This document shows positions 1-64,000 of a DNA stretch of 64,000 nucleotides, one piece after another; within the stretch, counting starts at the first letter, position 1, and every line of letters begins with the position of its first letter. The notes below the pieces were generated by a model, which did no database searches, had not been told where the DNA came from, and saw only the letters and a program-made list of their open reading frames with translations. Origin of the DNA: a virus; the IMG/VR virus record IMGVR_UViG_3300025011_000041, positions 1-64,000 of that record; one strand, given 5' to 3'. The translations under genes and the position numbers were made by a program.

Positions 1-119
1 TTTAATAATTTTGTAAGAATTTAATATTTTGTGATTGATTAAAGGGCAAATCTTAATTGATTTGTCTTTTTGATGTGTCTCAAAGTAGATACAAATAAAA
101 ATGAAAGGAGGAACTACGT

Positions 120-323
120 ATGAATAACTCTACAGAAGAAACAAGCCCAACAAAAGAAAAAGTAACATATCTATACAATATGCTACAAGCGAATTTCTAC
201 TTATCAAAGGGAATTTGTCCTTTGGAAATAGGGATTAATTCAATAACTCATCGAACTTGGATAAAATTTGGTTGGGATGATAGCACAAAAGCATACGAGG
301 AATGGTGTACAAGGAAGAGATAA
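120..323 (+). CDS. Small hypothetical phage protein (67 aa)
   Basis: The ATG follows a strong AAAGGAGG ribosome binding site. The protein is 67 aa with no signal peptide or membrane segment. Its central part (YLYNMLQANFYLSKGICPLE) aligns with the middle of the 45-aa protein at 43405-43542 (YIYNPQQSQFYFSKGILPVK), so the two are paralogues of one small phage family whose members carry a Q-x-x-F-Y-x-S-K-G core. The C-terminus (KAYEEWCTRKR) is longer here. It is probably the first gene of an operon with the ORF6N protein downstream. No function can be assigned. Confidence 0.7.
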   Translation: MNNSTEETSPTKEKVTYLYNMLQANFYLSKGICPLEIGINSITHRTWIKFGWDDSTKAYEEWCTRKR

Positions 324-361
324 TATTGGTGAAAAATAAATATGAAAGAAGGAATAATATA

Positions 362-1228
362 ATGATGGAAAACAATAATGTGTTAATGATTAAAGGCAAG
401 ACAAAAGTTTGTGGTGTAGATATTCCTAATATTTATGGTGGATTTAGTGATAATCAAAAAGTTATGTTAGCAAAGACAGTTGCAATTATTCATGATAAGC
501 AATTAAAACATGTAAACGAATTAATAAATAAGAATCTAAATAATGGATATTTTAAATTTGGAATTGATTATATTGATTTGAAAAAGTCGGTCGGTTCAAA
601 CGACTCACTTTTAGAATTGGGATTTAATAAGCAATCTATAGCTAATTCTAAAAATATATACCTTTTATCCCAACAAGGATATACAACTTTACTGAAATTA
701 CTTGATTCAGAATTGGCAATGAAACAATACAAAATAGTTGTTAGAGATTATTTTAAATTGAAAGGATCTCAAGAATCAATAATATATCTCACTCAAAAAG
801 AGTTAGAACAATTAGTTGTTAGAAAAGATGGGACTATTAGAAGAAATAGAGAAACATCTTCAATATCAACTTTTATACAAAATGGAGAATTGCCTAATAA
901 TAGAAGCACATATGCCTCTTTGACAAATTTAACATATGATATTTTGTTTGGCATGTACGCAAAAGAAATAAAAGAATACTTGGATTTGAAACAGCAAGAC
1001 AATCTTAGAGATTTTCTATCAACTCAAGATTTATCCATAATTAGAGAAGTAGAAGATGAGATACATTGGATGTGTAAGAAAGGATATACTTGGAGAGAAA
1101 TTTATAGAGATTTAGTTAAGGAATATCCTAATAAAGTTGAACCAGTTAGGGCAGAGAAATCTATTAAAGAGTTGAAGAAGGCTAAGAGAATTGCTATTGA
1201 TGAGAGTGTAATTAAGAAGTTGAGATAG
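362..1228 (+). CDS. ORF6N-domain phage antirepressor / regulator
   Basis: I placed the start at ATG 362 after GAAAGAAGGA; the frame stays open upstream to 302 but lacks a ribosome site there. Residues about 8-110 match the ORF6N domain of phage antirepressors (KilA-N/Bro superfamily), with the typical IPNIYGGF-like opening, a helix reading MLAKTVAIIHDKQLKHVNEL and the FKFGIDYIDL segment. The C-terminal 150 residues are basic and helical, ending in a lysine-rich tail. Such proteins bind DNA or repressors and control lysis-lysogeny choices. A rho-independent terminator follows at 1275. Family assignment is from motif reading; the target is unknown. Confidence 0.75.
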   Translation: MMENNNVLMIKGKTKVCGVDIPNIYGGFSDNQKVMLAKTVAIIHDKQLKHVNELINKNLNNGYFKFGIDYIDLKKSVGSNDSLLELGFNKQSIANSKNIYLLSQQGYTTLLKLLDSELAMKQYKIVVRDYFKLKGSQESIIYLTQKELEQLVVRKDGTIRRNRETSSISTFIQNGELPNNRSTYASLTNLTYDILFGMYAKEIKEYLDLKQQDNLRDFLSTQDLSIIREVEDEIHWMCKKGYTWREIYRDLVKEYPNKVEPVRAEKSIKELKKAKRIAIDESVIKKLR

Positions 1229-1274
1229 TATATAGATTTATTAGTTGTTTATAGTAATAAATAAATAAATTATA

Positions 1275-1314
1275 ACAAAGGCATAATCAGATATTTGGTT
1301 GTGCCTTTGTTTTG
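1275..1314 (+). terminator. Rho-independent terminator after antirepressor
   Basis: ACAAAGGCA (1275-1283) pairs with TGCCTTTGT (1302-1310) and is followed by a T run. Confidence 0.75.
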
Positions 1315-1330
1315 ATATGGAGTGAATTAA

Positions 1331-1438
1331 GATAGCAAAGAAAAACCATATAGCAAATTTCATGTGAATTTATCAGAGGAAGGTAAATTAAAGCGTACAT
1401 ATAAAGGAATTCAATTAAAAATAAAGGAAGGTGTTTAA
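1331..1438 (+). pseudogene. Short open frame, possible gene remnant or leader peptide
   Basis: The frame after the TAA at 1328-1330 stays open to TAA 1436-1438 and reads DSKEKPYSKFHVNLSEEGKL and onward for 35 residues, which looks protein-like. The only usual start is GTG at 1364 and it lacks a ribosome site. It may be the 3' end of a decayed gene, or a short reading frame translationally coupled to the resolvase that follows. Confidence 0.25.
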
Positions 1439-2033
1439 TATTAATAATATTTTAAAATTAGTATCCCCTATCCCTGTCAGCGTAAATCACTACATAAAAA
1501 TCAGGAGTTTTATTACATATGTTGGAGGTAAGCCAAAAGCAATGTCAACTTTATATGAAACTGCAGAAGCAAAGAAGTATAAGAAAGATTTTATAAAATA
1601 TATAAAAGATGAAGTAAATATTCAAGGATGGAATTTAACACCTAATAAGACACAGCATTTTTACGTTGACTGCGTTTTTTATTTTGACAGAATTGATAAA
1701 GATGCAAACAATTATTTCAAATTGCTTTTGGATTCAATTACTGAGACACAATTAATATGGTTAGACGACAATACAACATGCGAACGAGTGAATGGCATCT
1801 ATTATGATTCTAAAAATTCACATATAGATATCACCATTTATCCTGTTGACTATGTAGGAATATTTCCTACAGTCAATCAATTAGAAGAATTTAAATCTAA
1901 TTGCATCGGATGTAAACGATATAAAAATAATTGTAGTATTTTAAATAAAGCAGTTGAAGGAAGAATTCAAGATGAAATTGTAGGTTTAGTTTGTAGTAAA
2001 TTTAAAGAATTATCTAAAGTTGTGGTGGTTTAA
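1431..2033 (+). CDS. RusA-like Holliday junction resolvase
   Basis: The core reads FDRIDKDANNYFKLLLDSIT...LIWLDDN, the RusA signature (D-x-D-N-x-x-K, then a D-D pair) that places metal-binding aspartates in this endonuclease family, which cuts four-way junctions during phage recombination or packaging. Length (about 200 aa) exceeds the usual 120-140 aa because of a C-terminal extension with a CIGCKRYKNNC cysteine cluster like that near the end of the 61551-62066 protein. The start is uncertain: GTG 1431 lies inside the Shine-Dalgarno sequence AAGGAAGGTG, and the next well-spaced codon is ATT 1440. The gene sits directly before a nuclease gene, as in many phage early operons. Confidence 0.75.
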   Translation: MFNINNILKLVSPIPVSVNHYIKIRSFITYVGGKPKAMSTLYETAEAKKYKKDFIKYIKDEVNIQGWNLTPNKTQHFYVDCVFYFDRIDKDANNYFKLLLDSITETQLIWLDDNTTCERVNGIYYDSKNSHIDITIYPVDYVGIFPTVNQLEEFKSNCIGCKRYKNNCSILNKAVEGRIQDEIVGLVCSKFKELSKVVVV

Positions 2034-2034
2034 T

Positions 2035-3717
2035 ATGGGTTTAATAACAAAAGAAATTACACGCAAAAATGGTGAAGTAGTAAAAGTAGAAGATTTAGAT
2101 GCTAATTCAAAGGCAAATGTAGAAATTAAGTGCGATGCGTGTGACAAAAAATTAACGAATGTAAAATGGGTAGATTATAAAAAGTGTGTAAAAGAAGACG
2201 GAAGGTACTACTGTATTAATTGTGCAAAAGCAGGATATAAAAAATGGATATCTTTCTTTGAATGGTGCTACTTAAATTTATCTAAAGAAGAAACAGATAG
2301 AATATTAGCACGATGGGATTATGAAAAAAATATAGATAGAGATGGTAATCCTATTAGTCCTAAAGATATAAGTCATGGTTCAAATAAATTATGTTGGTTT
2401 AAATGTTTAAAACACCAAGAACATATTTCTGAACAAAAAAATATTAATACATTTACAAGTGGAAAACAATCTAATATTAATTGTCATCAATGTAATTCAA
2501 TATCAATAACTCATCCACATAAATTAAATTATTTAGTGAACAAAGAAGACGGGTTAAAATATTCCATAGGTTCTCGTAAAAAGATTCTTCTAAGACGCCC
2601 TGAATGTGGATGTGAAAAAGAAAAAAATATTTACGATTGGTTAACTAAAGGGTTAGGGTGTCAATGTTCAGATGGAATGAGTTATCCGAACAAATTTATG
2701 TTTGGGTTTTTAAAACAAATAATGCATTTGAAAAAGATTAAAGACTTTGAAACAGAAAAAACATTTGATTGGTTGGTATATGAGTTTAAAGGGAAATTAA
2801 GCAAAGGACGTTTAGATGGTTATTTTGTATTAAATGGTAAAGAATATGGTATTGAAATGGATGGGTCATTCCATTTGAAAGATAATAATATGAGTGGACA
2901 AACAAAAGAAGAGAGTAAATTTATTGACAATGAAAAAGATAGATTGTGTAGAGAACATGACATTAAAGTTATCAGAATTGATTGTAGTAAGTCAGAATTA
3001 AATTTAATAAAAAATAATATATTAATATCAGAATTACCTAAATTACTGAATTTCAAAGAATCAGATATTAACTGGTTAAAGTGTCATGGATATGCTTGTA
3101 AAAGTCTAGTTAAAGTGGTTTGCGATTTATGGAATAGTGGTATAAATGAAACATTAAAAATAGCTATTCAATTAAAAGTTGATAGAACTACGGTGATCAG
3201 ATATTTGAAACAAGGAGTTACATTGAGTTGGTGTGATTATAATGGCAAAAAAGCAATGAAAAACAAAGAATATCAACATAAAAAAGTGGTATGTTTAACA
3301 ACAAATGAAATTTTTGATAGTATTTTAGATTCTAGTAGTATATATAATATTGAAAAAACAAGTATATCTGCATGTTGTCGTAAAAAGGAAAACAAATCAG
3401 CAGGTAAACACCCAGATAACGGTCAAGTTATGGTATGGATGTTTTATGACGAATTTATTTTAAAAACAGAAGAACAAATTAAAAATATATTAAGCAATGG
3501 TCAAGATAAGAAAATAATATGTTTGACAACTAAAGAAGTTTTTAATAATAACTCAGATGCATCACAAAAATACAATACTAATCCATCTGGAATATCTTCT
3601 TGTTGTAAAAATAAACTTATGTCTGCAGGAAAAATCCTAAGACTAATGAGCCATTGGTTTGGATGTATTATAATGAATATATTACAAAAACTGAGAATGA
3701 AATTGAAGATAGAATAA
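2035..3717 (+). CDS. Zinc-finger / PD-(D/E)XK homing-endonuclease-like protein, C-terminus frameshifted
   Basis: I chose ATG 2035 because it follows the resolvase stop with GTGGTGG upstream. Residues about 38-65 hold a CDAC...CINC zinc ribbon and more Cys pairs follow. Residues about 258-318 (GRLDGYF, YGIEMDGSFH, KDRLCREHDIKVIRID) resemble the Vsr-like/EDxHD fold of phage homing endonucleases. A helix-turn-helix follows near 376-394. Then come tandem NUMOD1-like repeats, each reading (V/I)CLTT.E(I/V)F...SISACC...SAGK. The frame breaks at the A run 3630-3634: one extra A would join it to the third repeat in the next entry, giving about 626 aa. It is probably a selfish nuclease. Confidence 0.7.
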   Translation: MGLITKEITRKNGEVVKVEDLDANSKANVEIKCDACDKKLTNVKWVDYKKCVKEDGRYYCINCAKAGYKKWISFFEWCYLNLSKEETDRILARWDYEKNIDRDGNPISPKDISHGSNKLCWFKCLKHQEHISEQKNINTFTSGKQSNINCHQCNSISITHPHKLNYLVNKEDGLKYSIGSRKKILLRRPECGCEKEKNIYDWLTKGLGCQCSDGMSYPNKFMFGFLKQIMHLKKIKDFETEKTFDWLVYEFKGKLSKGRLDGYFVLNGKEYGIEMDGSFHLKDNNMSGQTKEESKFIDNEKDRLCREHDIKVIRIDCSKSELNLIKNNILISELPKLLNFKESDINWLKCHGYACKSLVKVVCDLWNSGINETLKIAIQLKVDRTTVIRYLKQGVTLSWCDYNGKKAMKNKEYQHKKVVCLTTNEIFDSILDSSSIYNIEKTSISACCRKKENKSAGKHPDNGQVMVWMFYDEFILKTEEQIKNILSNGQDKKIICLTTKEVFNNNSDASQKYNTNPSGISSCCKNKLMSAGKILRLMSHWFGCIIMNILQKLRMKLKIE

Positions 3718-3914
3718 ATAAATCACTAAATCCTCGTGGAAGAAAAATAAGATGTGTAACAACTAATGAAATTTTTAATAGCATTTCTGAAGCTTCAATG
3801 AAATATGGAATCAAAAAATCTAATATTACAGAATGTTGTACCCCTAGTAATAGAAAGAAATCAGCAGGTAAATATCCAGAAACAGGCGAAAAGATGGTTT
3901 GGGAATACTTATAA
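3633..3914 (+). pseudogene. Displaced C-terminal DNA-binding repeat of the 2035 nuclease
   Basis: Read from about 3633 this frame continues the preceding protein: NPKTNEPLVWMYYNEYITKT completes the second repeat and RKIRCVTTNEIFNSISEASM starts a third copy, ending KSAGKYPETGEKMVWEYL. It has no ribosome site of its own (the ATG at 3663 is inside the repeat), so it is the detached end of a frameshifted gene unless slippage on the A run restores the frame. Confidence 0.7.
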
Positions 3915-3979
3915 TAAAATATTTAATTAGTAATAAATATATAAATAAATATATAAATAAAGGAAGTGACTATAAACCA

Positions 3980-4996
3980 ATGGCAGAAATTGCAGACAAA
4001 CTCCCTACGGTTACAGAAGAACAATGGCAAAAACTTAATAAATTTAATAGAACAATCACTACAGAATTTCTAGAAGAATCAACTTCACTTAGTCCAAAAA
4101 CACTTCGTCAATATTTTTCCGCGCTCAGGATTTTCTTTTTTTGGGTTTATGAGCATTGTGATGATAAATCTCTATTAGAAATTAAAAGCAGAGATTTTCT
4201 AAAATATCAAAATTTCCTTGTAAGAAGGGGCATGTCATCTTCAGGAGTTAGATTAAAACGTGCAGCAATCAGTTCTCTAAATGGATATATAATTACATAT
4301 TACGAAGATGAACATCCTACCTTCAAAAACTTCATAACTAAGAAAATAACAGCACCTCCGTCTAATGACTTACATGTAAAACAACCAATGAATGCAGAAG
4401 AATGGGAATTACTTTTGAAAAATCTTGAAGACCGTGAACAATGGCAAAAATTGGCATATTTACATTTTACTTATTCGACAGGCTGTAGAAGAGCAGAGTC
4501 GAGACAGTTACTTAAAGAAGTAGTTGATTATCCTCCTATAATTAAGGAAAAGATTATTAAAAATGAAGATGGAACAGAAGAAATAAATACAATTACATTT
4601 TATACTACGTCTGAGATTCGCTGTAAAGGTAAAGGAGTTATTGGTAAAATTAGAAAATTACAATTCTCCAAAGAGGCTTTAGATGCAATTAATAAGTGGT
4701 TAGAAGTTAGAGGAAATGATGATTGCCCTTATGTGTTCGCAATTAAGAGAGATGGAAAATATCAGCAAGCAGGAGAAGGATTATTTAATGATTGGTGCAA
4801 GGATGATTTTAGCAAAGTTATAAATAGAAGAGTACATCCTCACCAACTAAGAGAACAACGGGCTACGAACCTTGTAATTCATGAAGGGAAAAATATAAAA
4901 TCTGTGCAGGCTTTACTAGGCCATGTCAGCTCGGCAACTAGTGAGATTTATGTGATTAGAGATAATTCAGACGATGTTGAAGATGCATTTAGTTAA
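3980..4996 (+). CDS. Tyrosine recombinase / integrase
   Basis: The start is ATG 3980 after AAAGGAAGTG; an upstream in-frame ATG at 3899 overlaps the nuclease remnant and has no ribosome site. The N-terminal part (about 20-120) is the SAM-like core-binding domain. The catalytic domain shows all expected elements: STGCRRAESR (first Arg, near 170), VHPHQLREQR (H-x-L-R, near 287), LLGH (His near 315) and SEIYV (nucleophile Tyr near 323). The 339-aa length is normal. It probably acts in integration or dimer resolution. The 270-bp gap after it contains the terminator at 5137; no attachment site is identifiable without the host sequence. Confidence 0.85.
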   Translation: MAEIADKLPTVTEEQWQKLNKFNRTITTEFLEESTSLSPKTLRQYFSALRIFFFWVYEHCDDKSLLEIKSRDFLKYQNFLVRRGMSSSGVRLKRAAISSLNGYIITYYEDEHPTFKNFITKKITAPPSNDLHVKQPMNAEEWELLLKNLEDREQWQKLAYLHFTYSTGCRRAESRQLLKEVVDYPPIIKEKIIKNEDGTEEINTITFYTTSEIRCKGKGVIGKIRKLQFSKEALDAINKWLEVRGNDDCPYVFAIKRDGKYQQAGEGLFNDWCKDDFSKVINRRVHPHQLREQRATNLVIHEGKNIKSVQALLGHVSSATSEIYVIRDNSDDVEDAFS

Positions 4997-5136
4997 TAAG
5001 TGCATCTTATCTCAATCCCAGAAAACTAACTTTTGATATGATTATTGATATTTGGAAATATGCTTATATAGCAACACTTTGAGAGAATCACCCAACCTTG
5101 ACGATTCTAATATTTTACATCAGATTTGATAATTTT

Positions 5137-5206
5137 AACTAAATGGCTTAATGGACTGATCATCCATTAAAAAGAAGGTGTCCTTTCCTTTGCCATTTAG
5201 TTTTTT
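5137..5206 (+). terminator. Three-way-junction terminator-like element A
   Basis: An 11-bp closing stem (AACTAAATGGC 5137-5147 with GCCATTTAGTT 5192-5202) encloses an 8-bp hairpin (5148-5155/5163-5170) and a small AAGG/CCTT hairpin (5075-type spacing, 5175-5178/5182-5185), and runs into TTTTTT. Three similar elements occur at 10688, 31434 and 43611. It sits 65 nt before the next start codon, so attenuation is possible as well as termination. Confidence 0.6.
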
Positions 5207-5270
5207 ATATTACTAAAAGGACAAAAATATAGAACAAAAATAATAAAAAAAAAGAAAAGGACGTGTAAAA

Positions 5271-6044
5271 ATGGAAAAGACAAGAGGAATTTATAAAATT
5301 GAATGTAAAGCAAATGGGAAAGTGTATATGGGAGAGAGTAACGATATAGAAAAACGATGGGAAGTGCATATAGAAGATTTAAGTAGCAATAAACACCACA
5401 GTTATAAACTCCAAAGAGATTGGAATACTTACGGTAAAAATAATTTTACATTTGATATAGTAGAAGAGGTAAAAAATCAACAAACACAATACAAAACAAC
5501 AATGCAATTAATATATGTAGAAGGTACATATATTAATAAATATAATTCCATAACAAACGGTTATAACATTGAAAATACGGTTGAAAAAGTGTTGAGTGGA
5601 GCAAGAGTTATTTTAAGTGCTAAAGTTGATTCAATATACTTAAAAAGATTAATAGCGTTTAATGGGGTTTTACCAAATAAGAAACCTAAAGAATTAAAAC
5701 CTAAAGCAAAAATAAATATTAAATCTACTGTTGTCGTAAATACTACTCCTAAGAAAAAGAAGTTAAATACAATGTTAAATTGTGTGTCAATAGTGGAAGA
5801 ATTGATAGCAGATGGATATATAATAGATTTTTCTAGAAGTGGACTATATAAGGTTTTAGAATTTAAGAATATATTCAAACATGAAAATAATTCATTTTAC
5901 ATAAACGAAAAATATATAAGTGATGGTTATTTTATTAACGGAAAAGAAAATATAAATCAACAAGGTTATAAATATAATCAAATACTAATTACTGAAAATG
6001 GTAAAGAGTTTATTATTTCTTTATTAAATCTTAAAAAGCGTTGA
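5271..6044 (+). CDS. GIY-YIG endonuclease fused to KilAC-like domain
   Basis: Residues 5-95 form a GIY-YIG nuclease: GIYKIE at 6-11, KVYMGES near 18-24, an Arg in EKRW, and a Glu in the VEGTYI region. A basic linker (KKPKELKPKAK, PKKKK) follows. Residues about 165-257 (VSIVEELIADG..., KYISDGYFI, ILITENGKEFIISLL) resemble the KilAC/antirepressor C-terminal domain. This would join a homing-type nuclease to a phage regulator DNA-binding domain. The ATG follows AAAAGGACGTG. The nuclease call is solid; the C-terminal domain call is by pattern only. Confidence 0.7.
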   Translation: MEKTRGIYKIECKANGKVYMGESNDIEKRWEVHIEDLSSNKHHSYKLQRDWNTYGKNNFTFDIVEEVKNQQTQYKTTMQLIYVEGTYINKYNSITNGYNIENTVEKVLSGARVILSAKVDSIYLKRLIAFNGVLPNKKPKELKPKAKINIKSTVVVNTTPKKKKLNTMLNCVSIVEELIADGYIIDFSRSGLYKVLEFKNIFKHENNSFYINEKYISDGYFINGKENINQQGYKYNQILITENGKEFIISLLNLKKR

Positions 6045-6133
6045 TATTTTTTACTTTGTTAAATTATCATCTCTAATCAAACAACATCAAACCAATAAAT
6101 AATTATTTGTCGAAACAAATCATATTAAATTCA

Positions 6134-6162
6134 TTGTATTTTACTCCTTTTTCATATATACT
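6134..6162 (+). promoter_or_regulatory. Sigma-A-type promoter of secreted Ig-like protein
   Basis: TTGTAT (6134-6139), 17 nt, TATACT (6157-6162), about 40 nt before ATG 6204. Confidence 0.55.
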
Positions 6163-6203
6163 ACTTACAGATAAGTAATTAAAAGTAAATGGAGGAAACA
6201 TAT

Positions 6204-7178
6204 ATGAAAAAACTATTAACCACAATTTCCACAATCACATTATCCCTGTCCTTATTACTTACCCCTATCCTAACAACACCTACATTAGCATCAGAGGCTA
6301 GTTTAAACCCAAATCAACAAATATCACAACAATCCCTTCTATCAACTACATCAATAAAACCAACAAAAGTAACACTAAATTGCAAAACAATAACCTTAAA
6401 CACAAGTTCAACCACAACACTTATTCCTACTATATCCCCTTCAAATGCAACAAATCAGTCAGTTACTTGGAAATCAAGCAATACTAAAATAGCTACAATT
6501 AACTCAGAAGGATTAATAACTGGAATTAAAGCAGGTAAAGCAACTATCACAGCAACTACAGTAGATGGTAAGAAAACAGCTAAATGTATTGTAACTGTAA
6601 AAACTGCTCCAATTCCTACTATCACTTCTATTGCAACTGTTAGCGTAACTACTACAGCAGGGACAGCTCCTATACTACCTAATCAAGTTGTAGCAACAAT
6701 GAGTAATAGAACAACAAAAAATGTTAATGTTACTTGGGTTACTCCATTAACTAGTCAATATGATTCTGTAGGTACATTTACTGTAAGTGGTAGAATTGCT
6801 GAATCAACTACTATTAAAGCAATTGCTAATGTTACAGTTGTAAATCCAGAACCTACAATTCAAGATACTCAAAGATTGGTTTTAGGAAAATGGATGACTG
6901 ATACTAAAAGGACATCATTTGAATTTTTCAATGATGGTACAGTGGAACATATATATTATTTACCTAATTTTGAACCTAGTTTGAAATATGAATCAAATTA
7001 CACATTTAGCAGTCCAACTAGAATCAAAATTCAAGAAATCAGGTATTATAATTATACTTTCAGTGAATGGACAAATACTAGTACAATTATAACAAGTGAT
7101 ATAGTTGTTGATAATACGAAGTTAAAATTTGTAAGATGGAATTCTAATGGAGATTTGGTATTAAATAGATTACAATAA
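6204..7178 (+). CDS. Secreted protein with bacterial Ig-like (BIG2 and BIG4-like) domains
   Basis: ATG 6204 has GGAGGAA upstream and starts a signal peptide (MKKLLTT..., hydrophobic core, likely cleavage after TLASEA). Residues about 48-135 are a BIG2 domain with the SVTWKSSNTKIATINSEGLI and GKATITATT signatures. Residues about 140-220 resemble a second Ig-like (group 4) domain. The last 100 residues contain a LGKWM...TSFEFFNDGTV segment like small lipocalin-type bacterial domains. It has its own promoter and terminator, so it behaves as a lysogenic-conversion (moron) gene that could decorate the host surface. The ligand is unknown. Its 5' coding part is noticeably C-rich. Confidence 0.75.
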   Translation: MKKLLTTISTITLSLSLLLTPILTTPTLASEASLNPNQQISQQSLLSTTSIKPTKVTLNCKTITLNTSSTTTLIPTISPSNATNQSVTWKSSNTKIATINSEGLITGIKAGKATITATTVDGKKTAKCIVTVKTAPIPTITSIATVSVTTTAGTAPILPNQVVATMSNRTTKNVNVTWVTPLTSQYDSVGTFTVSGRIAESTTIKAIANVTVVNPEPTIQDTQRLVLGKWMTDTKRTSFEFFNDGTVEHIYYLPNFEPSLKYESNYTFSSPTRIKIQEIRYYNYTFSEWTNTSTIITSDIVVDNTKLKFVRWNSNGDLVLNRLQ

Positions 7179-7207
7179 TTGTGATAATTGTTTTGTTGGT
7201 TGTGTTT

Positions 7208-7235
7208 AAGACCTCTGTGATATGGGGTCTTTTTG
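7208..7235 (+). terminator. Terminator of the Ig-like protein gene
   Basis: AAGACC (7208-7213) pairs with GGTCTT (7226-7231) followed by T residues. Confidence 0.6.
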
Positions 7236-7385
7236 ATATTTAATCTTACTATAGGATATATTATGATTGTGTTGTGATATTGATTAACAAGCGTGAGGAT
7301 TGCTTGTGTTGTGTTTTAATTGTTAGTTGGTATGATTGTATGGGTCGGAATTGTTTAAGGGATTAGAATGAGTTTTATTAAAGAA

Positions 7386-7416
7386 AAGAGACTCTAGTTG
7401 GAATAGAGTCTCTTTA
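7386..7416. terminator. Bidirectional terminator
   Basis: Perfect 12-bp stem AAAGAGACTCTA (7386-7397) / TAGAGTCTCTTT (7405-7416) between the plus-strand Ig-like gene and the minus-strand antirepressor; it serves mainly the minus-strand gene. Confidence 0.75.
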
Positions 7417-7432
7417 GTATTATATTTATTTC

Positions 7433-8239
7433 TTATTGCACAAACTCAACTTCATGTAATTTATACATTTCTTGTACTAATACATTCACCTCGTTTTCAT
7501 ACAATTTACAAGCAATGGCAAATAACTCATCTATCATACCAATTTCCTCAATATATTCTAATTTGCTTCTTAATTTAGATTTATGAGTTTTATTGTAAGA
7601 TTCCATTCTAGCATTTATTTTAAGATGGTATTTTTGTTCAAAATTAAAATATAATTCCTTCCATCTATCATTAAAATTACTGCATTTCATAACCACACGA
7701 TTAAGGATTTGTCTTTTTGATGCAAGAGGTATATCTTCAACTAAACCAGAAATTACATTGGATTGATGATCTATTTCTTGTTTTTGTTCTGTGATTATCT
7801 TTTGTTGTTCTTTTACATTTTGAAATACTCCTAGTAATAATTGTTTATGATTATCATCTAGAGTATTAAAATATGTATTGATCATTATTTCTGGATTAGC
7901 AATAAATCCTCCTGTTTTAAGAATTGTTGGAATTACAGTATCAAATACCCAAGATTCGAACTTTTCAGCTTGAGGTAGTTTGCTTCCTGCTATAAGTCTA
8001 TAAATGTCGCCTTCTGGAATAAGATTTACTTCAATTCCATTAACTTTTAATCCGTTACACTTTGTAACGCCTTTACATTTTCTTGATAATGTAGTTCTCC
8101 AACCTCCTTCTGAATAACCTAAAGCTTTTAAGACATCGTTAGCTACTGTGTATGGTTTACCATCTATTTGCGTTACTCTTAATTGACCAAATAATTCACT
8201 AGTAAATACTTGTAATTCAGTTGTCATTGTTGTTGTCAT
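7433..8239 (-). CDS. Bro-N / ORF6C phage antirepressor
   Basis: The N-terminal 115 residues match the Bro-N domain (FGQLRVTQIDGKPYTVANDV, ALGY, W.F..VIPTILKTGGF). The C-terminal 100 residues match the ORF6C domain (KRQILNRVV, RWKELYFNFEQKYH, NARMESYNK). This two-domain plan is typical of phage antirepressors, which inactivate a CI-like repressor or bind DNA. It is divergent from the XRE gene at 8639 across a 400-bp control region, as expected for a lysogeny switch. The ATG follows AAAGAAAGAGG on the minus strand, and a perfect terminator lies downstream. Confidence 0.85.
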   Translation of the reverse strand: MTTTMTTELQVFTSELFGQLRVTQIDGKPYTVANDVLKALGYSEGGWRTTLSRKCKGVTKCNGLKVNGIEVNLIPEGDIYRLIAGSKLPQAEKFESWVFDTVIPTILKTGGFIANPEIMINTYFNTLDDNHKQLLLGVFQNVKEQQKIITEQKQEIDHQSNVISGLVEDIPLASKRQILNRVVMKCSNFNDRWKELYFNFEQKYHLKINARMESYNKTHKSKLRSKLEYIEEIGMIDELFAIACKLYENEVNVLVQEMYKLHEVEFVQ

Positions 8240-8566
8240 GTTTTAATTACCTCTTTCTTTTAATTAATTATTTTTGTATTCTCTGATATTTTGTACTTGC
8301 AATGGATGCTAAAATTTTGTACTCCTTTAAGGTAGTACCAACCTTGCCCTCTCCTTTCTGTATTGTTGTATACTTTATGTATCTATATCCCAAGGCCCAT
8401 CTCGAATAATATTTATCACTTCCTTTCTTTATTGTATTTTTTATTTGTATCACCTTCATCATTATATAGGAAGAAGTTGAATTTGTAAAGTAATAAATAA
8501 AATTAATTGACATTGTTTATGTGAGTATGATATTATTAAGATGTTGATAGATAGTTTATAGCATTG
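8240..8566. promoter_or_regulatory. Control region between antirepressor and XRE gene
   Basis: This stretch carries the 5' leader of the minus-strand antirepressor. On the minus strand it holds two purine-rich ribosome-site-like runs (in 8347-8357 and 8418-8430) that precede no convincing gene. A plus-strand TTGACA (8507-8512) and TATTAT (8531-8536), 18 nt apart, may be an additional promoter. An 81-residue minus-strand open frame exists but has no ribosome site and is not called. Confidence 0.4.
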
Positions 8567-8595
8567 TTGATACTTTGTTCATAAAACTATATAAT
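8567..8595 (+). promoter_or_regulatory. Promoter of the XRE regulator
   Basis: TTGATA (8567-8572), 17 nt, TATAAT (8590-8595), about 40 nt before the GTG start at 8639. Confidence 0.7.
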
Positions 8596-8638
8596 AGTAT
8601 TATATGGGCAATAGTAAGTATAGGAATGGAGTGATATC

Positions 8639-8872
8639 GTGCAGTATAAAATTATTAACAAAATAGAACAAAGGGTGAATGAATATCAACATCTACATGG
8701 ATCTACAAAGTTATGGATAGCGGATAAAGTTGGCATCAGCAAATCTAGAATGTATAAGATATTTAAATCCGACGATATGATGATTAGTGTGTATTTAAGA
8801 TTTTCGATAGTTCTACAATGCCCATTGTCTGATTTAGTTGAGTTCCATCTTTATAGTATGGATGATAATTAA
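8639..8872 (+). CDS. XRE-family HTH regulator (Cro/CI-like)
   Basis: The 77-aa protein starts with GTG after AATGGAGTGAT. Residues about 22-60 form a helix-turn-helix (TKLWIADKVGISKSRMYKIF, then SVYLRFSIVLQCPLSDLVEF), the compact XRE layout of phage Cro-type repressors. A near-consensus promoter lies upstream and the Bro-N/ORF6C antirepressor is divergent, so it probably forms the regulatory switch with that gene. Its operators cannot be named from one sequence. Confidence 0.75.
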   Translation: MQYKIINKIEQRVNEYQHLHGSTKLWIADKVGISKSRMYKIFKSDDMMISVYLRFSIVLQCPLSDLVEFHLYSMDDN

Positions 8873-8910
8873 CGGGTCATACAGTTGATGAAAATTAGTT
8901 CACTCAACTA

Positions 8911-8939
8911 TTGACTTCTAGGTGTCTCTACTATATAAT
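8911..8939 (+). promoter_or_regulatory. Strong promoter of the 9.0-9.6 kb small-gene operon
   Basis: TTGACT (8911-8916), 17 nt, TATAAT (8934-8939). The -10 box lies inside the left arm of a large inverted repeat (8926-8994). Confidence 0.7.
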
Positions 8940-8994
8940 AATGTTAAGTAAGGTTGATAAATTAATTTCCTTGCTTAACATTATTAGAGTAGAG
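8926..8994. repeat. Long imperfect inverted repeat overlapping promoter
   Basis: CTCTACT...ATAATGTTAAG.AAGG (8926-8953) is repeated in inverse orientation at 8969-8994, with about 24 paired bases and a 15-nt loop. The left arm contains the -10 box and the right arm ends on the ribosome site of the gene at 9007, so it could be an operator or an mRNA hairpin. Confidence 0.65.
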
Positions 8995-9006
8995 GAGATA
9001 CATAAC

Positions 9007-9282
9007 ATGACTAAAATATATTGTATTAAGGATACTGATGGAAATTATGGTGGAAAACTCAATATTTTCTCCAATAATATGAAAACTGGCAGAGGAGATT
9101 ACAAATGGAGTTATTACTCGACTTATAATCCTATGAGTTGGTTTGAATGTGATTGTGATAATTGTGATGAGATTAATTTAGAATTGCAGAATGAGATTAG
9201 TAAATTAAGAGAAATTAATTTATTAGCTAAATATGATTTAGACTGGATGGTTGAAGAGTTTGAGAGTCGTGTGAGGATATGA
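9007..9282 (+). CDS. Hypothetical small phage protein (91 aa)
   Basis: ATG 9007 has GAGGAGATA upstream. The protein reads MTKIYCIKDTDGNYGGKLNI and has a CDCDNCDE cluster near residue 58, then a helical acidic tail. No family is recognised. It is first of three tightly packed genes (stop overlaps the next start), driven by the promoter at 8911; the inverted repeat overlapping that promoter suggests control. Confidence 0.65.
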   Translation: MTKIYCIKDTDGNYGGKLNIFSNNMKTGRGDYKWSYYSTYNPMSWFECDCDNCDEINLELQNEISKLREINLLAKYDLDWMVEEFESRVRI

Positions 9283-9452
9283 TGGAATTATTTGTGAGAG
9301 GTAGAGATTTTGGTTGTGGTAATAGGGATAGTTTTGTTGTTGTAAAGGACATAAAAGTAGGTTGTAGTGGTTTTAGTAGGAAGATGGTGAGGGAGATTAG
9401 GAAGAAGTATAAGGATAAACGTGACGAATACATAGCAAATGAGTTGGTATAA
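9279..9452 (+). CDS. Hypothetical small basic protein (57 aa)
   Basis: ATG 9279 overlaps the stop of the previous gene and GTGAGGA lies just upstream. The product starts MMELFVRGRDFGCGNRDSFV and ends in a lysine/arginine-rich helix before IANELV. The coding sequence is strikingly G-rich and C-poor compared with its surroundings. Its placement in a tight operon supports it as real; function unknown. Confidence 0.5.
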   Translation: MMELFVRGRDFGCGNRDSFVVVKDIKVGCSGFSRKMVREIRKKYKDKRDEYIANELV

Positions 9453-9454
9453 TT

Positions 9455-9637
9455 ATGGGTAAGTTATTTTATATGCCTTGCAGAGATTATTACGAGGAAT
9501 ATGAAGATTATTATGGAGAAGAGTTTGAGAAACAAGGAAATGATTATGGGAATTATGGTGAGGAAGTTTTAGTTAAGGATGGTTTGGTTAAGGGATTTGT
9601 TAGGAAATGTTTGATGTTTATTTTGATGAGATTGTGA
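9455..9637 (+). CDS. Hypothetical tyrosine/glutamate-rich small protein (60 aa)
   Basis: Starts two bases after the preceding stop. The sequence is dominated by Y, E and G (RDYYEEYEDYYGEEFEKQGN) and ends with a short hydrophobic segment CLMFILMRL. The ribosome site is weak (GAGTTGG), so translation is probably coupled. No family recognised; last gene before a short terminator hairpin at 9668. Confidence 0.45.
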   Translation: MGKLFYMPCRDYYEEYEDYYGEEFEKQGNDYGNYGEEVLVKDGLVKGFVRKCLMFILMRL

Positions 9638-9667
9638 TTATTGGGATCAGATTAGTTTGAATATTAT

Positions 9668-9688
9668 GGGGATTTTACTATCCCCTTT
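9668..9688 (+). terminator. Weak terminator of small-gene operon
   Basis: GGGGA (9668-9672) pairs with TCCCC (9681-9685), followed by TTT. Confidence 0.4.
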
Positions 9689-9746
9689 AATTCCTTTATA
9701 TGGTATAATTTAATTATCGAATAATCCACTGAAAGAGGAATGCGTT

Positions 9747-10058
9747 GTGAAGATAGTTAAAACATTGAGAACTAAAACTTCCAAAATTAAATGTAGATGT
9801 GGCAAATCCAGAGTAAAATCTAAAGTAAAAACAAAATTATGGAGAGGAAAGGTGAATAAAATGAGTGTAGTAATAGAAAACCATACAACCTTAGCACCCA
9901 TAGCAATAATTAAACACAAATCTACATCATTTTTTGAAATGATATTTGATAGTAAAAAACGTCAAGAAACTTATGAATATAATGACAAAAATTACGAAGA
10001 AACAGAAGATGAAAAAGAGATTTTTAGAATTATGTCTTCTAGAAGGAGAAATAGATAA
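9747..10058 (+). CDS. Gene upstream of MazF-like toxin; possible antitoxin
   Basis: The frame starts at GTG 9747 (after GAAAGAGGAATGCG, giving 103 aa) or at ATG 9861 (after GGAAAGGTG, giving 66 aa); both have plausible ribosome sites. A -10 TATAAT lies at 9704. The N-terminal 38 residues are very basic with CRC, while the C-terminal part is acidic (NYEETEDEKEIF). It overlaps the toxin start by one base (TAATG), the arrangement expected of an antitoxin, but no MazE or ribbon-helix-helix fold is obvious. Confidence 0.5.
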   Translation: MKIVKTLRTKTSKIKCRCGKSRVKSKVKTKLWRGKVNKMSVVIENHTTLAPIAIIKHKSTSFFEMIFDSKKRQETYEYNDKNYEETEDEKEIFRIMSSRRRNR

Positions 10059-10543
10059 TGGCATGTCCTAAATATCCTAAAGAACCAACTCAAATTCAAA
10101 TAGAACATACTGAAAAGGGTTGTATTCATTGGTTTGATTTTGAAGACAGCGATCCTAAAATTAGGTCGCAAAAAGCGAGACCATATATTATCATTAGTAG
10201 AAATAATCCAAAATCAGGAAGAATTATCATTTGTCCTATTTCTGATATAAAAAATTATTATGAGAGAGAAACTACTAAGTTAAAATATCCTTATCACGCT
10301 TCATTATTTAAAAAAGATTATCATTTTTTAGAAAAAGACAGTGCTGTGCTTTTAGATCAAGTTTCTACGATTTCTAAAGATGAATTATGTGAAGAGTGGT
10401 ATTTAGGAAAAATAACAGATTGTTTTGTGATTGATATGGCATTAGCATATAATTATGATATGTTTGAATCGATTAGTCAGGCTTATACTGAATTGATTAA
10501 TCAATTGCCTAAATCTCATATGTCTGGATTTTCAAGACAATAG
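10058..10543 (+). CDS. MazF/PemK-family toxin-like endoribonuclease
   Basis: The 161-aa protein has the PemK/MazF pattern: a G-x-I-x-W start (GCIHWFDFED), the RPYIIISRNNP strand, a RIIICPISD segment, and the diagnostic KDSAVLLDQVSTISKDEL near residue 95-112. MazF proteins cleave mRNA and, with an antitoxin, stabilise plasmids or block rival phages. It is longer than typical MazF (110-120 aa) because of an insertion in the middle and a C-terminal tail. The ATG overlaps the upstream gene and has AGAAGGAGAA upstream. On a phage-plasmid it may serve maintenance. Confidence 0.7.
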   Translation: MACPKYPKEPTQIQIEHTEKGCIHWFDFEDSDPKIRSQKARPYIIISRNNPKSGRIIICPISDIKNYYERETTKLKYPYHASLFKKDYHFLEKDSAVLLDQVSTISKDELCEEWYLGKITDCFVIDMALAYNYDMFESISQAYTELINQLPKSHMSGFSRQ

Positions 10544-10581
10544 TGTTTTTTATTTTATAATTTATAAGAAGGTTAATTTTT

Positions 10582-10611
10582 AAAGGACTCATAGAAATAT
10601 GTGTCTTTTTT
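10582..10611 (+). terminator. Terminator after MazF-like gene
   Basis: AAAGGACtCAT and ATGtGTCTTT form an imperfect stem followed by T residues. Confidence 0.5.
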
Positions 10612-10687
10612 ATTTGTGTAATTTATGGTTTTAATTTAATGTGATAGTTTTAGCAAATCATTGGACGCTTTGGTTTGCTATTAAATA

Positions 10688-10752
10688 AGCAACATCAGTT
10701 TAGCTGACTGTAGAAGGGAATACACTCCTTCCCTTCTTTTTGTTGCCTTTTT
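10688..10752 (+). terminator. Three-way-junction terminator-like element B
   Basis: Closing stem GCAACA (10689-10694) / TGTTGC (10741-10746) encloses hairpin TCAG/CTGA (10695-10698/10704-10707) and an 8-bp hairpin GAAGGGAA/TTCCCTTC (10713-10720/10729-10736), then CTTTTT. It has the same plan as the elements at 5137, 31434 and 43611 and lies 70 nt before the next gene. Confidence 0.6.
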
Positions 10753-10819
10753 ATAATGTTTTGGTTTGGAGTGTGTGGTTGGTATGGTTAGAAATATAAA
10801 ATTTTAAGGAGTGTTGAGT

Positions 10820-13582
10820 ATGAGTAATGTTGAGACAAAAGTTTGTAAGGTTTGTGGTAAAGAGAAACCAGTTGGTGAGTATCATTCAAGAGGTGGAGGA
10901 TACTACAGAACAACATGTAAGGTATGTATGGTGATTCAGAATAATAAATTAGAAGAGAATGACGTTTGGAAAATAGAAGAGTATAGAATTATAATTGATT
11001 CTTTATTAAATAGAAGAGTACAACATGTTAATGAAATTGTACCAATGTTACCAAATAAAACTTTAAAAGATGTTGTAATATTATTGAGTGAAAAACTTAA
11101 ACTTGGTAGTATACCATTGAAAGTTATACGACAATGTGATAATTGCGGAGGAGATATTGAGCAAAAACTTTATAAGTTTTTAGAAGATGGATTAAGATTT
11201 TGCTCTGTAAAATGTTCGACAGATCATAATAGAAAAAATAATTCATGGAGTCATAAACCAAAAGACACTCCTGATTGGATTGATAATATAGATGAATTTA
11301 TTACAAATTACAGAATATTAGGGAGAAAAGGGGCCTCTTTATTATACAGTAAACATACAAAAACTATTACATACTGGGCAGATAAATACAATATAACGAG
11401 TAGCATTGTAATTAATAGTTTATCTGAGTTTGAAGTAATACATATTTTTAATTTAGTATTAAATGGAAAATTGAAGTCATTTCCAAATGGATTTTCTAAA
11501 CATAAACAATACAAATATATTGTATTAAAGCATTTGTTTGATTCTATTCTTAATTGGGGATACCAAGATATATGTAACCAATTTGACAATAATATTTTAG
11601 AAGAATATAAACTTGATTCAATTATTAAAATTAAAGAATCAAAACAATTAATCATAGAAATATATTCTGAGTACAATATTAAACTTTGGGAATTTAAGAA
11701 ACATGTTAACTTTCCTTCTGCTTTCTGGAAAAATGAAAATAATATAAATGATGCTTTAGAGTGGTTGAAATATAAATTAAAACTAGATAAAAATATTATT
11801 AATGGAAGCGATTTGATAGACCATAATTTTAACCAATTATTATGCGATTATAATTTAGACGGTTTATGTATTATAGTATTTAATAGAGATTCAGAAAAAT
11901 TATTTTCCAAGATTTTTAATGAGGATATAAAAGAATCAAATATCATTGTATTGAATAAATGTTTAGAATGTGGAGAAACAAAAGATTTTACAAACGAATT
12001 TTTCCCTAAAGGTAATGTTTATAGTTTGTTTTACTTAAAAAACATATGTTTAGAATGTATGCAAAAACGGGAGAACAGAGACTTGTATAAAGAGAAAGGA
12101 ATAATATATAAAGAGATAACGGACATACCTCTTGAAAGGTGGTGGAAATACTTTTATGATGGTGAAATTACACAAATGCCAAAGCATTGTCATATACAAG
12201 AAAATTTTATTCAGATAGTAAGGTATATTGTTTTTGAAAAGATGGACTGTAAAACAAAAGATGAAATATGCAATAATGTAAATTGCCCTAATTTAAATCA
12301 ATATAAAATTCAAATTACACAAAGATTTGGTACTGTTTTAGAAACATTGCAAGCATGTTTTCCTGAATTTAATATTTCAGATGATGACATTGATAAATAT
12401 GATAATGATACTGCAATGAAAATTTTTGATGATTGGGTGAAAAGTGAGAATATAAGTGTAAAACAAATCCTAACTAGTTACGGAATAACTGGACTATTTA
12501 ATAGGGATATGATGAATTTATGGCAAAATAAGTATAGAAAATTCAATATGGCTCATATGGATTTACTTATATGGCTGTTTCAAATAAAAAATATCGTACA
12601 TCCCGATACTAAAACCCCTATTATAGATTTAGATTTTACAAATAAAACTGATGGATTTTGGGAAAGTAAAGACAATAGAATTAGAGCAATTAGGCATTAT
12701 TGTGAGAATCAATGTAAAGATAATATATTAAATTGTTTAGATTCATGGAAAAATGTTCAAGATTGGGTATTGAAATATTTTTCTAAGCAAAAGTTAAAAG
12801 AACTATATACTTTTGCAACATTTAAAATTGATACATATGATTTACTTGTCGAGGCATACTCTATAATAAAAGATAATAATTTACTTTTCGAATGGGAGTT
12901 GAGTAGAAATAATAAAACTTCTGTACATGATCTTTCTAGATTTTTAAGGGAATTTGTGATTTATAGAATGAATGATTTGGTCTTTGACATAAAGGATGAT
13001 TTACCAACATATTTAAATTTTACTTTTATGAATGAATTATATCCTAAATTTTGTGCCTATTTACAAAATAGTGGCACACGATTAAGAAAATTTACGTCAT
13101 TTTATGAATGGGCGTGTTTATCATATCCTGAATATAGTAAGGAGTGGACTCCAGAAGATTTTGGGTTATGTCTAGCATACGATGGAGTAAAATGTGATAG
13201 TAAACAAGAAATAATGGTGTACGAATCAATCAAAAGAGACTTAAATATTGATGGTATTTGTGCTATTGGCTCTAATCATTCAGGAAAATATACATATAAA
13301 TATAATGGTATAAATAAAATATGTCCCGATTTTGTCATTGATAATTATAAAGATATTGAATTAGTAAAACCAATAATTATTGAGTATTATGGTTTATATT
13401 TAAAAAATTATCAAGGTGAGTTAACTATGTTTAAAAATTACCAAGATAAAATAGTGTTGAAAAATAATTATTATAAATCTAGAGATGATATTATTTTTAT
13501 AGACTTATATCCATATGACTTGAAGAACAATTGTGAAGGTGTAAAAAATAAATTAATTGACGTATTATCAAAATTAAATTAA
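10820..13582 (+). CDS. Giant zinc-finger protein with C-terminal PD-(D/E)XK-like nuclease
   Basis: I start it at ATG 10820 (AAGGAG upstream), giving 920 aa. It carries several Cys-pair fingers: CKVCGK...CKVC (about 9-37), CDNCGG...CSVKC (about 110-131) and CLECGETKDF...CLEC (about 386-412). The first and third share the CxxCGxxK...F spacing common in phage HNH and nuclease accessory fingers. The last 110 residues (CDSKQEIMVYESI, PDFVIDNY, IIEYYGLYLKNYQ, RDDIIFIDLYP) look like a Vsr/PD-(D/E)XK nuclease. It sits alone ahead of the tail operon, so a homing endonuclease of unusual size is the best reading. The middle 400 residues are unassigned. Confidence 0.55.
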   Translation: MSNVETKVCKVCGKEKPVGEYHSRGGGYYRTTCKVCMVIQNNKLEENDVWKIEEYRIIIDSLLNRRVQHVNEIVPMLPNKTLKDVVILLSEKLKLGSIPLKVIRQCDNCGGDIEQKLYKFLEDGLRFCSVKCSTDHNRKNNSWSHKPKDTPDWIDNIDEFITNYRILGRKGASLLYSKHTKTITYWADKYNITSSIVINSLSEFEVIHIFNLVLNGKLKSFPNGFSKHKQYKYIVLKHLFDSILNWGYQDICNQFDNNILEEYKLDSIIKIKESKQLIIEIYSEYNIKLWEFKKHVNFPSAFWKNENNINDALEWLKYKLKLDKNIINGSDLIDHNFNQLLCDYNLDGLCIIVFNRDSEKLFSKIFNEDIKESNIIVLNKCLECGETKDFTNEFFPKGNVYSLFYLKNICLECMQKRENRDLYKEKGIIYKEITDIPLERWWKYFYDGEITQMPKHCHIQENFIQIVRYIVFEKMDCKTKDEICNNVNCPNLNQYKIQITQRFGTVLETLQACFPEFNISDDDIDKYDNDTAMKIFDDWVKSENISVKQILTSYGITGLFNRDMMNLWQNKYRKFNMAHMDLLIWLFQIKNIVHPDTKTPIIDLDFTNKTDGFWESKDNRIRAIRHYCENQCKDNILNCLDSWKNVQDWVLKYFSKQKLKELYTFATFKIDTYDLLVEAYSIIKDNNLLFEWELSRNNKTSVHDLSRFLREFVIYRMNDLVFDIKDDLPTYLNFTFMNELYPKFCAYLQNSGTRLRKFTSFYEWACLSYPEYSKEWTPEDFGLCLAYDGVKCDSKQEIMVYESIKRDLNIDGICAIGSNHSGKYTYKYNGINKICPDFVIDNYKDIELVKPIIIEYYGLYLKNYQGELTMFKNYQDKIVLKNNYYKSRDDIIFIDLYPYDLKNNCEGVKNKLIDVLSKLN

Positions 13583-13615
13583 TAATATAATATAATAAGA
13601 AAGAAGGAAAATATA

Positions 13616-14074
13616 ATGGCAAATGTTAAAAAATTAAATGAGGTATCTTTAAACAAAGGATTTAGTAAGTTCAATGAAAAAATCACAGAAAGAGTAACTG
13701 ATCGTTTTGGTGAGGAATATGAAGTGGAGTTCTCTAAATATCTCAAAAAGACAGACACACAAAAGATTATGATTGATTATATGAATATCATCGAAGAACT
13801 TGAAGGCATGGAGAATATTGATAATTTAAAAGATAGTATTATACTTCCTATGCTTATGATAAAATATTTTACAAATATTCCAATTCAAGATGAAGGAGAA
13901 AAATTATTAATAATGGCAGATAAATTAATTGAATTAGAATTGTTTAACAGTATTCTTAATCTATTACCAGAAAATGAACTTTTAAATATGGGAAATATTG
14001 CAGAACAATTTAAAAAAAGTGTTGAATTTATGGTAGCAGAAAAAGAAAAAGAATCAAGCAATAACGAAGAGTAA
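13616..14074 (+). CDS. Putative tail assembly chaperone-like protein
   Basis: The 152-aa acidic helical protein starts at ATG 13616 after AAAGAAGGAAA and lies in the tail region ahead of the tape measure, where siphoviruses encode gpG-type chaperones. The body (FGEEYEVEFSKYLKKTDTQK, a helical middle, EKEKESSNNEE tail) fits chaperone composition. I see no convincing slippery site that would extend it in -1, and a reverse-strand gene follows directly, so the usual gpG/gpGT frameshift is absent or lost. The assignment rests on position and character, not on a motif. Confidence 0.5.
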   Translation: MANVKKLNEVSLNKGFSKFNEKITERVTDRFGEEYEVEFSKYLKKTDTQKIMIDYMNIIEELEGMENIDNLKDSIILPMLMIKYFTNIPIQDEGEKLLIMADKLIELELFNSILNLLPENELLNMGNIAEQFKKSVEFMVAEKEKESSNNEE

Positions 14075-14095
14075 ATATATTAAAGAAAGAAATGT

Positions 14096-14126
14096 AAAAG
14101 AACCCGTAGGTAATATGGGTTCTTTT
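14096..14126. terminator. Bidirectional terminator
   Basis: AAAAGAACCC (14096-14105) pairs perfectly with GGGTTCTTTT (14117-14126) between the chaperone-like gene and the minus-strand moron. Confidence 0.8.
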
Positions 14127-14132
14127 AGTATT

Positions 14133-14639
14133 TCAATATGAATTTAGAGCAGTTTTTAATCTTGGAATTATAGATTCATCATCTGTGGCAAATATAACTG
14201 TTTTACTATTTCCATATTCTTTATAATTAATAGTTATTGTCCACATCATTGTTGTTTCTTTTTGTGTTCCTACACCTGATATTCCCCCAACAACTGCACC
14301 CAATGGCCCCAATAAGAGTCCTCCGACTAATGATCTTCCCACAACACTATTTTGATGCTCAGTAAGTTCTTTGGAGGAATTAAATGTTGTTGATTCTATA
14401 TTTTTTGTAGGAATAGAATAAGTTTTATCAATGATAATATTTTCTATATTTTTAGAAAACTTTACTTTTACTCCTTTGCCATATCCTAATAAACCATCTA
14501 TATGAGTTAAAGTGATTGGTTTTATAGTTTGATTTGTAATTCTTGTTCTTTCTGCTTTCTTATCTTTCGGTTCATTAATCATTTCCACAATAACCATTAC
14601 TATAATAAATATTATTGTTGCTAATATTATTTTAATCAA
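14133..14639 (-). CDS. Membrane-anchored glycine-zipper protein (moron)
   Basis: The 168-aa protein begins with one transmembrane helix (IILATIIFIIVMVIVEMI) and has a glycine-rich hydrophobic stretch near residues 100-124 (GRSLVGGLLLGPLGAVVGGI) typical of membrane-inserting glycine-zipper segments; the C-terminal 45 residues look like beta strands. It is alone on the minus strand inside a plus-strand tail operon, with its own promoter (14664-14693) and terminator, the hallmark of a lysogenic-conversion gene. Superinfection exclusion is a reasonable guess but is not shown by sequence. Confidence 0.65.
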   Translation of the reverse strand: MIKIILATIIFIIVMVIVEMINEPKDKKAERTRITNQTIKPITLTHIDGLLGYGKGVKVKFSKNIENIIIDKTYSIPTKNIESTTFNSSKELTEHQNSVVGRSLVGGLLLGPLGAVVGGISGVGTQKETTMMWTITINYKEYGNSKTVIFATDDESIIPRLKTALNSY

Positions 14640-14663
14640 AATATCAACTCCTTTTTATTTACA

Positions 14664-14693
14664 ATTATATACTAAAATATATGCTTTTGTAAA
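14664..14693 (-). promoter_or_regulatory. Promoter of the membrane moron
   Basis: On the minus strand TTTACA (14693-14688), 18 nt, TATAAT (14669-14664), followed by AAAGGAG and the start at 14639. Confidence 0.65.
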
Positions 14694-14720
14694 GAAAATA
14701 TAACGAAGGCGGTGAAAAAG

Positions 14721-15191
14721 TTGCCAAAAGATATATCATTTTTAGCAAATGATTTAATCAAAACATTCGAAAGAGAATTATCAAGTCAGTTAAAAACTAT
14801 TGGAACAATATTGGTTGAAGATGTAAAAGAGCATATTGATTCTGATGTTCTAGCTGTATACGATCCTTTAGTATACGAAAGAACTGGAAACCTTAAAAAA
14901 TCTATAACAAAATCTATTGTAGAGAAGAATGTAAATGGAATAAGTATAGATGTTTATTCGGATGACGATGTAGCGAAAAGTCATCATATGAATGATATCA
15001 ACAATCCGTTAGAACCATATGCTCAAATAGTTGAAAGTGGAATAGGGTATGATTATGGTTCATGGAATGGATCACAATGGCCTTATCAAACTCTGCAAAG
15101 ACCATTTATGAAAAACGCAATAGAAAAAAATTCTGATAATATTTTAAACTTAATTAACAAAGCTGTAGGTGATGCAATTAAAAAATTATAA
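14721..15191 (+). CDS. HK97 gp10-like tail completion protein
   Basis: The start is probably TTG 14721, six bases after GGCGGTGA; an in-frame GTG at 14712 lies within that ribosome site. The protein has the gp10/tail-component layout: an N-terminal helix, a YERTGNLKKSI strand, then VESGIGYDYG and a RPFMKNAI helix near the C-terminus, where HK97-gp10 proteins show a conserved RPF-type motif. Such proteins sit at the tail end or neck. It is directly upstream of the tape measure (14 nt), suggesting one operon. Usually it precedes the major tail protein gene, which is not visible here. Confidence 0.7.
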   Translation: MPKDISFLANDLIKTFERELSSQLKTIGTILVEDVKEHIDSDVLAVYDPLVYERTGNLKKSITKSIVEKNVNGISIDVYSDDDVAKSHHMNDINNPLEPYAQIVESGIGYDYGSWNGSQWPYQTLQRPFMKNAIEKNSDNILNLINKAVGDAIKKL

Positions 15192-15205
15192 GGTGGTGAC
15201 GTTTA

Positions 15206-18200
15206 ATGACAACAACATATACTGTTGGTGCAAAAATAATAATTAATTATGATCAGTCTGAAATTAAAACTACAATCGAACGTTTACAAAATTTTGTTAA
15301 AGCGAATCCAATTACTATTAGCAATATCAAAATAGATTCAACCTCTTTAAATAATATAAAAACAAACTTAGAAAAAATGTCTATAAAATTAGATAATGTA
15401 TCAATAAATAATATTAAAATACCTTCTAATACTACCAAAGAATTAAAGAGTAAAATAGAGTCAATATCTTTTAAACTTGGAAATTTAAAACTTGATACCT
15501 CTAAGATTGATGGAAAGAAAATTGATATATCCTTACGTGTCCCCAATTCTGAAATTACAAAATTAAAACAACAGATAGAAGGACTTAGACCAGTAATTAA
15601 GGTTCAAGTTCAGGGACAAAATACAGTTGCTACTCCAGGATCAGGTTCTTTAGCACAAGCAAAAACTTTTGCAGATAGTTTAACTACTGCTGGACAATAT
15701 AAAGGGAATACAATAATTAGTTATGATTATGATCAAGCTGGAAAATTAATTGCTGTATTAAAAAATGCACAGAATGAAACTATAAGACTGAAATATCAAT
15801 TTGACGAAGCAAGTAAATCGTTTCAGCAAATTGGCTCAAGTACAAAAGTTCCAGACTTACTTAATCAATCAACGATTGCAGCACAAAAAACTTTTAGTGA
15901 CCTAAAGAACATTACCACTCAATTTAATGTTCTTAAACAGCAATCAGGAAGCAATCCTATTGATTTTAAGACTCAAAAATTAGTTCCTGATTTAGAGATG
16001 TTGAATGCAAAATTAAAAACATTGAGTACGGGTATGCAACAAGTTACTCAAACTTATAAACTTAATGATACTCAGACAATGAGTGTTTCTGGAAATTATA
16101 ATATGCTTAGAGGACAAATGGATTCTTTAAGTACATCTACAGGTAACTTAGCAAATAGACAAATAGGATTAGGAGAAGCCACATCTGTTGCCCTGCAACG
16201 GTTTCCTCTATGGATAGCAGTATCTACGCTAGTAATGTCTAGCCTACATAAGCTTTCTGAGTCATTTGAGTTTATGTCTGGTCAAAGTAAATTATTTACA
16301 AATTTACAGTTGGAAATGTCTGACACTAATTTAGTTTTTAGCGAAATAACTAATACTGCAAATAAATTTGCAACTGAAATGGGAGCAACAACAGATACGG
16401 TTATGAAAGCCATAGCTGTATTCGGAACGTACACCTCTACAATTGATGAGGTTTTAACTAAAAGCCGAAGTGCGGTAACTCTTAGTTCCATCACTGGACA
16501 GGGAATCGAGCAGACCAGTGACGAACTTATGGGGGTAATGACACAATATCGTTTAACTGCAAATGAAATTACAGGTGTAACAGATTCTATTCTTGGAGCG
16601 GCCCGGATGCTTCAATTGGACTTCCCTAAAGGTGTGGCAGAAATTTCCAGTGGATTAAGAACTGTTGGTAGCGTGGCAAAAGACGCAGGGTTGAATATTG
16701 CCGAAACAACGGGAATTTTGTCGACAATGATCGAAGTTACGAGACGTAGTGGAAGTGAAAATGCCAATGCATTGAGAACCGTTATCAGTAGAATATCAAA
16801 CGTAGGTGAAGAATCAAATCCAGAAGAGTTTAAAGGTATCGAAAAGAAATTCAATGACATTGGAGTGGCAATTAAATCATCCTCTGATACAATTTTACCC
16901 ATGGGAAATATTTTGTCGAATCTTAGCGAAAAATGGAAGGTTTTAAATGATGTCGAACGTCAGTCAATAGCTACCGCAGCAGCGGGAATTTATAGAAGAA
17001 ATGCCTTCATATCACTTATGACTAATTACGACAAAGTTCTACAAAATACTACTGCTGCCCAAGAAAGCGAGGGCGTAACAGCACAAAAACAAGAAATATA
17101 TAATAATTCTTTGGCCGCCAGCGTTCAAAGATTGACATCAGCGTGGGAATTGTTTTATTTGAATTCAATAAACACTGACACTTGGAAAAACATGGTAGAT
17201 GGTTTAACTGTTGTAATATCTGGTTTTGCAAAATTTGCTGATGTGATTGGTGGAATACCTACAATATTATCCACAGTTGTCCTAACCGCATCATTGTTTT
17301 CCACTAAATTCCAAGGATTTATGAGCAGGTCATTTTTAATTGCTCCAATGTTAGCATTTAAGGCGTCTGTATTAGAAACAGCAGTAGTTATGAGACAATT
17401 TAGTGGATATGCTAACACTTGGAGGGCAAATCCATTTATCGTTGGTTTTGAAATGGCAAAAACATCAGTTTTAAGTTATATAACGAGTATTCGTTTGGCA
17501 ACTGTGCAACAAACAGCAATGGGCAGGACTGGATGGGCCAATGCATTAGGCGTTGCTATTACAGGAATTAACACAGCAATGAGATCGTTAACAACTTCGA
17601 CAATTGCAGCAAGAGTTGCTATGTCTGCATTTCAGGCAGTTTCTACATTAGGATTGTCAGTTGCTCTTATGTTCATAATTGGAAAAGTAATGAATCTTGC
17701 TGATTCTTGGATTCATGCAGATGAAAAAGCAAAAGAAGCATTTGATACTTTAACAAAATCAATTCAATCTTTAAAACAAGAAACTTCTGAATTACCTTCT
17801 CTTATATCTTCTTACGAAGAATTATTTGATAAGTTAGGAAAAACTACCGAGGAAAAGGAAGAATTAGCAACAACAACAGCAAAATTATCAGCACTTTTTG
17901 GAGATTCTGTAATTCAACTAGATTCTGAAGGAAAAGCAATTGAAGTTGACATAGAATATGTCAAGCAATTAACTCAAGCTAAAAAAGATTTATTAATTGT
18001 TCAACAACAAGAATTAGCATCTAAATTTGAATCTATGGGTAAAGATCAATATGATGAAATATTAACCAAACAAAATAGAATTAAAGAAATTAATGCAGAA
18101 ATTACAAAGCAAAATGATAAGATTGCTAACTTGGAGAGTTATGATAATGCTAATCCTGATGATGTAATAGGAATAACTATAGATAATAAAAGAATAGAGT

Positions 18201-21200
18201 CATATAAAAAAACTTTAGCAGAATTATCTATAGAAAGAACAAAACTAACAGGTGAGAGTTCTGAAATCCAAAAAACATTATCTCAAGAAGCATACGCTTT
18301 TGATCAATCTACTGAGTCATCTAATAAATTAAGTCAAAGTTTAATTAATAATTTATCAAAAGCAACTTTCGATTCTGGTAAAGGATTTAATGATCTTTTA
18401 TCTGTAATGGGAGTATTCAGTAAATCAGATGTATCAGAAGTATTTAAAAGAATATCTGAAGATATGACTAAAGGAACTACTACTGAAAAAGCAAAAGAAG
18501 ATATTAAAGATATGGAATCTGCTTTAAATAAATATGGTGTTGAGGCAGATATAGCAACTAAAATTATTAAATATTTTAATAATGCTATAAAATTAGATAA
18601 TGCACCAGAAACAATAACCAATCTAAAAGACATGACAGTATCATCCAAAGAATTAGCTGATAGCCTCAAAGATGTTACTTCTGTGGCAACTGATGTTTCA
18701 AAAGCCATGGAGGAATATAATGAGACAGGAAAGTTATCAGCATCAACAATTGTAGATTTAGTTACAAAATATCCAGAACTAATTGATCAATTGAAAGTAG
18801 AAAATGGACAACTAACACTCAATAAAGAAGCAGTTCAAGGTTTGTTAGATGTTCGTATCAATGGGATGATAACTGCTCTTGAGGCAGAAAAAACATTTAC
18901 TACTAATCAAGCTGAACAAACTAAAGTAAGAATTAGTAATCTTATAGCAGAAGCAGAAGCAATAAGACAAAGAAATAATGCTCTTAATGCACTTCCTACT
19001 TTTTTAAGCAAACCAACTTTAAACCCTAGCACTGGAACTATATGGCTTAATGAAGAAGACAAGATAAGAGCAGAAGCAAATGCTTTACAGTCACAACTTA
19101 ATGCAGATAATGGCGTAGATGATAAAATCAACGCAATGAAAGCATTGTTAGGTAATATAAAATCGGCAGCAAATTCCGGAAGTTATAATCCTTATAAAAA
19201 AGAAAAAGACGACAAATCCCAAGAACTCTCAATAGAGTCCACAACCCAAGCCTTAATAACCCAAATCCAACAAGAATACCTCCTCCAAAAAGCTAAATCA
19301 GACTCAATCCAAAAAGACCTAACCCAAGCACAATCCCAAAAAGATTATGCAAAAACACTTGAACTTACTAATTCTTTAATCGCATCACAAAGAACAGAAA
19401 TGGAATTATTACAAACAGCTCGTTCAAAAATAAATCAACTAAAAGATTCTGCAATTTCAACTGCATCATCTCAATTTGGAAATGTAAGTGATAGATGGTT
19501 CATTGGGAATGACAACCAGAAAAGCGCATCTTTTATAGAAGAACACAATAAAGCATCCGAAGATACTCGTAAAATAATGGATGAAACATTTGATTCACTT
19601 CAATTACTTCGTAATGCTTGGATGTCAAATAAATCTTCCATGGAAGAAACCCTCATTACCCAAAAAGCATTCGCAAAACAATCCCGTGAAGACCTAATAA
19701 AATCCCTAGAAGAACAATCTCAAGCTCTATCATCCTCCGAAACATCCAAACTCGACCAATCCTTCCAAAACCTTGACATTGAATTATGGATAAAGAAAAA
19801 TGTCTCTGCAACAAAAACATGGGCAGAAACAATCTCAGAACTCCAAGAAGAACTCTCAAAATTAGGTAATCCAACAACATTAGAAGGTCAGAAAAAGTTT
19901 AATGAATTAATGGTTCAGTCTGCAAAATTAGCTGCAGATGCTAAAAAAGCAGAAGATGAATATGCTAAATCCGTAGATAAAATGAGACAAGAAAAATTAT
20001 TTGAATCTACTGATGCAAATCTCCAAGAAATAATGGATAAAATTGATGCTGTAGACCAAGAACAACAACTATCAAAAGGTGGAATATCTTCAGCAGTACC
20101 TAAAATTGATATGGAGATTGTCCCTCGCATCGATTATAAAACAGTTCAAGAGGCAATCGACGAAATTCCTAAACCTAATGAAGACCTCTACTCGTATAAA
20201 CCTCCACTCTCCTTCGTTGAATTCATAAATAACGAATTCACAAACGCAGTATCTCTTGCTAATACTACTATCTCTGACCTAAAATCAAAAATTACTGCAT
20301 TAGGTGCAGTTACTCCTGAGAATAAAGATCAAATCTTATCCTATTATAAACAAATTCAAGATCAAGTTCAAACATTATCTGATGTTGCTAAAAATGCTCA
20401 AGATTCACTTCAATTAAAACTCTCTACTGGTGAAATATCCCAAGAAGATTTTAATAATAAAATGCAAGCAATTCAATCTGCTTCAATCGAAGTCCTTGCA
20501 ATTCCTAAAATTCAAATTACAGCAGAAGCAACTGAAGGAATCAATAAACTTCAAGAATCTATGAAAAATATTGTTGTTGATGCTGATACAAAACTTGCAG
20601 ATGATAAATTATTAGCATTAATTAGTAAAAATTATGAAACCATTATCACAGCAAATTTAGATGATATTGCAGCACAGCAAGCAATATTAATGTTACAACA
20701 ACCAACTTCTTCTATTCATACTATTTATGTTCAAACCGCAGAAGGAGAAAAGCCAGAAGGTTTTGCAAAAGGAACTAATTCTTCGCCCTCTGGATTAGCT
20801 ATAATCTCAGAAAAAGGTAGAGAATTAATAAAACTTCCAAATGGATCAATTTACTTATCTGGTGATAATGGAGCAGAATTAGTAAATCTTCCAGAAGGAA
20901 CCCAAATAACACCTAATTCAGAAACTGAAAAAATACTAAAATCTAATAATGGTAAAATCCCTGCATATGCCGATGGCACAGGTTCCCATGTCACTGATAT
21001 GGATTTTCTCAACTCAAGTGCAAAAGAATTTTCCGAAGCAATTACTGATCTTACTAAAGTAATTTCCAAATCCTCAAAACTAGTCGATGCAGACAATAAA
21101 GCAGTAGAAAATTCAAATAAGAAGATTGATAAATTTCAGGCAATCATAGATAAGTATTCTGGTTCAGAATACGCAGGTTCTAGAAAAGCTGAAAGAAAAG

Positions 21201-24200
21201 TCGAATCTGCTCAAAGAGGACTTGATAAAGAAGCATCTAAAAATGAGAAATTGGTAACAAAAGCGGAATCAGACCAAGCTATCCTTGATACTCAAAATGC
21301 TACCCGAACCGATTACACCCAAAAACTCATTGCAACTCAAAAAGCAATGGCTAATTTAAATTCTTCACAATATATTGAACAAAAAATTGATCTTTATCAA
21401 GAAGCGATAACTGTTGCATCAACAAATATTGACAAATTATATGAATCTATTGCCAAATATCAAAATGATGACGGCACTTATCAAGACAATGCAACCACAA
21501 GAGATGTTTTGGGTAAAATTAAATCATATTTTGAAGCTGAAAAAAGTGCTCAATTATCAATCAAACAATTAGTAAAAGAAAGATTCGAGGCTGAGTATGA
21601 AGGATTTGAGAAAGTCCAAAAGCTTGAAGAAGACAGAATCTCATATTTGCAAAAAACTTTAGATTATCAAAAATTAATTGGCGCAAGCGTTGAAGATCAA
21701 TTAGCTACTGAGCAGGAAATCTTAAAATCAGAAAAAGGCGAACAATCTTCACTCAAATTGGAAAAAGTGAAAGCAGAAAGAGATAAGAAGAATGCAAAGA
21801 ATAGGGTAAAATCAGACTTGGCTCTTGTAGATCCAAATTATACTGAAGCTGATTTAAATAATGCTTTAGCAAATTCCGAAGAATATCAACTAGCGTCTGA
21901 TAAGCTGGATGATGTGAATTCAAGATTACTAGATACTAAAATCGCTATTTCTCAAACTGTTCAAGATATCGCTAATCTAGACTTGGAAAAAGAACTAAGA
22001 CCTATGACAAATAATTTGGAAAAGCTCGACTTGGCTGAAAAATTACTTGATGATGACGATTTACAAGGCAAATTAGACAATGCAAAAGATAAACTTAAAA
22101 CCTTTGTTAATGAACAATCTGAACTTCAAGATCAAATTGATAATATTGACACATATCATCCTGAAATGAATGATCAAGAAAAAGCTACTTTTATTGCTAG
22201 TTTAAAAAGCAAATTAGGAGAAGTAAAAGTAAATGAAAAAGAAATTCAGGATGTAATTGCTCAAACTTATCAAGAGATTGCTAATTTAAATGTTGATAAT
22301 TTATTAAAACCCATGACAGACGATTTGGATAAACTAGACCTTGCTGATAAATTACTTGATGATGATGACTTGCAAGGTAAATTAGACATTGCTAATACGA
22401 AACTTAAAGATTTTGTAAATGAACAAGTAATTCTTCAAGATCAAATTAACAATGTTGATACATTACATCCTGAAATGAACGCTGAGGATAAAGCAACTTT
22501 TGTAGATGGATTAAAGAAAAAACTAGCAGATGCAAAAGTTAGTGCAAAAGAGATTCAGGACACAATTGATCAAACTTTGCAAGATATGGATAATCTTAAT
22601 TATACTAATTTATTAAAACCTTTTAAGGATACTATATCTAATCTTGAAGTTTTGTTAAAATTACTTGATGAAAATGATTTTGCAGGTAGTATAGAAAATA
22701 TCGGAAAACAAATGGAAGCAGAATCTTCTGTAATTGATAAGATTAAACAAAAAATTGCAGAGACAATTGCAGATACATCTTTAACTGCTGAAGACAAATC
22801 TGAAAAACTAGATAAATATTCAACTGATTTAAATGAAGCAGAATTAGCAATGAAAGGTTTAATAGAAGCATCAGAAGATTTTGAGAATAAAACTCTTGCA
22901 AAAGCATTTAATACTCAATATGAATCAATTGAGAAAACAATTTTCAATGGTAGTACAGAGCAAGAAGCACAAGATGCTTTAAATCAAAGAATTGCTTTAC
23001 AAGACAAATATCTTGATGGTGCTGAAAAAGATTTAGAAATTGGTAAAATAAGAACTCAAATTCAATCAGAAGGATTAATTTTAACTGCTGAACAAACTGC
23101 TTTATTAAATACTCAAGGAAAAATTGAGAAATCTTCAATTGAACGATTGCAAAAACAACTTGATATTCAACAATTGCAATTAAAAGTACAAAATCTTATG
23201 GAACAAAAAACCATTCAACAAATGACTAAGAATGCAGATGGTACATGGGATTTTACTTATGTTGCAGATCAAACTGCAATTGATCAAGCACAAGAAGAAT
23301 TAGCAAATAAGAGAATAGAATTAATAAATTTTGAGGAAGATCAAGTAAATACAGCAGATCAAAATGCACTTTCTGAAAAGAGCAAATATTTAAATAAAGT
23401 TAAGGCGATAATGGATAAGGCTCAAAATGGTGAATATGCCAGCATGGAAGAATTTACTAATGCTATGAGTACCCTTAATCAAGAATATCTAGGTGGTATG
23501 GGATTAGAAAATTCAACAGAATGGAATAATATTTATAATGCTACTCAGACTAATTTAAATAATATTTCTAGTGCATATTCAACTTATGTTGGAAATATGG
23601 AATCGTTGGCTGAAAAGGCAAAACAGGCATATAAGGATATTTTTGAATCACAAAATTCTATAACAACAGTAAATGAAACTGCTCCAGTAGCCCCAGTTGT
23701 TGTTGCTGATACATCAACTGCTCCCGTGGTTGGAAATACATCTAATACTGCTCCAGAACCTGTTTCTGATGAATATATACCATATACACCATTAGATGTC
23801 ATAGCAGTTAATACTACAGTTGTCGTTTCAGATACATCTAATTCAACAGTTGATAATACAGACAACCTACAGTATGGTCAATCTAATCCTAATATAAGAA
23901 GGAAAATTACAGGATCATATGCTGAAGGGGGAGTAAGTACAGAAACTGGTTTAGCGATGCTTCACGGGACTCCTTCATCATCCGAAGTAATATTTAATTC
24001 AGGTCAAGCAAAGAAATTATATGATTTAGTTAAAAGTATACCTAATGGATTTGATTTGAGTAAAATTCCGATGGTAAATATGCTAAATAATTTTAAGCCA
24101 TTAGATATAGCGAGTAATTTAATTAGTAAAACTAGTCAAAGTGTGAGCAATACATTTAATATTGATAAGTTAGAATTTCCGAATATAAAATCTGGAGGTG

Positions 24201-24259
24201 ATGTGGATTTGTTGATTCAGGGTCTCAACAGTTATGCGATTCAGTATTCTAAGAAATAA
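15206..24259 (+). CDS. Giant phage tail tape measure protein (3017 aa)
   Basis: Starts at ATG 15206 after AAGGTGGTGA. Residues about 360-620 match the TP901/PhageMin_Tail core (MSGQSKLFTNL, SSITGQGIEQTSDELMGVMT, FPKGVAEISSGLRTVGSVAK). Hydrophobic segments follow near 670-830, then long coiled coils. Near residue 1850 is the usual tail motif LAIISEKGRELIKLPNGS; a second one (YAEGGVSTETGLAMLHGTPS) is near the C-terminus. A 103-residue repeat occurs near 2256-2490. Tape measures set tail length; at about 0.15 nm per residue this predicts roughly 450 nm. GC content is higher in the core domain than in the flanks, which suggests domain swapping. Confidence 0.95.
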   Translation: MTTTYTVGAKIIINYDQSEIKTTIERLQNFVKANPITISNIKIDSTSLNNIKTNLEKMSIKLDNVSINNIKIPSNTTKELKSKIESISFKLGNLKLDTSKIDGKKIDISLRVPNSEITKLKQQIEGLRPVIKVQVQGQNTVATPGSGSLAQAKTFADSLTTAGQYKGNTIISYDYDQAGKLIAVLKNAQNETIRLKYQFDEASKSFQQIGSSTKVPDLLNQSTIAAQKTFSDLKNITTQFNVLKQQSGSNPIDFKTQKLVPDLEMLNAKLKTLSTGMQQVTQTYKLNDTQTMSVSGNYNMLRGQMDSLSTSTGNLANRQIGLGEATSVALQRFPLWIAVSTLVMSSLHKLSESFEFMSGQSKLFTNLQLEMSDTNLVFSEITNTANKFATEMGATTDTVMKAIAVFGTYTSTIDEVLTKSRSAVTLSSITGQGIEQTSDELMGVMTQYRLTANEITGVTDSILGAARMLQLDFPKGVAEISSGLRTVGSVAKDAGLNIAETTGILSTMIEVTRRSGSENANALRTVISRISNVGEESNPEEFKGIEKKFNDIGVAIKSSSDTILPMGNILSNLSEKWKVLNDVERQSIATAAAGIYRRNAFISLMTNYDKVLQNTTAAQESEGVTAQKQEIYNNSLAASVQRLTSAWELFYLNSINTDTWKNMVDGLTVVISGFAKFADVIGGIPTILSTVVLTASLFSTKFQGFMSRSFLIAPMLAFKASVLETAVVMRQFSGYANTWRANPFIVGFEMAKTSVLSYITSIRLATVQQTAMGRTGWANALGVAITGINTAMRSLTTSTIAARVAMSAFQAVSTLGLSVALMFIIGKVMNLADSWIHADEKAKEAFDTLTKSIQSLKQETSELPSLISSYEELFDKLGKTTEEKEELATTTAKLSALFGDSVIQLDSEGKAIEVDIEYVKQLTQAKKDLLIVQQQELASKFESMGKDQYDEILTKQNRIKEINAEITKQNDKIANLESYDNANPDDVIGITIDNKRIESYKKTLAELSIERTKLTGESSEIQKTLSQEAYAFDQSTESSNKLSQSLINNLSKATFDSGKGFNDLLSVMGVFSKSDVSEVFKRISEDMTKGTTTEKAKEDIKDMESALNKYGVEADIATKIIKYFNNAIKLDNAPETITNLKDMTVSSKELADSLKDVTSVATDVSKAMEEYNETGKLSASTIVDLVTKYPELIDQLKVENGQLTLNKEAVQGLLDVRINGMITALEAEKTFTTNQAEQTKVRISNLIAEAEAIRQRNNALNALPTFLSKPTLNPSTGTIWLNEEDKIRAEANALQSQLNADNGVDDKINAMKALLGNIKSAANSGSYNPYKKEKDDKSQELSIESTTQALITQIQQEYLLQKAKSDSIQKDLTQAQSQKDYAKTLELTNSLIASQRTEMELLQTARSKINQLKDSAISTASSQFGNVSDRWFIGNDNQKSASFIEEHNKASEDTRKIMDETFDSLQLLRNAWMSNKSSMEETLITQKAFAKQSREDLIKSLEEQSQALSSSETSKLDQSFQNLDIELWIKKNVSATKTWAETISELQEELSKLGNPTTLEGQKKFNELMVQSAKLAADAKKAEDEYAKSVDKMRQEKLFESTDANLQEIMDKIDAVDQEQQLSKGGISSAVPKIDMEIVPRIDYKTVQEAIDEIPKPNEDLYSYKPPLSFVEFINNEFTNAVSLANTTISDLKSKITALGAVTPENKDQILSYYKQIQDQVQTLSDVAKNAQDSLQLKLSTGEISQEDFNNKMQAIQSASIEVLAIPKIQITAEATEGINKLQESMKNIVVDADTKLADDKLLALISKNYETIITANLDDIAAQQAILMLQQPTSSIHTIYVQTAEGEKPEGFAKGTNSSPSGLAIISEKGRELIKLPNGSIYLSGDNGAELVNLPEGTQITPNSETEKILKSNNGKIPAYADGTGSHVTDMDFLNSSAKEFSEAITDLTKVISKSSKLVDADNKAVENSNKKIDKFQAIIDKYSGSEYAGSRKAERKVESAQRGLDKEASKNEKLVTKAESDQAILDTQNATRTDYTQKLIATQKAMANLNSSQYIEQKIDLYQEAITVASTNIDKLYESIAKYQNDDGTYQDNATTRDVLGKIKSYFEAEKSAQLSIKQLVKERFEAEYEGFEKVQKLEEDRISYLQKTLDYQKLIGASVEDQLATEQEILKSEKGEQSSLKLEKVKAERDKKNAKNRVKSDLALVDPNYTEADLNNALANSEEYQLASDKLDDVNSRLLDTKIAISQTVQDIANLDLEKELRPMTNNLEKLDLAEKLLDDDDLQGKLDNAKDKLKTFVNEQSELQDQIDNIDTYHPEMNDQEKATFIASLKSKLGEVKVNEKEIQDVIAQTYQEIANLNVDNLLKPMTDDLDKLDLADKLLDDDDLQGKLDIANTKLKDFVNEQVILQDQINNVDTLHPEMNAEDKATFVDGLKKKLADAKVSAKEIQDTIDQTLQDMDNLNYTNLLKPFKDTISNLEVLLKLLDENDFAGSIENIGKQMEAESSVIDKIKQKIAETIADTSLTAEDKSEKLDKYSTDLNEAELAMKGLIEASEDFENKTLAKAFNTQYESIEKTIFNGSTEQEAQDALNQRIALQDKYLDGAEKDLEIGKIRTQIQSEGLILTAEQTALLNTQGKIEKSSIERLQKQLDIQQLQLKVQNLMEQKTIQQMTKNADGTWDFTYVADQTAIDQAQEELANKRIELINFEEDQVNTADQNALSEKSKYLNKVKAIMDKAQNGEYASMEEFTNAMSTLNQEYLGGMGLENSTEWNNIYNATQTNLNNISSAYSTYVGNMESLAEKAKQAYKDIFESQNSITTVNETAPVAPVVVADTSTAPVVGNTSNTAPEPVSDEYIPYTPLDVIAVNTTVVVSDTSNSTVDNTDNLQYGQSNPNIRRKITGSYAEGGVSTETGLAMLHGTPSSSEVIFNSGQAKKLYDLVKSIPNGFDLSKIPMVNMLNNFKPLDIASNLISKTSQSVSNTFNIDKLEFPNIKSGGDVDLLIQGLNSYAIQYSKK
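21972..22700 (+). repeat. 103-residue tandem repeat inside the tape measure gene
   Basis: Copies begin near 21972, 22281 and 22590 (309-nt period). Shared marks are L(R/K)PMT..L.KLDLA.KLLDDDDLQGKLD, then HPEMN and KEIQD. The third copy is partial (LLKPFKDTISNLEVLLKLLD). A more degenerate copy may precede the first. Confidence 0.85.
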
Positions 24260-24285
24260 AAGTTACAGTTTTATATGGTTTTGTG

Positions 24286-24321
24286 AAAAAGTTAGAGGAT
24301 TAATTTCTTCTAACTTTTTTA
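24286..24321 (+). terminator. Terminator after the tape measure gene
   Basis: AAAAAGTTAGA (24286-24296) pairs with TCTAACTTTTT (24309-24319). A strong stop here means the genes downstream need read-through or their own promoter. Confidence 0.75.
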
Positions 24322-24361
24322 TGATAAATAATCAGTGGTTAATAATTTAAGGAGGTAAATT

Positions 24362-24628
24362 ATGGCAAGAGGTCAAGGAAGAATTTCAGATAATGAATTG
24401 AATTCAGGATTAATAAATGAATTAGATACTAAAGCATTACAAAGTGGACTAGACAATTTAGCAGGAGAAGGTCGAACTACTGAAACAGTGAAGGGTGTTT
24501 CTGATACCCTTGCTCTACATCAGGCGGAAACTATGCCACATCGGTTTACAGATGGTGGAGTAGTTTATAGGTACGGATGGAAAGCAGTAAGCGGAGAACT
24601 ATCATTTATTTATGAGGCGGTGGTATAA
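24362..24628 (+). CDS. Small tail-region protein (88 aa)
   Basis: ATG 24362 follows AAGGAGGTAAATT. The sequence (MARGQGRISDNELNSGLINE..., YRYGWKAVSGELSFIYEAVV) resembles short proteins found next to tail tip genes in Bacillus and Paenibacillus phages, but I cannot name a domain. It begins a four-gene cassette (to 25899) with clearly higher GC than its surroundings and short or overlapping spacers, so it was probably acquired as a unit. Confidence 0.65.
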   Translation: MARGQGRISDNELNSGLINELDTKALQSGLDNLAGEGRTTETVKGVSDTLALHQAETMPHRFTDGGVVYRYGWKAVSGELSFIYEAVV

Positions 24629-25318
24629 ATGCCAGAGATATTACTTCCAACGAAAGCGCAAGTAGAAACTATAAACACTAAAGTAGGGACAAATGTTGAT
24701 GCTGGCGGAACTACTACATTATTTGCTAGACTAAAACAAATATATGATAATATTGTTGCAAATTTAGGTAGTAATGCTGATCCTTCAAGCGCAACTGGTA
24801 GTGTTCATGCAAAATTAAAGGATATAAGGGTTAACACTGGGGGTACGGATTGGAGCAAGTACCACTATTTTTCAACATACAGAAATTTAGCAGGGCAGGG
24901 CATTGGTAATAGGAACCGTTTTACTCCTACGCTAGTAAATACCTATCAACCTATTTTAAGTATTACAGGTAAAGGTTTTTTAAGTAGATATTTGGGAAGA
25001 TGGTCGGATGCAACAGTGACGGGATATTTTAAGATAACCCTTGATGGAATCGCGTTATATGAGGAAATACAAGGGAAATCTGAATCAGGCGGTAGATATA
25101 ATGGGTATATGTGCTTACTTGATAAAGGTGTTTACGACATTACTATACACGGCATTCCGCATAACGCAAATTTCCCCCAATCTATAATATCTGATAAGGG
25201 GAATATAATGGCTACTACAATGCCACTGTTCTTTAGCCAAAGTTGTTTAATCGAAGTAAAATGTAGCTCAACCAGTTATCCATTAGATTTTGAATATGCT
25301 GGAGGGACAGAAACATGA
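24629..25318 (+). CDS. Putative tail structural / receptor-binding protein
   Basis: Begins at ATG 24629 directly after the preceding stop, with GGCGGTGG upstream. The N-terminal 60 residues (PTKAQVETINTKVGTNVDAG, FARLKQIYDNIV) resemble the helical adaptor found in phage tail proteins of Bacillota. The remaining 160 residues look like a beta-rich globular domain (YQPILSITGKGFLSRYLGRW and IALYEEIQGKS). A C-terminal receptor-binding or decoration role fits, without a firm domain match. Base composition is near 42% GC. Confidence 0.55.
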   Translation: MPEILLPTKAQVETINTKVGTNVDAGGTTTLFARLKQIYDNIVANLGSNADPSSATGSVHAKLKDIRVNTGGTDWSKYHYFSTYRNLAGQGIGNRNRFTPTLVNTYQPILSITGKGFLSRYLGRWSDATVTGYFKITLDGIALYEEIQGKSESGGRYNGYMCLLDKGVYDITIHGIPHNANFPQSIISDKGNIMATTMPLFFSQSCLIEVKCSSTSYPLDFEYAGGTET

Positions 25319-25710
25319 CGCTAATGATTGAAAATGGAATAGTTTTTAGTATCAGGGTTGTGGGCACTACTATTATTAAAGAAAGTGTAAGTCCTGTAAT
25401 AGCACTAAAAGTTGAAGAGAATGAAACCCAATTAATCTACCGATGGGTGAAGTTTAACCCAACTTCTGAAGCATGGGAGGCGGATTCAGCTAATACTGAC
25501 CCGATCACGGTTGACGGAGTGGAGTACAGTCCTACAGACGGAAAAATAACTATCCCTAAAATACCTGAAAACGTAAGCGAATCCCTAACTATTGAAGAGC
25601 AACTAGCCCAGCTTAAAGACGATAACTCCAAACTTAAAGCTGATAACCTCACTATCATGGAAGTCCTCGCAACAATCTACGAAGGTATGTTAGAGAAAGG
25701 GACGGTATAG
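25315..25710 (+). CDS. Small tail-associated protein with C-terminal coiled coil
   Basis: Overlaps the previous stop by ATGA and has GGAGGGACA upstream. The first 85 residues are beta-like (MIENGIVFSIRVVGTTII...); the C-terminus is a short coiled coil (IEEQLAQLKDDNSKLKADNL). Proteins of this plan lie just before XkdX/CD1375-like small proteins in PBSX-type prophages, as here. Function unknown. Confidence 0.6.
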   Translation: MTLMIENGIVFSIRVVGTTIIKESVSPVIALKVEENETQLIYRWVKFNPTSEAWEADSANTDPITVDGVEYSPTDGKITIPKIPENVSESLTIEEQLAQLKDDNSKLKADNLTIMEVLATIYEGMLEKGTV

Positions 25711-25758
25711 GCAATGTTTAGTATTATCCTACTGCTATTGAGAGGAGGTGGTAATGTT

Positions 25759-25899
25759 ATGGTAGATATGTACGTCGCCTTGATTATGGCTGGACGTAGA
25801 ACCTTTGCGCAGGTTCCAGTAAAATACCAAACAGAAGTACACGCTGATCTGTTGGCACTTGGGCTTGATGACAGCGGAAATCCAATCGTAACACCTTAA
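25759..25899 (+). CDS. CD1375/XkdX-like short tail-region protein
   Basis: I choose ATG 25759, after AGGAGGTGGTAATG, giving 46 aa (MVDMYVALIMAGRRTFAQVP...). Short proteins with this M-Y-x-x-L-(I/V)-x-x-G-R-(R/K)-T-(F/I)-x-x-V-P pattern are the CD1375 family, which follow tail fibre genes in Bacillota prophages. Role unknown. It ends the GC-rich cassette, with a perfect terminator 8 bp downstream. Confidence 0.7.
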   Translation: MVDMYVALIMAGRRTFAQVPVKYQTEVHADLLALGLDDSGNPIVTP

Positions 25900-25906
25900 A
25901 TTAAAT

Positions 25907-25937
25907 AAAGGGCAAAGCTTTTTCTTTGCCCTTTACT
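25907..25937 (+). terminator. Terminator ending the GC-rich tail cassette
   Basis: AAAGGGCAAAG (25907-25917) pairs with CTTTGCCCTTT (25924-25934). Confidence 0.8.
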
Positions 25938-26008
25938 ACATATTTTACTGATGTAACTAGTTTGCAGTAGACAATCAACTGTTCATTAAGTAAAAATAAT
26001 ATTTTATC

Positions 26009-26039
26009 AAAGAGAGTATAATTTTTGTACTCTCTTTTT
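26009..26039 (+). terminator. Second terminator before the GIY-YIG gene
   Basis: AAGAGAGTA (26010-26018) pairs with TACTCTCTT (26028-26036), then T residues. Two terminators in 130 bp isolate the endonuclease gene from the tail genes before it. Confidence 0.75.
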
Positions 26040-26068
26040 CTAATGTAAAAGAGAAGCGAGGAGATTTA

Positions 26069-26842
26069 TTGGATTATTACGGTATAATATATTCTGCAAA
26101 AAATTTAACAAATAATAAGCGATATATAGGACAAACTACTTGTACATTAGAAAAAAGAAAAAGAGAGCATATTAATTCTATTAGTCAACAAAAATATATT
26201 TTTCAAAGAGCAATGAAAAAATACGGTGCGGAAAATTTCATATGGGAAGAACTTGACTATGCCGATTCTCCAGAGGAACTTGATTATAAAGAAACATATT
26301 GGATTGACCACTTTGGAACATATGGCAATAATGGGTATAATATGACTGTTGGTGGTCAAAAAATTCATAAACCATCAAAAGAAGAGCATATTGAGTATTT
26401 ACGTACACAGCATGATGATAGAAATCTCTTAGTATTTGATAAACTTGGTAACTTTATTGAAGAATCTGATAATAGGTTTTTATTTTGTATAGAGAATAAT
26501 ATAACTACATCGGATGCTAATCAATCATTAACAAATAGGAGACCATCAGTTGGTGATTTTATTCTTATTTATAAAGATGATTTTACAAAAGAAAATCTAG
26601 ATAATAGATTAAAAAGAGTTAGAAACACAAGAGAATTTGTAGTGTTTAATGAAAATAATAAATACATAGGCACTTGGTATAATCAGACTTATTGTAGCAG
26701 AGATACAAAAGCACATAGGGGAAATATTAGTAGATGTTTAGCTGGAACTTTAAATAAAACACATGGATATTACTTTTATTATTTGGATAATTGTCCCGAA
26801 GAGTTAAAACATTTAATCTCAACAGCATCACTAACTAACTAA
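26069..26842 (+). CDS. GIY-YIG homing endonuclease
   Basis: Starts at TTG 26069 after GCGAGGAGATT. The first 90 residues are a GIY-YIG nuclease: YYGIIYSAKNLTNNKRYIGQT, an Arg in EKRKREH, and the catalytic Glu in YKETYWIDHFG. The remainder contains two NUMOD-like modules (LLVFDKLGNFIEESDNRFLF and FVVFNENNKYIGTWYNQTYC...NISRCLAG), the DNA-binding repeats typical of mobile GIY-YIG enzymes. It is bounded by terminators and followed by a recombinase gene with its own promoter, inside the tail operon. It is most likely a free-standing selfish element. Confidence 0.85.
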   Translation: MDYYGIIYSAKNLTNNKRYIGQTTCTLEKRKREHINSISQQKYIFQRAMKKYGAENFIWEELDYADSPEELDYKETYWIDHFGTYGNNGYNMTVGGQKIHKPSKEEHIEYLRTQHDDRNLLVFDKLGNFIEESDNRFLFCIENNITTSDANQSLTNRRPSVGDFILIYKDDFTKENLDNRLKRVRNTREFVVFNENNKYIGTWYNQTYCSRDTKAHRGNISRCLAGTLNKTHGYYFYYLDNCPEELKHLISTASLTN

Positions 26843-26864
26843 AACTAATAAATAATTATTTTCC

Positions 26865-26893
26865 TTGTATAAATTGGCATAGTATGATATTAT
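26865..26893 (+). promoter_or_regulatory. Promoter of the second tyrosine recombinase
   Basis: TTGTAT (26865-26870), 17 nt, TATTAT (26888-26893), 46 nt before ATG 26940. Confidence 0.6.
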
Positions 26894-26939
26894 TTCTTTA
26901 GAGAACAAATGAATAAAAAGAAAGGAATTGGTACATACT

Positions 26940-27923
26940 ATGTCAATTTATAATGACTTACTCCAACAAGAAATAATAAACAATTTTCCGCAATTAAACA
27001 CAGAAGCAGAAATACATAGTTTATTCTCTGTAATATCAAAATATAACATTTCAATGACAACTTACACGGACGACTATACAGACTTATTAGAAAAGGCAGA
27101 ATTATTTTTAGCAGGTAAAAAATTAGAGAGACTAAGCGATTCTACTCTAAAAAGTTATAAGTTAGAATTATCTATTTTTGCAAAACATGTAAAGAAAAAA
27201 GCAGATGACATTACAACAAATGATATTAGAGTATATCTAAGCAAGTGGGATAAACTTAAAATTAGTTCTCTATCTAAAAAAATCTCCATATTAAAAACCT
27301 TCTTCAGTTGGTTAAGAAATGAAGATATTATTATAAAAGACAATGCTTGTATAATTAAAACACCTAAAAAAGAAAAACGTTTACCTAAATCACTAAATAT
27401 TGAGGAATTAGAACTAATAAGAGAATCTTGTGTAACTCTTAGAGAAAAGACTATGGTAAATATCATGTATGCTACAGGGTGTAGACTTCAAGAAATATAC
27501 AATATTAATAGATTTACAGATATTAATTGGGCGAATATGACAATACATATAATAGGCAAAGGAAATAAAGAAAGAATCGTTCATTTTGGATTTAAAGCAA
27601 AGTTTTATTTGAATAAATACTTAGCATCTAGAACAGATAATGATTCTGCTTTATTTATAACAGTTAGGAAACCATATAGAAAATTATCAATGAAAGGAAT
27701 ACAAAGAGAAATTAGAATTATTGCTTTGCGTTCAGGAATAACTAAACCATTACATCCACATGTTTTTCGTCATTCATTATGTAGTAATATGACTTCTAGC
27801 GGTGCTAATTTAAGTGTTATAAAAGAAATTATGGGACACAGTTCAGTTTCTACTACTATGGGATATATTGATGTAACAGGAGACCAGATTAATCAAACTT
27901 ATAAAAAGCATTTTAATCAATAA
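26940..27923 (+). CDS. Tyrosine recombinase (XerC/D-like)
   Basis: ATG 26940 is preceded by AAAGGAA; an in-frame TTG at 26928 abuts that ribosome site. The 327-aa protein has the SAM-like N-terminal domain (STLKSYKLELSIFAKHVKKK) and the catalytic set: YATGCRLQEIY (Arg near 181), LHPHVFRHSLCSNM (H-x-x-R near 275-278), IMGHSSVSTTMGYI (His near 300, Tyr near 309). It is closer to XerC/XerD in size and spacing than to the recombinase at 3980. Its place inside tail genes beside a GIY-YIG gene is unusual. It may resolve multimers or invert DNA; no inverted target pair is obvious nearby. Confidence 0.85.
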   Translation: MSIYNDLLQQEIINNFPQLNTEAEIHSLFSVISKYNISMTTYTDDYTDLLEKAELFLAGKKLERLSDSTLKSYKLELSIFAKHVKKKADDITTNDIRVYLSKWDKLKISSLSKKISILKTFFSWLRNEDIIIKDNACIIKTPKKEKRLPKSLNIEELELIRESCVTLREKTMVNIMYATGCRLQEIYNINRFTDINWANMTIHIIGKGNKERIVHFGFKAKFYLNKYLASRTDNDSALFITVRKPYRKLSMKGIQREIRIIALRSGITKPLHPHVFRHSLCSNMTSSGANLSVIKEIMGHSSVSTTMGYIDVTGDQINQTYKKHFNQ

Positions 27924-27967
27924 AACAAAACAAAATAAATCTTCACAAAAAGGAATGATAAAAAATA

Positions 27968-28231
27968 ATGTCAAATCAAAAAGAAATTTTAATGGAATCA
28001 ATTGATATATTAATTGCTGAAAGATTAAGAAACTTCAAATATAATTATTATATAACAGGAAAAATTACTGTGGTTAATGTAGATGGTACATATAATTTAA
28101 CATACAACGGTGATACATTAACAAATATAAAAACAAGAGAAGGATTAACCTTAATTGTTGGAGATATAGTTTATATTTGTATAGTGAATGGAAATTTTTC
28201 TGAGAAATTTATTGACTGTAAAAGACCATAG
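27968..28231 (+). CDS. Small OB-fold-like tail/baseplate protein
   Basis: The 87-aa protein (ATG 27968, AAAAAGGAATG upstream) has an N-terminal helix, then a beta-rich segment reading YYITGKITVVNVDGTYNLTY and LTLIVGDIVYICIVNGNFSE. This is the pattern of short OB-fold proteins in phage baseplate clusters that bind hub components. It restarts the tail operon after the recombinase. No catalytic residues. Assignment is by pattern and position. Confidence 0.6.
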   Translation: MSNQKEILMESIDILIAERLRNFKYNYYITGKITVVNVDGTYNLTYNGDTLTNIKTREGLTLIVGDIVYICIVNGNFSEKFIDCKRP

Positions 28232-28283
28232 ATACAAGTAAATATAATAATTTAAATATTAAAAATAAAGGTGGTGAAAATAA

Positions 28284-29330
28284 TTGTCTCTCACAACTCC
28301 ATTACTTAGTATTATTTTGCCCTTTCCATCAACTCAAGCACAAAATTTTATATTTTCTTATTCGGGTAGCAATCAAGCAACTCAAAATAACTTAGTCATA
28401 CAAAAAAATATTGATAATTCAGTTTCGTATGATCAAACTATCCAATCTTTTGCTCTTAATCATCCATTGCCTATTAACTCTCTTATTAACGGTGTAGAAT
28501 ATAAAGCAAAAATTCGTGTTGGTGACGTTGCTAACAATTGGTCAAACTTCTCTGATTGGATTTATTTTTATGTATTATCATCCCCTACTATTCTTATTCC
28601 AACAATAGATATCAATAATAAAGTTTATAATTCAACAATAAATTTTACAGCAACGTATAGTCAATTAGAAAATGAGTTATTACAGTCATATAAATTCCTA
28701 TTATATAATTCTAATCAAAATTTACTTCAAACATATTCTGAGCAATTTTCTAATGGTACAATTCCACCAATTTCACAAGAAATAACTGGATTAGAAAATG
28801 AAGAATTATATTATTTAGAAGTAAAAGGAATTTCAATACATTCGCAACTTTCAACTTCTGGTTTAATTGCGTTTACTCCTTTTTTTATCACACCTAGATT
28901 AATCACAACACTTAATGTTGAAAATCTTCCATCTCAAGGTGCAATAAAATTATCAGTACAACTTATCCAAGAAATCGGTCAAATTGATTCTGGAACAGTT
29001 ACATTTATTAATAATGATTGGATTAATTTAACTAGTGGGCAAATTAGTTTTCAAGATGGATTTCAATTAGGCTCAGATTTTATATTGAAATTATGGTGTA
29101 AAAATATTCCTGATGACACAGTATTTTTAAAATTAGTTTCTGAATATGGGAAAATTGAATTAATTAAGTATAATAATCAGATTCATGGTTTTAAATATTT
29201 GAATGGATTAACTACAATAATTCCTCATTTTATTAGTAATGTTTTAGTGGTTGGAACTAACATTGAATTTATGATTTATTTACAATCTTTGAGTAATGCT
29301 TTAGAAATTACACAACAATTGGTTATTTAG
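28284..29330 (+). CDS. Tail protein with fibronectin/Ig-like domains
   Basis: Starts at TTG 28284 after AAAGGTGGTGA. The 348-aa protein is beta-rich. Residues about 10-95 and 100-200 look like two fibronectin type III or Ig-like repeats (VEYKAKIRVGDVANNWSNFS; YYLEVKGISIHSQLSTSGLI). The C-terminal 150 residues resemble a jelly-roll carbohydrate-binding domain (VTFINNDWINLTSGQISFQD). It lies between an OB-fold protein and hub-like proteins, so a baseplate or tail-surface role is likely. Confidence 0.55.
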   Translation: MSLTTPLLSIILPFPSTQAQNFIFSYSGSNQATQNNLVIQKNIDNSVSYDQTIQSFALNHPLPINSLINGVEYKAKIRVGDVANNWSNFSDWIYFYVLSSPTILIPTIDINNKVYNSTINFTATYSQLENELLQSYKFLLYNSNQNLLQTYSEQFSNGTIPPISQEITGLENEELYYLEVKGISIHSQLSTSGLIAFTPFFITPRLITTLNVENLPSQGAIKLSVQLIQEIGQIDSGTVTFINNDWINLTSGQISFQDGFQLGSDFILKLWCKNIPDDTVFLKLVSEYGKIELIKYNNQIHGFKYLNGLTTIIPHFISNVLVVGTNIEFMIYLQSLSNALEITQQLVI

Positions 29331-29351
29331 GAATTGAGGTGAAAATAATAA

Positions 29352-30254
29352 ATGTTAATTGGACTTAATTTTTTTCAAGGCGATTGCTTTCAAACTACTG
29401 TCGCTTTACCATCATTTTATAAAACGGAATTAAGCAATTCTGTTGTAGATGAAATATATATTGATGAAGATACTGAAATTACTGATTCTATAGCAAAACC
29501 TACTGTATGGGGTTATAAAACTGTGTTAGATGCTCCTTTTAGTGATGATTCTCTTGAGGGTGGGTCAATTACGAGCAATGGTCTTGTCATAGATCATATT
29601 TTATTTCAAAAAAGAAAAGCAGATGAATTATATTGGTCGGATGTTTCTCAAATAACATATGATGGAACAAGTACATTTTATGAAGCAATAGATAAATATG
29701 TTGCTTGTGATTTTGATTATGAATACTCACTTTTACCTATGGTTAACGAAGTTCAAGGTAATCGTGTGATTAGTCCTACTGTGACAGTTTTGTTCGATGG
29801 GGTATTTCTCTCAGATAAGGATAATAACTATTCATTGATTTTTGATGTTGAGTATGGAAGTCACGAACATATTACTCAGAGCACAGAACTAATGCCTTTA
29901 AACGCTCAATACCCAACTATAGTTTTTGGAAATTCTGATTATGTCAAATTTGATATAAAAAGCACTTCTGTTTCGGATACAACTTATAATTCTGGAGGAA
30001 AAATTGATATTAAACAAGAGAAATTAACAAGGAACAAACTTTTTAATTTCTTGAAGAATAAAAAACCTAAAATTTATAGAGATGGAAACGGTAATATATT
30101 TTTAGTATCATTACTCGGCAATCCTACTGAAGAACATCAAAATGGAATAAACGGTATTTCAAAGGTTTCATTTGCTCTTGCTGAAATTGGAAATTACGAG
30201 GATACCGATATACTTATAAATGCAGGTTTATTAGAAGGACTAACAACAATTTAA
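29352..30254 (+). CDS. Putative distal tail / baseplate protein
   Basis: ATG 29352 follows TTGAGGTGA. The 300-aa protein is beta-rich (SLLPMVNEVQGNRVISPTVT; VLFDGVFLSDKDNNYSLIFD; KNKKPKIYRDGNGNIFLVSL; GISKVSFALAEIGNYEDTDI). The C-terminal segment with IYRDGNGN and a trailing SF.L.EIG resembles tail proteins next to hub genes in Bacillota siphophages. Its position before the hub-like gene fits Dit or an accessory ring, but no diagnostic motif is present. Confidence 0.5.
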   Translation: MLIGLNFFQGDCFQTTVALPSFYKTELSNSVVDEIYIDEDTEITDSIAKPTVWGYKTVLDAPFSDDSLEGGSITSNGLVIDHILFQKRKADELYWSDVSQITYDGTSTFYEAIDKYVACDFDYEYSLLPMVNEVQGNRVISPTVTVLFDGVFLSDKDNNYSLIFDVEYGSHEHITQSTELMPLNAQYPTIVFGNSDYVKFDIKSTSVSDTTYNSGGKIDIKQEKLTRNKLFNFLKNKKPKIYRDGNGNIFLVSLLGNPTEEHQNGINGISKVSFALAEIGNYEDTDILINAGLLEGLTTI

Positions 30255-30295
30255 TTTGATAATTTTTTAAAAGAAATTGGGTGATAAACAATTAA

Positions 30296-31402
30296 ATGGC
30301 AAATATAACACAAGCAGAATATAATGCTCATTTGCAATCTACTAGAATTTTAAATGTAAAGGTAGAATTACTTAATTCTTCAGATGCTAAAATTGATGTT
30401 CTTACGGGTGTAAGTTTATCAGGGAATATAAACGTTTCTGGTGATAGTTTAATAAGACGTACAGGGAACATCAAATTCTTATTGTCGACAACACTGCTTC
30501 CCTCTCAGCAATCAAAATTGGCTATAAATAATAAATTGAAATTATGGATCGAAATTGAAGATTATTTAAGTGTTAAACATCCTTATTGTATGGGTGTTTT
30601 TATGATTAAAAATGTATCTATAGATTCTTCTTCTGATGGAAAAACAATATCTCTAGACTTAGTAGACAAAATGTATTTACTTGAAAATATACCATTAGAA
30701 ATGATAACGGTTCTTAATTCTAACACTCCTATTTCAGATGTAATGAAATTAGTTGTTGGTACGTTGGGTGGAGAACAAAGTATGTCTATAGATACATCCC
30801 CTTATTACCTTCCATATGATTTGGAATTTTCTCCAGATCAAACTGTTTTAGATGTTGTGCAGAAAGTTAAAGAGTTATATCTTTCATGGTCTTGTTTTTA
30901 TGATATTAATGGAAGATTCGTTTTTAGAAAAACACCTAATACTTTAAATGATAATATCGTCTGGAATTTTTTGGATAAAGCAGATTTTAGAATTAACAGT
31001 CAAGTTTCTACAGATTACTCGAACGTAAAGAATTATATAAAAGTAATAGGAAGAACTAATAATGATGGAACAATTGCATCTGCTATTGTGGAAAATAATG
31101 ATATAAATTCTCCATTTTCAATTGCTAAGATTGGTAAGAAGGCATTAGTTATCAAGGATGATAATTATTTTACCAATGAGCAATGTTTGATTAATGGGCA
31201 ATATCAATTATTTAAACATGGTAATTTTAATGAACAAGTTAGTGTTTCAACTGTGCCAATATATTTCTTAGATGTTGAAAATAATATAAATTTCAATTCG
31301 ACCGAAGATGGATTGGAGGGCATTTATTGTGTAAATAGCATTGGAATAGATTTAAAATTTGATGCACAGATGTCGATAAGTGGATTTAAGGTATATCAGT
31401 AA
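30296..31402 (+). CDS. Tail hub protein, DUF5048-like
   Basis: The 368-aa protein (ATG 30296) starts with YNAHLQSTRILNVKVELLNS and an LSGNINVSGDSLIRRTGNIK segment, typical of the DUF5048/YomG-type N-terminal domain of phage tail tip proteins. Residues about 90-290 look like a gp27-type hub (FMIKNVSIDSSSDGKTISLDLVDK; LSWSCFYDINGRFVFRKTP). It would form the ring at the tail tip to which the fibres attach. No peptidase domain is fused. A three-way-junction terminator-like element follows at 31434. Confidence 0.6.
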   Translation: MANITQAEYNAHLQSTRILNVKVELLNSSDAKIDVLTGVSLSGNINVSGDSLIRRTGNIKFLLSTTLLPSQQSKLAINNKLKLWIEIEDYLSVKHPYCMGVFMIKNVSIDSSSDGKTISLDLVDKMYLLENIPLEMITVLNSNTPISDVMKLVVGTLGGEQSMSIDTSPYYLPYDLEFSPDQTVLDVVQKVKELYLSWSCFYDINGRFVFRKTPNTLNDNIVWNFLDKADFRINSQVSTDYSNVKNYIKVIGRTNNDGTIASAIVENNDINSPFSIAKIGKKALVIKDDNYFTNEQCLINGQYQLFKHGNFNEQVSVSTVPIYFLDVENNINFNSTEDGLEGIYCVNSIGIDLKFDAQMSISGFKVYQ

Positions 31403-31433
31403 CAAGTGGTAGTAATTTAATATTAATGATTTT

Positions 31434-31504
31434 GACAAGTAGACAGGATGTACACCTGACTTCTCTATTGAACACTCATAGAGAATTTTCTGCTTGTCTT
31501 TTTA
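31434..31504 (+). terminator. Three-way-junction terminator-like element C
   Basis: A 10-bp closing stem GACAAGTAGA (31434-31443) / TCTGCTTGTC (31489-31498), with one G-U pair, encloses hairpins CAGG/CCTG (31444-31447/31455-31458) and TCTCTAT/ATAGAGA (31462-31468/31478-31484), and ends in CTTTTTAT. It has the same plan as the elements at 5137, 10688 and 43611. Confidence 0.65.
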
Positions 31505-31549
31505 TATTTTTAGTTGGTTGAGTGTAATTTAAGGAGTGTGATTGATTAT

Positions 31550-32770
31550 ATGTCTAAGAAAGGTATTCCTAATATTGATTATACTGGTCAAGTTTTTGGT
31601 GCATGGACGGTAAAAGAGTATATAGGGAAATCATTATGGGTTTGTGTTTGTACTTGTGGCAAAGAGAAAAATAAGTATATTGGAAATTTTTTAAATGGAA
31701 AAACTTTATCATCGTGTCATGATAAACATGATATAAAAATTGGTGATAAATATGGAACTCTTATTGTCTTAGAACGATCAAAAGATAAAGAAAAAGAAAA
31801 GAAGCAAAAATCTTCTTTCTGGAAAGTTAGATGTGATTGTGGAAATGATTATGAAACTAGTTCTAATGTTTTATTGAGTAAACCAGATATTACTTGTAGA
31901 GAATGCCCTATGACTAATGCAGGATTAGCTAAAAGAGGAATACCTTCACCTTTAATTGAAGATTTAACTAATCAAAGGTTTGGTAGATTAACGGTTATTA
32001 AAAGAATTGGTACGGCATATACGAAACCACTATGGGAGTGTGTTTGTGATTGTGGTACACCGCCTACATATGTTACTTCTCAAGCATTAACATCTGGAAA
32101 TACTATCTCTTGTGGTTGCTATAGAAGTGAATATCTCCACAATAATTATAATGATATTACAGGTAATCAATATGGAAGATTGACAGTTTTGGGGTTTTCT
32201 AAAGAAAGGATTCGTGATTGTGTATCATGGGATTGTCAATGTATTTGTGGTAATAAATTAACCTTACCAACTTCTGCTTTAATTAGTGGTAATACAAAAA
32301 GTTGTGGGTGTATACATGATGATATTCTTCGTTCTTGGACTGGTAAGAATCATCCTAATTGGAAAGGCAATCAATCATTAAAACGATATATAAGAACATG
32401 TAAAATGATAGAATGGAAAAATGAATCTATGACAGTTTGTAATTATGAATGTGTAATAACTGGTAAAAAATTTGATAATATACACCATTTATATCCATTC
32501 CATAAAATTGTCGAAGAAACTATAGAATTATTAAATTATATTACCTTTTACGATGATTTGAATGATTATGATGAAAATACTTTGGAATTAATTACAGCAA
32601 CGTTTCTGGAATTACAATCAAAATATGGTTTAGGTGTTTGTTTAACAAAAGAATTACATGAAGAGTTTCATAGTATTTATGGTAGTGCTAATTTTACTCC
32701 TGAAGATTTTCAGGAGTTTTATTATTTAAAAACTGGAAATAAATTTTATACAGAAACGGAGGTTGTTTAA
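31550..32770 (+). CDS. HNH endonuclease with four zinc-ribbon repeats
   Basis: ATG 31550 follows AAGGAG. The 407-aa protein opens with four repeats, each with an (F/Y)G.(L/W)TV strand, a W.C.C.CG pair and a closing cysteine (SSCHD, CREC, ISCGCYRSE, KSCGCIHDD). This module occurs in many phage HNH endonucleases and binds DNA. The C-terminal 110 residues contain the HNH core: CVITGKKFDNIHHLYPFHKI and later TKELHEEFHSIYG. The gene is wedged between the hub and fibre genes, with the fibre start directly at its stop, so it is probably a homing endonuclease that now drives fibre translation by coupling. Confidence 0.75.
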   Translation: MSKKGIPNIDYTGQVFGAWTVKEYIGKSLWVCVCTCGKEKNKYIGNFLNGKTLSSCHDKHDIKIGDKYGTLIVLERSKDKEKEKKQKSSFWKVRCDCGNDYETSSNVLLSKPDITCRECPMTNAGLAKRGIPSPLIEDLTNQRFGRLTVIKRIGTAYTKPLWECVCDCGTPPTYVTSQALTSGNTISCGCYRSEYLHNNYNDITGNQYGRLTVLGFSKERIRDCVSWDCQCICGNKLTLPTSALISGNTKSCGCIHDDILRSWTGKNHPNWKGNQSLKRYIRTCKMIEWKNESMTVCNYECVITGKKFDNIHHLYPFHKIVEETIELLNYITFYDDLNDYDENTLELITATFLELQSKYGLGVCLTKELHEEFHSIYGSANFTPEDFQEFYYLKTGNKFYTETEVV

Positions 32771-34597
32771 TTGTCCAATCTTACTACTTTTACGCAAGCA
32801 AATGGATACATTCCAGACATTTTCGAAATATTAGTAGATTTGCCCCCTTCTCAAAAAATTAATGCTGCCAGATTTCAAACTCTTAAATTACAAGCGTCAT
32901 TATCGGAAGCCGAGCAAATTGAACTCAATAATTTAACAATTGCATTACAAAGTTATATTATTGATCCAGATAAATGGAATAAATTTGCACAAGCATTGTC
33001 TTCAATGGAAGGTTTACTTTTAAATTTTATTAATTTATCAGATCAAGGAATATGGTCGAATTTAACTACATATAAGCAATTTCAAATTGTAACGCTTAAT
33101 GGTCAATCTTTTATGTCAAAGCAAAATACGAATTTAAATCATTCTCCTATTGGTGGAGAGTTAGATACTTGGTGGACATTAATTGCAAAGAAAGGAGTAA
33201 GTTTAAGACCACTTTCTGCATGGAATGGTATAACGGCTTATGTTAATAATCAAGATTTTATAGATATTGTATATTCAAATGGAAGTGCCTTTTATTGTAT
33301 TCAAAGTCATACAAATCAACAACCATCCCAAGCATATCCTCCTGTTGATACAACTTATTGGGGAGTTTTGTCGATTCGTGGAGTACAAGGCCAAGATGGG
33401 CAACAGGGAATTCCAGGTGTGGGACTCCAGTTTATCGGGACTTATAGCCCAACTGTAACATATATGAAGGATCAGGCAGTTCAATACAATGGAAGTCTTT
33501 ATGCTTGCTTACAAGATAATACAACTGGATTTCTCCCGACTAATACTACTTATTTTTCTTTAGCAGTTGCTCAAGGTGCAAGTGTAACTTTCACCACATT
33601 AAGGAATACGGTTACACTTTCTATAAATGTGAGCAATATTGTCTTCGTTTCGGGAGGAATAACCGCATTTAATGTAAATAATGATTCTTTATTTGTATAT
33701 AAAAATTCTGTTTATCAAGAAGTTGGTCAAGATTATACAATTGATGCGAATGGAATTTCAATTAATATTACTGGTGGTGGTACATGGGATGGTACTGTTG
33801 ATATTCCTATTGTTTTTAATTTTGTAGTTATTAAGAATTTAATACAAGCAATTACATTTAATGATGGTAGTTTAATTCAAACAGGATCGGTAACATTAGA
33901 CAAATTGGTTCAATCTGTTCAAGATTCAATTGATTCTGTTTATCCCCTATCATTAGAGAGTTCAGGCTACGGCATCATATCAGGTCTAACAACAACAACT
34001 CAATCCACACCTGACATGACAGTAAATGTTGCGACAGGAACAGTTCATATGGCGAATGGAGTTAGATATGTTCCAACTGCAAGTCCAACTTTAGCAATAA
34101 CTGCTTCAGATGTTACTAATCCTAGAATTGATATTGTTTATGTAAATAGTTCTGGGGTAATTGCTTACTTAGCAGGAACACCTAATGTTTCTCCTGTTGT
34201 GCCAACTACTCCTGCAGGAGGATTTTTATTAGCAGAAATTAGTGTGGCAGCAAATGCTACAATTATTATTACTGCAAATATTACAGATAAGCGGAAAATA
34301 AAAAATACGACAGATACTAATTACGATAAAATCTCTGTTTTAAATGGTTCCTCTGCTTTAATAATGACATCAACTCAAGACATAAATAGCAGAACAACAA
34401 ATATAACTTACACTCGCTCAGATACATCAACATATAAAACAATTGATTATTCTAATTTCAACTCAAATGATAAACCACAAACAATAGTAACAAAATTATA
34501 TTCTTCATCATCTGTATTAGAAACAACAAATACAGCAACAGTAGTATGGAGTACAGATGGAAGTTATGTTATTTCTTCAAATGAGGTGATGAGTTAA
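32771..34597 (+). CDS. Tail fibre/appendage protein with carbohydrate-binding and collagen-like segments
   Basis: TTG 32771 starts right after the HNH stop with GGAGGTTG upstream. The 608-aa protein has a helical N-terminus for attachment (DIFEILVDLPPSQKINAARF). Three W/Y-rich CBM5/12-like modules follow: GIWSNLTTYKQFQIVTLNGQ, PLSAWNGITAYVNNQDFIDI and FIGTYSPTVTYMKDQAVQYN. A short collagen-like stretch (GVQGQDGQQGIPGVG) near residue 210 lies between the second and third. The C-terminal part contains a GSLIQTGSVTLDKLVQSVQD trimerisation-type helix. It probably links the baseplate to the receptor-binding protein encoded next, whose start overlaps its stop (TAATG). Confidence 0.7.
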   Translation: MSNLTTFTQANGYIPDIFEILVDLPPSQKINAARFQTLKLQASLSEAEQIELNNLTIALQSYIIDPDKWNKFAQALSSMEGLLLNFINLSDQGIWSNLTTYKQFQIVTLNGQSFMSKQNTNLNHSPIGGELDTWWTLIAKKGVSLRPLSAWNGITAYVNNQDFIDIVYSNGSAFYCIQSHTNQQPSQAYPPVDTTYWGVLSIRGVQGQDGQQGIPGVGLQFIGTYSPTVTYMKDQAVQYNGSLYACLQDNTTGFLPTNTTYFSLAVAQGASVTFTTLRNTVTLSINVSNIVFVSGGITAFNVNNDSLFVYKNSVYQEVGQDYTIDANGISINITGGGTWDGTVDIPIVFNFVVIKNLIQAITFNDGSLIQTGSVTLDKLVQSVQDSIDSVYPLSLESSGYGIISGLTTTTQSTPDMTVNVATGTVHMANGVRYVPTASPTLAITASDVTNPRIDIVYVNSSGVIAYLAGTPNVSPVVPTTPAGGFLLAEISVAANATIIITANITDKRKIKNTTDTNYDKISVLNGSSALIMTSTQDINSRTTNITYTRSDTSTYKTIDYSNFNSNDKPQTIVTKLYSSSSVLETTNTATVVWSTDGSYVISSNEVMS

Positions 34598-37500
34598 TGA
34601 GTAATATTGAGAATGCTTTACAAATAGGTGGGTATCTTGGGGGAATAAGTAAACAAAAATATCTAGATATGGAAAAATTAGCTGCAAATGGTGCTGCCCT
34701 AGCTGCAATATCCAATAGAACATCAGGTATGTCAGCAGGATTTTTTGACTTATTTAACGGAATCACAACTTATTCAACTGGAATATTAGACACAACAAAA
34801 ACCAAAGCAACATCCCCCTTAACAGCAGGTGACACAAATCTAATATCTAAAGTTGACACATCAACTGCATCAACTAAATGGTTTGCAACAGGGCAACAAA
34901 TCACCATTCAAGATGATGTGAATAAAGAATATGTAACAGTGACAAATGGTGGAATTAGTACAGAAAATGCAACTTATGACAGAAGCACACCTACTACTGT
35001 TGTTGCTTCTGCTTATACTACCTCTGCTTCAGCTAGACCACAGGTTTTGAGCAATGGGTGGATAGTGTCTACAGTTCAAATATCCACTACTGGGTTTATA
35101 TGCTACAAAAGTATAGACAATGGTGCCACATGGACAGTATTACATAATGCATTATCATCAGGATTTACTTCAGTTCAGGGAATAGCTACATGTGCACACG
35201 GGAACTATGTCTACGTTATGGTTAACTTTAATAACTGGGGTGAACAGGTTTATCGTATAAGTACAGACGGAAGTGCTGTTGGAACAACTATTGAATCTAC
35301 GCAGACCACAATGGGCACCTGTTCCCTAGCAATTAACTCAACAGGAACAGAACTACACGCTTGTTGGTGTTCAAAAAACAGTTCATATCCCAATAGTTTC
35401 AACATTCGCTATGCAAAAGGCACAATTGCAGGTGATGGTAGTGTAACGTGGGGTAGTGTTCAGCAATTACAATCATTCAATGCTTCAGGGAATGACTGTA
35501 GCTCCCCGTGTATAGTAATGCAAAATGGTAATCCAAATATAGTTTATGCTTGGACTGATGGGACTAATCGCTATGTACGCAATCTAAACTACAATGGTAG
35601 TTTATGGACTAGGTATGATATTTATTACTCAACTTACACTCAATCTACACCAAATGCTTGTGTTACCAGTGATGGAGTTATTCACGTGATTTGGTATGGA
35701 TTAGACGTGACTGAATCATCAGCTTCTAATATTCGTTATTCTAAGTCAACTGATGGTGGAGTTACATGGAGTGCTATGCTAAAACTAACAACTGGCAACA
35801 CTTATTCTCAATATATTCCCTCAATTACTTTTGATAATGTCAATAATCTGTATGTTTTGTGGAGAGCACGTTTTACAGAATCTGCAACATATGCACAGAT
35901 TAGAAAAATTGTTTATTCTAGTGGTTTATGGGGTTCAATCATCAACCTTACAACTAATACAACTGCTGATGCTTTGCATCCTTCAATCTGTTCTAATTAC
36001 CAAAACTTCACTGACCCAATTTGTATCTATCAGGACAATCAAACACCTTCAGTAAAATTCCGAGGCATTTTCTCAACAACAACTTATGACCCTCACCTAG
36101 AAGTAACACCTTTACAAAACAACTATAAAACTAATGTTTGGTGCTATCGTAGTTTAGGTAATGTTGATACTGTAAATGGCAGATTAGGGTTTTCATCAGG
36201 TTTCACATCATCAACAACTTATGATAGGTCTACTCCTACAACTGTTGTTGCAAGTGCGTATGATACAAGTGGTAATGGTGGTAGGAAGTTAGTTAGGTTG
36301 AGTAATGGGTGGTTGGTTGCAGGAGTTTATGACTCTACTGGAAATACCTTAAGATTTTACGTATCGAAAGATAATAGTTCTATATATACTCAATTATGTA
36401 CGTCTGAAACCATAGGCGCAGGTAGTAGTTTTGCTTTAGTTAGTTCAGGTACTAAAGTTTGGTTTTTAATTAGTCGTCAATCGACTTTAACTATAAACTA
36501 TAACTCATTTGATGCCACAACCGTTTCAAACGTCAATCTAGGAGCTTATACTTTGGAATCTCAGACAGCACTTGGTTCAGGTTGTTCCATAGCAATAGAC
36601 TCCCTCGGTTATCTCTATGCTACATGGTGTAGTAAAAATGCCACATATCCCAATAGTTTCAATATTAGATATTCAAAATCTACAGATGGCGGGGTTACTT
36701 GGAGTGCTGTGACACAGATTACTACTTTAAACACAGTTAATGAAGATTTAAAGAATCCTTCAATAGTTTGTTTAAACAATGGAAATCCAAGGATTATTTG
36801 TGATCTTAATTATTCAACCAGCGAACATGGCATCTTGTGTTACTCTTATTCTGGCTCCTCTTGGAATGGTGGAGTATACGTTTATAATGCAGGAGCGACT
36901 TCTTATATTCAATCCAATCCCTCCTCGCTAACCAAAAAATATGGGTCAAACATCGGACGAATTTGGACTGGATGGCACGGATTAGATTCTACCGATACAA
37001 TAAAACAAAACGTAAGAGTTAACTATTCAGATGATTCTGGTGCAACATGGAATACAGCTACTAAAATCACAACAGGAAATACAGTTGACCGTAAAAATGT
37101 ATCCTTAACAGAAGATTCAAGTGGAAATATTTATGCTATTTATGAAGATAATGGAACATTAGTTTATCAAGTTTGCTTAAATGGAACAACTACTTTTGGT
37201 GGATTAACAACTATTGGAGCAGGTACTAATGCAAGTGCGTTAGATAATTCGAGTGGAGTTAATTTTAGTAAGCCATTGATTATTTATATGAGTAGCAGTG
37301 TTGTTAAATTTTTTGGTTTGTGGTCAGATATTACCTTTTTGCCACTTTTAGAAGAGTCAGTAGTTTATAATATTACTCCTGCTGTAAGTTCAGGACAAAT
37401 TGCCTCTTGGATACAGTATAGTAACGATGTAAATTTCACAATTGACTCTAAATTCTCAATAATCAACTCAGGTAATGAGATATTTCTAACCCCTACTAAA

Positions 37501-37650
37501 AAAACTACAGTAGTCGATGTTGACACCAAAGAAGATCAATATACAATATTTGCTCCTGTTGGAAGTAAAATTGCTCAGAGAATCGTGATGACTAGGGCAA
37601 ATACTGGTGTAGAAAAATATGTTACTAAATTGCTAGGAGCATTGGGTTAA
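34597..37650 (+). CDS. Receptor-binding fibre with duplicated sialidase-like beta-propellers
   Basis: The 1017-aa protein starts at ATG 34597 (GAGGTGATG upstream). Two long homologous halves each begin TYDRSTPTTVVASAY (near residues 126 and 541) and contain Asp-box motifs: SIDNGATWT, STDGGVTWSA (once in each half) and SDDSGATWNT. These mark BNR/sialidase-type six-bladed propellers. No full catalytic set of arginines can be confirmed, so carbohydrate binding is as likely as cleavage. A helical N-terminal anchor (about 1-60) and a C-terminal beta region complete it. Coding DNA between the repeats is conserved enough to recombine. Confidence 0.7.
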   Translation: MSNIENALQIGGYLGGISKQKYLDMEKLAANGAALAAISNRTSGMSAGFFDLFNGITTYSTGILDTTKTKATSPLTAGDTNLISKVDTSTASTKWFATGQQITIQDDVNKEYVTVTNGGISTENATYDRSTPTTVVASAYTTSASARPQVLSNGWIVSTVQISTTGFICYKSIDNGATWTVLHNALSSGFTSVQGIATCAHGNYVYVMVNFNNWGEQVYRISTDGSAVGTTIESTQTTMGTCSLAINSTGTELHACWCSKNSSYPNSFNIRYAKGTIAGDGSVTWGSVQQLQSFNASGNDCSSPCIVMQNGNPNIVYAWTDGTNRYVRNLNYNGSLWTRYDIYYSTYTQSTPNACVTSDGVIHVIWYGLDVTESSASNIRYSKSTDGGVTWSAMLKLTTGNTYSQYIPSITFDNVNNLYVLWRARFTESATYAQIRKIVYSSGLWGSIINLTTNTTADALHPSICSNYQNFTDPICIYQDNQTPSVKFRGIFSTTTYDPHLEVTPLQNNYKTNVWCYRSLGNVDTVNGRLGFSSGFTSSTTYDRSTPTTVVASAYDTSGNGGRKLVRLSNGWLVAGVYDSTGNTLRFYVSKDNSSIYTQLCTSETIGAGSSFALVSSGTKVWFLISRQSTLTINYNSFDATTVSNVNLGAYTLESQTALGSGCSIAIDSLGYLYATWCSKNATYPNSFNIRYSKSTDGGVTWSAVTQITTLNTVNEDLKNPSIVCLNNGNPRIICDLNYSTSEHGILCYSYSGSSWNGGVYVYNAGATSYIQSNPSSLTKKYGSNIGRIWTGWHGLDSTDTIKQNVRVNYSDDSGATWNTATKITTGNTVDRKNVSLTEDSSGNIYAIYEDNGTLVYQVCLNGTTTFGGLTTIGAGTNASALDNSSGVNFSKPLIIYMSSSVVKFFGLWSDITFLPLLEESVVYNITPAVSSGQIASWIQYSNDVNFTIDSKFSIINSGNEIFLTPTKKTTVVDVDTKEDQYTIFAPVGSKIAQRIVMTRANTGVEKYVTKLLGALG

Positions 37651-37669
37651 GAAAGAAGTGACAAATTAA

Positions 37670-37978
37670 ATGTTATTAACAGCAGATTGTCCAATTTACA
37701 ATAAACATTATGAAACCAAGAGTGATGAAATAATTACTCTTGGTATGATTCCAATTGTAGAAGAATTACATGCACCTGAATATAGGAAAAAGTTGAATTC
37801 AATAGATTATAAAACAACAACTATAACTGCAAAAATGATAAAAGAATTTCGTGAACTTACAGGACATGGAATTATGGATATCAAAAAAGCACTTATCATA
37901 TGTGAAGGAAATTTTAGAAAAGCATATGATTTATTAATGGAGACAAATTGTTTTGGAAAATATGTAGATATTGGTTGA
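37670..37978 (+). CDS. Small protein with EF-Ts N-terminal (UBA/TS-N) domain
   Basis: ATG 37670 follows AAAGAAGTGAC. Residues about 50-92 read [20 protein letters not shown] and [17 protein letters not shown], which closely follows the TS-N/UBA helix bundle at the start of elongation factor Ts (L-R-x-x-T-G-x-G-x-M-D-x-K-K-A-L...G-x-x-x-x-A). In EF-Ts this domain contacts EF-Tu. The first 45 residues match nothing I recognise. The gene stands between the fibre and fibre-assembly genes. The product might recruit EF-Tu or act as a chaperone; this is inference. Confidence 0.7.
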
Positions 37979-38016
37979 GATAATTAATAAATTATTAAAA
38001 AGGAGTAAAATAATAT

Positions 38017-38430
38017 ATGCAAATATTAGAAAATGGGGTATATACGGAAATATCAGAATTAGCAATTCCAAACACGCTTTTAGAATACAAAGTTTGGAAA
38101 ATAGAAAAACTCTTTCAACAATGTACAGCAGAAATTGAGAATGGATTTGTTTCAGAATCTACAGGACATATTTTTCCATTAAATGCTGACTACCAAAACA
38201 ATATGACTCAAACGGGTTTGTCACTCGCTCTTTACCCTGAATTAAATTCAATCGCTTTTAATACATCTGACGCAGGATTAGCAATGTTTACAAGAGAGCA
38301 ATTCTTAGTAATCTTTAAAGAAGCAAAAACACATAAAGAAGGTTTATTAATGAAGTATTTTGGATTGAAAGCTGGAATTGAAGATATAAATTGTGATACT
38401 ATCGCAAAAGCTGAAATTATTAATTGGTAG
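38017..38430 (+). CDS. Tail fibre assembly-like protein (DUF4376-like)
   Basis: ATG 38017 follows AAAAAGGAGT. The 137-aa protein has the plan of XkdW/DUF4376 proteins downstream of fibre genes: a short N-terminal part, a helix (VWKIEKLFQQCTAEIENGFV), then the segment ENGFVSESTGHIFPLNADYQ around position 42-61, and a C-terminal helical part. Members help fold or attach fibres. The call relies on this signature and position. Confidence 0.6.
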   Translation: MQILENGVYTEISELAIPNTLLEYKVWKIEKLFQQCTAEIENGFVSESTGHIFPLNADYQNNMTQTGLSLALYPELNSIAFNTSDAGLAMFTREQFLVIFKEAKTHKEGLLMKYFGLKAGIEDINCDTIAKAEIINW

Positions 38431-38460
38431 AATAATCCCTGAAAATACGGGTTTTAAGTA

Positions 38461-38494
38461 TTGAGAGAAGATTTGATTTCTTCTCTCAATTTTT
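38461..38494 (+). terminator. Terminator after fibre-assembly gene
   Basis: Perfect 11-bp stem TTGAGAGAAGA (38461-38471) / TCTTCTCTCAA (38479-38489), then TTTTT. Confidence 0.85.
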
Positions 38495-38516
38495 GTATTG
38501 GAGGTGAATTAAAATA

Positions 38517-38993
38517 ATGGAAAATATTAAGATTGGAGATGTGGTGGCGTATCGTTCAAATTCAATAGTTTCAGAAGCAATTAGAGCAATTACATCTAGC
38601 AAATATAGTCATGTTGCCATAGTAGTCTCTCCTACTCAATTAGTGGAGGCAGATGGATATGTGGGACATATTCGCTATCGCAATATCTCAGATTATAAAG
38701 GCGGTATGGATATTTACACATGTAATTTTTTAACAGAATCTCAACGTAAAGAAATTTGTGATTATGCAATCTCACGTATCGGACAAAAGTATGATTATTT
38801 GTTGTTGTTTTTTCTATTCTTAAAGCAAATTTTTAAATTTAAATTTAGATTTATAGATTCTAAAGCAGACATATGCAGTGAATTAGTTAATGATAGTTAT
38901 TCTAAAGCAAATTGTAGACTTGTGAAGAAAAGATATCCTAATCCACAAGATATAGTTAGTTCAGATAAGTTAATATTTGTTGAAAGTTGTTAA
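38517..38993 (+). CDS. Permuted NlpC/P60 (YiiX-like) papain-fold protein
   Basis: ATG 38517 follows TTGGAGGTGA. The 158-aa protein has the YiiX/permuted NlpC-P60 layout: IGDVVAYRSNSIVSEAIRAI, the catalytic His in SSKYSHVAIVV (near 38), and the nucleophile Cys in ADICSELVNDSY (near 120). Such enzymes cleave peptide or acyl bonds in the cell wall or envelope. A hydrophobic segment (YLLLFFLFLKQIFKFKF) lies before the cysteine. It opens the lysis cluster ahead of the amidase, so a role in lysis or wall processing is likely. Confidence 0.65.
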   Translation: MENIKIGDVVAYRSNSIVSEAIRAITSSKYSHVAIVVSPTQLVEADGYVGHIRYRNISDYKGGMDIYTCNFLTESQRKEICDYAISRIGQKYDYLLLFFLFLKQIFKFKFRFIDSKADICSELVNDSYSKANCRLVKKRYPNPQDIVSSDKLIFVESC

Positions 38994-39089
38994 AATAACA
39001 TCCTAGAAATAGTGGATTTATATTGGAGGATGGTTTTTATAATAATCTCTTTTAAAAAATGTTTATTATTAAGGAAGGTGAAAATAATT

Positions 39090-39755
39090 ATGTTATATTA
39101 TATTAAACAACAATTAATATCAATGAATAGACCAAAAGAAAAATTTATTAATCTTAAAGGAATCGTAATCCACAGCACAGCAAATATTGAAGCAAATTCT
39201 CTAAATCATTATAATTATTGGAACAACGCAGATAGACAATCATCTGTCCACTTTATTGCAGATTGGATTGGAGAAGAAATATATCAATTTATTCCTGAAA
39301 ATGAAATGGCATGGCATACAGGTAATTGGCAAGGTAATAGAGAGTGGTTAGGAATAGAAATGTGTGAAACAGCAGATAAAGCTCAATTTGAAATTGTATG
39401 GAATAAAACAGTTTGGTTTGTTGCTGATTTATGTATTAAACACAATTGGAATGTTGATGATAATGTTTGGTCACATAATGGATTAAGATCATTATACAAG
39501 GGGATCGACCATACAGATCCTTATGGTTATTTAACGAGAATGGGGAAAACATGGAAACAATTATGTGATGCCATTGATGCAAAGATTATTGAGTTGAAAA
39601 ATAATAAGGGAGTTGTTTATAAAGTGGCAGATGCAACAACAAAAGTAGATAAAGATGTATATTTATCAGTGAGGGTGTTAGATTCAAAAGCAGATCAATT
39701 AATTAAGGATATTATAAAATTGGGATATGCTACCAAAAGATTAGAACTTGCTTAA
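39090..39755 (+). CDS. N-acetylmuramoyl-L-alanine amidase (endolysin)
   Basis: I start it at ATG 39090 after AAGGAAGGTGA; the frame is open to 39012 without a ribosome site. Residues about 22-165 are an Amidase_2 (T7 lysozyme/PGRP fold) domain: GIVIHSTANIEA (Zn His near 27), EMAWHTGNWQG, WLGIEMCE and DHTDPYGYLTRMG (second Zn His and catalytic region). The last 50 residues form a small C-terminal region (KVDKDVYLSVRVLDSKADQL) that may bind the wall. It cuts the amide bond between muramic acid and the stem peptide, and is followed by holin genes. Confidence 0.85.
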   Translation: MLYYIKQQLISMNRPKEKFINLKGIVIHSTANIEANSLNHYNYWNNADRQSSVHFIADWIGEEIYQFIPENEMAWHTGNWQGNREWLGIEMCETADKAQFEIVWNKTVWFVADLCIKHNWNVDDNVWSHNGLRSLYKGIDHTDPYGYLTRMGKTWKQLCDAIDAKIIELKNNKGVVYKVADATTKVDKDVYLSVRVLDSKADQLIKDIIKLGYATKRLELA

Positions 39756-39838
39756 TATTATTAAATAAAAACTCAAATTAGAGATGTAATTATAAATTAT
39801 ATCTCTTTAAATATAATCCACTAAAGTTAATTTAATTT

Positions 39839-39943
39839 TATTTAAACATTTAGTAAAATTATTAAATTTTAGTAAATGTTTAAACTTTAGTGAAATTATT
39901 AATTTTAGTAAATGTTTAAACTTTAGTGAAATTATTAATTTTA
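39839..39943. repeat. 36-bp direct repeats with inverted partner
   Basis: Two exact 36-bp units (39865-39900 and 39901-39936), each containing TTTAGTAAATGTTTAAACTT, are followed by a 7-bp start of a third. Before them TTTAAACATTTAGTAAA (39841-39857) is partly inverted relative to the unit. The block is almost pure AT and lies in the lysis-gene leader. Confidence 0.8.
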
Positions 39944-39952
39944 TTTACTTAG

Positions 39953-40029
39953 TTGTCATATGTATGACAAGTACAGAAAAATTGCCCAATTTCTGTAACT
40001 TGTCTAGGGATACATCTGTACTAGAGATG
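39953..40029 (+). promoter_or_regulatory. Structured leader with competing hairpins before XhlA-like gene
   Basis: TTGTCATA (39953-39960) can pair with TATGACAA (39963-39970). Alternatively GACAAGTACAGAAA (39966-39979) pairs with TTTCTGTaACTTGTC (39990-40004). The two stems share 39966-39970 and exclude each other. A third hairpin CATCT/AGATG (40013-40017/40025-40029) follows. No T run is present. This is the layout of a leader switch, but no known riboswitch class is recognised. Confidence 0.45.
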
Positions 40030-40070
40030 CAACCTATAAACAATATATCATAAGAAAGGGGCAAAGTCAA

Positions 40071-40514
40071 ATGTTAATTACGAAAGAGGTGTTAGATGTG
40101 AGTTTGGATGATAATGAAGTCAAGGAAATATTAGACGACCACGGTTGCAGGATTATTAAGTTAGAAATTGACACAGCTACTACAAAAGAAAAAATGTTTG
40201 GACTAGAAGAACAGGTTAAGGATATCAAAGGCACATTAGTACGTTTCGAAAATAATTATTTGCAAACCACCAGTTCGATGACCAATTTAATGACACAACT
40301 CGTACTTAACACCAGTAATAATAATACAGAGATAATTAAATCAAAAGACATTAAAGACACTGAGATTACAAAATCAGAAAATGCAAAAAATACAGAAGTA
40401 ATAAAAACAAAAGATAATAATAAAAAAGATATAATTATTAAAGTATTAGCTATTTTAGGAGCTTGTATAGCGGGATATTTAGCTAATAAATACGGAATTA
40501 AAATTTCTATGTAA
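40071..40514 (+). CDS. XhlA-like holin-associated membrane protein
   Basis: ATG 40071 follows AAGAAAGGGGC. The 147-aa protein has an N-terminal helical/coiled-coil part (KEKMFGLEEQVKDIKGTLVR), a polar linker with a repeated NTEIIKSK/DTEITKSE/NTEVIKTK element near residues 83-110, and a single C-terminal transmembrane helix (IIIKVLAILGACIAGYLANK). This matches the XhlA/hemolysin-type companion of phage holins. The linker repeats (about 9 residues, three copies) are unusual. It pairs with the LLH holin gene next to it. Confidence 0.65.
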   Translation: MLITKEVLDVSLDDNEVKEILDDHGCRIIKLEIDTATTKEKMFGLEEQVKDIKGTLVRFENNYLQTTSSMTNLMTQLVLNTSNNNTEIIKSKDIKDTEITKSENAKNTEVIKTKDNNKKDIIIKVLAILGACIAGYLANKYGIKISM

Positions 40515-40545
40515 TAAAAAATAAGAAAATTAGGAGATGAATTAA

Positions 40546-41082
40546 ATGGATTTTAATACTTTAGTTTATAACACTTTACTCACAATTATCACTACTGGTT
40601 TGCCAGTTGTAATCGCATATTTAGTCTCATTCATCAGACAACATACAAACGCTAAACAACTTAATACAGCAAAAATTATAGCTACAAATGCAGTTACTTA
40701 CGTAAATCAAGTCTCAAAGGATTTAGGAATTGATAATAGTGTAAAACTAAGTTCTGCTTTAAATTCAGCAAATCAATTAGCTAAAAAGTACGGAGTAAAA
40801 TTAGATGATAATCAATGGAGACTATTATTGGAGAGTAGTGTATTAGAAGTTAAGAAGGGTTTAAATGAGTTAGATAATGTAATTGTTCAACCTGATATTC
40901 CTGTAACAGAATTAATTGAAAATAATATTAAAGAAGAAACATCAACAAATACAATTTCTATTCCTGAAGAAATGATGAAAGAAACATATGATAAAGTTTT
41001 AGTCAAAGCAACAAACGATGCGGAATTGGCAGTTAAATCAGTTATAGAAACTGTAAATAAATCTATCACAGAGGAGAAATAA
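40546..41082 (+). CDS. LLH-family phage holin
   Basis: ATG 40546 follows TTAGGAGATG. The 178-aa protein has one N-terminal transmembrane helix (LLTIITTGLPVVIAYLVSFI), then an amphipathic region (ATNAVTYVNQVSKDLGIDNS, LAKKYGVKLDDNQWRLLLES). This is the LLH (phage_holin_6_1) pattern. It would make the membrane lesion that releases the amidase encoded upstream. The last 60 residues form an acidic extension. Confidence 0.75.
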   Translation: MDFNTLVYNTLLTIITTGLPVVIAYLVSFIRQHTNAKQLNTAKIIATNAVTYVNQVSKDLGIDNSVKLSSALNSANQLAKKYGVKLDDNQWRLLLESSVLEVKKGLNELDNVIVQPDIPVTELIENNIKEETSTNTISIPEEMMKETYDKVLVKATNDAELAVKSVIETVNKSITEEK

Positions 41083-41084
41083 TT

Positions 41085-41201
41085 ATGACAATAATGAAAA
41101 ATTTTATTAATCAAGTTGATAAATTATATACAAATTTTTGTGTAGAAATTTATTTTGGTGTAAGAAAAATTTTATTAAAATTTGATTTAATTGAATATTA
41201 A
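41085..41201 (+). CDS. Small hypothetical protein (38 aa) after holin
   Basis: ATG 41085 has AGAGGAGAAATAA upstream, two bases after the holin stop. The peptide is MTIMKNFINQVDKLYTNFCV then EIYFGVRKILLKFDLIEY, amphipathic and basic. The strong ribosome site and tight spacing support translation. Possible lysis accessory; no family known. Confidence 0.5.
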   Translation: MTIMKNFINQVDKLYTNFCVEIYFGVRKILLKFDLIEY

Positions 41202-41396
41202 TAAATGTAAGATATCACAAATTAGAGGCCCATTTAAGCGTCTTGATTTATTGAGTGGAACAATTATGCTATAAGATAGTTCTGATTGATTCTAGGGTTG
41301 TTTTTGTGCATTTCAATTTATTGTGGGCCTGAAAGTGTTGGTGTAGTAAGGTTGTAAATGTGGTAAATATTGTAATTTGTATTAAGGTGACAAGAT
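41202..41396 (+). other. Gap without recognisable gene
   Basis: No reading frame with a ribosome site and no clear hairpin was found here. Confidence 0.4.
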
Positions 41397-41471
41397 ATGA
41401 AGTACATAATTGTTGGATGTATTATAGGATATTTTATTTTTCTTATAATTCTATTAATATTGGAGAAATAA
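41397..41471 (+). CDS. 24-aa single-transmembrane peptide
   Basis: ATG 41397 follows AAGGTGACAAG. The product MKYIIVGCIIGYFIFLIILL ILEK is a lone membrane helix. Its start is well placed after a ribosome site in otherwise empty DNA beyond the holin, so it may modulate lysis. Small size keeps confidence low. Confidence 0.4.
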   Translation: MKYIIVGCIIGYFIFLIILLILEK

Positions 41472-41618
41472 AACAATTAAAACATAAATCCCAGAAAATT
41501 CTCAATTCATAGGGTAGGTATAGACTAGGTAGTAAATAGAAGGAATCAAGAGATAATGGAAGCATGAGAGAGGTAAAATAGGTTATAAAATCAAATATTA
41601 GGCGATTTAGTTCGATTT

Positions 41619-41656
41619 GAGAGAATTTTATTAATTTAAGATTCTCTCTTTTATTT
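41619..41656 (+). terminator. Terminator of the lysis operon
   Basis: GAGAGAAT (41619-41626) pairs with ATTCTCTC (41641-41648), followed by TTTTATTT. Confidence 0.65.
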
Positions 41657-41697
41657 ATGTCCAGATTTAATTGATTTATTGAAAGGAGGTGAGAAAG

Positions 41698-41862
41698 TTG
41701 GAACTATACAATTGTTTTTCACAAAGGTTAGCAGGATTTATTCTAATGAATGGATTCCCAATGCACAGTATTAGAATTGATGCAAAAAATGGTGGAAGAA
41801 ATGTATATCTGTTTAGAGATGGAGAATTACTTAGAAATATTATCAATAATTACAAAAAATAA
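41698..41862 (+). CDS. DUF5659-like small phage protein (54 aa)
   Basis: TTG 41698 follows AAAGGAGGTGAGAA. The protein reads LYNCFSQRLAGFILMNGFPM and continues with RNVYLFRDGELLRNIINNYK; the F-S-Q-R-L-A-G...G-F opening and NV.LF.D...L...I..Y ending match the small DUF5659 family of Bacillota phages. Function unknown. It begins the operon that holds the HNH and primase genes. Confidence 0.65.
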   Translation: MELYNCFSQRLAGFILMNGFPMHSIRIDAKNGGRNVYLFRDGELLRNIINNYKK

Positions 41863-41890
41863 ATTATAAAGAAAGAAGGTTGTTTTAATA

Positions 41891-43057
41891 ATGGAAAATA
41901 ATAATAATAATGAGTTAATGTTGGTAGAGTCAAAAACAATGAGAGATCAATATATGGATAAAGATTATGTCTTAGAAAAAGTAAAAGCACTAGTTTTGTT
42001 GCCAGATAATCTTCACACAACAGTTAAAGATGTAGCAAATTATTATGAAGTTAATATAGATGCTATAGAAAGCCATATTAGACATAATAAAGATGAATTA
42101 ACTGATGACGGAATGAAGGTTTTAAAAGGAAAAGAACTTTCCGCTTTGAAAGCGGAGAGTCAAATTGAGTCAAGAGCAGGATCTTTAACAATTCTTCCAA
42201 GGAGAAGTATTCTTAGATTAGGTATGCTTTTGAGAGATAGTATAATAGCAAAACAAGTTAGAACTTATTTACTCAATGTTGAGAATAATGCAGATATAGA
42301 ATTAAAGATGCAATCATTTATGGAAATCAATATTAATAAATTAGAAAGCATCACTCAACAAAATGTTGAACTAATTGATAATATGAATTGGTTAAACAAT
42401 AGAGTAAATAATTTAGAAGTTAAATTAGACAATGCAAATGCAACAATTTCTGAATTAAAGGAGACTGTTGTATTTAAACAATATAAAAATCCTAGTTATT
42501 TGTTCAATGATTTAATACATAAGTTTGGATATAAATTTAATATTTATCAAGAACCATCTCAATATTCGTATTGCTATAAAGCATTAGAAGATTGGTTAGG
42601 AGTTAAATTCCCTAAAACTGTTGGTAATACTAAGCAATACATATTAAGAGAATATGGAATTGATTTAGTTGAGAAATTTGTTAATGGAGTCTTAATTGGA
42701 AGAATCGTAAAATCAGATAAAGGACATTGGATTGATTTAAATGGATATACCAAAAATGATGTTGAGTTTGAGAAAATAAAGAATGAGTTTGATAATTGTT
42801 GTGCATATTGTGGCAAGGAAGAAGATGAGAATAATCACTTGATTCCTGAGCATGTCATAGCACAATCTAAAGAACATAGTAGTGATATTATCTATGATAT
42901 AATTCCAGCTTGCCAAAGTTGTAATAAAGATAAGAATGATAAGCCTGTTAGAAAATGGTATCAGGGTAAGGAATTTTACAAAGAAGAAAGATTTAAAAAG
43001 ATAACAGATCATTGGGAAAAATATTTTATTAAAATGGATTCGGGTACTAATAGTTAA
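41891..43057 (+). CDS. Antirepressor-like DNA-binding protein with C-terminal HNH domain
   Basis: ATG 41891 follows AAAGAAGGTTG. Residues about 18-125 (KDYVLEKVKALVLLPDNLHT; VKDVANYYEVNIDAIESHIR; RSILRLGMLLRDSIIAKQVR) resemble the N-terminal DNA-binding part of phage regulators with a HTH and an antirepressor-type helix. A coiled coil (about 140-185) follows, then a mixed domain. Residues about 300-365 are an HNH motif with zinc cysteines: CCAYCGKEEDENNHLIPEHV...IIPACQSCNKDKN. It may be a regulator with nuclease activity, or a homing enzyme with a borrowed targeting domain. Confidence 0.7.
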   Translation: MENNNNNELMLVESKTMRDQYMDKDYVLEKVKALVLLPDNLHTTVKDVANYYEVNIDAIESHIRHNKDELTDDGMKVLKGKELSALKAESQIESRAGSLTILPRRSILRLGMLLRDSIIAKQVRTYLLNVENNADIELKMQSFMEININKLESITQQNVELIDNMNWLNNRVNNLEVKLDNANATISELKETVVFKQYKNPSYLFNDLIHKFGYKFNIYQEPSQYSYCYKALEDWLGVKFPKTVGNTKQYILREYGIDLVEKFVNGVLIGRIVKSDKGHWIDLNGYTKNDVEFEKIKNEFDNCCAYCGKEEDENNHLIPEHVIAQSKEHSSDIIYDIIPACQSCNKDKNDKPVRKWYQGKEFYKEERFKKITDHWEKYFIKMDSGTNS

Positions 43058-43090
43058 TAAATAAATAATAAATAATTGGGAGGAATAAAT

Positions 43091-43309
43091 ATGAGCAAAT
43101 CAAGAATTGAAGAAATTAAATCACTACTAAATAACGAAGGTTTTTTCATGGATATGGGAATTGATCATTCTAATCACACATTCAATGTTAGTGTAATTGA
43201 TAATAATGATGAACTTGTAGATGTTTATAGTATAGGGTTGACTGAATTATATAATAAATTATTTGAAGATGATGCTGAATTTAGATGGACCGGGGATATA
43301 GACAGTTAA
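43091..43309 (+). CDS. Small acidic hypothetical protein (72 aa)
   Basis: ATG 43091 has TTGGGAGGAATAAAT upstream, which favours it over an in-frame codon at 43076. The protein MSKSRIEEIKSLLNNEGFFM... is acidic and small, without motif. It sits between the HNH gene and the Q-x-x-F-Y family paralogue, preceded by a TAAATAAATAATAAATAA spacer. Confidence 0.6.
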   Translation: MSKSRIEEIKSLLNNEGFFMDMGIDHSNHTFNVSVIDNNDELVDVYSIGLTELYNKLFEDDAEFRWTGDIDS

Positions 43310-43404
43310 ATAAATAATATGTGGCGTTAAGGGGGTTGTCCAATTTGGATGACTCCTTTTAATAATTATATCACAATAAAAAAAACAAAGGAGATTTAAA
43401 TTAT

Positions 43405-43542
43405 ATGATTACTAAAGAAAAAGAATTCGTTTATATTTACAACCCTCAACAATCACAATTCTATTTTTCTAAGGGAATTCTACCTGTTAAGGTTGGCACA
43501 GGTAACAAAGGCGATCCTTACACAATGTTTAAAAACAAATAA
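43405..43542 (+). CDS. 45-aa paralogue of the protein at 120-323
   Basis: ATG 43405 follows AAAGGAGATTT. The product MITKEKEFVYIYNPQQSQFY then FSKGILPVKVGTGNKGDPYT MFKNK shares its core with the first protein of the window (Y-x-Y-N...Q-x-x-F-Y-x-S-K-G). It lacks the C-terminal KAYEEW tail. Function unknown; the pair marks two ends of the early region or a duplicated family. Confidence 0.6.
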   Translation: MITKEKEFVYIYNPQQSQFYFSKGILPVKVGTGNKGDPYTMFKNK

Positions 43543-43558
43543 TATTTCAATAGAAATT

Positions 43559-43592
43559 GATGCATTTCGTTTTTGGGAGTGCATCTTTTTTG
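43559..43592 (+). terminator. Terminator after small paralogue
   Basis: GATGCA (43559-43564) pairs with TGCATC (43580-43585), then TTTTTT. Confidence 0.65.
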
Positions 43593-43610
43593 TGTTGAAA
43601 TATACACAAC

Positions 43611-43669
43611 AGCAGACTAGGATAGGCCATCCAAAAGAGTGTAATCCTTAACACTTTGTCTGCTCTTTT
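43611..43669 (+). terminator. Three-way-junction terminator-like element D
   Basis: Closing stem AGCAGAC (43611-43617) / GTCTGCT (43658-43664) encloses hairpins GGAT/ATCC (43620-43623/43629-43632) and AGTGT/ACACT (43638-43642/43651-43655), then CTTTTT. It is the second U-tract structure in 110 bp and lies 46 nt before the primase start. Confidence 0.6.
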
Positions 43670-43714
43670 TAAAATTAAGGAAACAAATAAAATATTGAAG
43701 GAGATGTTGTAAAA

Positions 43715-45724
43715 ATGGAAATCAAATTAATAATTGACACAGTAGGTTATCAAACTAAACCGAAAGGTTATGATCCATCGGACATAACAAAAAGAATGAC
43801 AATTGATATTATGAAAGAATACTCCATCGAAGAGATAAAAACTAGTATTCTTGAGGGCAAGACAGTTAGGCCATCCTATTGTGGTAAGCAAGAAAGTGAA
43901 TGGATATCTCAACAAGTATTTATGATTGATATTGATAATGAAGGAAATTTAACTGACGATATTGTTCTAAATGATTCTGTAAAATTAGTTGAAGGGAAAA
44001 AGACAAAAGTAAGATTTCTAGTAGGAAGTAAACAACATAAAAGTTATGATGATATTATTAAACATTGTAAAGATATTAATTTAATACCTAATTTTATATA
44101 TACCTCTTTTAGTCATAAAGAAGAACAACATAAAATGAGATTGGTATTTATACTTGATAAGGTAATTACTGATTTTGAGACAGCTAAAAGAATACATTTA
44201 TATTTTATGGAAATGATGGGCGAATCTGATCCATCTTGTAAAAATTTAAATAGATTTTATTATGCTGGTAAAACAATGCCTTTTAATAGTGGTAATATAT
44301 TAAATAGTAACAACATTATAGAGATAAGTAAGGGCATAGAGGCAAAGGAAATTAAACAACAATCTAATAATAAAACTATTACTCTCAATAATAGTAATTC
44401 AAGAAAAGGGGTACTAGATAATAATGATAAAATAATAATACCTATATTATCTAGTACCCCTAAAACCCCTCCTCTTGAATCCAATACTTATACTATTGAA
44501 GCAATAAGCAATAGAAATATTAAGTATTTAAAGGAGAAATATGGTTCAGGAGATAAAAAGATATTTGAGACTAATCAAGAATTTATTGATTATATTAGAA
44601 AAGAGATTAATTTAGGAGAATTATTAGAGTTCCATTATCCAAGTTCTATTAAATGTATATTCCACAATGATAATAATAATTCAGCAGGAATATTTCAAGC
44701 AGACGATGGAGCATGGATTTATAAATGCCATAGTAGTAATTGTGGTATAACTTACAATATTATTGGAGTTATTGAAAGATTAGCTAATTTCCAAAGTAGA
44801 CCAAAAACTTATAAATTTATTAAAGAAATGTTCAATCTTGAAATTATGGAAACAGATTGGCAGAAAGAACAAAAAGAAATATTGCATGAAAATTTAAGAG
44901 TATTAAATGGTGATATAGAATTTGAAGAAAATTGTCCTCAAGCTAACAAGAATATCAAAAATATAAAACATTATCTTGAGAAATTAATATGGATTGCTAT
45001 GGATAATGTAAGGAATGAAAACTTAACAGACGAAGATGGTCATGTAGCATTCTTTACTAGTGCTAATTATTTTGCTAAACAAATGGGAATTAGTCCTAAC
45101 TCTATAAATAAAATATATCAAAAATTAGTGGTTTTAACTTATCATAAATTACTTAATAAACTCGATGATGCTGATTTGCCTGAAAGGTTTCTAAAGCGAG
45201 CAAAAGCAATAAGTATTAATACAGATAAAAATAATCACATTAATTTCTTTTCTATTCCTTCATACACTGTAAATAAATTTCCTGAAATCGAGCAACGAGC
45301 AAAACAATGGAAAGAGAATCATTACACTATGAAGGGTGTTAGTAGGGAGATGTTTTATAGAGCAGAGGGATTGGACATGGCAAATGAATTATACCCTCAA
45401 TATAAAAAGGTTACAGAGGTTGTTGAAGGTACATATCAGGTTGTTGATAGAACTACAACTAAGAAAAGTGATGAAAGGACTCTTAATATTGTAAGGGCAA
45501 TATTTGAATTAATCGAAGAACAGGGGTATGCAACAGAAAGAGAAATTGTGATTAAATTAAGAGACAAATATTTATATATTACAACTGAAGTCCAAATTAA
45601 GAAATCATTGAAGGAAATATTGGATTCTTATGGTTTGAAGAGAATCAGAGCAAATAAGGTTATTAAAGAGAAATTTGGAATGGATGGTGAAGGATACCCC
45701 TTTATAATTTGTGAAAACTTATAA
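43715..45724 (+). CDS. AEP-type primase with CHC2-like zinc finger and winged helix
   Basis: ATG 43715 follows AAGGAGATG. The first 210 residues match an archaeo-eukaryotic primase catalytic core: VFMIDIDNEGN (metal-binding D-x-D near 72-74), NFIYTSFSHKEEQHKMRLVF (the S-x-H and Arg) and a SDPSCKNLNRFYYAGKT segment. Near residues 305-350 lies a DnaG/CHC2-like zinc finger (SSIKCIFHNDNNNSAGIFQA, then YKCHSSNCGITYNIIGV). The C-terminal 200 residues hold winged-helix segments (KQMGISPNSINKIYQKLVVL; YATEREIVIKLRDK). It would prime DNA synthesis for the element. No helicase domain is fused. Confidence 0.8.
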   Translation: MEIKLIIDTVGYQTKPKGYDPSDITKRMTIDIMKEYSIEEIKTSILEGKTVRPSYCGKQESEWISQQVFMIDIDNEGNLTDDIVLNDSVKLVEGKKTKVRFLVGSKQHKSYDDIIKHCKDINLIPNFIYTSFSHKEEQHKMRLVFILDKVITDFETAKRIHLYFMEMMGESDPSCKNLNRFYYAGKTMPFNSGNILNSNNIIEISKGIEAKEIKQQSNNKTITLNNSNSRKGVLDNNDKIIIPILSSTPKTPPLESNTYTIEAISNRNIKYLKEKYGSGDKKIFETNQEFIDYIRKEINLGELLEFHYPSSIKCIFHNDNNNSAGIFQADDGAWIYKCHSSNCGITYNIIGVIERLANFQSRPKTYKFIKEMFNLEIMETDWQKEQKEILHENLRVLNGDIEFEENCPQANKNIKNIKHYLEKLIWIAMDNVRNENLTDEDGHVAFFTSANYFAKQMGISPNSINKIYQKLVVLTYHKLLNKLDDADLPERFLKRAKAISINTDKNNHINFFSIPSYTVNKFPEIEQRAKQWKENHYTMKGVSREMFYRAEGLDMANELYPQYKKVTEVVEGTYQVVDRTTTKKSDERTLNIVRAIFELIEEQGYATEREIVIKLRDKYLYITTEVQIKKSLKEILDSYGLKRIRANKVIKEKFGMDGEGYPFIICENL

Positions 45725-45749
45725 TTAATAAATAAGGAGTGGATACTTA

Positions 45750-45980
45750 ATGAGTAATAATTGTAAATATTGTTCTAATAATAAATCTGATGAAATTAAT
45801 GAGATTATTATATCAAATAAAGGTAATATATGGAATGAAGATGAAGAATTTTTCATTTATATAGAAGATAACTTAATGATTATGTTGGAAATAGACGATA
45901 ATGGTTCAAGTTATCTTGGTGATAGGGTAATTAATTATTGTCCAATGTGTGGTAGGAAATTGTATCAAACAAACATTTAA
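45750..45980 (+). CDS. Small zinc-ribbon protein (76 aa)
   Basis: ATG 45750 follows AAGGAGTGGA. Two cysteine pairs frame the protein: CKYC near residue 5 and YCPMCGRKL near residue 64, the treble-clef style seen in many small phage early proteins. Between them is an acidic beta-rich stretch (NIWNEDEEFFIYIEDNLMIM). It follows the primase directly and may act with it; no partner is shown. Confidence 0.6.
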   Translation: MSNNCKYCSNNKSDEINEIIISNKGNIWNEDEEFFIYIEDNLMIMLEIDDNGSSYLGDRVINYCPMCGRKLYQTNI

Positions 45981-46009
45981 ACATATAAACCAATAAATAA
46001 ACACCACAC

Positions 46010-46039
46010 TTGACACAAATATAAAAATAATGTTACAAT
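46010..46039 (+). promoter_or_regulatory. Promoter of a possible non-coding transcript
   Basis: TTGACA (46010-46015), 18 nt, TACAAT (46034-46039). No gene with a ribosome site follows before the terminator at 46218. Confidence 0.65.
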
Positions 46040-46044
46040 ACAAA

Positions 46045-46255
46045 TGTAAATGATTCATTATTATTATTTTCTATTTTCATTTACAACTCTCTTTCTTTTG
46101 TTTGTGAGGGAGTTCTAATTAATTTTAGGATTCCTCAATTTTTTTACCTTTTGATGATTGCAGAAATTATTATCACATAAATATAATAAAGAAATAATTA
46201 CATAATGAAAGAATTATAAATTCCTAACCACAATTAAAGTAGTTAGGAATTTTTG
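46045..46255 (+). ncRNA. Candidate small RNA between promoter and terminator
   Basis: The promoter at 46010 and the perfect terminator at 46218-46255 would yield an RNA of about 210 nt. Inside is a hairpin of AACTC and GAGTT arms near 46085-46115. A 22-codon hydrophobic frame starts at ATG 46050, without a ribosome site. A leaderless peptide or a regulatory RNA are both possible. Confidence 0.35.
46218..46255 (+). terminator. Strong terminator
   Basis: AAATTCCTAAC (46218-46228) pairs with GTTAGGAATTT (46242-46252), then T residues. Confidence 0.8.
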
Positions 46256-46302
46256 TGTTTTGGGAATATTTAATTTAATTTTATATTGTTTGGTTTGTAG
46301 GG

Positions 46303-46328
46303 GAAGTCTGAGAGGACTTCTCTTTTTT
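46303..46328 (+). terminator. Second terminator
   Basis: GAAGTC (46303-46308) pairs with GACTTC (46315-46320), then TCTTTTTT. Confidence 0.7.
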
Positions 46329-46390
46329 GGGTTGTGGAGGTTTGAGTTGGAATTATAAAAATAATAATTTTGGTTACTACTTCAGGGATC

Positions 46391-46474
46391 GATACCTGAT
46401 GAATTATTGGATGAGAGTTTGATAATTTTGAGTGTAAAACAAGACGCTTACTGCCTTTAACAGTGGAGCGTCTT
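46391..46474 (+). other. Structured leader of the EDxHD endonuclease gene
   Basis: Hairpin CAGG/CCTG (near 46383-46397) is followed by AAGACGC (46441-46447) / GCGTCTT (46468-46474) enclosing ACTG/CAGT (46450-46453/46461-46464). No T run follows. It lies just upstream of the nuclease gene, as the other structured elements do. Confidence 0.4.
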
Positions 46475-46522
46475 ATTCCATTTGTAAAAATCTTTATTAA
46501 AGGGAAAGAAGGATGATTAATA

Positions 46523-47308
46523 ATGTTAATTAGTAAAACAGTAATGGCTACGTGGAATGCAAAAACATATATGCATTATGTTGGTTTAGGTTATGTATGT
46601 ACTGGAATGAAGGATGAATTTGAAGTTAAAGTAGAACACTTGACAAAAGGATCGCATGTAAAAGTAGATGTATTATGTGATTATTGTTTAGAGGAAGGAA
46701 TAGAGAAACATATTTTTCCACATTGGAAAGAATTTAATAGAAGTAGGAATGGTGTTATCAAAAAAGATTGTTGTAATGAATGTCAAAATAAAAAGACTCA
46801 AGAATCTAATGCAATTACATATGGTACAAAATATAATTTTCATTTTGATGATGTAAAAGAAAGAACTAAACAATTTGGAAAAGCCAGTTCAAAAATGCAA
46901 AGATACATATGCAATTTAGTTAATGGAGAAATAAATTATTCTGTCGAAGATAGATTGTGGTTAGATATGGCTTTCCCTGACGAAATGATTTATTGTGAAT
47001 ATGATGGTGGAGGACATAACTTAAATGTAAAGATGGGAAATGTCACTCAAAAATATTTTGACGTAAAAGAACAAAGACGTTTCTTTGTTTTAGTTAAAAA
47101 AGGATGGAAAGAAATAAGAATAATATCTAGAAGAGATTATACTCCTACAGACGAAGTTATATTAGAAATGTTTAAAAAAGGTAGAGAAGTCCTTAAAGAT
47201 TTTCACAGAGTTATTTTTGATTATGATAATGGTAAAATAATAACAAGTAAATATGAAGAAGATTATGACTTTGGACATTTGAGATTTGCAGGTAAAATAA
47301 AAGCTTAA
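46523..47308 (+). CDS. EDxHD/Vsr-like homing endonuclease with zinc ribbon
   Basis: ATG 46523 follows AAAGAAGGATG. Residues about 50-90 hold Cys pairs (VLCDYCLEEGIEKHIFPHW; DCCNECQNK) laid out like the N-terminal ribbon of the 2035 nuclease. Residues about 140-215 form the nuclease: EDRLWLDMAFPDEMIYCEYD, GGGHN, a DVKEQRRFFVL helix and WKEIRIISRRD, consistent with the Vsr-like EDxHD fold of enzymes such as I-Bth0305I. It stands alone between a region of terminators and a bidirectional terminator, as a free-standing selfish gene does. Confidence 0.7.
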   Translation: MLISKTVMATWNAKTYMHYVGLGYVCTGMKDEFEVKVEHLTKGSHVKVDVLCDYCLEEGIEKHIFPHWKEFNRSRNGVIKKDCCNECQNKKTQESNAITYGTKYNFHFDDVKERTKQFGKASSKMQRYICNLVNGEINYSVEDRLWLDMAFPDEMIYCEYDGGGHNLNVKMGNVTQKYFDVKEQRRFFVLVKKGWKEIRIISRRDYTPTDEVILEMFKKGREVLKDFHRVIFDYDNGKIITSKYEEDYDFGHLRFAGKIKA

Positions 47309-47316
47309 TTTATTAA

Positions 47317-47357
47317 ATAGAGGATGCCACATTAATTTGTGATATCCTCTATTTTTT
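47317..47357. terminator. Bidirectional terminator between convergent units
   Basis: ATAGAGGAT (47317-47325) pairs with ATCCTCTAT (47344-47352), flanked by A and T runs; it ends the plus-strand endonuclease gene and the minus-strand operon. Confidence 0.8.
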
Positions 47358-47362
47358 CATTT

Positions 47363-48904
47363 TTACTTAGTACACCAGTTTATGACAGTTTCATTAAAAT
47401 ACTTAACGCTCGATGTTCCATTGATAATTTTTCCACCTTCTTTAAGGACTGGTCTCCAACGCTTATCTGTTCTTAAAAAGAAATCATCTTTTGCTAATTT
47501 AGCAAGTTTAATCTTCCAATCTGGATCATCTTTTAAAACAGCACTCAATGCAATCAATGCTCCCATAGCGAGAGGTTCAATTGTGAAATACAACTTCTTT
47601 AAATTATTACGAGCTTCTAAATTAGAATTAGCCATGAATTGTGGAAATATTGATACAAGTTCATCAATATATTCTATTAACCAATTTTCAATATTTTTTT
47701 GCTCTAATTTAGTTTGAGGGTTATAATTTTTCCGTATTGCACTATTTAATACTCCAAAAGTACAAATATTAGGACTTGATGATTTTATGGTTGTGCTAAC
47801 TGTTTCAATCTTCCCTTTCCAATCTGAATCTGATTCAATTTTTCTTGTAATTTTATTTGAAAAATTAGTATTTCCTAAATAGCTAATTCTAGTAGGATTT
47901 ACTTTTAAAGAGTAATTGTTGTACTCAGCGAACATTTCACGCGCATCGTCATCACTAAGATTATTTACTTCGCAGTTGAATTGATATTCTCTAGGGTCTT
48001 CATATTGGTCTGGGTTCTTAACCCAAGCCGATTTCCATTTCACTGCAGCCCTAGCACGATGGCTGAAATCTACCCCTTGAAGATAACCATCACCAGAAAT
48101 ACTGTTTTCTTCAGGTATATATACAAGTTCAGATTCATTGTCTAGTGAATAGTTAAGGACAATCGTATTTCCATGAATTTTATCTTGTGTAAAAGCATTA
48201 AATATTTCCATTACGTGTTTTGGTGAAAAATTATCTTTTTCTTGTCCTGAAGATGATAATTTTGAACCACGTTGAATACTAGGAATAAATTTTATTATGG
48301 AATTTTCAAACCAAGAGGCAAGATCATAAGCTGATATTACAGTGACATATTTTTTTATTTCCCCTCTACGAGAACATGGAACAACCAAAGGGAACGACCA
48401 ACTTGTACTTTCTTTTAATTTTAAGTCATTTTGTTTTAATTCTTGTTTAAGTTTTTTCATTTCACGTTTTTTCGTTAACTCATCTTTTTTTCTTTGAGTT
48501 TCACTATATTCTTCATTAAATTCCTCTTTCGGAATTTGTTCCTTGTCGCCACCACCTGACTCCTCTAATTTAGTTTTTTCACTCAAAGTCATCATTGGGG
48601 GCATTTCCTCACCATCTCTGCTCCCTTTATCCCAAACCTTATCACTCTCACCTTCCATTTCCTTAACTAATTCCATTTCATGCTGTTGAATCATATCTGC
48701 ATCCTCATTCTCATCCAAAACTTCATTAAATCCAACAGCAACTTGACTTTGAGTTTCATTTACCATCCCCATCACCTCTTCCTTCACCTGATTAACCACA
48801 CCAATATCCATCTGAGAAAACCTTTCCTTATCCTTCTTCTTAACCATATCCTGTATGTCTCCTTCCATATTCATATTTCCACCTTTATCAAATTTAAAAA
48901 TCAT
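47363..48904 (-). CDS. DGQHR/DndB-like protein with acidic coiled-coil N-terminus
   Basis: The frame starts at ATG 48904 (AAAGGG upstream) or ATG 48874 (AAAGGTGG upstream). Residues 1-150 are charged and helical. From about 165 the protein resembles the DGQHR/DndB superfamily: SFPLVVPCSRRGEIKKYVTV, FIPSIQRGSKLSSS, a variant motif GDGYLQGVDFSHRARAAVKW in place of GQHR, then FNCEVNNLSDDDAREMFAEY. DndB family members act in DNA phosphorothioation and related systems and in plasmids of unknown role. It is the last gene of the translocation-like operon. No other dnd genes are present here, so DNA modification is not implied. Confidence 0.6.
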   Translation of the reverse strand: MIFKFDKGGNMNMEGDIQDMVKKKDKERFSQMDIGVVNQVKEEVMGMVNETQSQVAVGFNEVLDENEDADMIQQHEMELVKEMEGESDKVWDKGSRDGEEMPPMMTLSEKTKLEESGGGDKEQIPKEEFNEEYSETQRKKDELTKKREMKKLKQELKQNDLKLKESTSWSFPLVVPCSRRGEIKKYVTVISAYDLASWFENSIIKFIPSIQRGSKLSSSGQEKDNFSPKHVMEIFNAFTQDKIHGNTIVLNYSLDNESELVYIPEENSISGDGYLQGVDFSHRARAAVKWKSAWVKNPDQYEDPREYQFNCEVNNLSDDDAREMFAEYNNYSLKVNPTRISYLGNTNFSNKITRKIESDSDWKGKIETVSTTIKSSSPNICTFGVLNSAIRKNYNPQTKLEQKNIENWLIEYIDELVSIFPQFMANSNLEARNNLKKLYFTIEPLAMGALIALSAVLKDDPDWKIKLAKLAKDDFFLRTDKRWRPVLKEGGKIINGTSSVKYFNETVINWCTK

Positions 48905-49020
48905 ACAAAATCAACCCTTTCACACTATTATAATCTATTTTATTAGTTTCGCAAGTTTTAATGCCAGTTTTTATTAAAATTTATTAAAAATAATCCTCAA
49001 AAAGAAAAGAGTGACATTCA

Positions 49021-49170
49021 TCACTCCATCTCATACAGAACATCTTCTAACTCCTCAATTACATTCTTTATAATTCTTACTTTTTCTTTTGAAATTTTAC
49101 CATGTTTATCAGTAGCCAATTGGAGAAAATTAATCGCTTGTTCAATAAATGTTCTGGAAGTTTCATCCAT
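49021..49170 (-). CDS. Small acidic helical protein (49 aa)
   Basis: Minus-strand ATG at 49170 follows CAAAGGAGTGG. The product MDETSRTFIEQAINFLQLAT then DKHGKISKEKVRIIKNVIEE LEDVLYEME is all-helical. It lies between the M23 and DGQHR genes and is probably cotranscribed. Function unknown. Confidence 0.6.
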   Translation of the reverse strand: MDETSRTFIEQAINFLQLATDKHGKISKEKVRIIKNVIEELEDVLYEME

Positions 49171-49190
49171 TAATATCCACTCCTTTGTTT

Positions 49191-49352
49191 TTAATCAATA
49201 ATAATTCCTTTCATTCTCAAATAAATTTCTTCTGTGTCCAAAATTAACTCAATAGTATCTCTTCTAATATGTGTTTCCTCGACTATAAAATCTATCAAAT
49301 CATCAATATCAATTTCTTGTTTAGTAAAATTGTCGATAATATTTTTAATCAT
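49191..49352 (-). CDS. Small acidic protein (53 aa)
   Basis: Minus-strand ATG at 49352, or TTG two codons earlier, follows AAAAGGAGTG. The product MIKNIIDNFTKQEIDIDDLI and so on is acidic and helical. It is adjacent to the 49-aa protein and the two may form a pair. No family known. Confidence 0.6.
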   Translation of the reverse strand: MIKNIIDNFTKQEIDIDDLIDFIVEETHIRRDTIELILDTEEIYLRMKGIIID

Positions 49353-49379
49353 TCCCAATATTATCACTCCTTTTATCTA

Positions 49380-49910
49380 TTACGACACAATGAATATGAT
49401 TAATATAATTAGTAAAATCGCTATGCTATAAATAAACAAGCGTCTAAATTTCCATAGTACAATAAATAATAATATCAACATTACAGAAAATAAAAATGGA
49501 CTAGAATTATTATGTTGCACTTGATTCAATACATAAGGAGCCGGATCTACAAGAATTCCATTTGTGCTATAAACACTTAAATGTAAATGACTACCACTCG
49601 ACCTTCCAGATGGTTGTATTTTAGGATCACCACCCGACATTCCAATAATATCCCCTTTATGGACTATATCCCCTATTTTTGCTTTGAATGAAGATAAGTG
49701 TCCATAGACAATAATTTCGCCTTCAGCAGTCTTGTAACGTATGTTGTTGCCTAGTATTTCATTGGTTGATACTCCTATAATAACTCCATCTGAAATTGCC
49801 TCTAATGGTGTATTCTGTGGCAGGGCATAGTCAATTCCTGTGTGACCATTTGGATGCATATTATCAATTTCATTCCAGTCAGAAGTAATTGGATAATCAG
49901 TAATTGCCAT
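49380..49910 (-). CDS. Membrane-anchored M23 (LytM-type) peptidase
   Basis: ATG at 49910 follows AAGGAGGTGAT. Residues 1-125 form an M23 metallopeptidase domain with the zinc motifs HTGIDYA (H-x-x-x-D near 23-27) and GSHLHLSV (H-x-H near 108-110). Residues about 138-176 are two transmembrane helices (FLFSVMLILLFIVLWKF; LFIYSIAILLIILIIFIV). It has no signal peptide, so the catalytic N-terminus topology is odd. In T4SS-like systems a peptidoglycan hydrolase opens the wall locally; the ATPase gene starts upstream of it in the same operon. Confidence 0.75.
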   Translation of the reverse strand: MAITDYPITSDWNEIDNMHPNGHTGIDYALPQNTPLEAISDGVIIGVSTNEILGNNIRYKTAEGEIIVYGHLSSFKAKIGDIVHKGDIIGMSGGDPKIQPSGRSSGSHLHLSVYSTNGILVDPAPYVLNQVQHNNSSPFLFSVMLILLFIVLWKFRRLFIYSIAILLIILIIFIVS

Positions 49911-49922
49911 AATATCACCTCC

Positions 49923-52298
49923 TTATTCTTCAAAAGGAGTTCCATATCTTTTGCTGCATTCTAAATCTAAATGACTCCTATCATATTTCTTAAATCTCTT
50001 TTCTATTAAATCAGGGGCTTTAGTGGTAAACACAGAATATTGTCTATCATAGTTCACAATGTTAATACTATGATATTTTTTAGTAGTAAGAGCTTCTTCG
50101 ATTGTCACTTCTCCTTCTGCTAATTCTTGTTCAAGCATCTTATAATTTTCCTTTGTTGTTTTAAATAACATAAATGATGCGCCTGAACTTTTAATAGCAG
50201 GAAGCAAAGATTTTAAATCTGTGAGCATATGATTTGTAAAAACATAAGAAAGGCCAAATTTAGCTGATTCCCTACAAGTTGATCTTAACATATTACACAC
50301 CTCTGGAAACGAATGCACTTCATCTAAAATACAATGTGTTACTCTTGGTTCTTCTTGCTCACCTCTACTTAACATCGAAAGCCATATCTTACTATAAATG
50401 AAGGTCACAAGGGGTCTTAAACTTCTTCTATCAAATTTTAAATCTGGCATTTTAATAAGCACACAATAACCATTTTCACTCCAATATTTAAAATCTATTT
50501 CTGGATTAGGTTTGACAGATAATAATTGTTCCATAATATAATCATTAAGCAAAATAGAATATCTGTCTGAAATCCCAGAAACTAAACTATAGTTTGTCCC
50601 ATTAGTTTTATGGTCATCTAATCTTCTTAACTCTTGAACAATTAAATTTGTTTCACATAATCCTGATTTTGCAATAAACTTGTCCCTAATTTCTTTCTCT
50701 TGTAAAACATCTAAAATATCTTTTAAATTTGTTCCTTCTTGACTTAAAACGAGCTTAGAAGCAGCCGAAAGGAATTTCCTCATTCTTGGAGATAATTTAT
50801 CATCTGTAGTAGATCCTCCAACAGTTTCAATAAAAGATTCAAGATTAGCAGAAATTTGACTTGCAATCATCATTTTTTGTCTTGCACTATTTGATCTATC
50901 ATTTAATAATTCATTCCAACTCAAAGGAAGTAAATAATCAAGATTACCATAATCTAATACAATAATTTTTTCATGAAATTCAGGAGGTAAAAAGTCTCTT
51001 ATATCACTTGCTACAGAACACATTTTTATCGTGTCAATAACAAAAACCGAATGTCCTGCTTTCATTGCCTCAATAGCATAAGATTTAATATATGAACTTT
51101 TTCCGGTTCTTTGCAAACCAATAATAACTTTATGCTGTGTCGCCATTGCATAATCTTTTGTATTCCAAAATACAGGAATCACATTTCCTTTATAGGTGCT
51201 TTCTCCAATTATAATTTGGCCTTTCTGCAATTCTTTTGGAATATCAGTTTCAACAATATCAATTGAAGTTAAACTTTCCTTATAATCCATTTGCATTCTG
51301 CGGTCAGGAAGTCGGAATACATGTGCTAACTCCTTTGTGCTCCAAATTTGCTTGCTAAATTGCATTCCAAATTCTCTGTTTTTGCTTTTATGTTGCTTAA
51401 TTTTACCTAATTCAAGTTCTTGATCAGCGTCAAGTATTTTAAACACAGAATCAAAAATTCTTCCATAATATTTAGTTCTATATTCACTTGTACAATAAAC
51501 TCTAATTTGTACTTCATAACCATTGAAATTGATTTTTTGAGTTGTCATATGTGAATCTTTCCACTTGCCCATTTTATCCATTTGTTTTTGTACCTTTTCA
51601 TTTGTTTTAGTATCTACTCCCATCACATGGTCAAAAACATCTAGAAAACTCTCAGACAAATTAAAGAAACTATCCAGTACAAAATTAATTGGATTAGTGT
51701 GAACTATTAATTCTTCTCCTGACTTTTGTTTCACATTTGCTATTTTCCATTTTTCTTTCCATTTGCTTTCATGTAAAGGATAAATTCCAATTTGTAAAAG
51801 TACAGAATCGTCATCTTGAATATTATTTAGAACACTCATTATTCCATCTAATAAACCACCCTCCCTATAATCACTATTTAATGAATACATGAAATGTTTA
51901 GACTGTTGAAATTCACAATAATATTTGTTTATAAATTTAGAAAAATAATCAATCTCACATTTTTTTACTGAAGATGTTCTAAATATACGATCAATTTTAT
52001 TGACCAATACTTTGCTGTGTTTATTGGGAATAGCATAATTAAACTTTACTGAAGTTTTTCCTTCATATAAAATTTCATAATAAAATGGTGCAGGTTTACT
52101 GTATACTACAGATTTAGAAAGATGATCGAATTTAAGTTTATCTTCGGTAATTGCGGTCATTGTATTTAAGATTTCTTCAAAACTTTTGGACGACTCAATA
52201 TTAAATCTAGAAGGAGTAATAGTATATGTTTCGTATTCAAATGAATCTGTACGAAGTAATTCTTTACTTTTGATTTTGATTAGTGATTTTTGTTGCAT
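49923..52298 (-). CDS. VirB4/HerA-type ATPase of a translocation module
   Basis: ATG at 52298 follows AAAGGAGTGA. The 791-aa protein has an N-terminal part of about 380 residues, then an AAA/HerA-FtsK-type ATPase: Walker A VIIGLQRTGKSSYIKSY (about 386-402), Walker B THCILDEVHSF (about 652-662) and a TNHMLTDLKSL segment typical of T4SS ATPases. Such ATPases power protein or DNA transfer in conjugation, and related ones package DNA in membrane-containing viruses. Upstream genes encode three small membrane proteins; downstream is an M23 peptidase. No relaxase or coupling protein is visible in this window. Confidence 0.8.
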   Translation of the reverse strand: MQQKSLIKIKSKELLRTDSFEYETYTITPSRFNIESSKSFEEILNTMTAITEDKLKFDHLSKSVVYSKPAPFYYEILYEGKTSVKFNYAIPNKHSKVLVNKIDRIFRTSSVKKCEIDYFSKFINKYYCEFQQSKHFMYSLNSDYREGGLLDGIMSVLNNIQDDDSVLLQIGIYPLHESKWKEKWKIANVKQKSGEELIVHTNPINFVLDSFFNLSESFLDVFDHVMGVDTKTNEKVQKQMDKMGKWKDSHMTTQKINFNGYEVQIRVYCTSEYRTKYYGRIFDSVFKILDADQELELGKIKQHKSKNREFGMQFSKQIWSTKELAHVFRLPDRRMQMDYKESLTSIDIVETDIPKELQKGQIIIGESTYKGNVIPVFWNTKDYAMATQHKVIIGLQRTGKSSYIKSYAIEAMKAGHSVFVIDTIKMCSVASDIRDFLPPEFHEKIIVLDYGNLDYLLPLSWNELLNDRSNSARQKMMIASQISANLESFIETVGGSTTDDKLSPRMRKFLSAASKLVLSQEGTNLKDILDVLQEKEIRDKFIAKSGLCETNLIVQELRRLDDHKTNGTNYSLVSGISDRYSILLNDYIMEQLLSVKPNPEIDFKYWSENGYCVLIKMPDLKFDRRSLRPLVTFIYSKIWLSMLSRGEQEEPRVTHCILDEVHSFPEVCNMLRSTCRESAKFGLSYVFTNHMLTDLKSLLPAIKSSGASFMLFKTTKENYKMLEQELAEGEVTIEEALTTKKYHSINIVNYDRQYSVFTTKAPDLIEKRFKKYDRSHLDLECSKRYGTPFEE

Positions 52299-52312
52299 AG
52301 GGTTTCACTCCT

Positions 52313-52642
52313 TTATATGTGCAATATTACCTTCCAAAATAGTCTGAATATTGTATATATCATGATTGAAGTATAAACGTTTGAAAAGTCTGGAACTTCT
52401 CGTTTAAGAAATGATCTGTATCCTATATAAATTAAGTAAGTCATTAATATTACTCCTGCTAAATCCGGTAAATGCAGAGCCATATTTTGAGATTTAATTT
52501 TACCTGCATTTATGATGTTGTCTCCTACTTTGCCAAATCCTCTTTCAATTCCATTACTGATACCTCTTTCAATGAAATTGCTTTCTGGAATTGTGTCAAA
52601 GTTTGGATCTGGTATAAATAAATCCCTCAAGAAACCTGCCAT
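52313..52642 (-). CDS. Small membrane protein of the translocation module (109 aa)
   Basis: ATG at 52642 follows ATAGGAGGTT. The N-terminal half (FLRDLFIPDPNFDTIPESNF; GIERGFGKVGDNIINAGKIK) is soluble and amphipathic. Two transmembrane helices follow (LAGVILMTYLIYIGYRSFL; YTSIMIYTIFRLFWKVILHI). It is a candidate channel component encoded 14 bp before the ATPase. Confidence 0.65.
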   Translation of the reverse strand: MAGFLRDLFIPDPNFDTIPESNFIERGISNGIERGFGKVGDNIINAGKIKSQNMALHLPDLAGVILMTYLIYIGYRSFLKREVPDFSNVYTSIMIYTIFRLFWKVILHI

Positions 52643-52654
52643 AATTAGAACCTC

Positions 52655-52879
52655 CTATTTTACCTTGTCGATAACTTTGTCGATGAAATTTACAATAACA
52701 AATGCTCCTTTAACTAACATATAGGCAAAGATATAACCCTTTAATTTATCAATAAGCATTTGGAAATCAGGTCTACGGAACATTGTGTAACCGAGGCCAC
52801 ATAAACTATACACGAACATTATGACCGCTATCTCTACAAGATAAGGAAATATAGATGTTCTAAATGCTTCAACAAGCAT
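52655..52879 (-). CDS. Small membrane protein (74 aa)
   Basis: ATG at 52879 follows AAAAGGAGGTAGT. Two transmembrane helices (IFPYLVEIAVIMFVYSLCGL; GYIFAYMLVKGAFVIVNFID) flank a short loop with RRPD. It lies between the 36-aa and 109-aa membrane proteins, in the same operon. Confidence 0.65.
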   Translation of the reverse strand: MLVEAFRTSIFPYLVEIAVIMFVYSLCGLGYTMFRRPDFQMLIDKLKGYIFAYMLVKGAFVIVNFIDKVIDKVK

Positions 52880-52885
52880 GAGTTA

Positions 52886-52996
52886 CTACCTCCTTTTGAA
52901 CTTATAAATCTTAATACCTAATTTAACAAGCGTTACTGATATCATAGCTAATAATGCGTATGAAGCAATATTTAATAAAGTTTCTAAAATCTTCAT
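52886..52996 (-). CDS. Single-pass membrane peptide (36 aa)
   Basis: ATG at 52996 follows GGAAAGGAAGATT. The product MKILETLLNIASYALLAMIS VTLVKLGIKIYKFKRR is one transmembrane helix with a basic end, resembling a pilin-like or small coat peptide in size. It is the first gene of the module; its stop overlaps the ribosome site of the next gene. Confidence 0.6.
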   Translation of the reverse strand: MKILETLLNIASYALLAMISVTLVKLGIKIYKFKRR

Positions 52997-53015
52997 AAAT
53001 TAATCTTCCTTTCCA

Positions 53016-53043
53016 TGTATAAATTAATCTAATTAGGACACAA
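53016..53043 (-). promoter_or_regulatory. Possible promoter of the translocation operon
   Basis: Minus strand TTGTGT (53043-53038), 16 nt, TATACA (53021-53016). Confidence 0.4.
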
Positions 53044-53119
53044 TACAATTATGGTCGTGAGCGAGAAATCATTTTAAACAACATAAAAAATAAATCAAAA
53101 TTTTAAGGAGGTAATTAAT

Positions 53120-53212
53120 ATGATTTTAGGAGCAGGATTAGTTTTAACAGGTTTAGTAGGGTTTGGATATTCAATAATTCAGATAGTAAATATTGGCAGT
53201 GGATTATTTTAA
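53120..53212 (+). CDS. 30-aa hydrophobic peptide
   Basis: ATG 53120 follows a perfect TTAAGGAGGTAATTAAT ribosome site. The product MILGAGLVLTGLVGFGYSII QIVNIGSGLF is one membrane-spanning segment rich in glycine. It is on the opposite strand to both flanking operons and is followed by a structured 3' region and a terminator. A type I toxin or small membrane effector is possible. Confidence 0.5.
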   Translation: MILGAGLVLTGLVGFGYSIIQIVNIGSGLF

Positions 53213-53238
53213 TCATGTACTGGCATAATTCAAGCATA

Positions 53239-53337
53239 GAGGGCATATTCATTTGAACATGAAGCATTTCATGGAAAGATGAAACCATAGCTGAAATATA
53301 CCCTCTCACCAAATCCCCTTATTGGGGATTATTTTTT
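53239..53337 (+). terminator. Structured 3' region and terminator of the peptide gene
   Basis: AGAGGGcATATT (53238-53249) pairs with AATATaCCCTCT (53295-53306) around an inner hairpin CATGAA/TTCATG (53258-53263/53268-53273). Then AATCCCC (53312-53318) pairs with GGGGATT (53324-53330) and ATTTTTTG follows. Only the last part is a terminator. Confidence 0.7.
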
Positions 53338-53375
53338 GCTCATATTTAATAAAACATTCAAACATCACAAAATTA

Positions 53376-53576
53376 TCACTCAACAACCCCTTTCAATCTA
53401 AGAAAAACAAATTCAGCTTCCAATACCCTAGACACAGTTTTCCTATCAATATCTGTTAATTTAACAGTAAAATCAATTAATTCTTCTTCATTGATAAAAG
53501 GTGGTCTAATAATTGCCCTACCTACAAAAACACTATGAATTTGCTTTTGAACATCAGATATAAGTTGTTTAAGCAT
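53376..53576 (-). CDS. Hypothetical protein (66 aa)
   Basis: Minus-strand ATG at 53576 follows GGAGGAGATGAATT. The product MLKQLISDVQKQIHSVFVGR ... NEEELIDFTVKLTDIDRKTV SRVLEAEFVFLRLKGVVE has a helical DNA-binding look (DRKTVSRVLEAEFVFLRLKG) but no certain HTH family. It is last of a five-gene set of small proteins downstream of a winged-helix regulator. Confidence 0.55.
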   Translation of the reverse strand: MLKQLISDVQKQIHSVFVGRAIIRPPFINEEELIDFTVKLTDIDRKTVSRVLEAEFVFLRLKGVVE

Positions 53577-53580
53577 TAAT

Positions 53581-53823
53581 TCATCTCCTCCTCAAAATAT
53601 CCAACTTCTCAATCAACTCACCCATCCCAATAATCTTATCCTCAACCCATACAGGCATTTTAAGATTATTTTCCTCATAATATTTACTAATTGTATATAA
53701 GTCATTAACTCTTCTTGTAAAATCTTCATACAATTCTGCATCAGTTTTACCTTCAATTTTAATTAGATTTCTTGATTTAATTACCTTAATTGATTTCTTT
53801 ATTAATAATTCCCTCCTCCGCAC
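53581..53823 (-). CDS. Hypothetical helical protein; start uncertain (possible ATA)
   Basis: The frame can start at GTG 53823, which lacks a ribosome site, or at ATA 53802, which overlaps the previous stop as TAATA and lies 8 nt after a perfect GGAGGAGGG. The latter would give about 73 aa. The protein (IKVIKSRNLIKIEGKTDAEL; FTRRVNDLYTISKYYEENNL) is helical, with no known family. Confidence 0.5.
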   Translation of the reverse strand: MRRRELLIKKSIKVIKSRNLIKIEGKTDAELYEDFTRRVNDLYTISKYYEENNLKMPVWVEDKIIGMGELIEKLDILRRR

Positions 53824-54029
53824 TCATAAACAAAAATAAAATTAACATAATCTAAACTTAGTTTTAAAACATCTTCACAACTAGTTTCACAATGAACTTT
53901 GAAAAAATAATCATCATATAGATGTAAGTATTCAAGATTCATAAGACATTTTAAAACCTCATTTATGATAAGATCAAATAAATCATTACCTTCGTTACAT
54001 ATGATTTTGCATTCAGGTTTTTGTTTCAA
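53802..54029 (-). CDS. Hypothetical acidic protein (75 aa)
   Basis: TTG at 54029 follows AAAGGAGTTGAAA and overlaps the end of the winged-helix gene. The product MKQKPECKIICNEGNDLFDL IINEVLKCLMNLEYLHLYDD ... is acidic with scattered cysteines. No family known. Confidence 0.5.
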   Translation of the reverse strand: MKQKPECKIICNEGNDLFDLIINEVLKCLMNLEYLHLYDDYFFKVHCETSCEDVLKLSLDYVNFIFVYECGGGNY

Positions 54030-54255
54030 TCATTTCAACTCCTTTAGCTGTAATGTAAAATGTACCTGAATTTAATTCTTTGAATCCAGAGTCCAACAGA
54101 CCTAAAAGCTTCAAGTGATTCACATAATTGCGAGTTCTGTAATAATTGATTTCAATCCCCTTAGAAATATTGCGAATTGTACGACTATTGATTTGATCAG
54201 TAAGTTTGTTTTGCAACATGTGATGTAAAATTTCCACCTCAACTTTATTAAGCAT
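54013..54255 (-). CDS. Winged-helix DNA-binding protein (80 aa)
   Basis: ATG at 54255 follows AAGGTGATTATCTAA. The sequence has a winged-helix plan: LNKVEVEILHHMLQNKLTDQ, a recognition helix (NISKGIEINYYRTRNYVNHL) and a wing with TFYITAKGVEMIE. Such small proteins regulate plasmid or phage operons. It precedes several small genes and lies downstream of the partition genes; its target is unknown. Confidence 0.65.
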   Translation of the reverse strand: MLNKVEVEILHHMLQNKLTDQINSRTIRNISKGIEINYYRTRNYVNHLKLLGLLDSGFKELNSGTFYITAKGVEMIETKT

Positions 54256-54421
54256 TTAGATAATCACCTTCAATCTTTATCAATGTCTGCAAATGTTTCA
54301 TGGTTAATCTTATTGAACCATAATTGTCTATTATGTATAGTAATTTATCCCAAATCTTTGGACTAAAACAAACATAATAAATAATACCCTTATAATCACA
54401 CCAAACATTATTTTTAAAGGC
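54248..54421 (-). pseudogene. Open frame without start codon, probable gene remnant
   Basis: The minus-strand frame reads AFKNNVWCDYKGIIYYVCFS, then PKIWDKLLYIIDNYGSIRLT and ends GDYLNA, stop overlapping the next ATG. It looks coding, but a stop precedes it and the first ATG is 17 codons from the end. It is either truncated or uses a non-standard start. Confidence 0.35.
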
Positions 54422-54545
54422 TTAGATTGATGATAATTTGTGATAATTTGTGATATTTTAGATATAATACATCAAATATGCGGTATACCCCAAACTTTCC
54501 TCTATACTAACCCAATACCACAAACATTACCACATACTCACCAAA

Positions 54546-54583
54546 ACAAAAAAAAGAAGACACAACCATTACAGTTGCATCTT
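54546..54583 (-). terminator. Terminator of the partition operon
   Basis: On the minus strand AAGATGCAAC (54583-54574) pairs with GTTGTGTCTT (54566-54557) with two G-U pairs, then CTTTTTTTT. Confidence 0.65.
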
Positions 54584-54833
54584 AAAGCATTATATCTTCA
54601 AGTTCATCCTTTTCTATCCTCCTTCTTTCAACCTTAATATGTTCTACTACAGTCTCTTTTATCCCCTCCTTAATTACAACCCCATCATTAATCAATTGCT
54701 TTTTAACCCATTTGCTAAAATTTCTAATCTCATTTGCTTTTTTGTAAAGTAATAATTCATCTTCATCATCAAGATTAAAATAAACACCTTTTCTCTTTAC
54801 TCTGCCTGTGAGTTCGCCAACTGATTTGCCCAT
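54582..54833 (-). CDS. ParR-like partition DNA-binding protein
   Basis: The 83-aa protein starts at 54833, overlapping the end of the actin gene by 37 nt. It has a ribbon-helix-helix-like N-terminus (RKGVYFNLDDEDELLLYKKA, NEIRNFSKWVKKQLINDG) and a charged tail (VERRRIEKDELED) suited to capping the actin filament. Position directly after the actin gene and size match ParR/Alp7R-type partners. It would bind a centromere, perhaps the GTATAC boxes at 55800. Confidence 0.7.
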   Translation of the reverse strand: MGKSVGELTGRVKRKGVYFNLDDEDELLLYKKANEIRNFSKWVKKQLINDGVVIKEGIKETVVEHIKVERRRIEKDELEDIML

Positions 54834-55648
54834 GCTTTCAGCCCCATTCGATGGTAGCCATTAGTATTACTAAAGACTGGATTAGTGATTATCTCAACAT
54901 TTTTGTAAAATTGCTTAAATAAATCACCAAATTTTAAAGCTCCTCCCCCAGTTAATAAAATTCTATCTGAATCTTCGTAATCCGTAAATTTTTCACTCAA
55001 CTCTGAGATGATTTTCTGTACATATTGCTTATCATCAATATGATTATCTTTCAGCTTAATACTGCCGAATTGGACAGTTCCACTATCTCTGGTTATAAAC
55101 TTAGTTTCCTTTATAGTGGCGTAGTTAACAGTGAGCGAACCAAGGTCAAGAATTCTCTTTTTACCAATTGCTAAACTTTCATCTTTGTATAAAGCATATT
55201 GAAAAGAAGCAACTGCTTCAGGAACTAATTTTAGATTATTAATACTAAATTTTTTACGTTCTCCGTTAATTTGAATGTCATAATCACCATATAATAAATC
55301 TTCTAATGCTTTCTTAGTTGTGGTATTAAAATCAATTATAGGAACACCAGTCACGATCAATAAATCAGATTCGTTCTCGACAATAGATAATCCTACGGCT
55401 GTAATAAATAATACACGAGTTTGATTGTGTATCTTTGATGCTGTATTCATAGATGTTGGAGCAAAAGATTCATCTTCTGCAAGTTGCCCTACAAAATGCT
55501 TTTCTTTGTCATTAATAATTACTTCATATTCTCCACCATCTGACATTTCTCTGTGATGCCAGTCTCCAACTATTGACTTAAATGATATACCATCAAGTAG
55601 TTTTGTTTCATTGCGACCAGTATCTACAGGAATGATTTGAAATGGCAT
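54797..55648 (-). CDS. ParM-like plasmid segregation actin
   Basis: I start it at ATG 55648 after TAGGAGGAATATTT (283 aa); the frame stays open upstream without a ribosome site. Actin-fold motifs are present: phosphate-1 IIPVDTGRNETKLLDG near residue 6-21, phosphate-2 ILDLGSLTVNYATI near 167-180, and adenosine RILLTGGGALKFGDLF near 230-245. Plasmid actins polymerise and push sister copies apart. Together with the ParR-like gene and nearby repeats this shows that the element is kept as a low-copy extrachromosomal replicon. It is shorter than E. coli ParM (320 aa). Confidence 0.8.
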   Translation of the reverse strand: MPFQIIPVDTGRNETKLLDGISFKSIVGDWHHREMSDGGEYEVIINDKEKHFVGQLAEDESFAPTSMNTASKIHNQTRVLFITAVGLSIVENESDLLIVTGVPIIDFNTTTKKALEDLLYGDYDIQINGERKKFSINNLKLVPEAVASFQYALYKDESLAIGKKRILDLGSLTVNYATIKETKFITRDSGTVQFGSIKLKDNHIDDKQYVQKIISELSEKFTDYEDSDRILLTGGGALKFGDLFKQFYKNVEIITNPVFSNTNGYHRMGLKAWANQLANSQAE

Positions 55649-55708
55649 AAATATTCCTCCTTCATATTTTACCCCACTATATAGTATGTGGTATTTAAAT
55701 TTATCTAG

Positions 55709-55737
55709 ATTATATCGCATTACCCCATACTTTACAA
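55709..55737 (-). promoter_or_regulatory. Promoter of the parM/parR operon
   Basis: Minus strand TTGTAA (55737-55732), 17 nt, TATAAT (55714-55709). Confidence 0.7.
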
Positions 55738-55754
55738 CAACTTTTCATACTCAC

Positions 55755-55783
55755 TTGTCTAATCCAATTCCTCCTGATATAAT
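55755..55783 (+). promoter_or_regulatory. Promoter of the KfrA-like gene
   Basis: TTGTCT (55755-55760), 17 nt, TATAAT (55778-55783). The GTATAC boxes lie downstream of the expected start site. Confidence 0.7.
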
Positions 55784-55799
55784 CAATACAAATATCAAT

Positions 55800-55863
55800 G
55801 TATACATCATGTTGGCACGTATACATGTGTATACTTAGCATTATTACCCACTAAAATGTATAC
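55800..55863. repeat. Four GTATAC palindromes (operator or centromere)
   Basis: GTATAC occurs at 55800, 55819, 55829 and 55858, mostly as TGTATACA. They lie between the divergent par and KfrA-like promoters and the KfrA-like start. They could be operators of the KfrA-like protein or a parC-type centromere for ParR. Confidence 0.65.
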
Positions 55864-55896
55864 ATTATCTCAACCATATCAAAGGAGGTAATAACC

Positions 55897-56715
55897 ATGA
55901 ATGAAAATGAAGAATCAAGAAAAACATCTCCATCACTTTCAATCCGTTTAGATAATGATGAAGGTAAAAACGAATGGGTATCACTTCAAAATCGCACAGG
56001 TTTGACATCAAAAGACTTATTGCTTGATGTAATAAGATTAAAGAAAGATCAATTGGAAGCAGAATCAGGTGGAATATCTGAATTAATTGTGCCAGAAGTT
56101 TTAAAAGTAAAAGAGCACACTGAACGTATAGTTCAAAGTTTCTTGGAACTTACAAGGGATAGAGCAGAACAAAAGAAATTCAATCAAGAAACAGTTCAAA
56201 CATTAACCGATGACTTTAAAACAACTTTAGATTCTCTAAGAGAAAGAATTGATATTGCTGAAAATAGCAAAAAGGATTCTGATAAACTCAGAAAAGAAGC
56301 AGAAGAAAATGCAGATAAATTATCCAAAAGAAATATTGAGTTAGAGGCCGGACACAATAACTCAAATTATTTAATAGAGACCTTAAGATTAGAAAATGAT
56401 GAGATAAGAAAAAGAATTGGGTCTGTAGATGAATTAGAATTTTCAATTGGTGAATTAGAAGATTCTAATAAATATTTACAACTTCAATTAAAGGAATCTG
56501 AGAATAAATCAGTGTTTTTAGAAGGGCAATTGGTTGAATCAAAGCAGGATAGATTGAAAGAGATTAGTGAATTAAGAGAGTCTTATACATTGGAATTAAA
56601 AGCATTAAGGCAAGAATTAAGGGAAGAATGTGATAATAGGATTAATGAGATGAAAAAGGAAAATGAGAGGTTAGAGATTAAGGAGAAAATATGGTTGCCA
56701 GTTAATGTAAGGTAA
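55897..56715 (+). CDS. KfrA-like coiled-coil DNA-binding protein
   Basis: ATG 55897 follows AAAGGAGGTAATA. The first 50 residues (SPSLSIRLDNDEGKNEWVSL...LTSKDLLLDVIRLKKDQLEA) look like a small DNA-binding domain. Residues about 60-265 form an almost continuous coiled coil (KLRKEAEENADKLSKRNIEL, LQLQLKESENKSVFLEGQLV). This is the plan of plasmid KfrA proteins, which form nucleoprotein scaffolds supporting partition. It is divergent from parM and its own leader carries the GTATAC boxes, suggesting autoregulation. Confidence 0.65.
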   Translation: MNENEESRKTSPSLSIRLDNDEGKNEWVSLQNRTGLTSKDLLLDVIRLKKDQLEAESGGISELIVPEVLKVKEHTERIVQSFLELTRDRAEQKKFNQETVQTLTDDFKTTLDSLRERIDIAENSKKDSDKLRKEAEENADKLSKRNIELEAGHNNSNYLIETLRLENDEIRKRIGSVDELEFSIGELEDSNKYLQLQLKESENKSVFLEGQLVESKQDRLKEISELRESYTLELKALRQELREECDNRINEMKKENERLEIKEKIWLPVNVR

Positions 56716-56734
56716 AATAGTTTTAAAATAGTAA

Positions 56735-56774
56735 AAGCACTATCCATTTGATTTTGGATAGTGCTTATTTTTTT
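56735..56774 (+). terminator. Terminator after KfrA-like gene
   Basis: Perfect 12-bp stem AAGCACTATCCA (56735-56746) / TGGATAGTGCTT (56755-56766), then ATTTTTTT. Confidence 0.85.
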
Positions 56775-56809
56775 CACTTTTATTATTGGGGTCTTATGAG
56801 TTATAACAT

Positions 56810-56861
56810 TTATCAACATGTGGATAACCTCTGGAAAATAAATCTGTCTACATGTTGATAA
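56810..56861. other. Candidate replication origin with DnaA boxes
   Basis: TTATCAACA (56810-56818), TGTGGATAA (56819-56827, exact consensus in reverse) and TGTTGATAA (56853-56861) are DnaA-box-like 9-mers arranged as an inverted repeat. The initiator-like gene at 57329 and the partition genes are next to it. No iterons of the initiator are obvious. Confidence 0.55.
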
Positions 56862-56883
56862 CTTAAAGGAGATTTGGCATACC

Positions 56884-56958
56884 ATGTCGAATATACAATA
56901 TCAGTCCAATAAAAAAAATCAAGACTACTCAGTTCTTGCAAAACCAAGTAGTCTCTAA
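56884..56958 (+). CDS. Possible 24-codon leader peptide
   Basis: ATG 56884 follows AAAGGAGATTTGG and the reading frame (MSNIQYQSNKKNQDYSVLAK PSSL) ends inside a small hairpin AGACTACT/AGTAGTCT (56922-56929/56947-56954). It could be a leader controlling downstream transcription, or chance. Confidence 0.3.
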   Translation: MSNIQYQSNKKNQDYSVLAKPSSL

Positions 56959-57064
56959 TCTAGCAATGTCCTCTCACCGACACGCTTAGACTTCTTAATT
57001 AAGATTATACCAAATACAAATTAAAATGCAATAGTTTTGTATAGGGGTAATTTAGAAGTAAGTC

Positions 57065-57106
57065 AAAAGTTAGTAGTTTGTGAAAACACATGCTACTAAC
57101 TTTTTT
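57065..57106 (+). terminator. Terminator between origin and initiator
   Basis: AAAAGTTAGTAG (57065-57076) pairs with CTACTAACTTTT (57093-57104), then TT. Confidence 0.8.
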
Positions 57107-57158
57107 ATTGGATAATCAGTCAAAGTATCTTAATAACTTAAAAAAGAACATGCAAAAA

Positions 57159-57205
57159 CCTCTTATGAAATGCCAGAGCGACCAACTTCAACATTTCATA
57201 AGAGG
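57159..57205. ncRNA. Perfect 14-bp hairpin upstream of the initiator, possible antisense RNA
   Basis: CCTCTTATGAAATG (57159-57172) pairs fully with CATTTCATAAGAGG (57192-57205) around a 19-nt loop. No T run follows, so it is not a plain terminator. A second imperfect hairpin (about 57277-57316) abuts the ribosome site of the initiator gene. This layout is common where antisense RNA or leader folding controls plasmid copy number. Confidence 0.45.
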
Positions 57206-57328
57206 CCCAAGAAGACTAGATGATTTTTCTATTAATGTTAGTATACTATGTTTTTAGAAAAAAGTCTATACCTCTTCTTAGCATTGCTATTGTCTTTTTT
57301 GACAAAATGCTGAAAGAAGGTTTTTATT

Positions 57329-58096
57329 ATGAGTATTAAAACATTGATCCCAGAAGAAGCCTGTATAGTAGTACAATTATCTGTTGTTAAAAGATTTGGT
57401 CAAGTCCCTGCTGAAATACTTAGTAGATTAGATTATTGGATGGATAGTTCGACAACGTATAAACAAAATGAATGGTGGGTTTATAAAACATATGAAAACT
57501 TTATGGAAGAGTTGGGAAAATCTGAATCAACAATCACAAGAGCATTAAATGTATTAGAGAAATGTGGAGTCCTTATTTCTAAAAAATTTAATAGTTTTAA
57601 AAATCATCATGTTAAATTTTATAGAATTGATTATGATTTATTTTATGAAATTATTGGAATACCAAATCCTAGAAAAGAAGAGAGAAAACCTAAATCTGTG
57701 GATAACTTAATTCAAAAAAGTCAAAATGAAGGAATCGGAAATATTCAAAATGAAGGAATCTATACAGATAATACTAATACAATTAATACTCTTTCTGTAT
57801 GTATGGATTCTCAGAAATATGAATTAGTAAAAGAAGAATTTTGGAATCAAGAAGAAGATTGGTCTATCATAAAAACTCTTGGCGATTCTCGGATAGACCC
57901 AGATTCTAGTTTCGCAATGACTATAACTAGTATAATGAGAGAGGTACAAGCAAATTCTGACCAATTGAAGGAAGCGCTTTCAATACTTTTTAATGCAAAA
58001 TTCCATATTAAAAATCCTTTTGGTTTTGTTAAGAAAGTTCTTAGAGATTTTGTTTCAGGCGAAAGTGCTTATTTTAATTATCATTATCAATCATGA
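57329..58096 (+). CDS. Replication-initiator-like winged-helix protein
   Basis: ATG 57329 follows TGAAAGAAGG. Residues about 10-105 form a winged helix (ACIVVQLSVVKRFGQVPAEI, WVYKTYENFMEELGKSESTI, TRALNVLEKCGVLISKKF) like the N-terminal domain of Bacillota plasmid initiators and phage replication proteins. A polar linker contains a short repeat (NEGIGN, NEGIYT). The C-terminal 75 residues are helical (TSIMREVQANSDQLKEALSI). It lies beside DnaA boxes and partition genes, so origin binding is likely. It could instead be a DnaD-like loader. Confidence 0.6.
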   Translation: MSIKTLIPEEACIVVQLSVVKRFGQVPAEILSRLDYWMDSSTTYKQNEWWVYKTYENFMEELGKSESTITRALNVLEKCGVLISKKFNSFKNHHVKFYRIDYDLFYEIIGIPNPRKEERKPKSVDNLIQKSQNEGIGNIQNEGIYTDNTNTINTLSVCMDSQKYELVKEEFWNQEEDWSIIKTLGDSRIDPDSSFAMTITSIMREVQANSDQLKEALSILFNAKFHIKNPFGFVKKVLRDFVSGESAYFNYHYQS

Positions 58097-58112
58097 AAGG
58101 ATATGTTTAAAA

Positions 58113-58199
58113 ATGCAAAGACAAAAAACATGGGAACTTCAAGAATGTAAAGATTCATATCAAGAATTAATTGATTCAGTTGAATCATCAGAAATTTAA
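58113..58199 (+). CDS. Small hypothetical protein (28 aa)
   Basis: ATG 58113 has AAAGGATATG 8 nt upstream, soon after the initiator stop. The peptide MQRQKTWELQECKDSYQELI DSVESSEI is acidic. It may be cotranscribed with the initiator. Confidence 0.35.
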   Translation: MQRQKTWELQECKDSYQELIDSVESSEI

Positions 58200-58211
58200 G
58201 TAAGTGAAAGA

Positions 58212-58334
58212 ATGAAAGTTATTGCCAAAGAAATAGCAATAACTTCATATTTGAATAATTTAGAACCTAATTTAGAAAATTTTAAAAATAGAGTTGTTAG
58301 AGAGAATAGGATTATGAATCATAATAATTATTAG
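58212..58334 (+). CDS. Small hypothetical protein (40 aa)
   Basis: ATG 58212 is preceded by AAGTGAAAGA, a weak ribosome site. The peptide MKVIAKEIAITSYLNNLEPN then LENFKNRVVRENRIMNHNNY looks helical. Uncertain. Confidence 0.35.
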   Translation: MKVIAKEIAITSYLNNLEPNLENFKNRVVRENRIMNHNNY

Positions 58335-58349
58335 ATTTATTAATTAATA

Positions 58350-58721
58350 TCAACCCTCTACAATATCAATAAAGAATTCTCCTTGACCATTGCCCAATAA
58401 TCCATCCATTCTACCAAACAGCAATTTCCCACTATCACTATATTTTACAGAACTGACATTTTCACCACAACACTCGCATTTCATATCTTTTGTCATAAAT
58501 AATCCATTATGTGTAGCATCAGGAAACATATATTTAATATCGTCATTAAATATATTCATTACTTCAGCTTTCGCTTTTTCAAGTGATGAATAATATTCAG
58601 ATTTTGCAAAAATTCCTGATTCATCTTCATTATTATTTAATTGGATTCCAAATCTCACCTGATATTTGATATTGTTAGTATTAGTGGTATTTTTACATTT
58701 GAATTGTTTAATCTTTGCCAT
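58350..58721 (-). CDS. Hypothetical early protein with Cys pair (123 aa)
   Basis: ATG at 58721 follows AAAGAAGGAACAATAA. The product has a beta-rich N-terminus, a CECCGENVSSVKY cluster near residue 82, and an acidic end (GNGQGEFFIDIVEG). It closes the nucleotide-metabolism operon and is separated from the next gene by a TTTA repeat. No function recognised. Confidence 0.6.
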   Translation of the reverse strand: MAKIKQFKCKNTTNTNNIKYQVRFGIQLNNNEDESGIFAKSEYYSSLEKAKAEVMNIFNDDIKYMFPDATHNGLFMTKDMKCECCGENVSSVKYSDSGKLLFGRMDGLLGNGQGEFFIDIVEG

Positions 58722-58742
58722 TTATTGTTCCTTCTTTCATTG

Positions 58743-58787
<45 letters not shown>

Positions 58788-58788
<1 letters not shown>

Positions 58789-59210
58789 TAACATCCATTC
58801 TCACAAACTAAATATCTTTCTGATTCTCTTTTTGATCCCCATATCTCCTCGTATTCCACCTTTAAAACAAGATTTCCTCTACACTCAGGACAAATTCCTT
58901 CTTGTTTGCAATATTTTTCATTTTCCGTTTCAAGATAGTCATAAAATGAATTTTCATCCAGTATTTCTATGATGGGTATTTCTTTATTAATAAACTTAAT
59001 CCATATGTCATTTGAAACATCATATTCTAAGAAATTTTCAATATCATTACCATCATTATCATTATTGCTTTCTGATTCGCCAATATTATTTTTTAATGAT
59101 TGATTATACATATAATCTGCATAATCATTGCATGGGAAGTTACAAGAACTACTCTTTGCCCTATCGCACATGTTACACATTTTATGTATTTCCTTATAAT
59201 CTTCCTTCAT
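58788..59210 (-). CDS. Zinc-ribbon-containing early protein (140 aa)
   Basis: ATG at 59210 follows AAAGGAGAAATAA. Three cysteine groups are seen: CNMCDRAKSSSCNFPCNDYA (12-31), CKQEGICPECRGN (near 103-115) and CENGC at the end. The middle is very acidic (ESESNNDNDGNDIENFLEYD). The metal-binding layout resembles small phage proteins of unknown role. Confidence 0.6.
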
Positions 59211-59227
59211 TTATTTCTCCTTTATTT

Positions 59228-59803
59228 TTACAACAATTCTTTTGCTACATCTGTCCAATTCCACAATCTCTTGTAATCATTTGTTTTACTCCATGGATAA
59301 TCTTTACCAAACACATATTTATTTACAGCATTGCTAGAAATTAAATTTGATACATGGTCATCAATAAAAATAGAATCAGGATAATTCATTTGGATTATTT
59401 CTTTGTTCATTTTAATGCCATTATTATACATGAGAATATAATCCTTAATAAATGGTAAAGTTTCTTGCAGGTATAGTGCTTTTAATGATAAATTAATTGG
59501 AGTTCCAATTGATGCAATAATTATCTGATATTTTTCATTTAATTCTTTTAATATCTCAAATGTATTGTCATTTATTAATTCAAGACAATCGAAAAATAGT
59601 GGATTTTCAAATATATCTAAGACATCTGATTCAGATTTGAGGATAGGACATTGATTACTAAAATTCCATGTATCAACCAGTTCCCAATTAGCAGGAGTAA
59701 AATCTTTATGATATTCATATATGAAATTATAAGAAGTGCAGAAACTTCTAGTTGAATTTGTGATGGTATTGTCACAATCCAAAAACAACTTGATTTTAGG
59801 CAT
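59228..59803 (-). CDS. 5'(3')-deoxyribonucleotidase (NT5C-like HAD phosphatase)
   Basis: ATG at 59803 follows AAAAAGGAGG. The HAD signature IKLFLDCDNTITNS (nucleophile Asp near 9, DxDN) opens the protein; a second motif (IIASIGTP) and the acidic motif IFIDDHVSNL near 146-155 complete it. Members dephosphorylate deoxynucleoside monophosphates. It overlaps the stop of the diphosphohydrolase-like gene, so the two are coupled. It probably helps tune dNTP pools with the thymidylate synthase and DHFR encoded next to it. Confidence 0.75.
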   Translation of the reverse strand: MPKIKLFLDCDNTITNSTRSFCTSYNFIYEYHKDFTPANWELVDTWNFSNQCPILKSESDVLDIFENPLFFDCLELINDNTFEILKELNEKYQIIIASIGTPINLSLKALYLQETLPFIKDYILMYNNGIKMNKEIIQMNYPDSIFIDDHVSNLISSNAVNKYVFGKDYPWSKTNDYKRLWNWTDVAKELL

Positions 59804-60185
59804 TGGTATCCTCCTTTTTACTTAAATAATGTGGCATATCATCCCAATTTAATTCATTCAATTCTTGATGATGCATAATAGCAAAAGCATTCCATGAAAT
59901 AGCAGATAAGTGATCTTCTGTTTCATCACCTTTCATCCAAGCAATGACATGTCTAAACATTGAAGCTGTATATCTTGAAAATGGCATTCCTTTTTCATAA
60001 TTCCTATCTCCATATTTATTAGCTCCTAATTCATACCATTTAGCTATTCTTGTAAGTGCAAATGGAGTAATTAAATCTGGTCTACCTTTTCCAGTAGCAG
60101 GTTCTCTTTGTGCAGCATTTTTACCAAATGTAATTCTATCTCCTCCGTCTTGCATTTTCCCATCTAAAGAATTATTATTTGTCAT
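59796..60185 (-). CDS. dATP/dGTP diphosphohydrolase-like protein (DUF5664)
   Basis: The 129-aa protein reads KGRPDLITPFALTRIAKWYE, then GANKYGDRNYEKGMPFSRYT and SMFRHVIAWMKGDETEDHLS, the conserved core of the DUF5664 / dATP-dGTP diphosphohydrolase domain. MazZ-type relatives hydrolyse dATP or dGTP in phages with altered purines. No PurZ-like gene occurs in this window, so a pool-sanitising role is the safer reading. The ATG at 60185 follows AAGGAGAGAAATAA. Confidence 0.7.
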   Translation of the reverse strand: MTNNNSLDGKMQDGGDRITFGKNAAQREPATGKGRPDLITPFALTRIAKWYELGANKYGDRNYEKGMPFSRYTASMFRHVIAWMKGDETEDHLSAISWNAFAIMHHQELNELNWDDMPHYLSKKEDTNA

Positions 60186-60198
60186 ATTATTTCTCTCC

Positions 60199-60690
60199 TT
60201 ACTTTTTAATATATTTTACAAATCTATATTCAACATCTTCAAAGTTTTTGTTTTCACTAATAGATACCATTCTCCATTTTTCATATTCATCTAAATCAAC
60301 AAAATACTTATCTACATCAACACATTCTTTTTCAATTTTAGTTACATACGCTTCATTACAAAAATCTAAAAGTTGAAAATATATTGATTCTCCACCTATA
60401 ATAAAAACATCATCTGAATCATACTTGTCTAATTCAATAAATAGTTCATTTAAAGACCTACAAATATTAATTTTATCATTAAAGAAACTAATATTCTTAC
60501 TTAGTACAATATTAACTCTGTCCTTCAAAGGTTCTTTATTTGGTAATGATTCGAACGTTTCTCTCCCCATGACAACGACTTTACCTAAAGTAATTTGTTT
60601 AAATAATTTCATATCTTCTGGAATCCAAAATAACAAATTTCCTTTATTCCCAATTCCCCAATTTGAATCAACTGCAACAATAATTTTCAT
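60199..60690 (-). CDS. folA: Dihydrofolate reductase
   Basis: ATG at 60690 follows TAGGGGGTG. The 163-aa protein has all DHFR landmarks: MKIIVAVDSNWGIGNKGNL with the WGIG loop, the catalytic acid in PEDMKLFKQIT, VVVMGRETFESLP (NADPH binding) and FIIGGESIYFQLL. It regenerates tetrahydrofolate used by the thymidylate synthase encoded 10 bp upstream, as in many phages with thyA-folA pairs. Length and motifs look intact. Confidence 0.9.
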   Translation of the reverse strand: MKIIVAVDSNWGIGNKGNLLFWIPEDMKLFKQITLGKVVVMGRETFESLPNKEPLKDRVNIVLSKNISFFNDKINICRSLNELFIELDKYDSDDVFIIGGESIYFQLLDFCNEAYVTKIEKECVDVDKYFVDLDEYEKWRMVSISENKNFEDVEYRFVKYIKK

Positions 60691-60700
60691 TTAACACCCC

Positions 60701-61531
60701 CTATATTGCAACAGGAATATTTTTAATTTGTAGATTGCTTTGATAGTTTTCTAATACAAAATCTTCAACTTTAAAGTCATAAAAATCTTTTATATCTGGG
60801 TTAATTAGTAATTTTGGCGTTGGATATTGAGTTCTTTGAATTAATTCTTTGATTAAAGGAATATGTCTATCATAAATATGGGCATCAGCAATTGCGTGTA
60901 CAAATTCTCCAGCTTGTAAATTACTAACCTGCGCAAACATATGTACAAGAATTGCATATTGGCATACATTCCAATTATTTGCTACTAAAATATCCTGTGA
61001 ACGTTGATTCAATATTGCATTAAGTTTATTATCAACAACATTGAATGTCATACCGTAAGCACAAGGATATAGACCCATTTCATGTAAATCTTCATGATTA
61101 TACATATTGGTAATGATTCTTCTGCTATATGGATTATTTTTTAAGTCATATAACACTCTATCAACTTGATCGAATTTACCTTCCTTATATTGATGTTTAA
61201 CTCCTAGTTGATATCCGTATGCTTTGCCTATCGTTCCATTTTCATCTGTCCAACTATTCCAAATATTACTATTTAAATCATTAACATTATTAGATTTTTT
61301 TTGCCAAATCCATAATAGTTCGTCAATTGTAGATTTTAAATTTGTTGGTCTTAATGTCATAATTGGAAATTCTTCTGCAAGATTATATCTGTTAATTATA
61401 CCAAACTTCTTAATTGTATGTGCTGGAGTTCCATCCTCCCATTTTGGTCTTACCTGTTCATTTTCAGAAGAAAATCCATTTTTAAGTATATCTTTACACA
61501 TTGTAATAAAAACTATATCTGCCTTGCTCAT
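60701..61531 (-). CDS. thyA: Thymidylate synthase
   Basis: The 276-aa protein (ATG at 61531 after GAGAGGAAG) has the ThyA elements: NPYSRRIITNMYN (phosphate Arg pair), the nucleophile Cys157 in LYPCAYG, NQRSQDILVA, and DAHIYDRHIP. It makes dTMP from dUMP. The LYPCAYG active-site context differs from the LPPCH of E. coli ThyA and recalls the phage-type enzyme of Bacillus; this is from memory of the family. It supplies dTMP together with DHFR. Confidence 0.9.
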   Translation of the reverse strand: MSKADIVFITMCKDILKNGFSSENEQVRPKWEDGTPAHTIKKFGIINRYNLAEEFPIMTLRPTNLKSTIDELLWIWQKKSNNVNDLNSNIWNSWTDENGTIGKAYGYQLGVKHQYKEGKFDQVDRVLYDLKNNPYSRRIITNMYNHEDLHEMGLYPCAYGMTFNVVDNKLNAILNQRSQDILVANNWNVCQYAILVHMFAQVSNLQAGEFVHAIADAHIYDRHIPLIKELIQRTQYPTPKLLINPDIKDFYDFKVEDFVLENYQSNLQIKNIPVAI

Positions 61532-61550
61532 AATAATCTTCCTCTCTTAA

Positions 61551-62066
61551 TTAAAATTTAATCTTTTCATACTTTCCTTTATTCCTATAAACACATACAT
61601 TTTTAAAGCTATTGCATTGTTCACATCGTCTTTCATAAAACAATAGAGGATTCATGCAGGTTGTTTTATTATCAATTGATTTGAATCCGTTTTTTAATAC
61701 CTCCATCTCAATCTCAGAAATTTCCTCCTGATTATATTCTTGATCTTTATTTCCTCTATACTCTTCTTCATTTGCTAATTCTGCTTCATGTTCTTCTAAG
61801 TTTTTTAAGATATTGCCATTAATATCTTTTAATTCAGAATCATCCAACGAAAATTTAATACCATAATATTCGTTTTGGTTTTTATGACTCCTTTTTGTAA
61901 TGATAGCAATGGTATTTCGATATTCATCTATAATACCCTTATAGATTATATTTTCTCCAATTTCAAAAGAATATTTAAATTTAGATTGTTCACTAGTTTC
62001 TTTATATTTATCTTGTTTTTTAGACTTGCTTGATGTTTGGCTAAGTAATGATTTTCCTTTTGCCAT
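61551..62066 (-). CDS. Hypothetical basic-acidic protein with C-terminal Cys cluster (171 aa)
   Basis: I choose ATG 62066 after AAGGTGGTGAAAA; an upstream in-frame start at 62078 is inside that ribosome site. The N-terminus is lysine/serine rich, residues about 35-75 resemble a small barrel (IGENIIYKGIIDEYRNTIAI), and the C-terminus has FYERRCEQCNSFKNVCVYRN, a Cys pattern like that at the end of the RusA-like protein (CIGCKRYKNNC). It begins the thymidylate operon; function unknown. Confidence 0.6.
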   Translation of the reverse strand: MAKGKSLLSQTSSKSKKQDKYKETSEQSKFKYSFEIGENIIYKGIIDEYRNTIAIITKRSHKNQNEYYGIKFSLDDSELKDINGNILKNLEEHEAELANEEEYRGNKDQEYNQEEISEIEMEVLKNGFKSIDNKTTCMNPLLFYERRCEQCNSFKNVCVYRNKGKYEKIKF

Positions 62067-62158
62067 AATTTTCACCACCTTATAATAAATATTATATATT
62101 AATCCACAAACTAAGTCAAATTAAATAATTATTTATGTATTTAGTATTTGTTCCGCAC

Positions 62159-62371
62159 TCAATATCTTACAAAACCAGTAATCTCAATTTCTACTTCATC
62201 AGTTCTCATAAATTCCTCAATATCTTTTTCCTCAAATTTATCAGGGAAAGAACAATATTTATGATTATTGTCTGCTAAATTTTGCATATCATTAATTTCT
62301 TTTGCATCAAATATTAACAATATAGGAACTTGAGTAGAATCATAAATTACATCATTAATTTTTACTAACAT
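62159..62371 (-). CDS. Small acidic hypothetical protein (70 aa)
   Basis: ATG at 62371 follows GAGGAGGAATACATA. The product MLVKINDVIYDSTQVPILLI ... is beta-strand rich at the start and acidic later (KFEEKDIEEFMRTDEVEIEI). It belongs to the run of small early genes. No family recognised. Confidence 0.6.
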   Translation of the reverse strand: MLVKINDVIYDSTQVPILLIFDAKEINDMQNLADNNHKYCSFPDKFEEKDIEEFMRTDEVEIEITGFVRY

Positions 62372-62490
62372 TATGTATTCCTCCTCTAATTTTGCTTCTC
62401 TAAGCCTTCACAAATCAATCCTTGACACAATTCTACCCTAACAAAATTCAAATCAATTCTACAGACCATTCTGTCGCTCATAGAGCATTT

Positions 62491-62658
62491 CTACTTCAAT
62501 AAGTCAGGCTCGTTTAATAGTTCATAGGCTACTTTGATAGTTTGTCTAAGGATAATGTCACACTCACTAAAATCTTTACCTTCAAAGGTTGTAATAAAAA
62601 ATTCCATCATTTTGTCATAATGTTTTGCTTCTAATTCATTTGCATTGTTTTTAGTCAT
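62491..62658 (-). CDS. Small helical protein (55 aa)
   Basis: ATG at 62658 follows TTAAAGGAGTATGAT. The product MTKNNANELEAKHYDKMMEF then FITTFEGKDFSECDIILRQT and so on is helical, with one cysteine. It is too short for many gene callers but has a perfect ribosome site. Function unknown. Confidence 0.6.
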   Translation of the reverse strand: MTKNNANELEAKHYDKMMEFFITTFEGKDFSECDIILRQTIKVAYELLNEPDLLK

Positions 62659-62730
62659 ATTAATCATACTCCTTTAAATTTTATTTCATTAATTTAGTTA
62701 GAGTGAAATAAGACGTAGTAAATATAATCC

Positions 62731-62904
62731 TTATTTCACTCTAAATTCCTTATATTTCAAACAATCTAAACTTCCATATTTTACTCCACTCTGCAACCAA
62801 CATGTATTCATATAACCATATTCTAATTTAGAAACACCTAAACATAATGCAATAGAATTACTCATATTATGAATACATTTAATAAGATTGCAATTTTGAT
62901 TCAT
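62731..62904 (-). CDS. Cysteine-rich small protein (57 aa)
   Basis: ATG at 62904 has AAAGAGAG upstream. The product MNQNCNLIKCIHNMSNSIAL and onward has five cysteines spaced through the chain. It may bind metal. It stands just downstream of a Cys-rich gene, in the same direction. Confidence 0.5.
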   Translation of the reverse strand: MNQNCNLIKCIHNMSNSIALCLGVSKLEYGYMNTCWLQSGVKYGSLDCLKYKEFRVK

Positions 62905-62911
62905 ATTGATA

Positions 62912-63103
62912 TCAACTCTCTTTTAGTATGAATTTTGATCTAATGTCAAGTGTCTTACTAGTTTCTGGGTAAATACAATCACAATTAAAACATTTACATT
63001 TAGAACAAAGTGCAGTATTACAACCAAAATATGATTCTAATTTTTCTTTTAAATCATTCCAATTAATACAATCAGTACATAAAACTTTAGCATCCTTATC
63101 CAT
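62912..63103 (-). CDS. Small zinc-finger protein (63 aa)
   Basis: I choose ATG 63103 after GAAGGTGAATATC, over the GTG three codons earlier. Cysteines are arranged as CTDC near 9 and CSKCKCFNCDC near 33-43, giving at least one zinc site. It may bind nucleic acid. No named family. Confidence 0.6.
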   Translation of the reverse strand: MDKDAKVLCTDCINWNDLKEKLESYFGCNTALCSKCKCFNCDCIYPETSKTLDIRSKFILKES

Positions 63104-63146
63104 GATATTCACCTTCTCTCATATTTATTATATGATTTATGAATAT

Positions 63147-63338
63147 TTATTTTACAATTTTTAATTCCAATGCAATATGTTGTTCTCTGCCCATAACATG
63201 ATATTTGTGGATGTCAACAACTTTATAATTTTTATTTTTATCTTTGATAGTGATTTGATTATTGAGTTCATAATTAGGAGTGTTTGAGGTGTATGCGGTT
63301 AGTATTTCATTCTTTGAGTTGTATAATAGAATGTCCAA
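63147..63338 (-). CDS. Small hypothetical protein (63 aa)
   Basis: TTG at 63338 abuts the stop of the upstream gene, whose end carries the AAAGGAG ribosome site. The product is beta-like (LLYNSKNEILTAYTSNTPNY; NYKVVDIHKYHVMGREQHIA), resembling small phage early proteins. No function known. Confidence 0.55.
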   Translation of the reverse strand: MDILLYNSKNEILTAYTSNTPNYELNNQITIKDKNKNYKVVDIHKYHVMGREQHIALELKIVK

Positions 63339-63530
63339 TTAGTTTTTCTCCTTTAATTCTGATTCTAATGAACCATTCTCATCTTTTACCTTACAGGAAT
63401 AACAAATGTTTTTATTACATTCTGTACGATATGATCTTGATTGTGGTTTATTACATTCATGGCAAGTTAATTTAGGTGATTTGATTCCATCTGGGATTAT
63501 GCTTCTTCCTGAGAGATATTTGTATTTCAT
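63339..63530 (-). CDS. Small zinc-ribbon protein (63 aa)
   Basis: ATG at 63530 follows AAAGGAGAAAACAAA. It has CHEC near 23 and CNKNICYSC near 38-46, a zinc-ribbon layout, and a charged tail. It is coupled to the downstream gene. Likely nucleic-acid or protein binding. Confidence 0.6.
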   Translation of the reverse strand: MKYKYLSGRSIIPDGIKSPKLTCHECNKPQSRSYRTECNKNICYSCKVKDENGSLESELKEKN

Positions 63531-63636
63531 TTTGTTTTCTCCTTTATATTCTAATAAATTATATTTCTTCTAACACATTAATCCACTTGTAATTAACCAT
63601 AGTTTGATTATATATAGCATTTGATTCGCTCCTTTC

Positions 63637-63843
63637 TTAAAAGAATTCGGATAAAGACTCTATCGTTTCATGTTTACTCATAATAGGAATAACACTATTT
63701 AACCATGCCATAGCTTTTTCTACAGTCAAGTTATTTGGAAGAATAATAGGGTATCTTCTATTATTATTATCATCTGTGACTAATATAGTTGGAGCACAAA
63801 ACTGTTCATCTCTTCGACATAGATTAATTTGAAATTGTAACAT
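63637..63843 (-). CDS. Small hypothetical protein (68 aa)
   Basis: ATG at 63843 follows ATGGAGAGAAATTT. The product MLQFQINLCRRDEQFCAPTI LVTDDNNNRRYPIILPNNLT has a beta-rich first half and a helical second half (VEKAMAWLNSVI). No family recognised. Confidence 0.55.
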   Translation of the reverse strand: MLQFQINLCRRDEQFCAPTILVTDDNNNRRYPIILPNNLTVEKAMAWLNSVIPIMSKHETIESLSEFF

Positions 63844-63886
63844 AAATTTCTCTCCATTCTTTCATAAATCAATTAAAATTTATCAT

Positions 63887-64000
63887 TTAAATTAAATCCT
63901 TTTTACACAGTTTACAATATCTAACTCTATACACATTTGGATAGTCGTGATCGGTATACTCTGCAAACTCACTATGAGGACATACTGCTTGAAGTGCAGT
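63887..64000 (-). CDS. Partial protein with cysteine/histidine residues, cut by window edge
   Basis: The last 37 codons of a minus-strand gene are visible, reading TALQAVCPHSEFAEYTDHDY and ending YCKLCKKDLI. The CPH and CKLC residues suggest a zinc-binding C-terminus. The start lies beyond the window. Confidence 0.5.
   Translation of the reverse strand, partial: TALQAVCPHSEFAEYTDHDYPNVYRVRYCKLCKKDLI

Follow-up and report, generated by a model that had tools for sequence, protein, structure and literature searches.

Archaeal Ced/Ted systems, which import DNA, combine a few small two-helix membrane proteins with a VirB4/HerA-type ATPase; by description, they share these parts with the phage locus analyzed here and are set apart from it by the larger VirB6-like CedA and by their different hosts. 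In bacteriophage SPP1, gp31.1, gp31.2, and gp32 were put forward in 2018 as a trans-membrane translocon (PMC6316719); SPP1 grows under laboratory conditions without needing genes 31.2 and 32, and any role is therefore conditional. The forespore role of SpoIIIE has been mentioned for phages Grass and Glittering, with no phage role assigned (PMC3853049, PMC3853048). Our search, confined to an open-access library, found no paper on phage conjugation apart from the remarks on SPP1, Izhevsk, Novomoskovsk, Grass, and Glittering; relative to that library, the wider module and the exchange of its motor described below appear unreported. A preceding sequence-only reading of our locus held that no named system has exactly this gene set, which is literally correct, but the SPP1 proposal shows that the kind had already been noticed.

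The window analyzed is a 64-kb stretch of a 65,440-bp virus record (IMG/VR IMGVR_UViG_3300025011_000041), and all features described are on its minus strand. The eight ORFs that the sequence-only reading had grouped as one unit were recovered at the same coordinates and lengths. Three small membrane genes, encoding proteins of 36 aa (52886 to 52996; first gene of the core unit, one hydrophobic helix), 74 aa (52655 to 52879; two helices and a basic loop), and 109 aa (52313 to 52642; two C-terminal hydrophobic stretches), sit directly upstream of the gene for a 791-aa ATPase of the VirB4/HerA superfamily (49923 to 52298), which adjoins the gene for a 176-aa M23 peptidase (49380 to 49910). Two uncertain members, a 58-aa small protein (49191 to 49367) and a 49-aa acidic protein (49021 to 49170), come last ahead of a terminator-like hairpin, and neither ORF belongs to a recognized family by Pfam-type and phrog searches. 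The 58-aa protein is a paralogue (42% identity over 38 aa, pairwise E 4e-11) of an accessory or regulatory 66-aa protein encoded at 53376 to 53576, which is conserved with the unit in the IMG/VR relative L002. The eighth ORF (47363 to 48904) encodes a 513-aa DndB/DGQHR-like protein, as had been proposed, and its DndB match (PF14072, E 2.4e-14) lies in the C-terminal part only. The hairpin (49027 to 49008) and a promoter-like site (48954 to 48927), both pattern matches only, lie between this gene and the core. No gene for DndA, DndC, DndD, or DndE stood out among the annotated ORFs. Because it lies beyond the terminator-like hairpin, and because DndB occurs in 1 of 35 records with the module or its FtsK-motor variant, the gene probably falls outside the module, and we rejected it as a member.

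To estimate selection, dN/dS was computed between the window and L002 alone, the two being 92% identical. Values were 0.021 for the 36-aa gene, 0.000 for the 74-aa gene (100% amino acid identity at 92% nucleotide identity), 0.026 for the 109-aa gene, and 0.027 over 323 aa of the ATPase (part of the gene), with 0.156 for the 66-aa gene; by this comparison, the core genes tested are all under purifying selection, which is strong in the three small membrane genes. Because of these values, the three small membrane ORFs, in which the expected hydrophobic segments are present, are taken as real genes. The 74-aa protein aligns weakly over its full length with the pilin-position protein of the PJN02/BcoS-136 type (pairwise E 0.0015, probability 7 to 17%), a similarity suggestive of homology to phage pilin-position proteins, and it is our candidate VirB2/pilin equivalent. 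The 109-aa protein takes the position of a second membrane protein of the SPP1 gp31.2 type; its profile similarity to the membrane tail found in the M23/gp31.2 family is very weak (E 0.015, with a shared LPD-G stretch). The small proteins of the window may be read as putative pilin equivalents. The 176-aa protein matches PF01551 (E 4e-19) and also phrog_7767, and both M23 motifs are intact in its N-terminal catalytic domain (HTGID at residue 23 for HxxxD and HLH at residue 108 for HxH); no signal peptide was seen, and the hydrophobic C-terminus with its membrane helices agrees with the earlier description.

The ATPase matches phrog_5156, a family of no assigned function, over its full length (residues 10 to 790, E 2e-121), and the two Walker motifs previously recognized, A (GLQRTGKS at residue 394) and B (CILDE), are intact. 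A sequence-profile search of the PDB returned short P-loop or Walker-region matches only. The AlphaFold model (pLDDT 79.7) had conjugative TrwK/VirB4 as its top PDB match (E 2.8e-14), followed by TrwB and HerA, and its global TM-scores to VirB4 were low (0.28 to 0.31); on these sequence and structure comparisons, the predicted ATPase is VirB4-type by fold. It is also weakly similar to mad8 (E 5e-11), to DndH, and to A32-like packaging ATPases. Resemblance to type IV secretion (R388 Trw, VirB/D4) thus comprises the TrwK/VirB4 fold, the wall hydrolase, and, in relatives, VirB2-like pilins, whereas neither VirB6, a relaxase, nor a separate coupling protein was found in the window, and the VirB4 N-terminal domain (PF03135) was detected by sequence in 0 of 9 records, this element included. 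As had been noted for the window, four relaxase families (PF13814, Replic_Relax; PF03432, Relaxase; PF02486, Rep_trans; PF01076, Mob_Pre) had no match in the 65,440-bp record, TrbL had none either, and no large, VirB6-like multi-helix ORF is present in the 64 kb; a relaxase or VirB6 hidden in the record did not come to light in these searches. The absences are not firm because the record may be a fragment; head genes were not identified in it. In view of the negative results for a relaxase, for VirB6, and for the VirB4 N-terminal domain by sequence, we did not file the module as a conjugation system.

An actin-like gene of the ParM/Alp type (54797 to 55720; ALP_N, PF17989, E 4e-20) is encoded upstream of the 36-aa membrane gene, at a distance of about 1.8 kb; it was absent from the gene set of the earlier reading, and such genes recur beside the module elsewhere. 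Among relatives, all 18 records having actin place it no more than 5 kb from the motor (the window's own, at 2.9 kb, falls within this distance); M23 lies within 2.6 kb in all 14 records having M23, and Replic_Relax within 0.9 kb in all 9 having it. By a crude, per-lineage estimate, the chance of such linkage is about 1e-9 for actin and likewise for M23. The actin-like protein is a likely functional partner of the core.

Homologues of phrog_5156 were found in 33 of the 35 records examined; the other two, both Bastillevirinae, gave weak local matches only and have FtsK motors. The core represents a divergent version of an unnamed module that recurs, largely overlooked, in phages of Bacillus and its relatives (SPO1, SPP1-like, D6E, PJN02, and others). 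These related phages have the small module and no full conjugation operon, so the constant company of such an operon, which the sequence-only reading had named as refuting its view, does not hold. SPP1 gp31.1-gp31.2-gp32, GBK2 gp32, and 000TH010 gp47 share the ATPase family with the window, and this group also has two small membrane proteins immediately ahead of the ATPase; the window differs in its extra 36-aa membrane gene, its nearby ParM gene, a separate downstream gene with an apparently active M23 domain, and an ATPase identity of only about 22%. The clusters of SPO1 (27.9-27.3) and PJN02/BcoS-136 have ParM, small membrane proteins, and the ATPase as in the window, with M23 in BcoS-136, but carry Replic_Relax right after the ATPase, which the window does not. 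Such a protein often follows the ATPase in relatives; the family has been assigned to the MobC relaxase superfamily (PMC5357655), and the model has a nuclease-like fold, with FokI and XisH among its best matches and a conserved PD...ExD pattern. M23 domains likewise lie beside the ATPase in relatives, and the immediate upstream neighbor of the ATPase matches TrbC/VirB2 or T4SS_pilin (E 6.5e-6, 2.2e-5, and 5.8e-5), all below the curated cut-off. On the Alicyclobacillus dauci plasmid NZ_CP104066, a replicon typed as non-mobilizable, the set occurs twice, its small membrane proteins, M23 peptidase, and ATPase belonging to the families seen in the window, but with M23 upstream of the ATPase. Scans of genome contigs with single ATPase sequences, and of viral contigs with the Alicyclobacillus and 055SW001 ATPases, gave no match.

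In Bastillevirinae and Andromedavirus-type phages, an FtsK/SpoIIIE protein fills the motor slot. In Grass and Goe8, the motor (FtsK_SpoIIIE, E 3e-47) has ParM and M23 as neighbors, and in 019DV002 the gene order is FtsK-Replic_Relax-pilin, the pilin being homologous (31% identity, E about 1e-10) to the 055SW001 pilin upstream of a VirB4-type ATPase. In Glittering, a 141-aa gene upstream of FtsK was ruled out as the pilin by BLAST; the pilin follows Replic_Relax.

On balance, we favor the view, with moderate confidence, that the core and the nearby ParM-type actin form a divergent, phage-borne, minimal type-IV-secretion-like membrane DNA translocon. DNA of the element would be carried to the membrane by the actin partition system, the small VirB2-like proteins would build a channel that the VirB4-type ATPase would assemble or power, and the membrane M23 enzyme would open the peptidoglycan locally; the DNA would then cross the envelope and reach a neighboring cell, as in conjugation. 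Sequence and structure comparisons support the ATPase family and fold, the M23 active site, and the recurrent actin and M23 linkage, as well as, in relatives, the VirB2-like pilins, the MobC-family nuclease-fold protein, and the FtsK/SpoIIIE motor swap. This swap points to DNA as the cargo; we infer that DNA is what is moved here, which way it would go, and which cell would receive it. A neighboring cell is the most likely destination, with neighbor and forespore both being proposals, and delivery of the element's own DNA from cell to cell is a possibility that we regard as doubtful. Counting against a translocon are the lack of Replic_Relax, of the other relaxase families searched for, of TrbL/VirB6, and of PF03135 in this element, the low TM-scores, the weak pilin homology, and the dispensability of SPP1 31.2 and 32. 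Of the three options raised by the sequence-only reading, a stripped-down conjugation-like machine is the best supported, because TrwK/VirB4 is the first match and VirB2-like pilins and MobC-family neighbors occur in relatives; a virion packaging ATPase is not supported, and the only positive sign of a defense or exclusion system is a weak P-loop similarity to mad8 and DndH.

The same parts could instead serve sporulation: ParM would place the DNA at the pole and a VirB4- or FtsK/SpoIIIE-type motor would drive it through the septum into the forespore, so that the phage survives in the spore. We consider this unlikely. In its favor, the hosts of module-bearing phages are nearly all spore formers; records with a Herelleviridae-type portal match number 342 for Staphylococcus, 69 for Enterococcus, 54 for Listeria, and 26 for Lactobacillus, among others, and none of these genera is among the hosts of the VirB4-type ATPase matches. 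The motor slot of Bastillevirinae and Andromedavirus-type phages fits as well, given the forespore role of SpoIIIE (PMC3853049, PMC3853048). The bias may, however, be phylogenetic. Two phages with Staphylococcus aureus as their listed host also carry homologues of the FtsK-type pilin, and the ATPase matches include a Microcystis phage. A septal pump would moreover not be expected to come with pilins of the VirB2 type, a MobC-family nuclease, or an M23 hydrolase.

A protein-export, superinfection-exclusion, or defense device, its ATPase and membrane proteins sensing, or acting on, the envelope or DNA that enters the cell, is less probable still. VirB4/HerA ATPases are also used in defense, the motor weakly resembles mad8 and DndH, and a DndB-like gene lies next to the module here, as does a GmrSD_N gene beside the MMB025 copy, but DndB is not a conserved neighbor of the module, and partition actin, the MobC-family protein, and interchangeable FtsK motors point to DNA movement rather than immunity. 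As a genome packaging or injection motor, the ATPase would have a suitable P-loop translocase fold and its weak A32-like matches, and M23 domains are found in tail proteins; tailed phages package with terminase, however, as seen in SPP1 (PMC6316719), and we rejected this very improbable virion function on gene position, the module lying outside the structural genes in SPO1, GBK2, Ray17, and 000TH010, and on SPP1 genetics, 31.2 and 32 being non-essential. The many missing conjugation parts could also mark a decaying plasmid remnant with no present function, which we find hardly credible: core dN/dS values of 0.00 to 0.03 refute simple decay, the catalytic motifs are intact, and the module is retained in very divergent phages.

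Extending the translocon reading to the family, we tentatively propose that many tailed phages and phage-plasmids of Bacillota that form spores, among them lytic phages, may use a modular, conjugation-derived envelope DNA pump, made of pilin-like proteins, an exchangeable VirB4/FtsK motor, optional M23 and MobC nuclease, and a partition actin, to pass phage genomes from cell to cell or into forespores with no need of virions. If the module moves DNA, the genomes of SPO1 and SPP1 would have a second route that does not depend on the virion, conjugation machinery would work inside lytic phage biology, and the partition actins and SpoIIIE-like pumps of Bacillus phages, noted since 2013 without a role, would be explained.

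All eight minus-strand open reading frames (ORFs) of the translocation-like operon proposed in the sequence-only reading (47363 to 52996) were recovered exactly as first described, as were its M23 peptidase (49380 to 49910; Pfam E value of 4e-19) and its 791-aa Walker-motif ATPase (49923 to 52298), with the M23 motifs HTGID and HLH and the Walker A (GLQRTGKS) and Walker B (CILDE) motifs all intact. The ATPase belongs to phrog_5156 (PHROGs, E value of 2e-121), a family of unknown function, and has only weak Pfam matches. The 65,440-bp virus contig has no repeats at its ends and carries tail and lysis genes of phage type; none of its scanned proteins was recognized as a terminase, portal, or major capsid protein, and the contig may be incomplete. 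Two tyrosine recombinases are encoded at 3899 to 4996 and 26928 to 27923, the latter among the tail genes.

The proposed eight-gene unit stood only in part. A terminator-like hairpin 3' of the 49-aa ORF (49021 to 49170, minus strand) and a promoter-like site ahead of the DndB-like gene, both pattern matches only, together with the presence of DndB in just 1 of 35 records bearing the module described below or its FtsK-motor variant, set the core at 49380 to 52996 and left the DndB-like gene (47363 to 48904, minus strand; 513 aa, with a Pfam DndB match confined to its C-terminal part, E value of 2.4e-14) probably outside; membership of the two small ORFs 3' of the core is uncertain. Upstream of the unit lies a ParM/Alp-type actin gene (54797 to 55720; E value of 4e-20), which had been overlooked. 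Two small paralogous proteins (53376 to 53576 and 49191 to 49367; 42% identity over 38 aa) lie one on each side of the core. The opposite, plus strand encodes a possible small toxin or regulator, a hydrophobic peptide of 30 aa (53120 to 53212) whose ribosome-binding site is strong; a terminator-like hairpin follows (53312 to 53330). The stretch from 55897 to 58096 resembles the replication and partition region of a plasmid: a coiled-coil-like protein of 272 aa, encoded divergently from the actin, is followed by several hairpins and then by a DnaD-like replication protein.

One IMG/VR contig, the relative L002, covers the unit's 5' part with ~92% nucleotide identity across the genes. Against it, dN/dS was 0.021 (36 aa), 0.000 (74 aa), and 0.026 (109 aa) for the three membrane proteins and 0.027 for the ATPase over the part sequenced; values this low exclude both chance ORFs and simple decay as explanations of these genes.

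By tblastn, the ATPase matched 63 phage records at ~23% identity, including SPO1 gp27.4, 000TH010, D6E, GBK2, Ray17, and LysYB1, and more members were found via a second query and via IMG/VR. The common neighborhood comprises a ParM actin, an RHH-like protein, small membrane proteins, and the ATPase, often with an M23 protein bearing a membrane tail and sometimes with Replic_Relax and a tyrosine recombinase. Among 35 records examined, which include Grass and Goe8 (FtsK motors with weak, local phrog_5156 matches only), actin lay within 5 kb of the motor in 18/18 records having it, M23 within 2.6 kb in 14/14, and Replic_Relax within 0.9 kb in 9/9. With one value per lineage, the probability of such linkage by chance is ~1e-9 for actin and for M23 each, a crude estimate because lineages were grouped by hand. 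On the Alicyclobacillus dauci plasmid NZ_CP104066.1, the set of M23 and ATPase occurs in two copies ~49 kb apart whose match scores are identical; in phage MMB025, the ATPase gene is immediately followed by a restriction-type gene, GmrSD_N (L013, the locus from that phage, 9833 to 10903).

An AlphaFold model of the ATPase (24 sequences, pLDDT of 79.7) matched conjugative TrwK/VirB4 first (E value of 2.8e-14, 917 alignment columns), followed by TrwB, HerA, and DndH; global TM-scores were low (0.28 to 0.35), so the domain arrangement is either different or poorly predicted. The VirB4 N-terminal family PF03135 was not detected by sequence in any of nine records. Given what is established about these families, the protein's size and Walker A position (residue 394) agree more with a VirB4-like layout than with that of TrwB. 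Two structural homologues of the ATPase, gp155 and gp156, are numbered consecutively in Bacillus phage G.

In 055SW001, D6E, and TP-84, the protein encoded directly 5' of the ATPase matches TrbC/VirB2 or T4SS_pilin (E values of 6.5e-6, 2.2e-5, and 5.8e-5), all below curated cut-offs; assignment of the window's 74-aa protein as a pilin is only suggestive. Homologues of the pilin from those phages adjoin FtsK and Replic_Relax in both 019DV002 and Glittering, and Novomoskovsk also has one, annotated TrbC/VIRB2. Grass and Goe8 combine ParM and M23 with an FtsK_SpoIIIE motor. That a dedicated DNA translocase can take the place of the VirB4-type motor in an otherwise similar setting is the chief argument for DNA as the cargo. 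CONJscan assigns Replic_Relax (PF13814) to the MobC relaxase superfamily (PMC5357655); the phage proteins share a conserved PD...ExD pattern, and a model (pLDDT of 84.8) matched FokI, XisH, and other nucleases with modest scores. It was not found in the 65,440-bp record; phage G gp146 is a homologue.

The second membrane protein of SPP1-like and PJN02-like phages comes in two forms, M23 plus a membrane tail (221 to 255 aa) or the tail alone (107 to 120 aa), and the constant part in these groups looks to be the tail, not the peptidase. Accounting for M23 presence takes at least eight changes on well-supported branches of the ATPase tree, in which deep placements, the window's included, are unsure owing to long branches. 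The M23 domain occupies the extreme N terminus of the window's protein and of related ones, which have helices only C-terminally and no signal peptide.

Except for one Microcystis phage, VirB4-type matches with identifiable cultured hosts come from spore formers. Staphylococcus, Enterococcus, Listeria, and Lactobacillus were absent as hosts among the ATPase matches, despite 342, 69, 54, and 26 SPO1-like portal records, respectively; two phages whose listed host is S. aureus do have homologues of the FtsK-type pilin. A role in sporulation would fit this bias, but the bias could also stem from ancestry. A 2018 re-annotation of SPP1 proposed gp32 and gp31.1/gp31.2 as a possible translocon, with 31.2 and 32 reported as nonessential (PMC6316719). 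ParM, Replic_Relax, TrbC/VirB2, or FtsK have been noted in single phages and usually read as plasmid maintenance or left without a role (PMC7685451, PMC9658697, PMC3853049, PMC3853048). A plasmid reported to be self-mobilizable, pGIAK1, has genes for Replic_Relax, VirD4, VirB4, and a hydrolase (PMC3756968). No description of the module as a whole was found in the open-access library searched.

Searches of the window's element for a relaxase (PF13814, PF03432, PF02486, and PF01076), for VirB6, and for the VirB4 N-terminal domain by sequence found none of them, in agreement with the sequence-only reading on the first two, and the unit is therefore not classed as a conjugation system. The unit is real and under selection, and it is a divergent member of a phage module that has no name; the function that we lean toward predicting for this module resembles above all that of a minimal DNA translocon of the type IV secretion kind.
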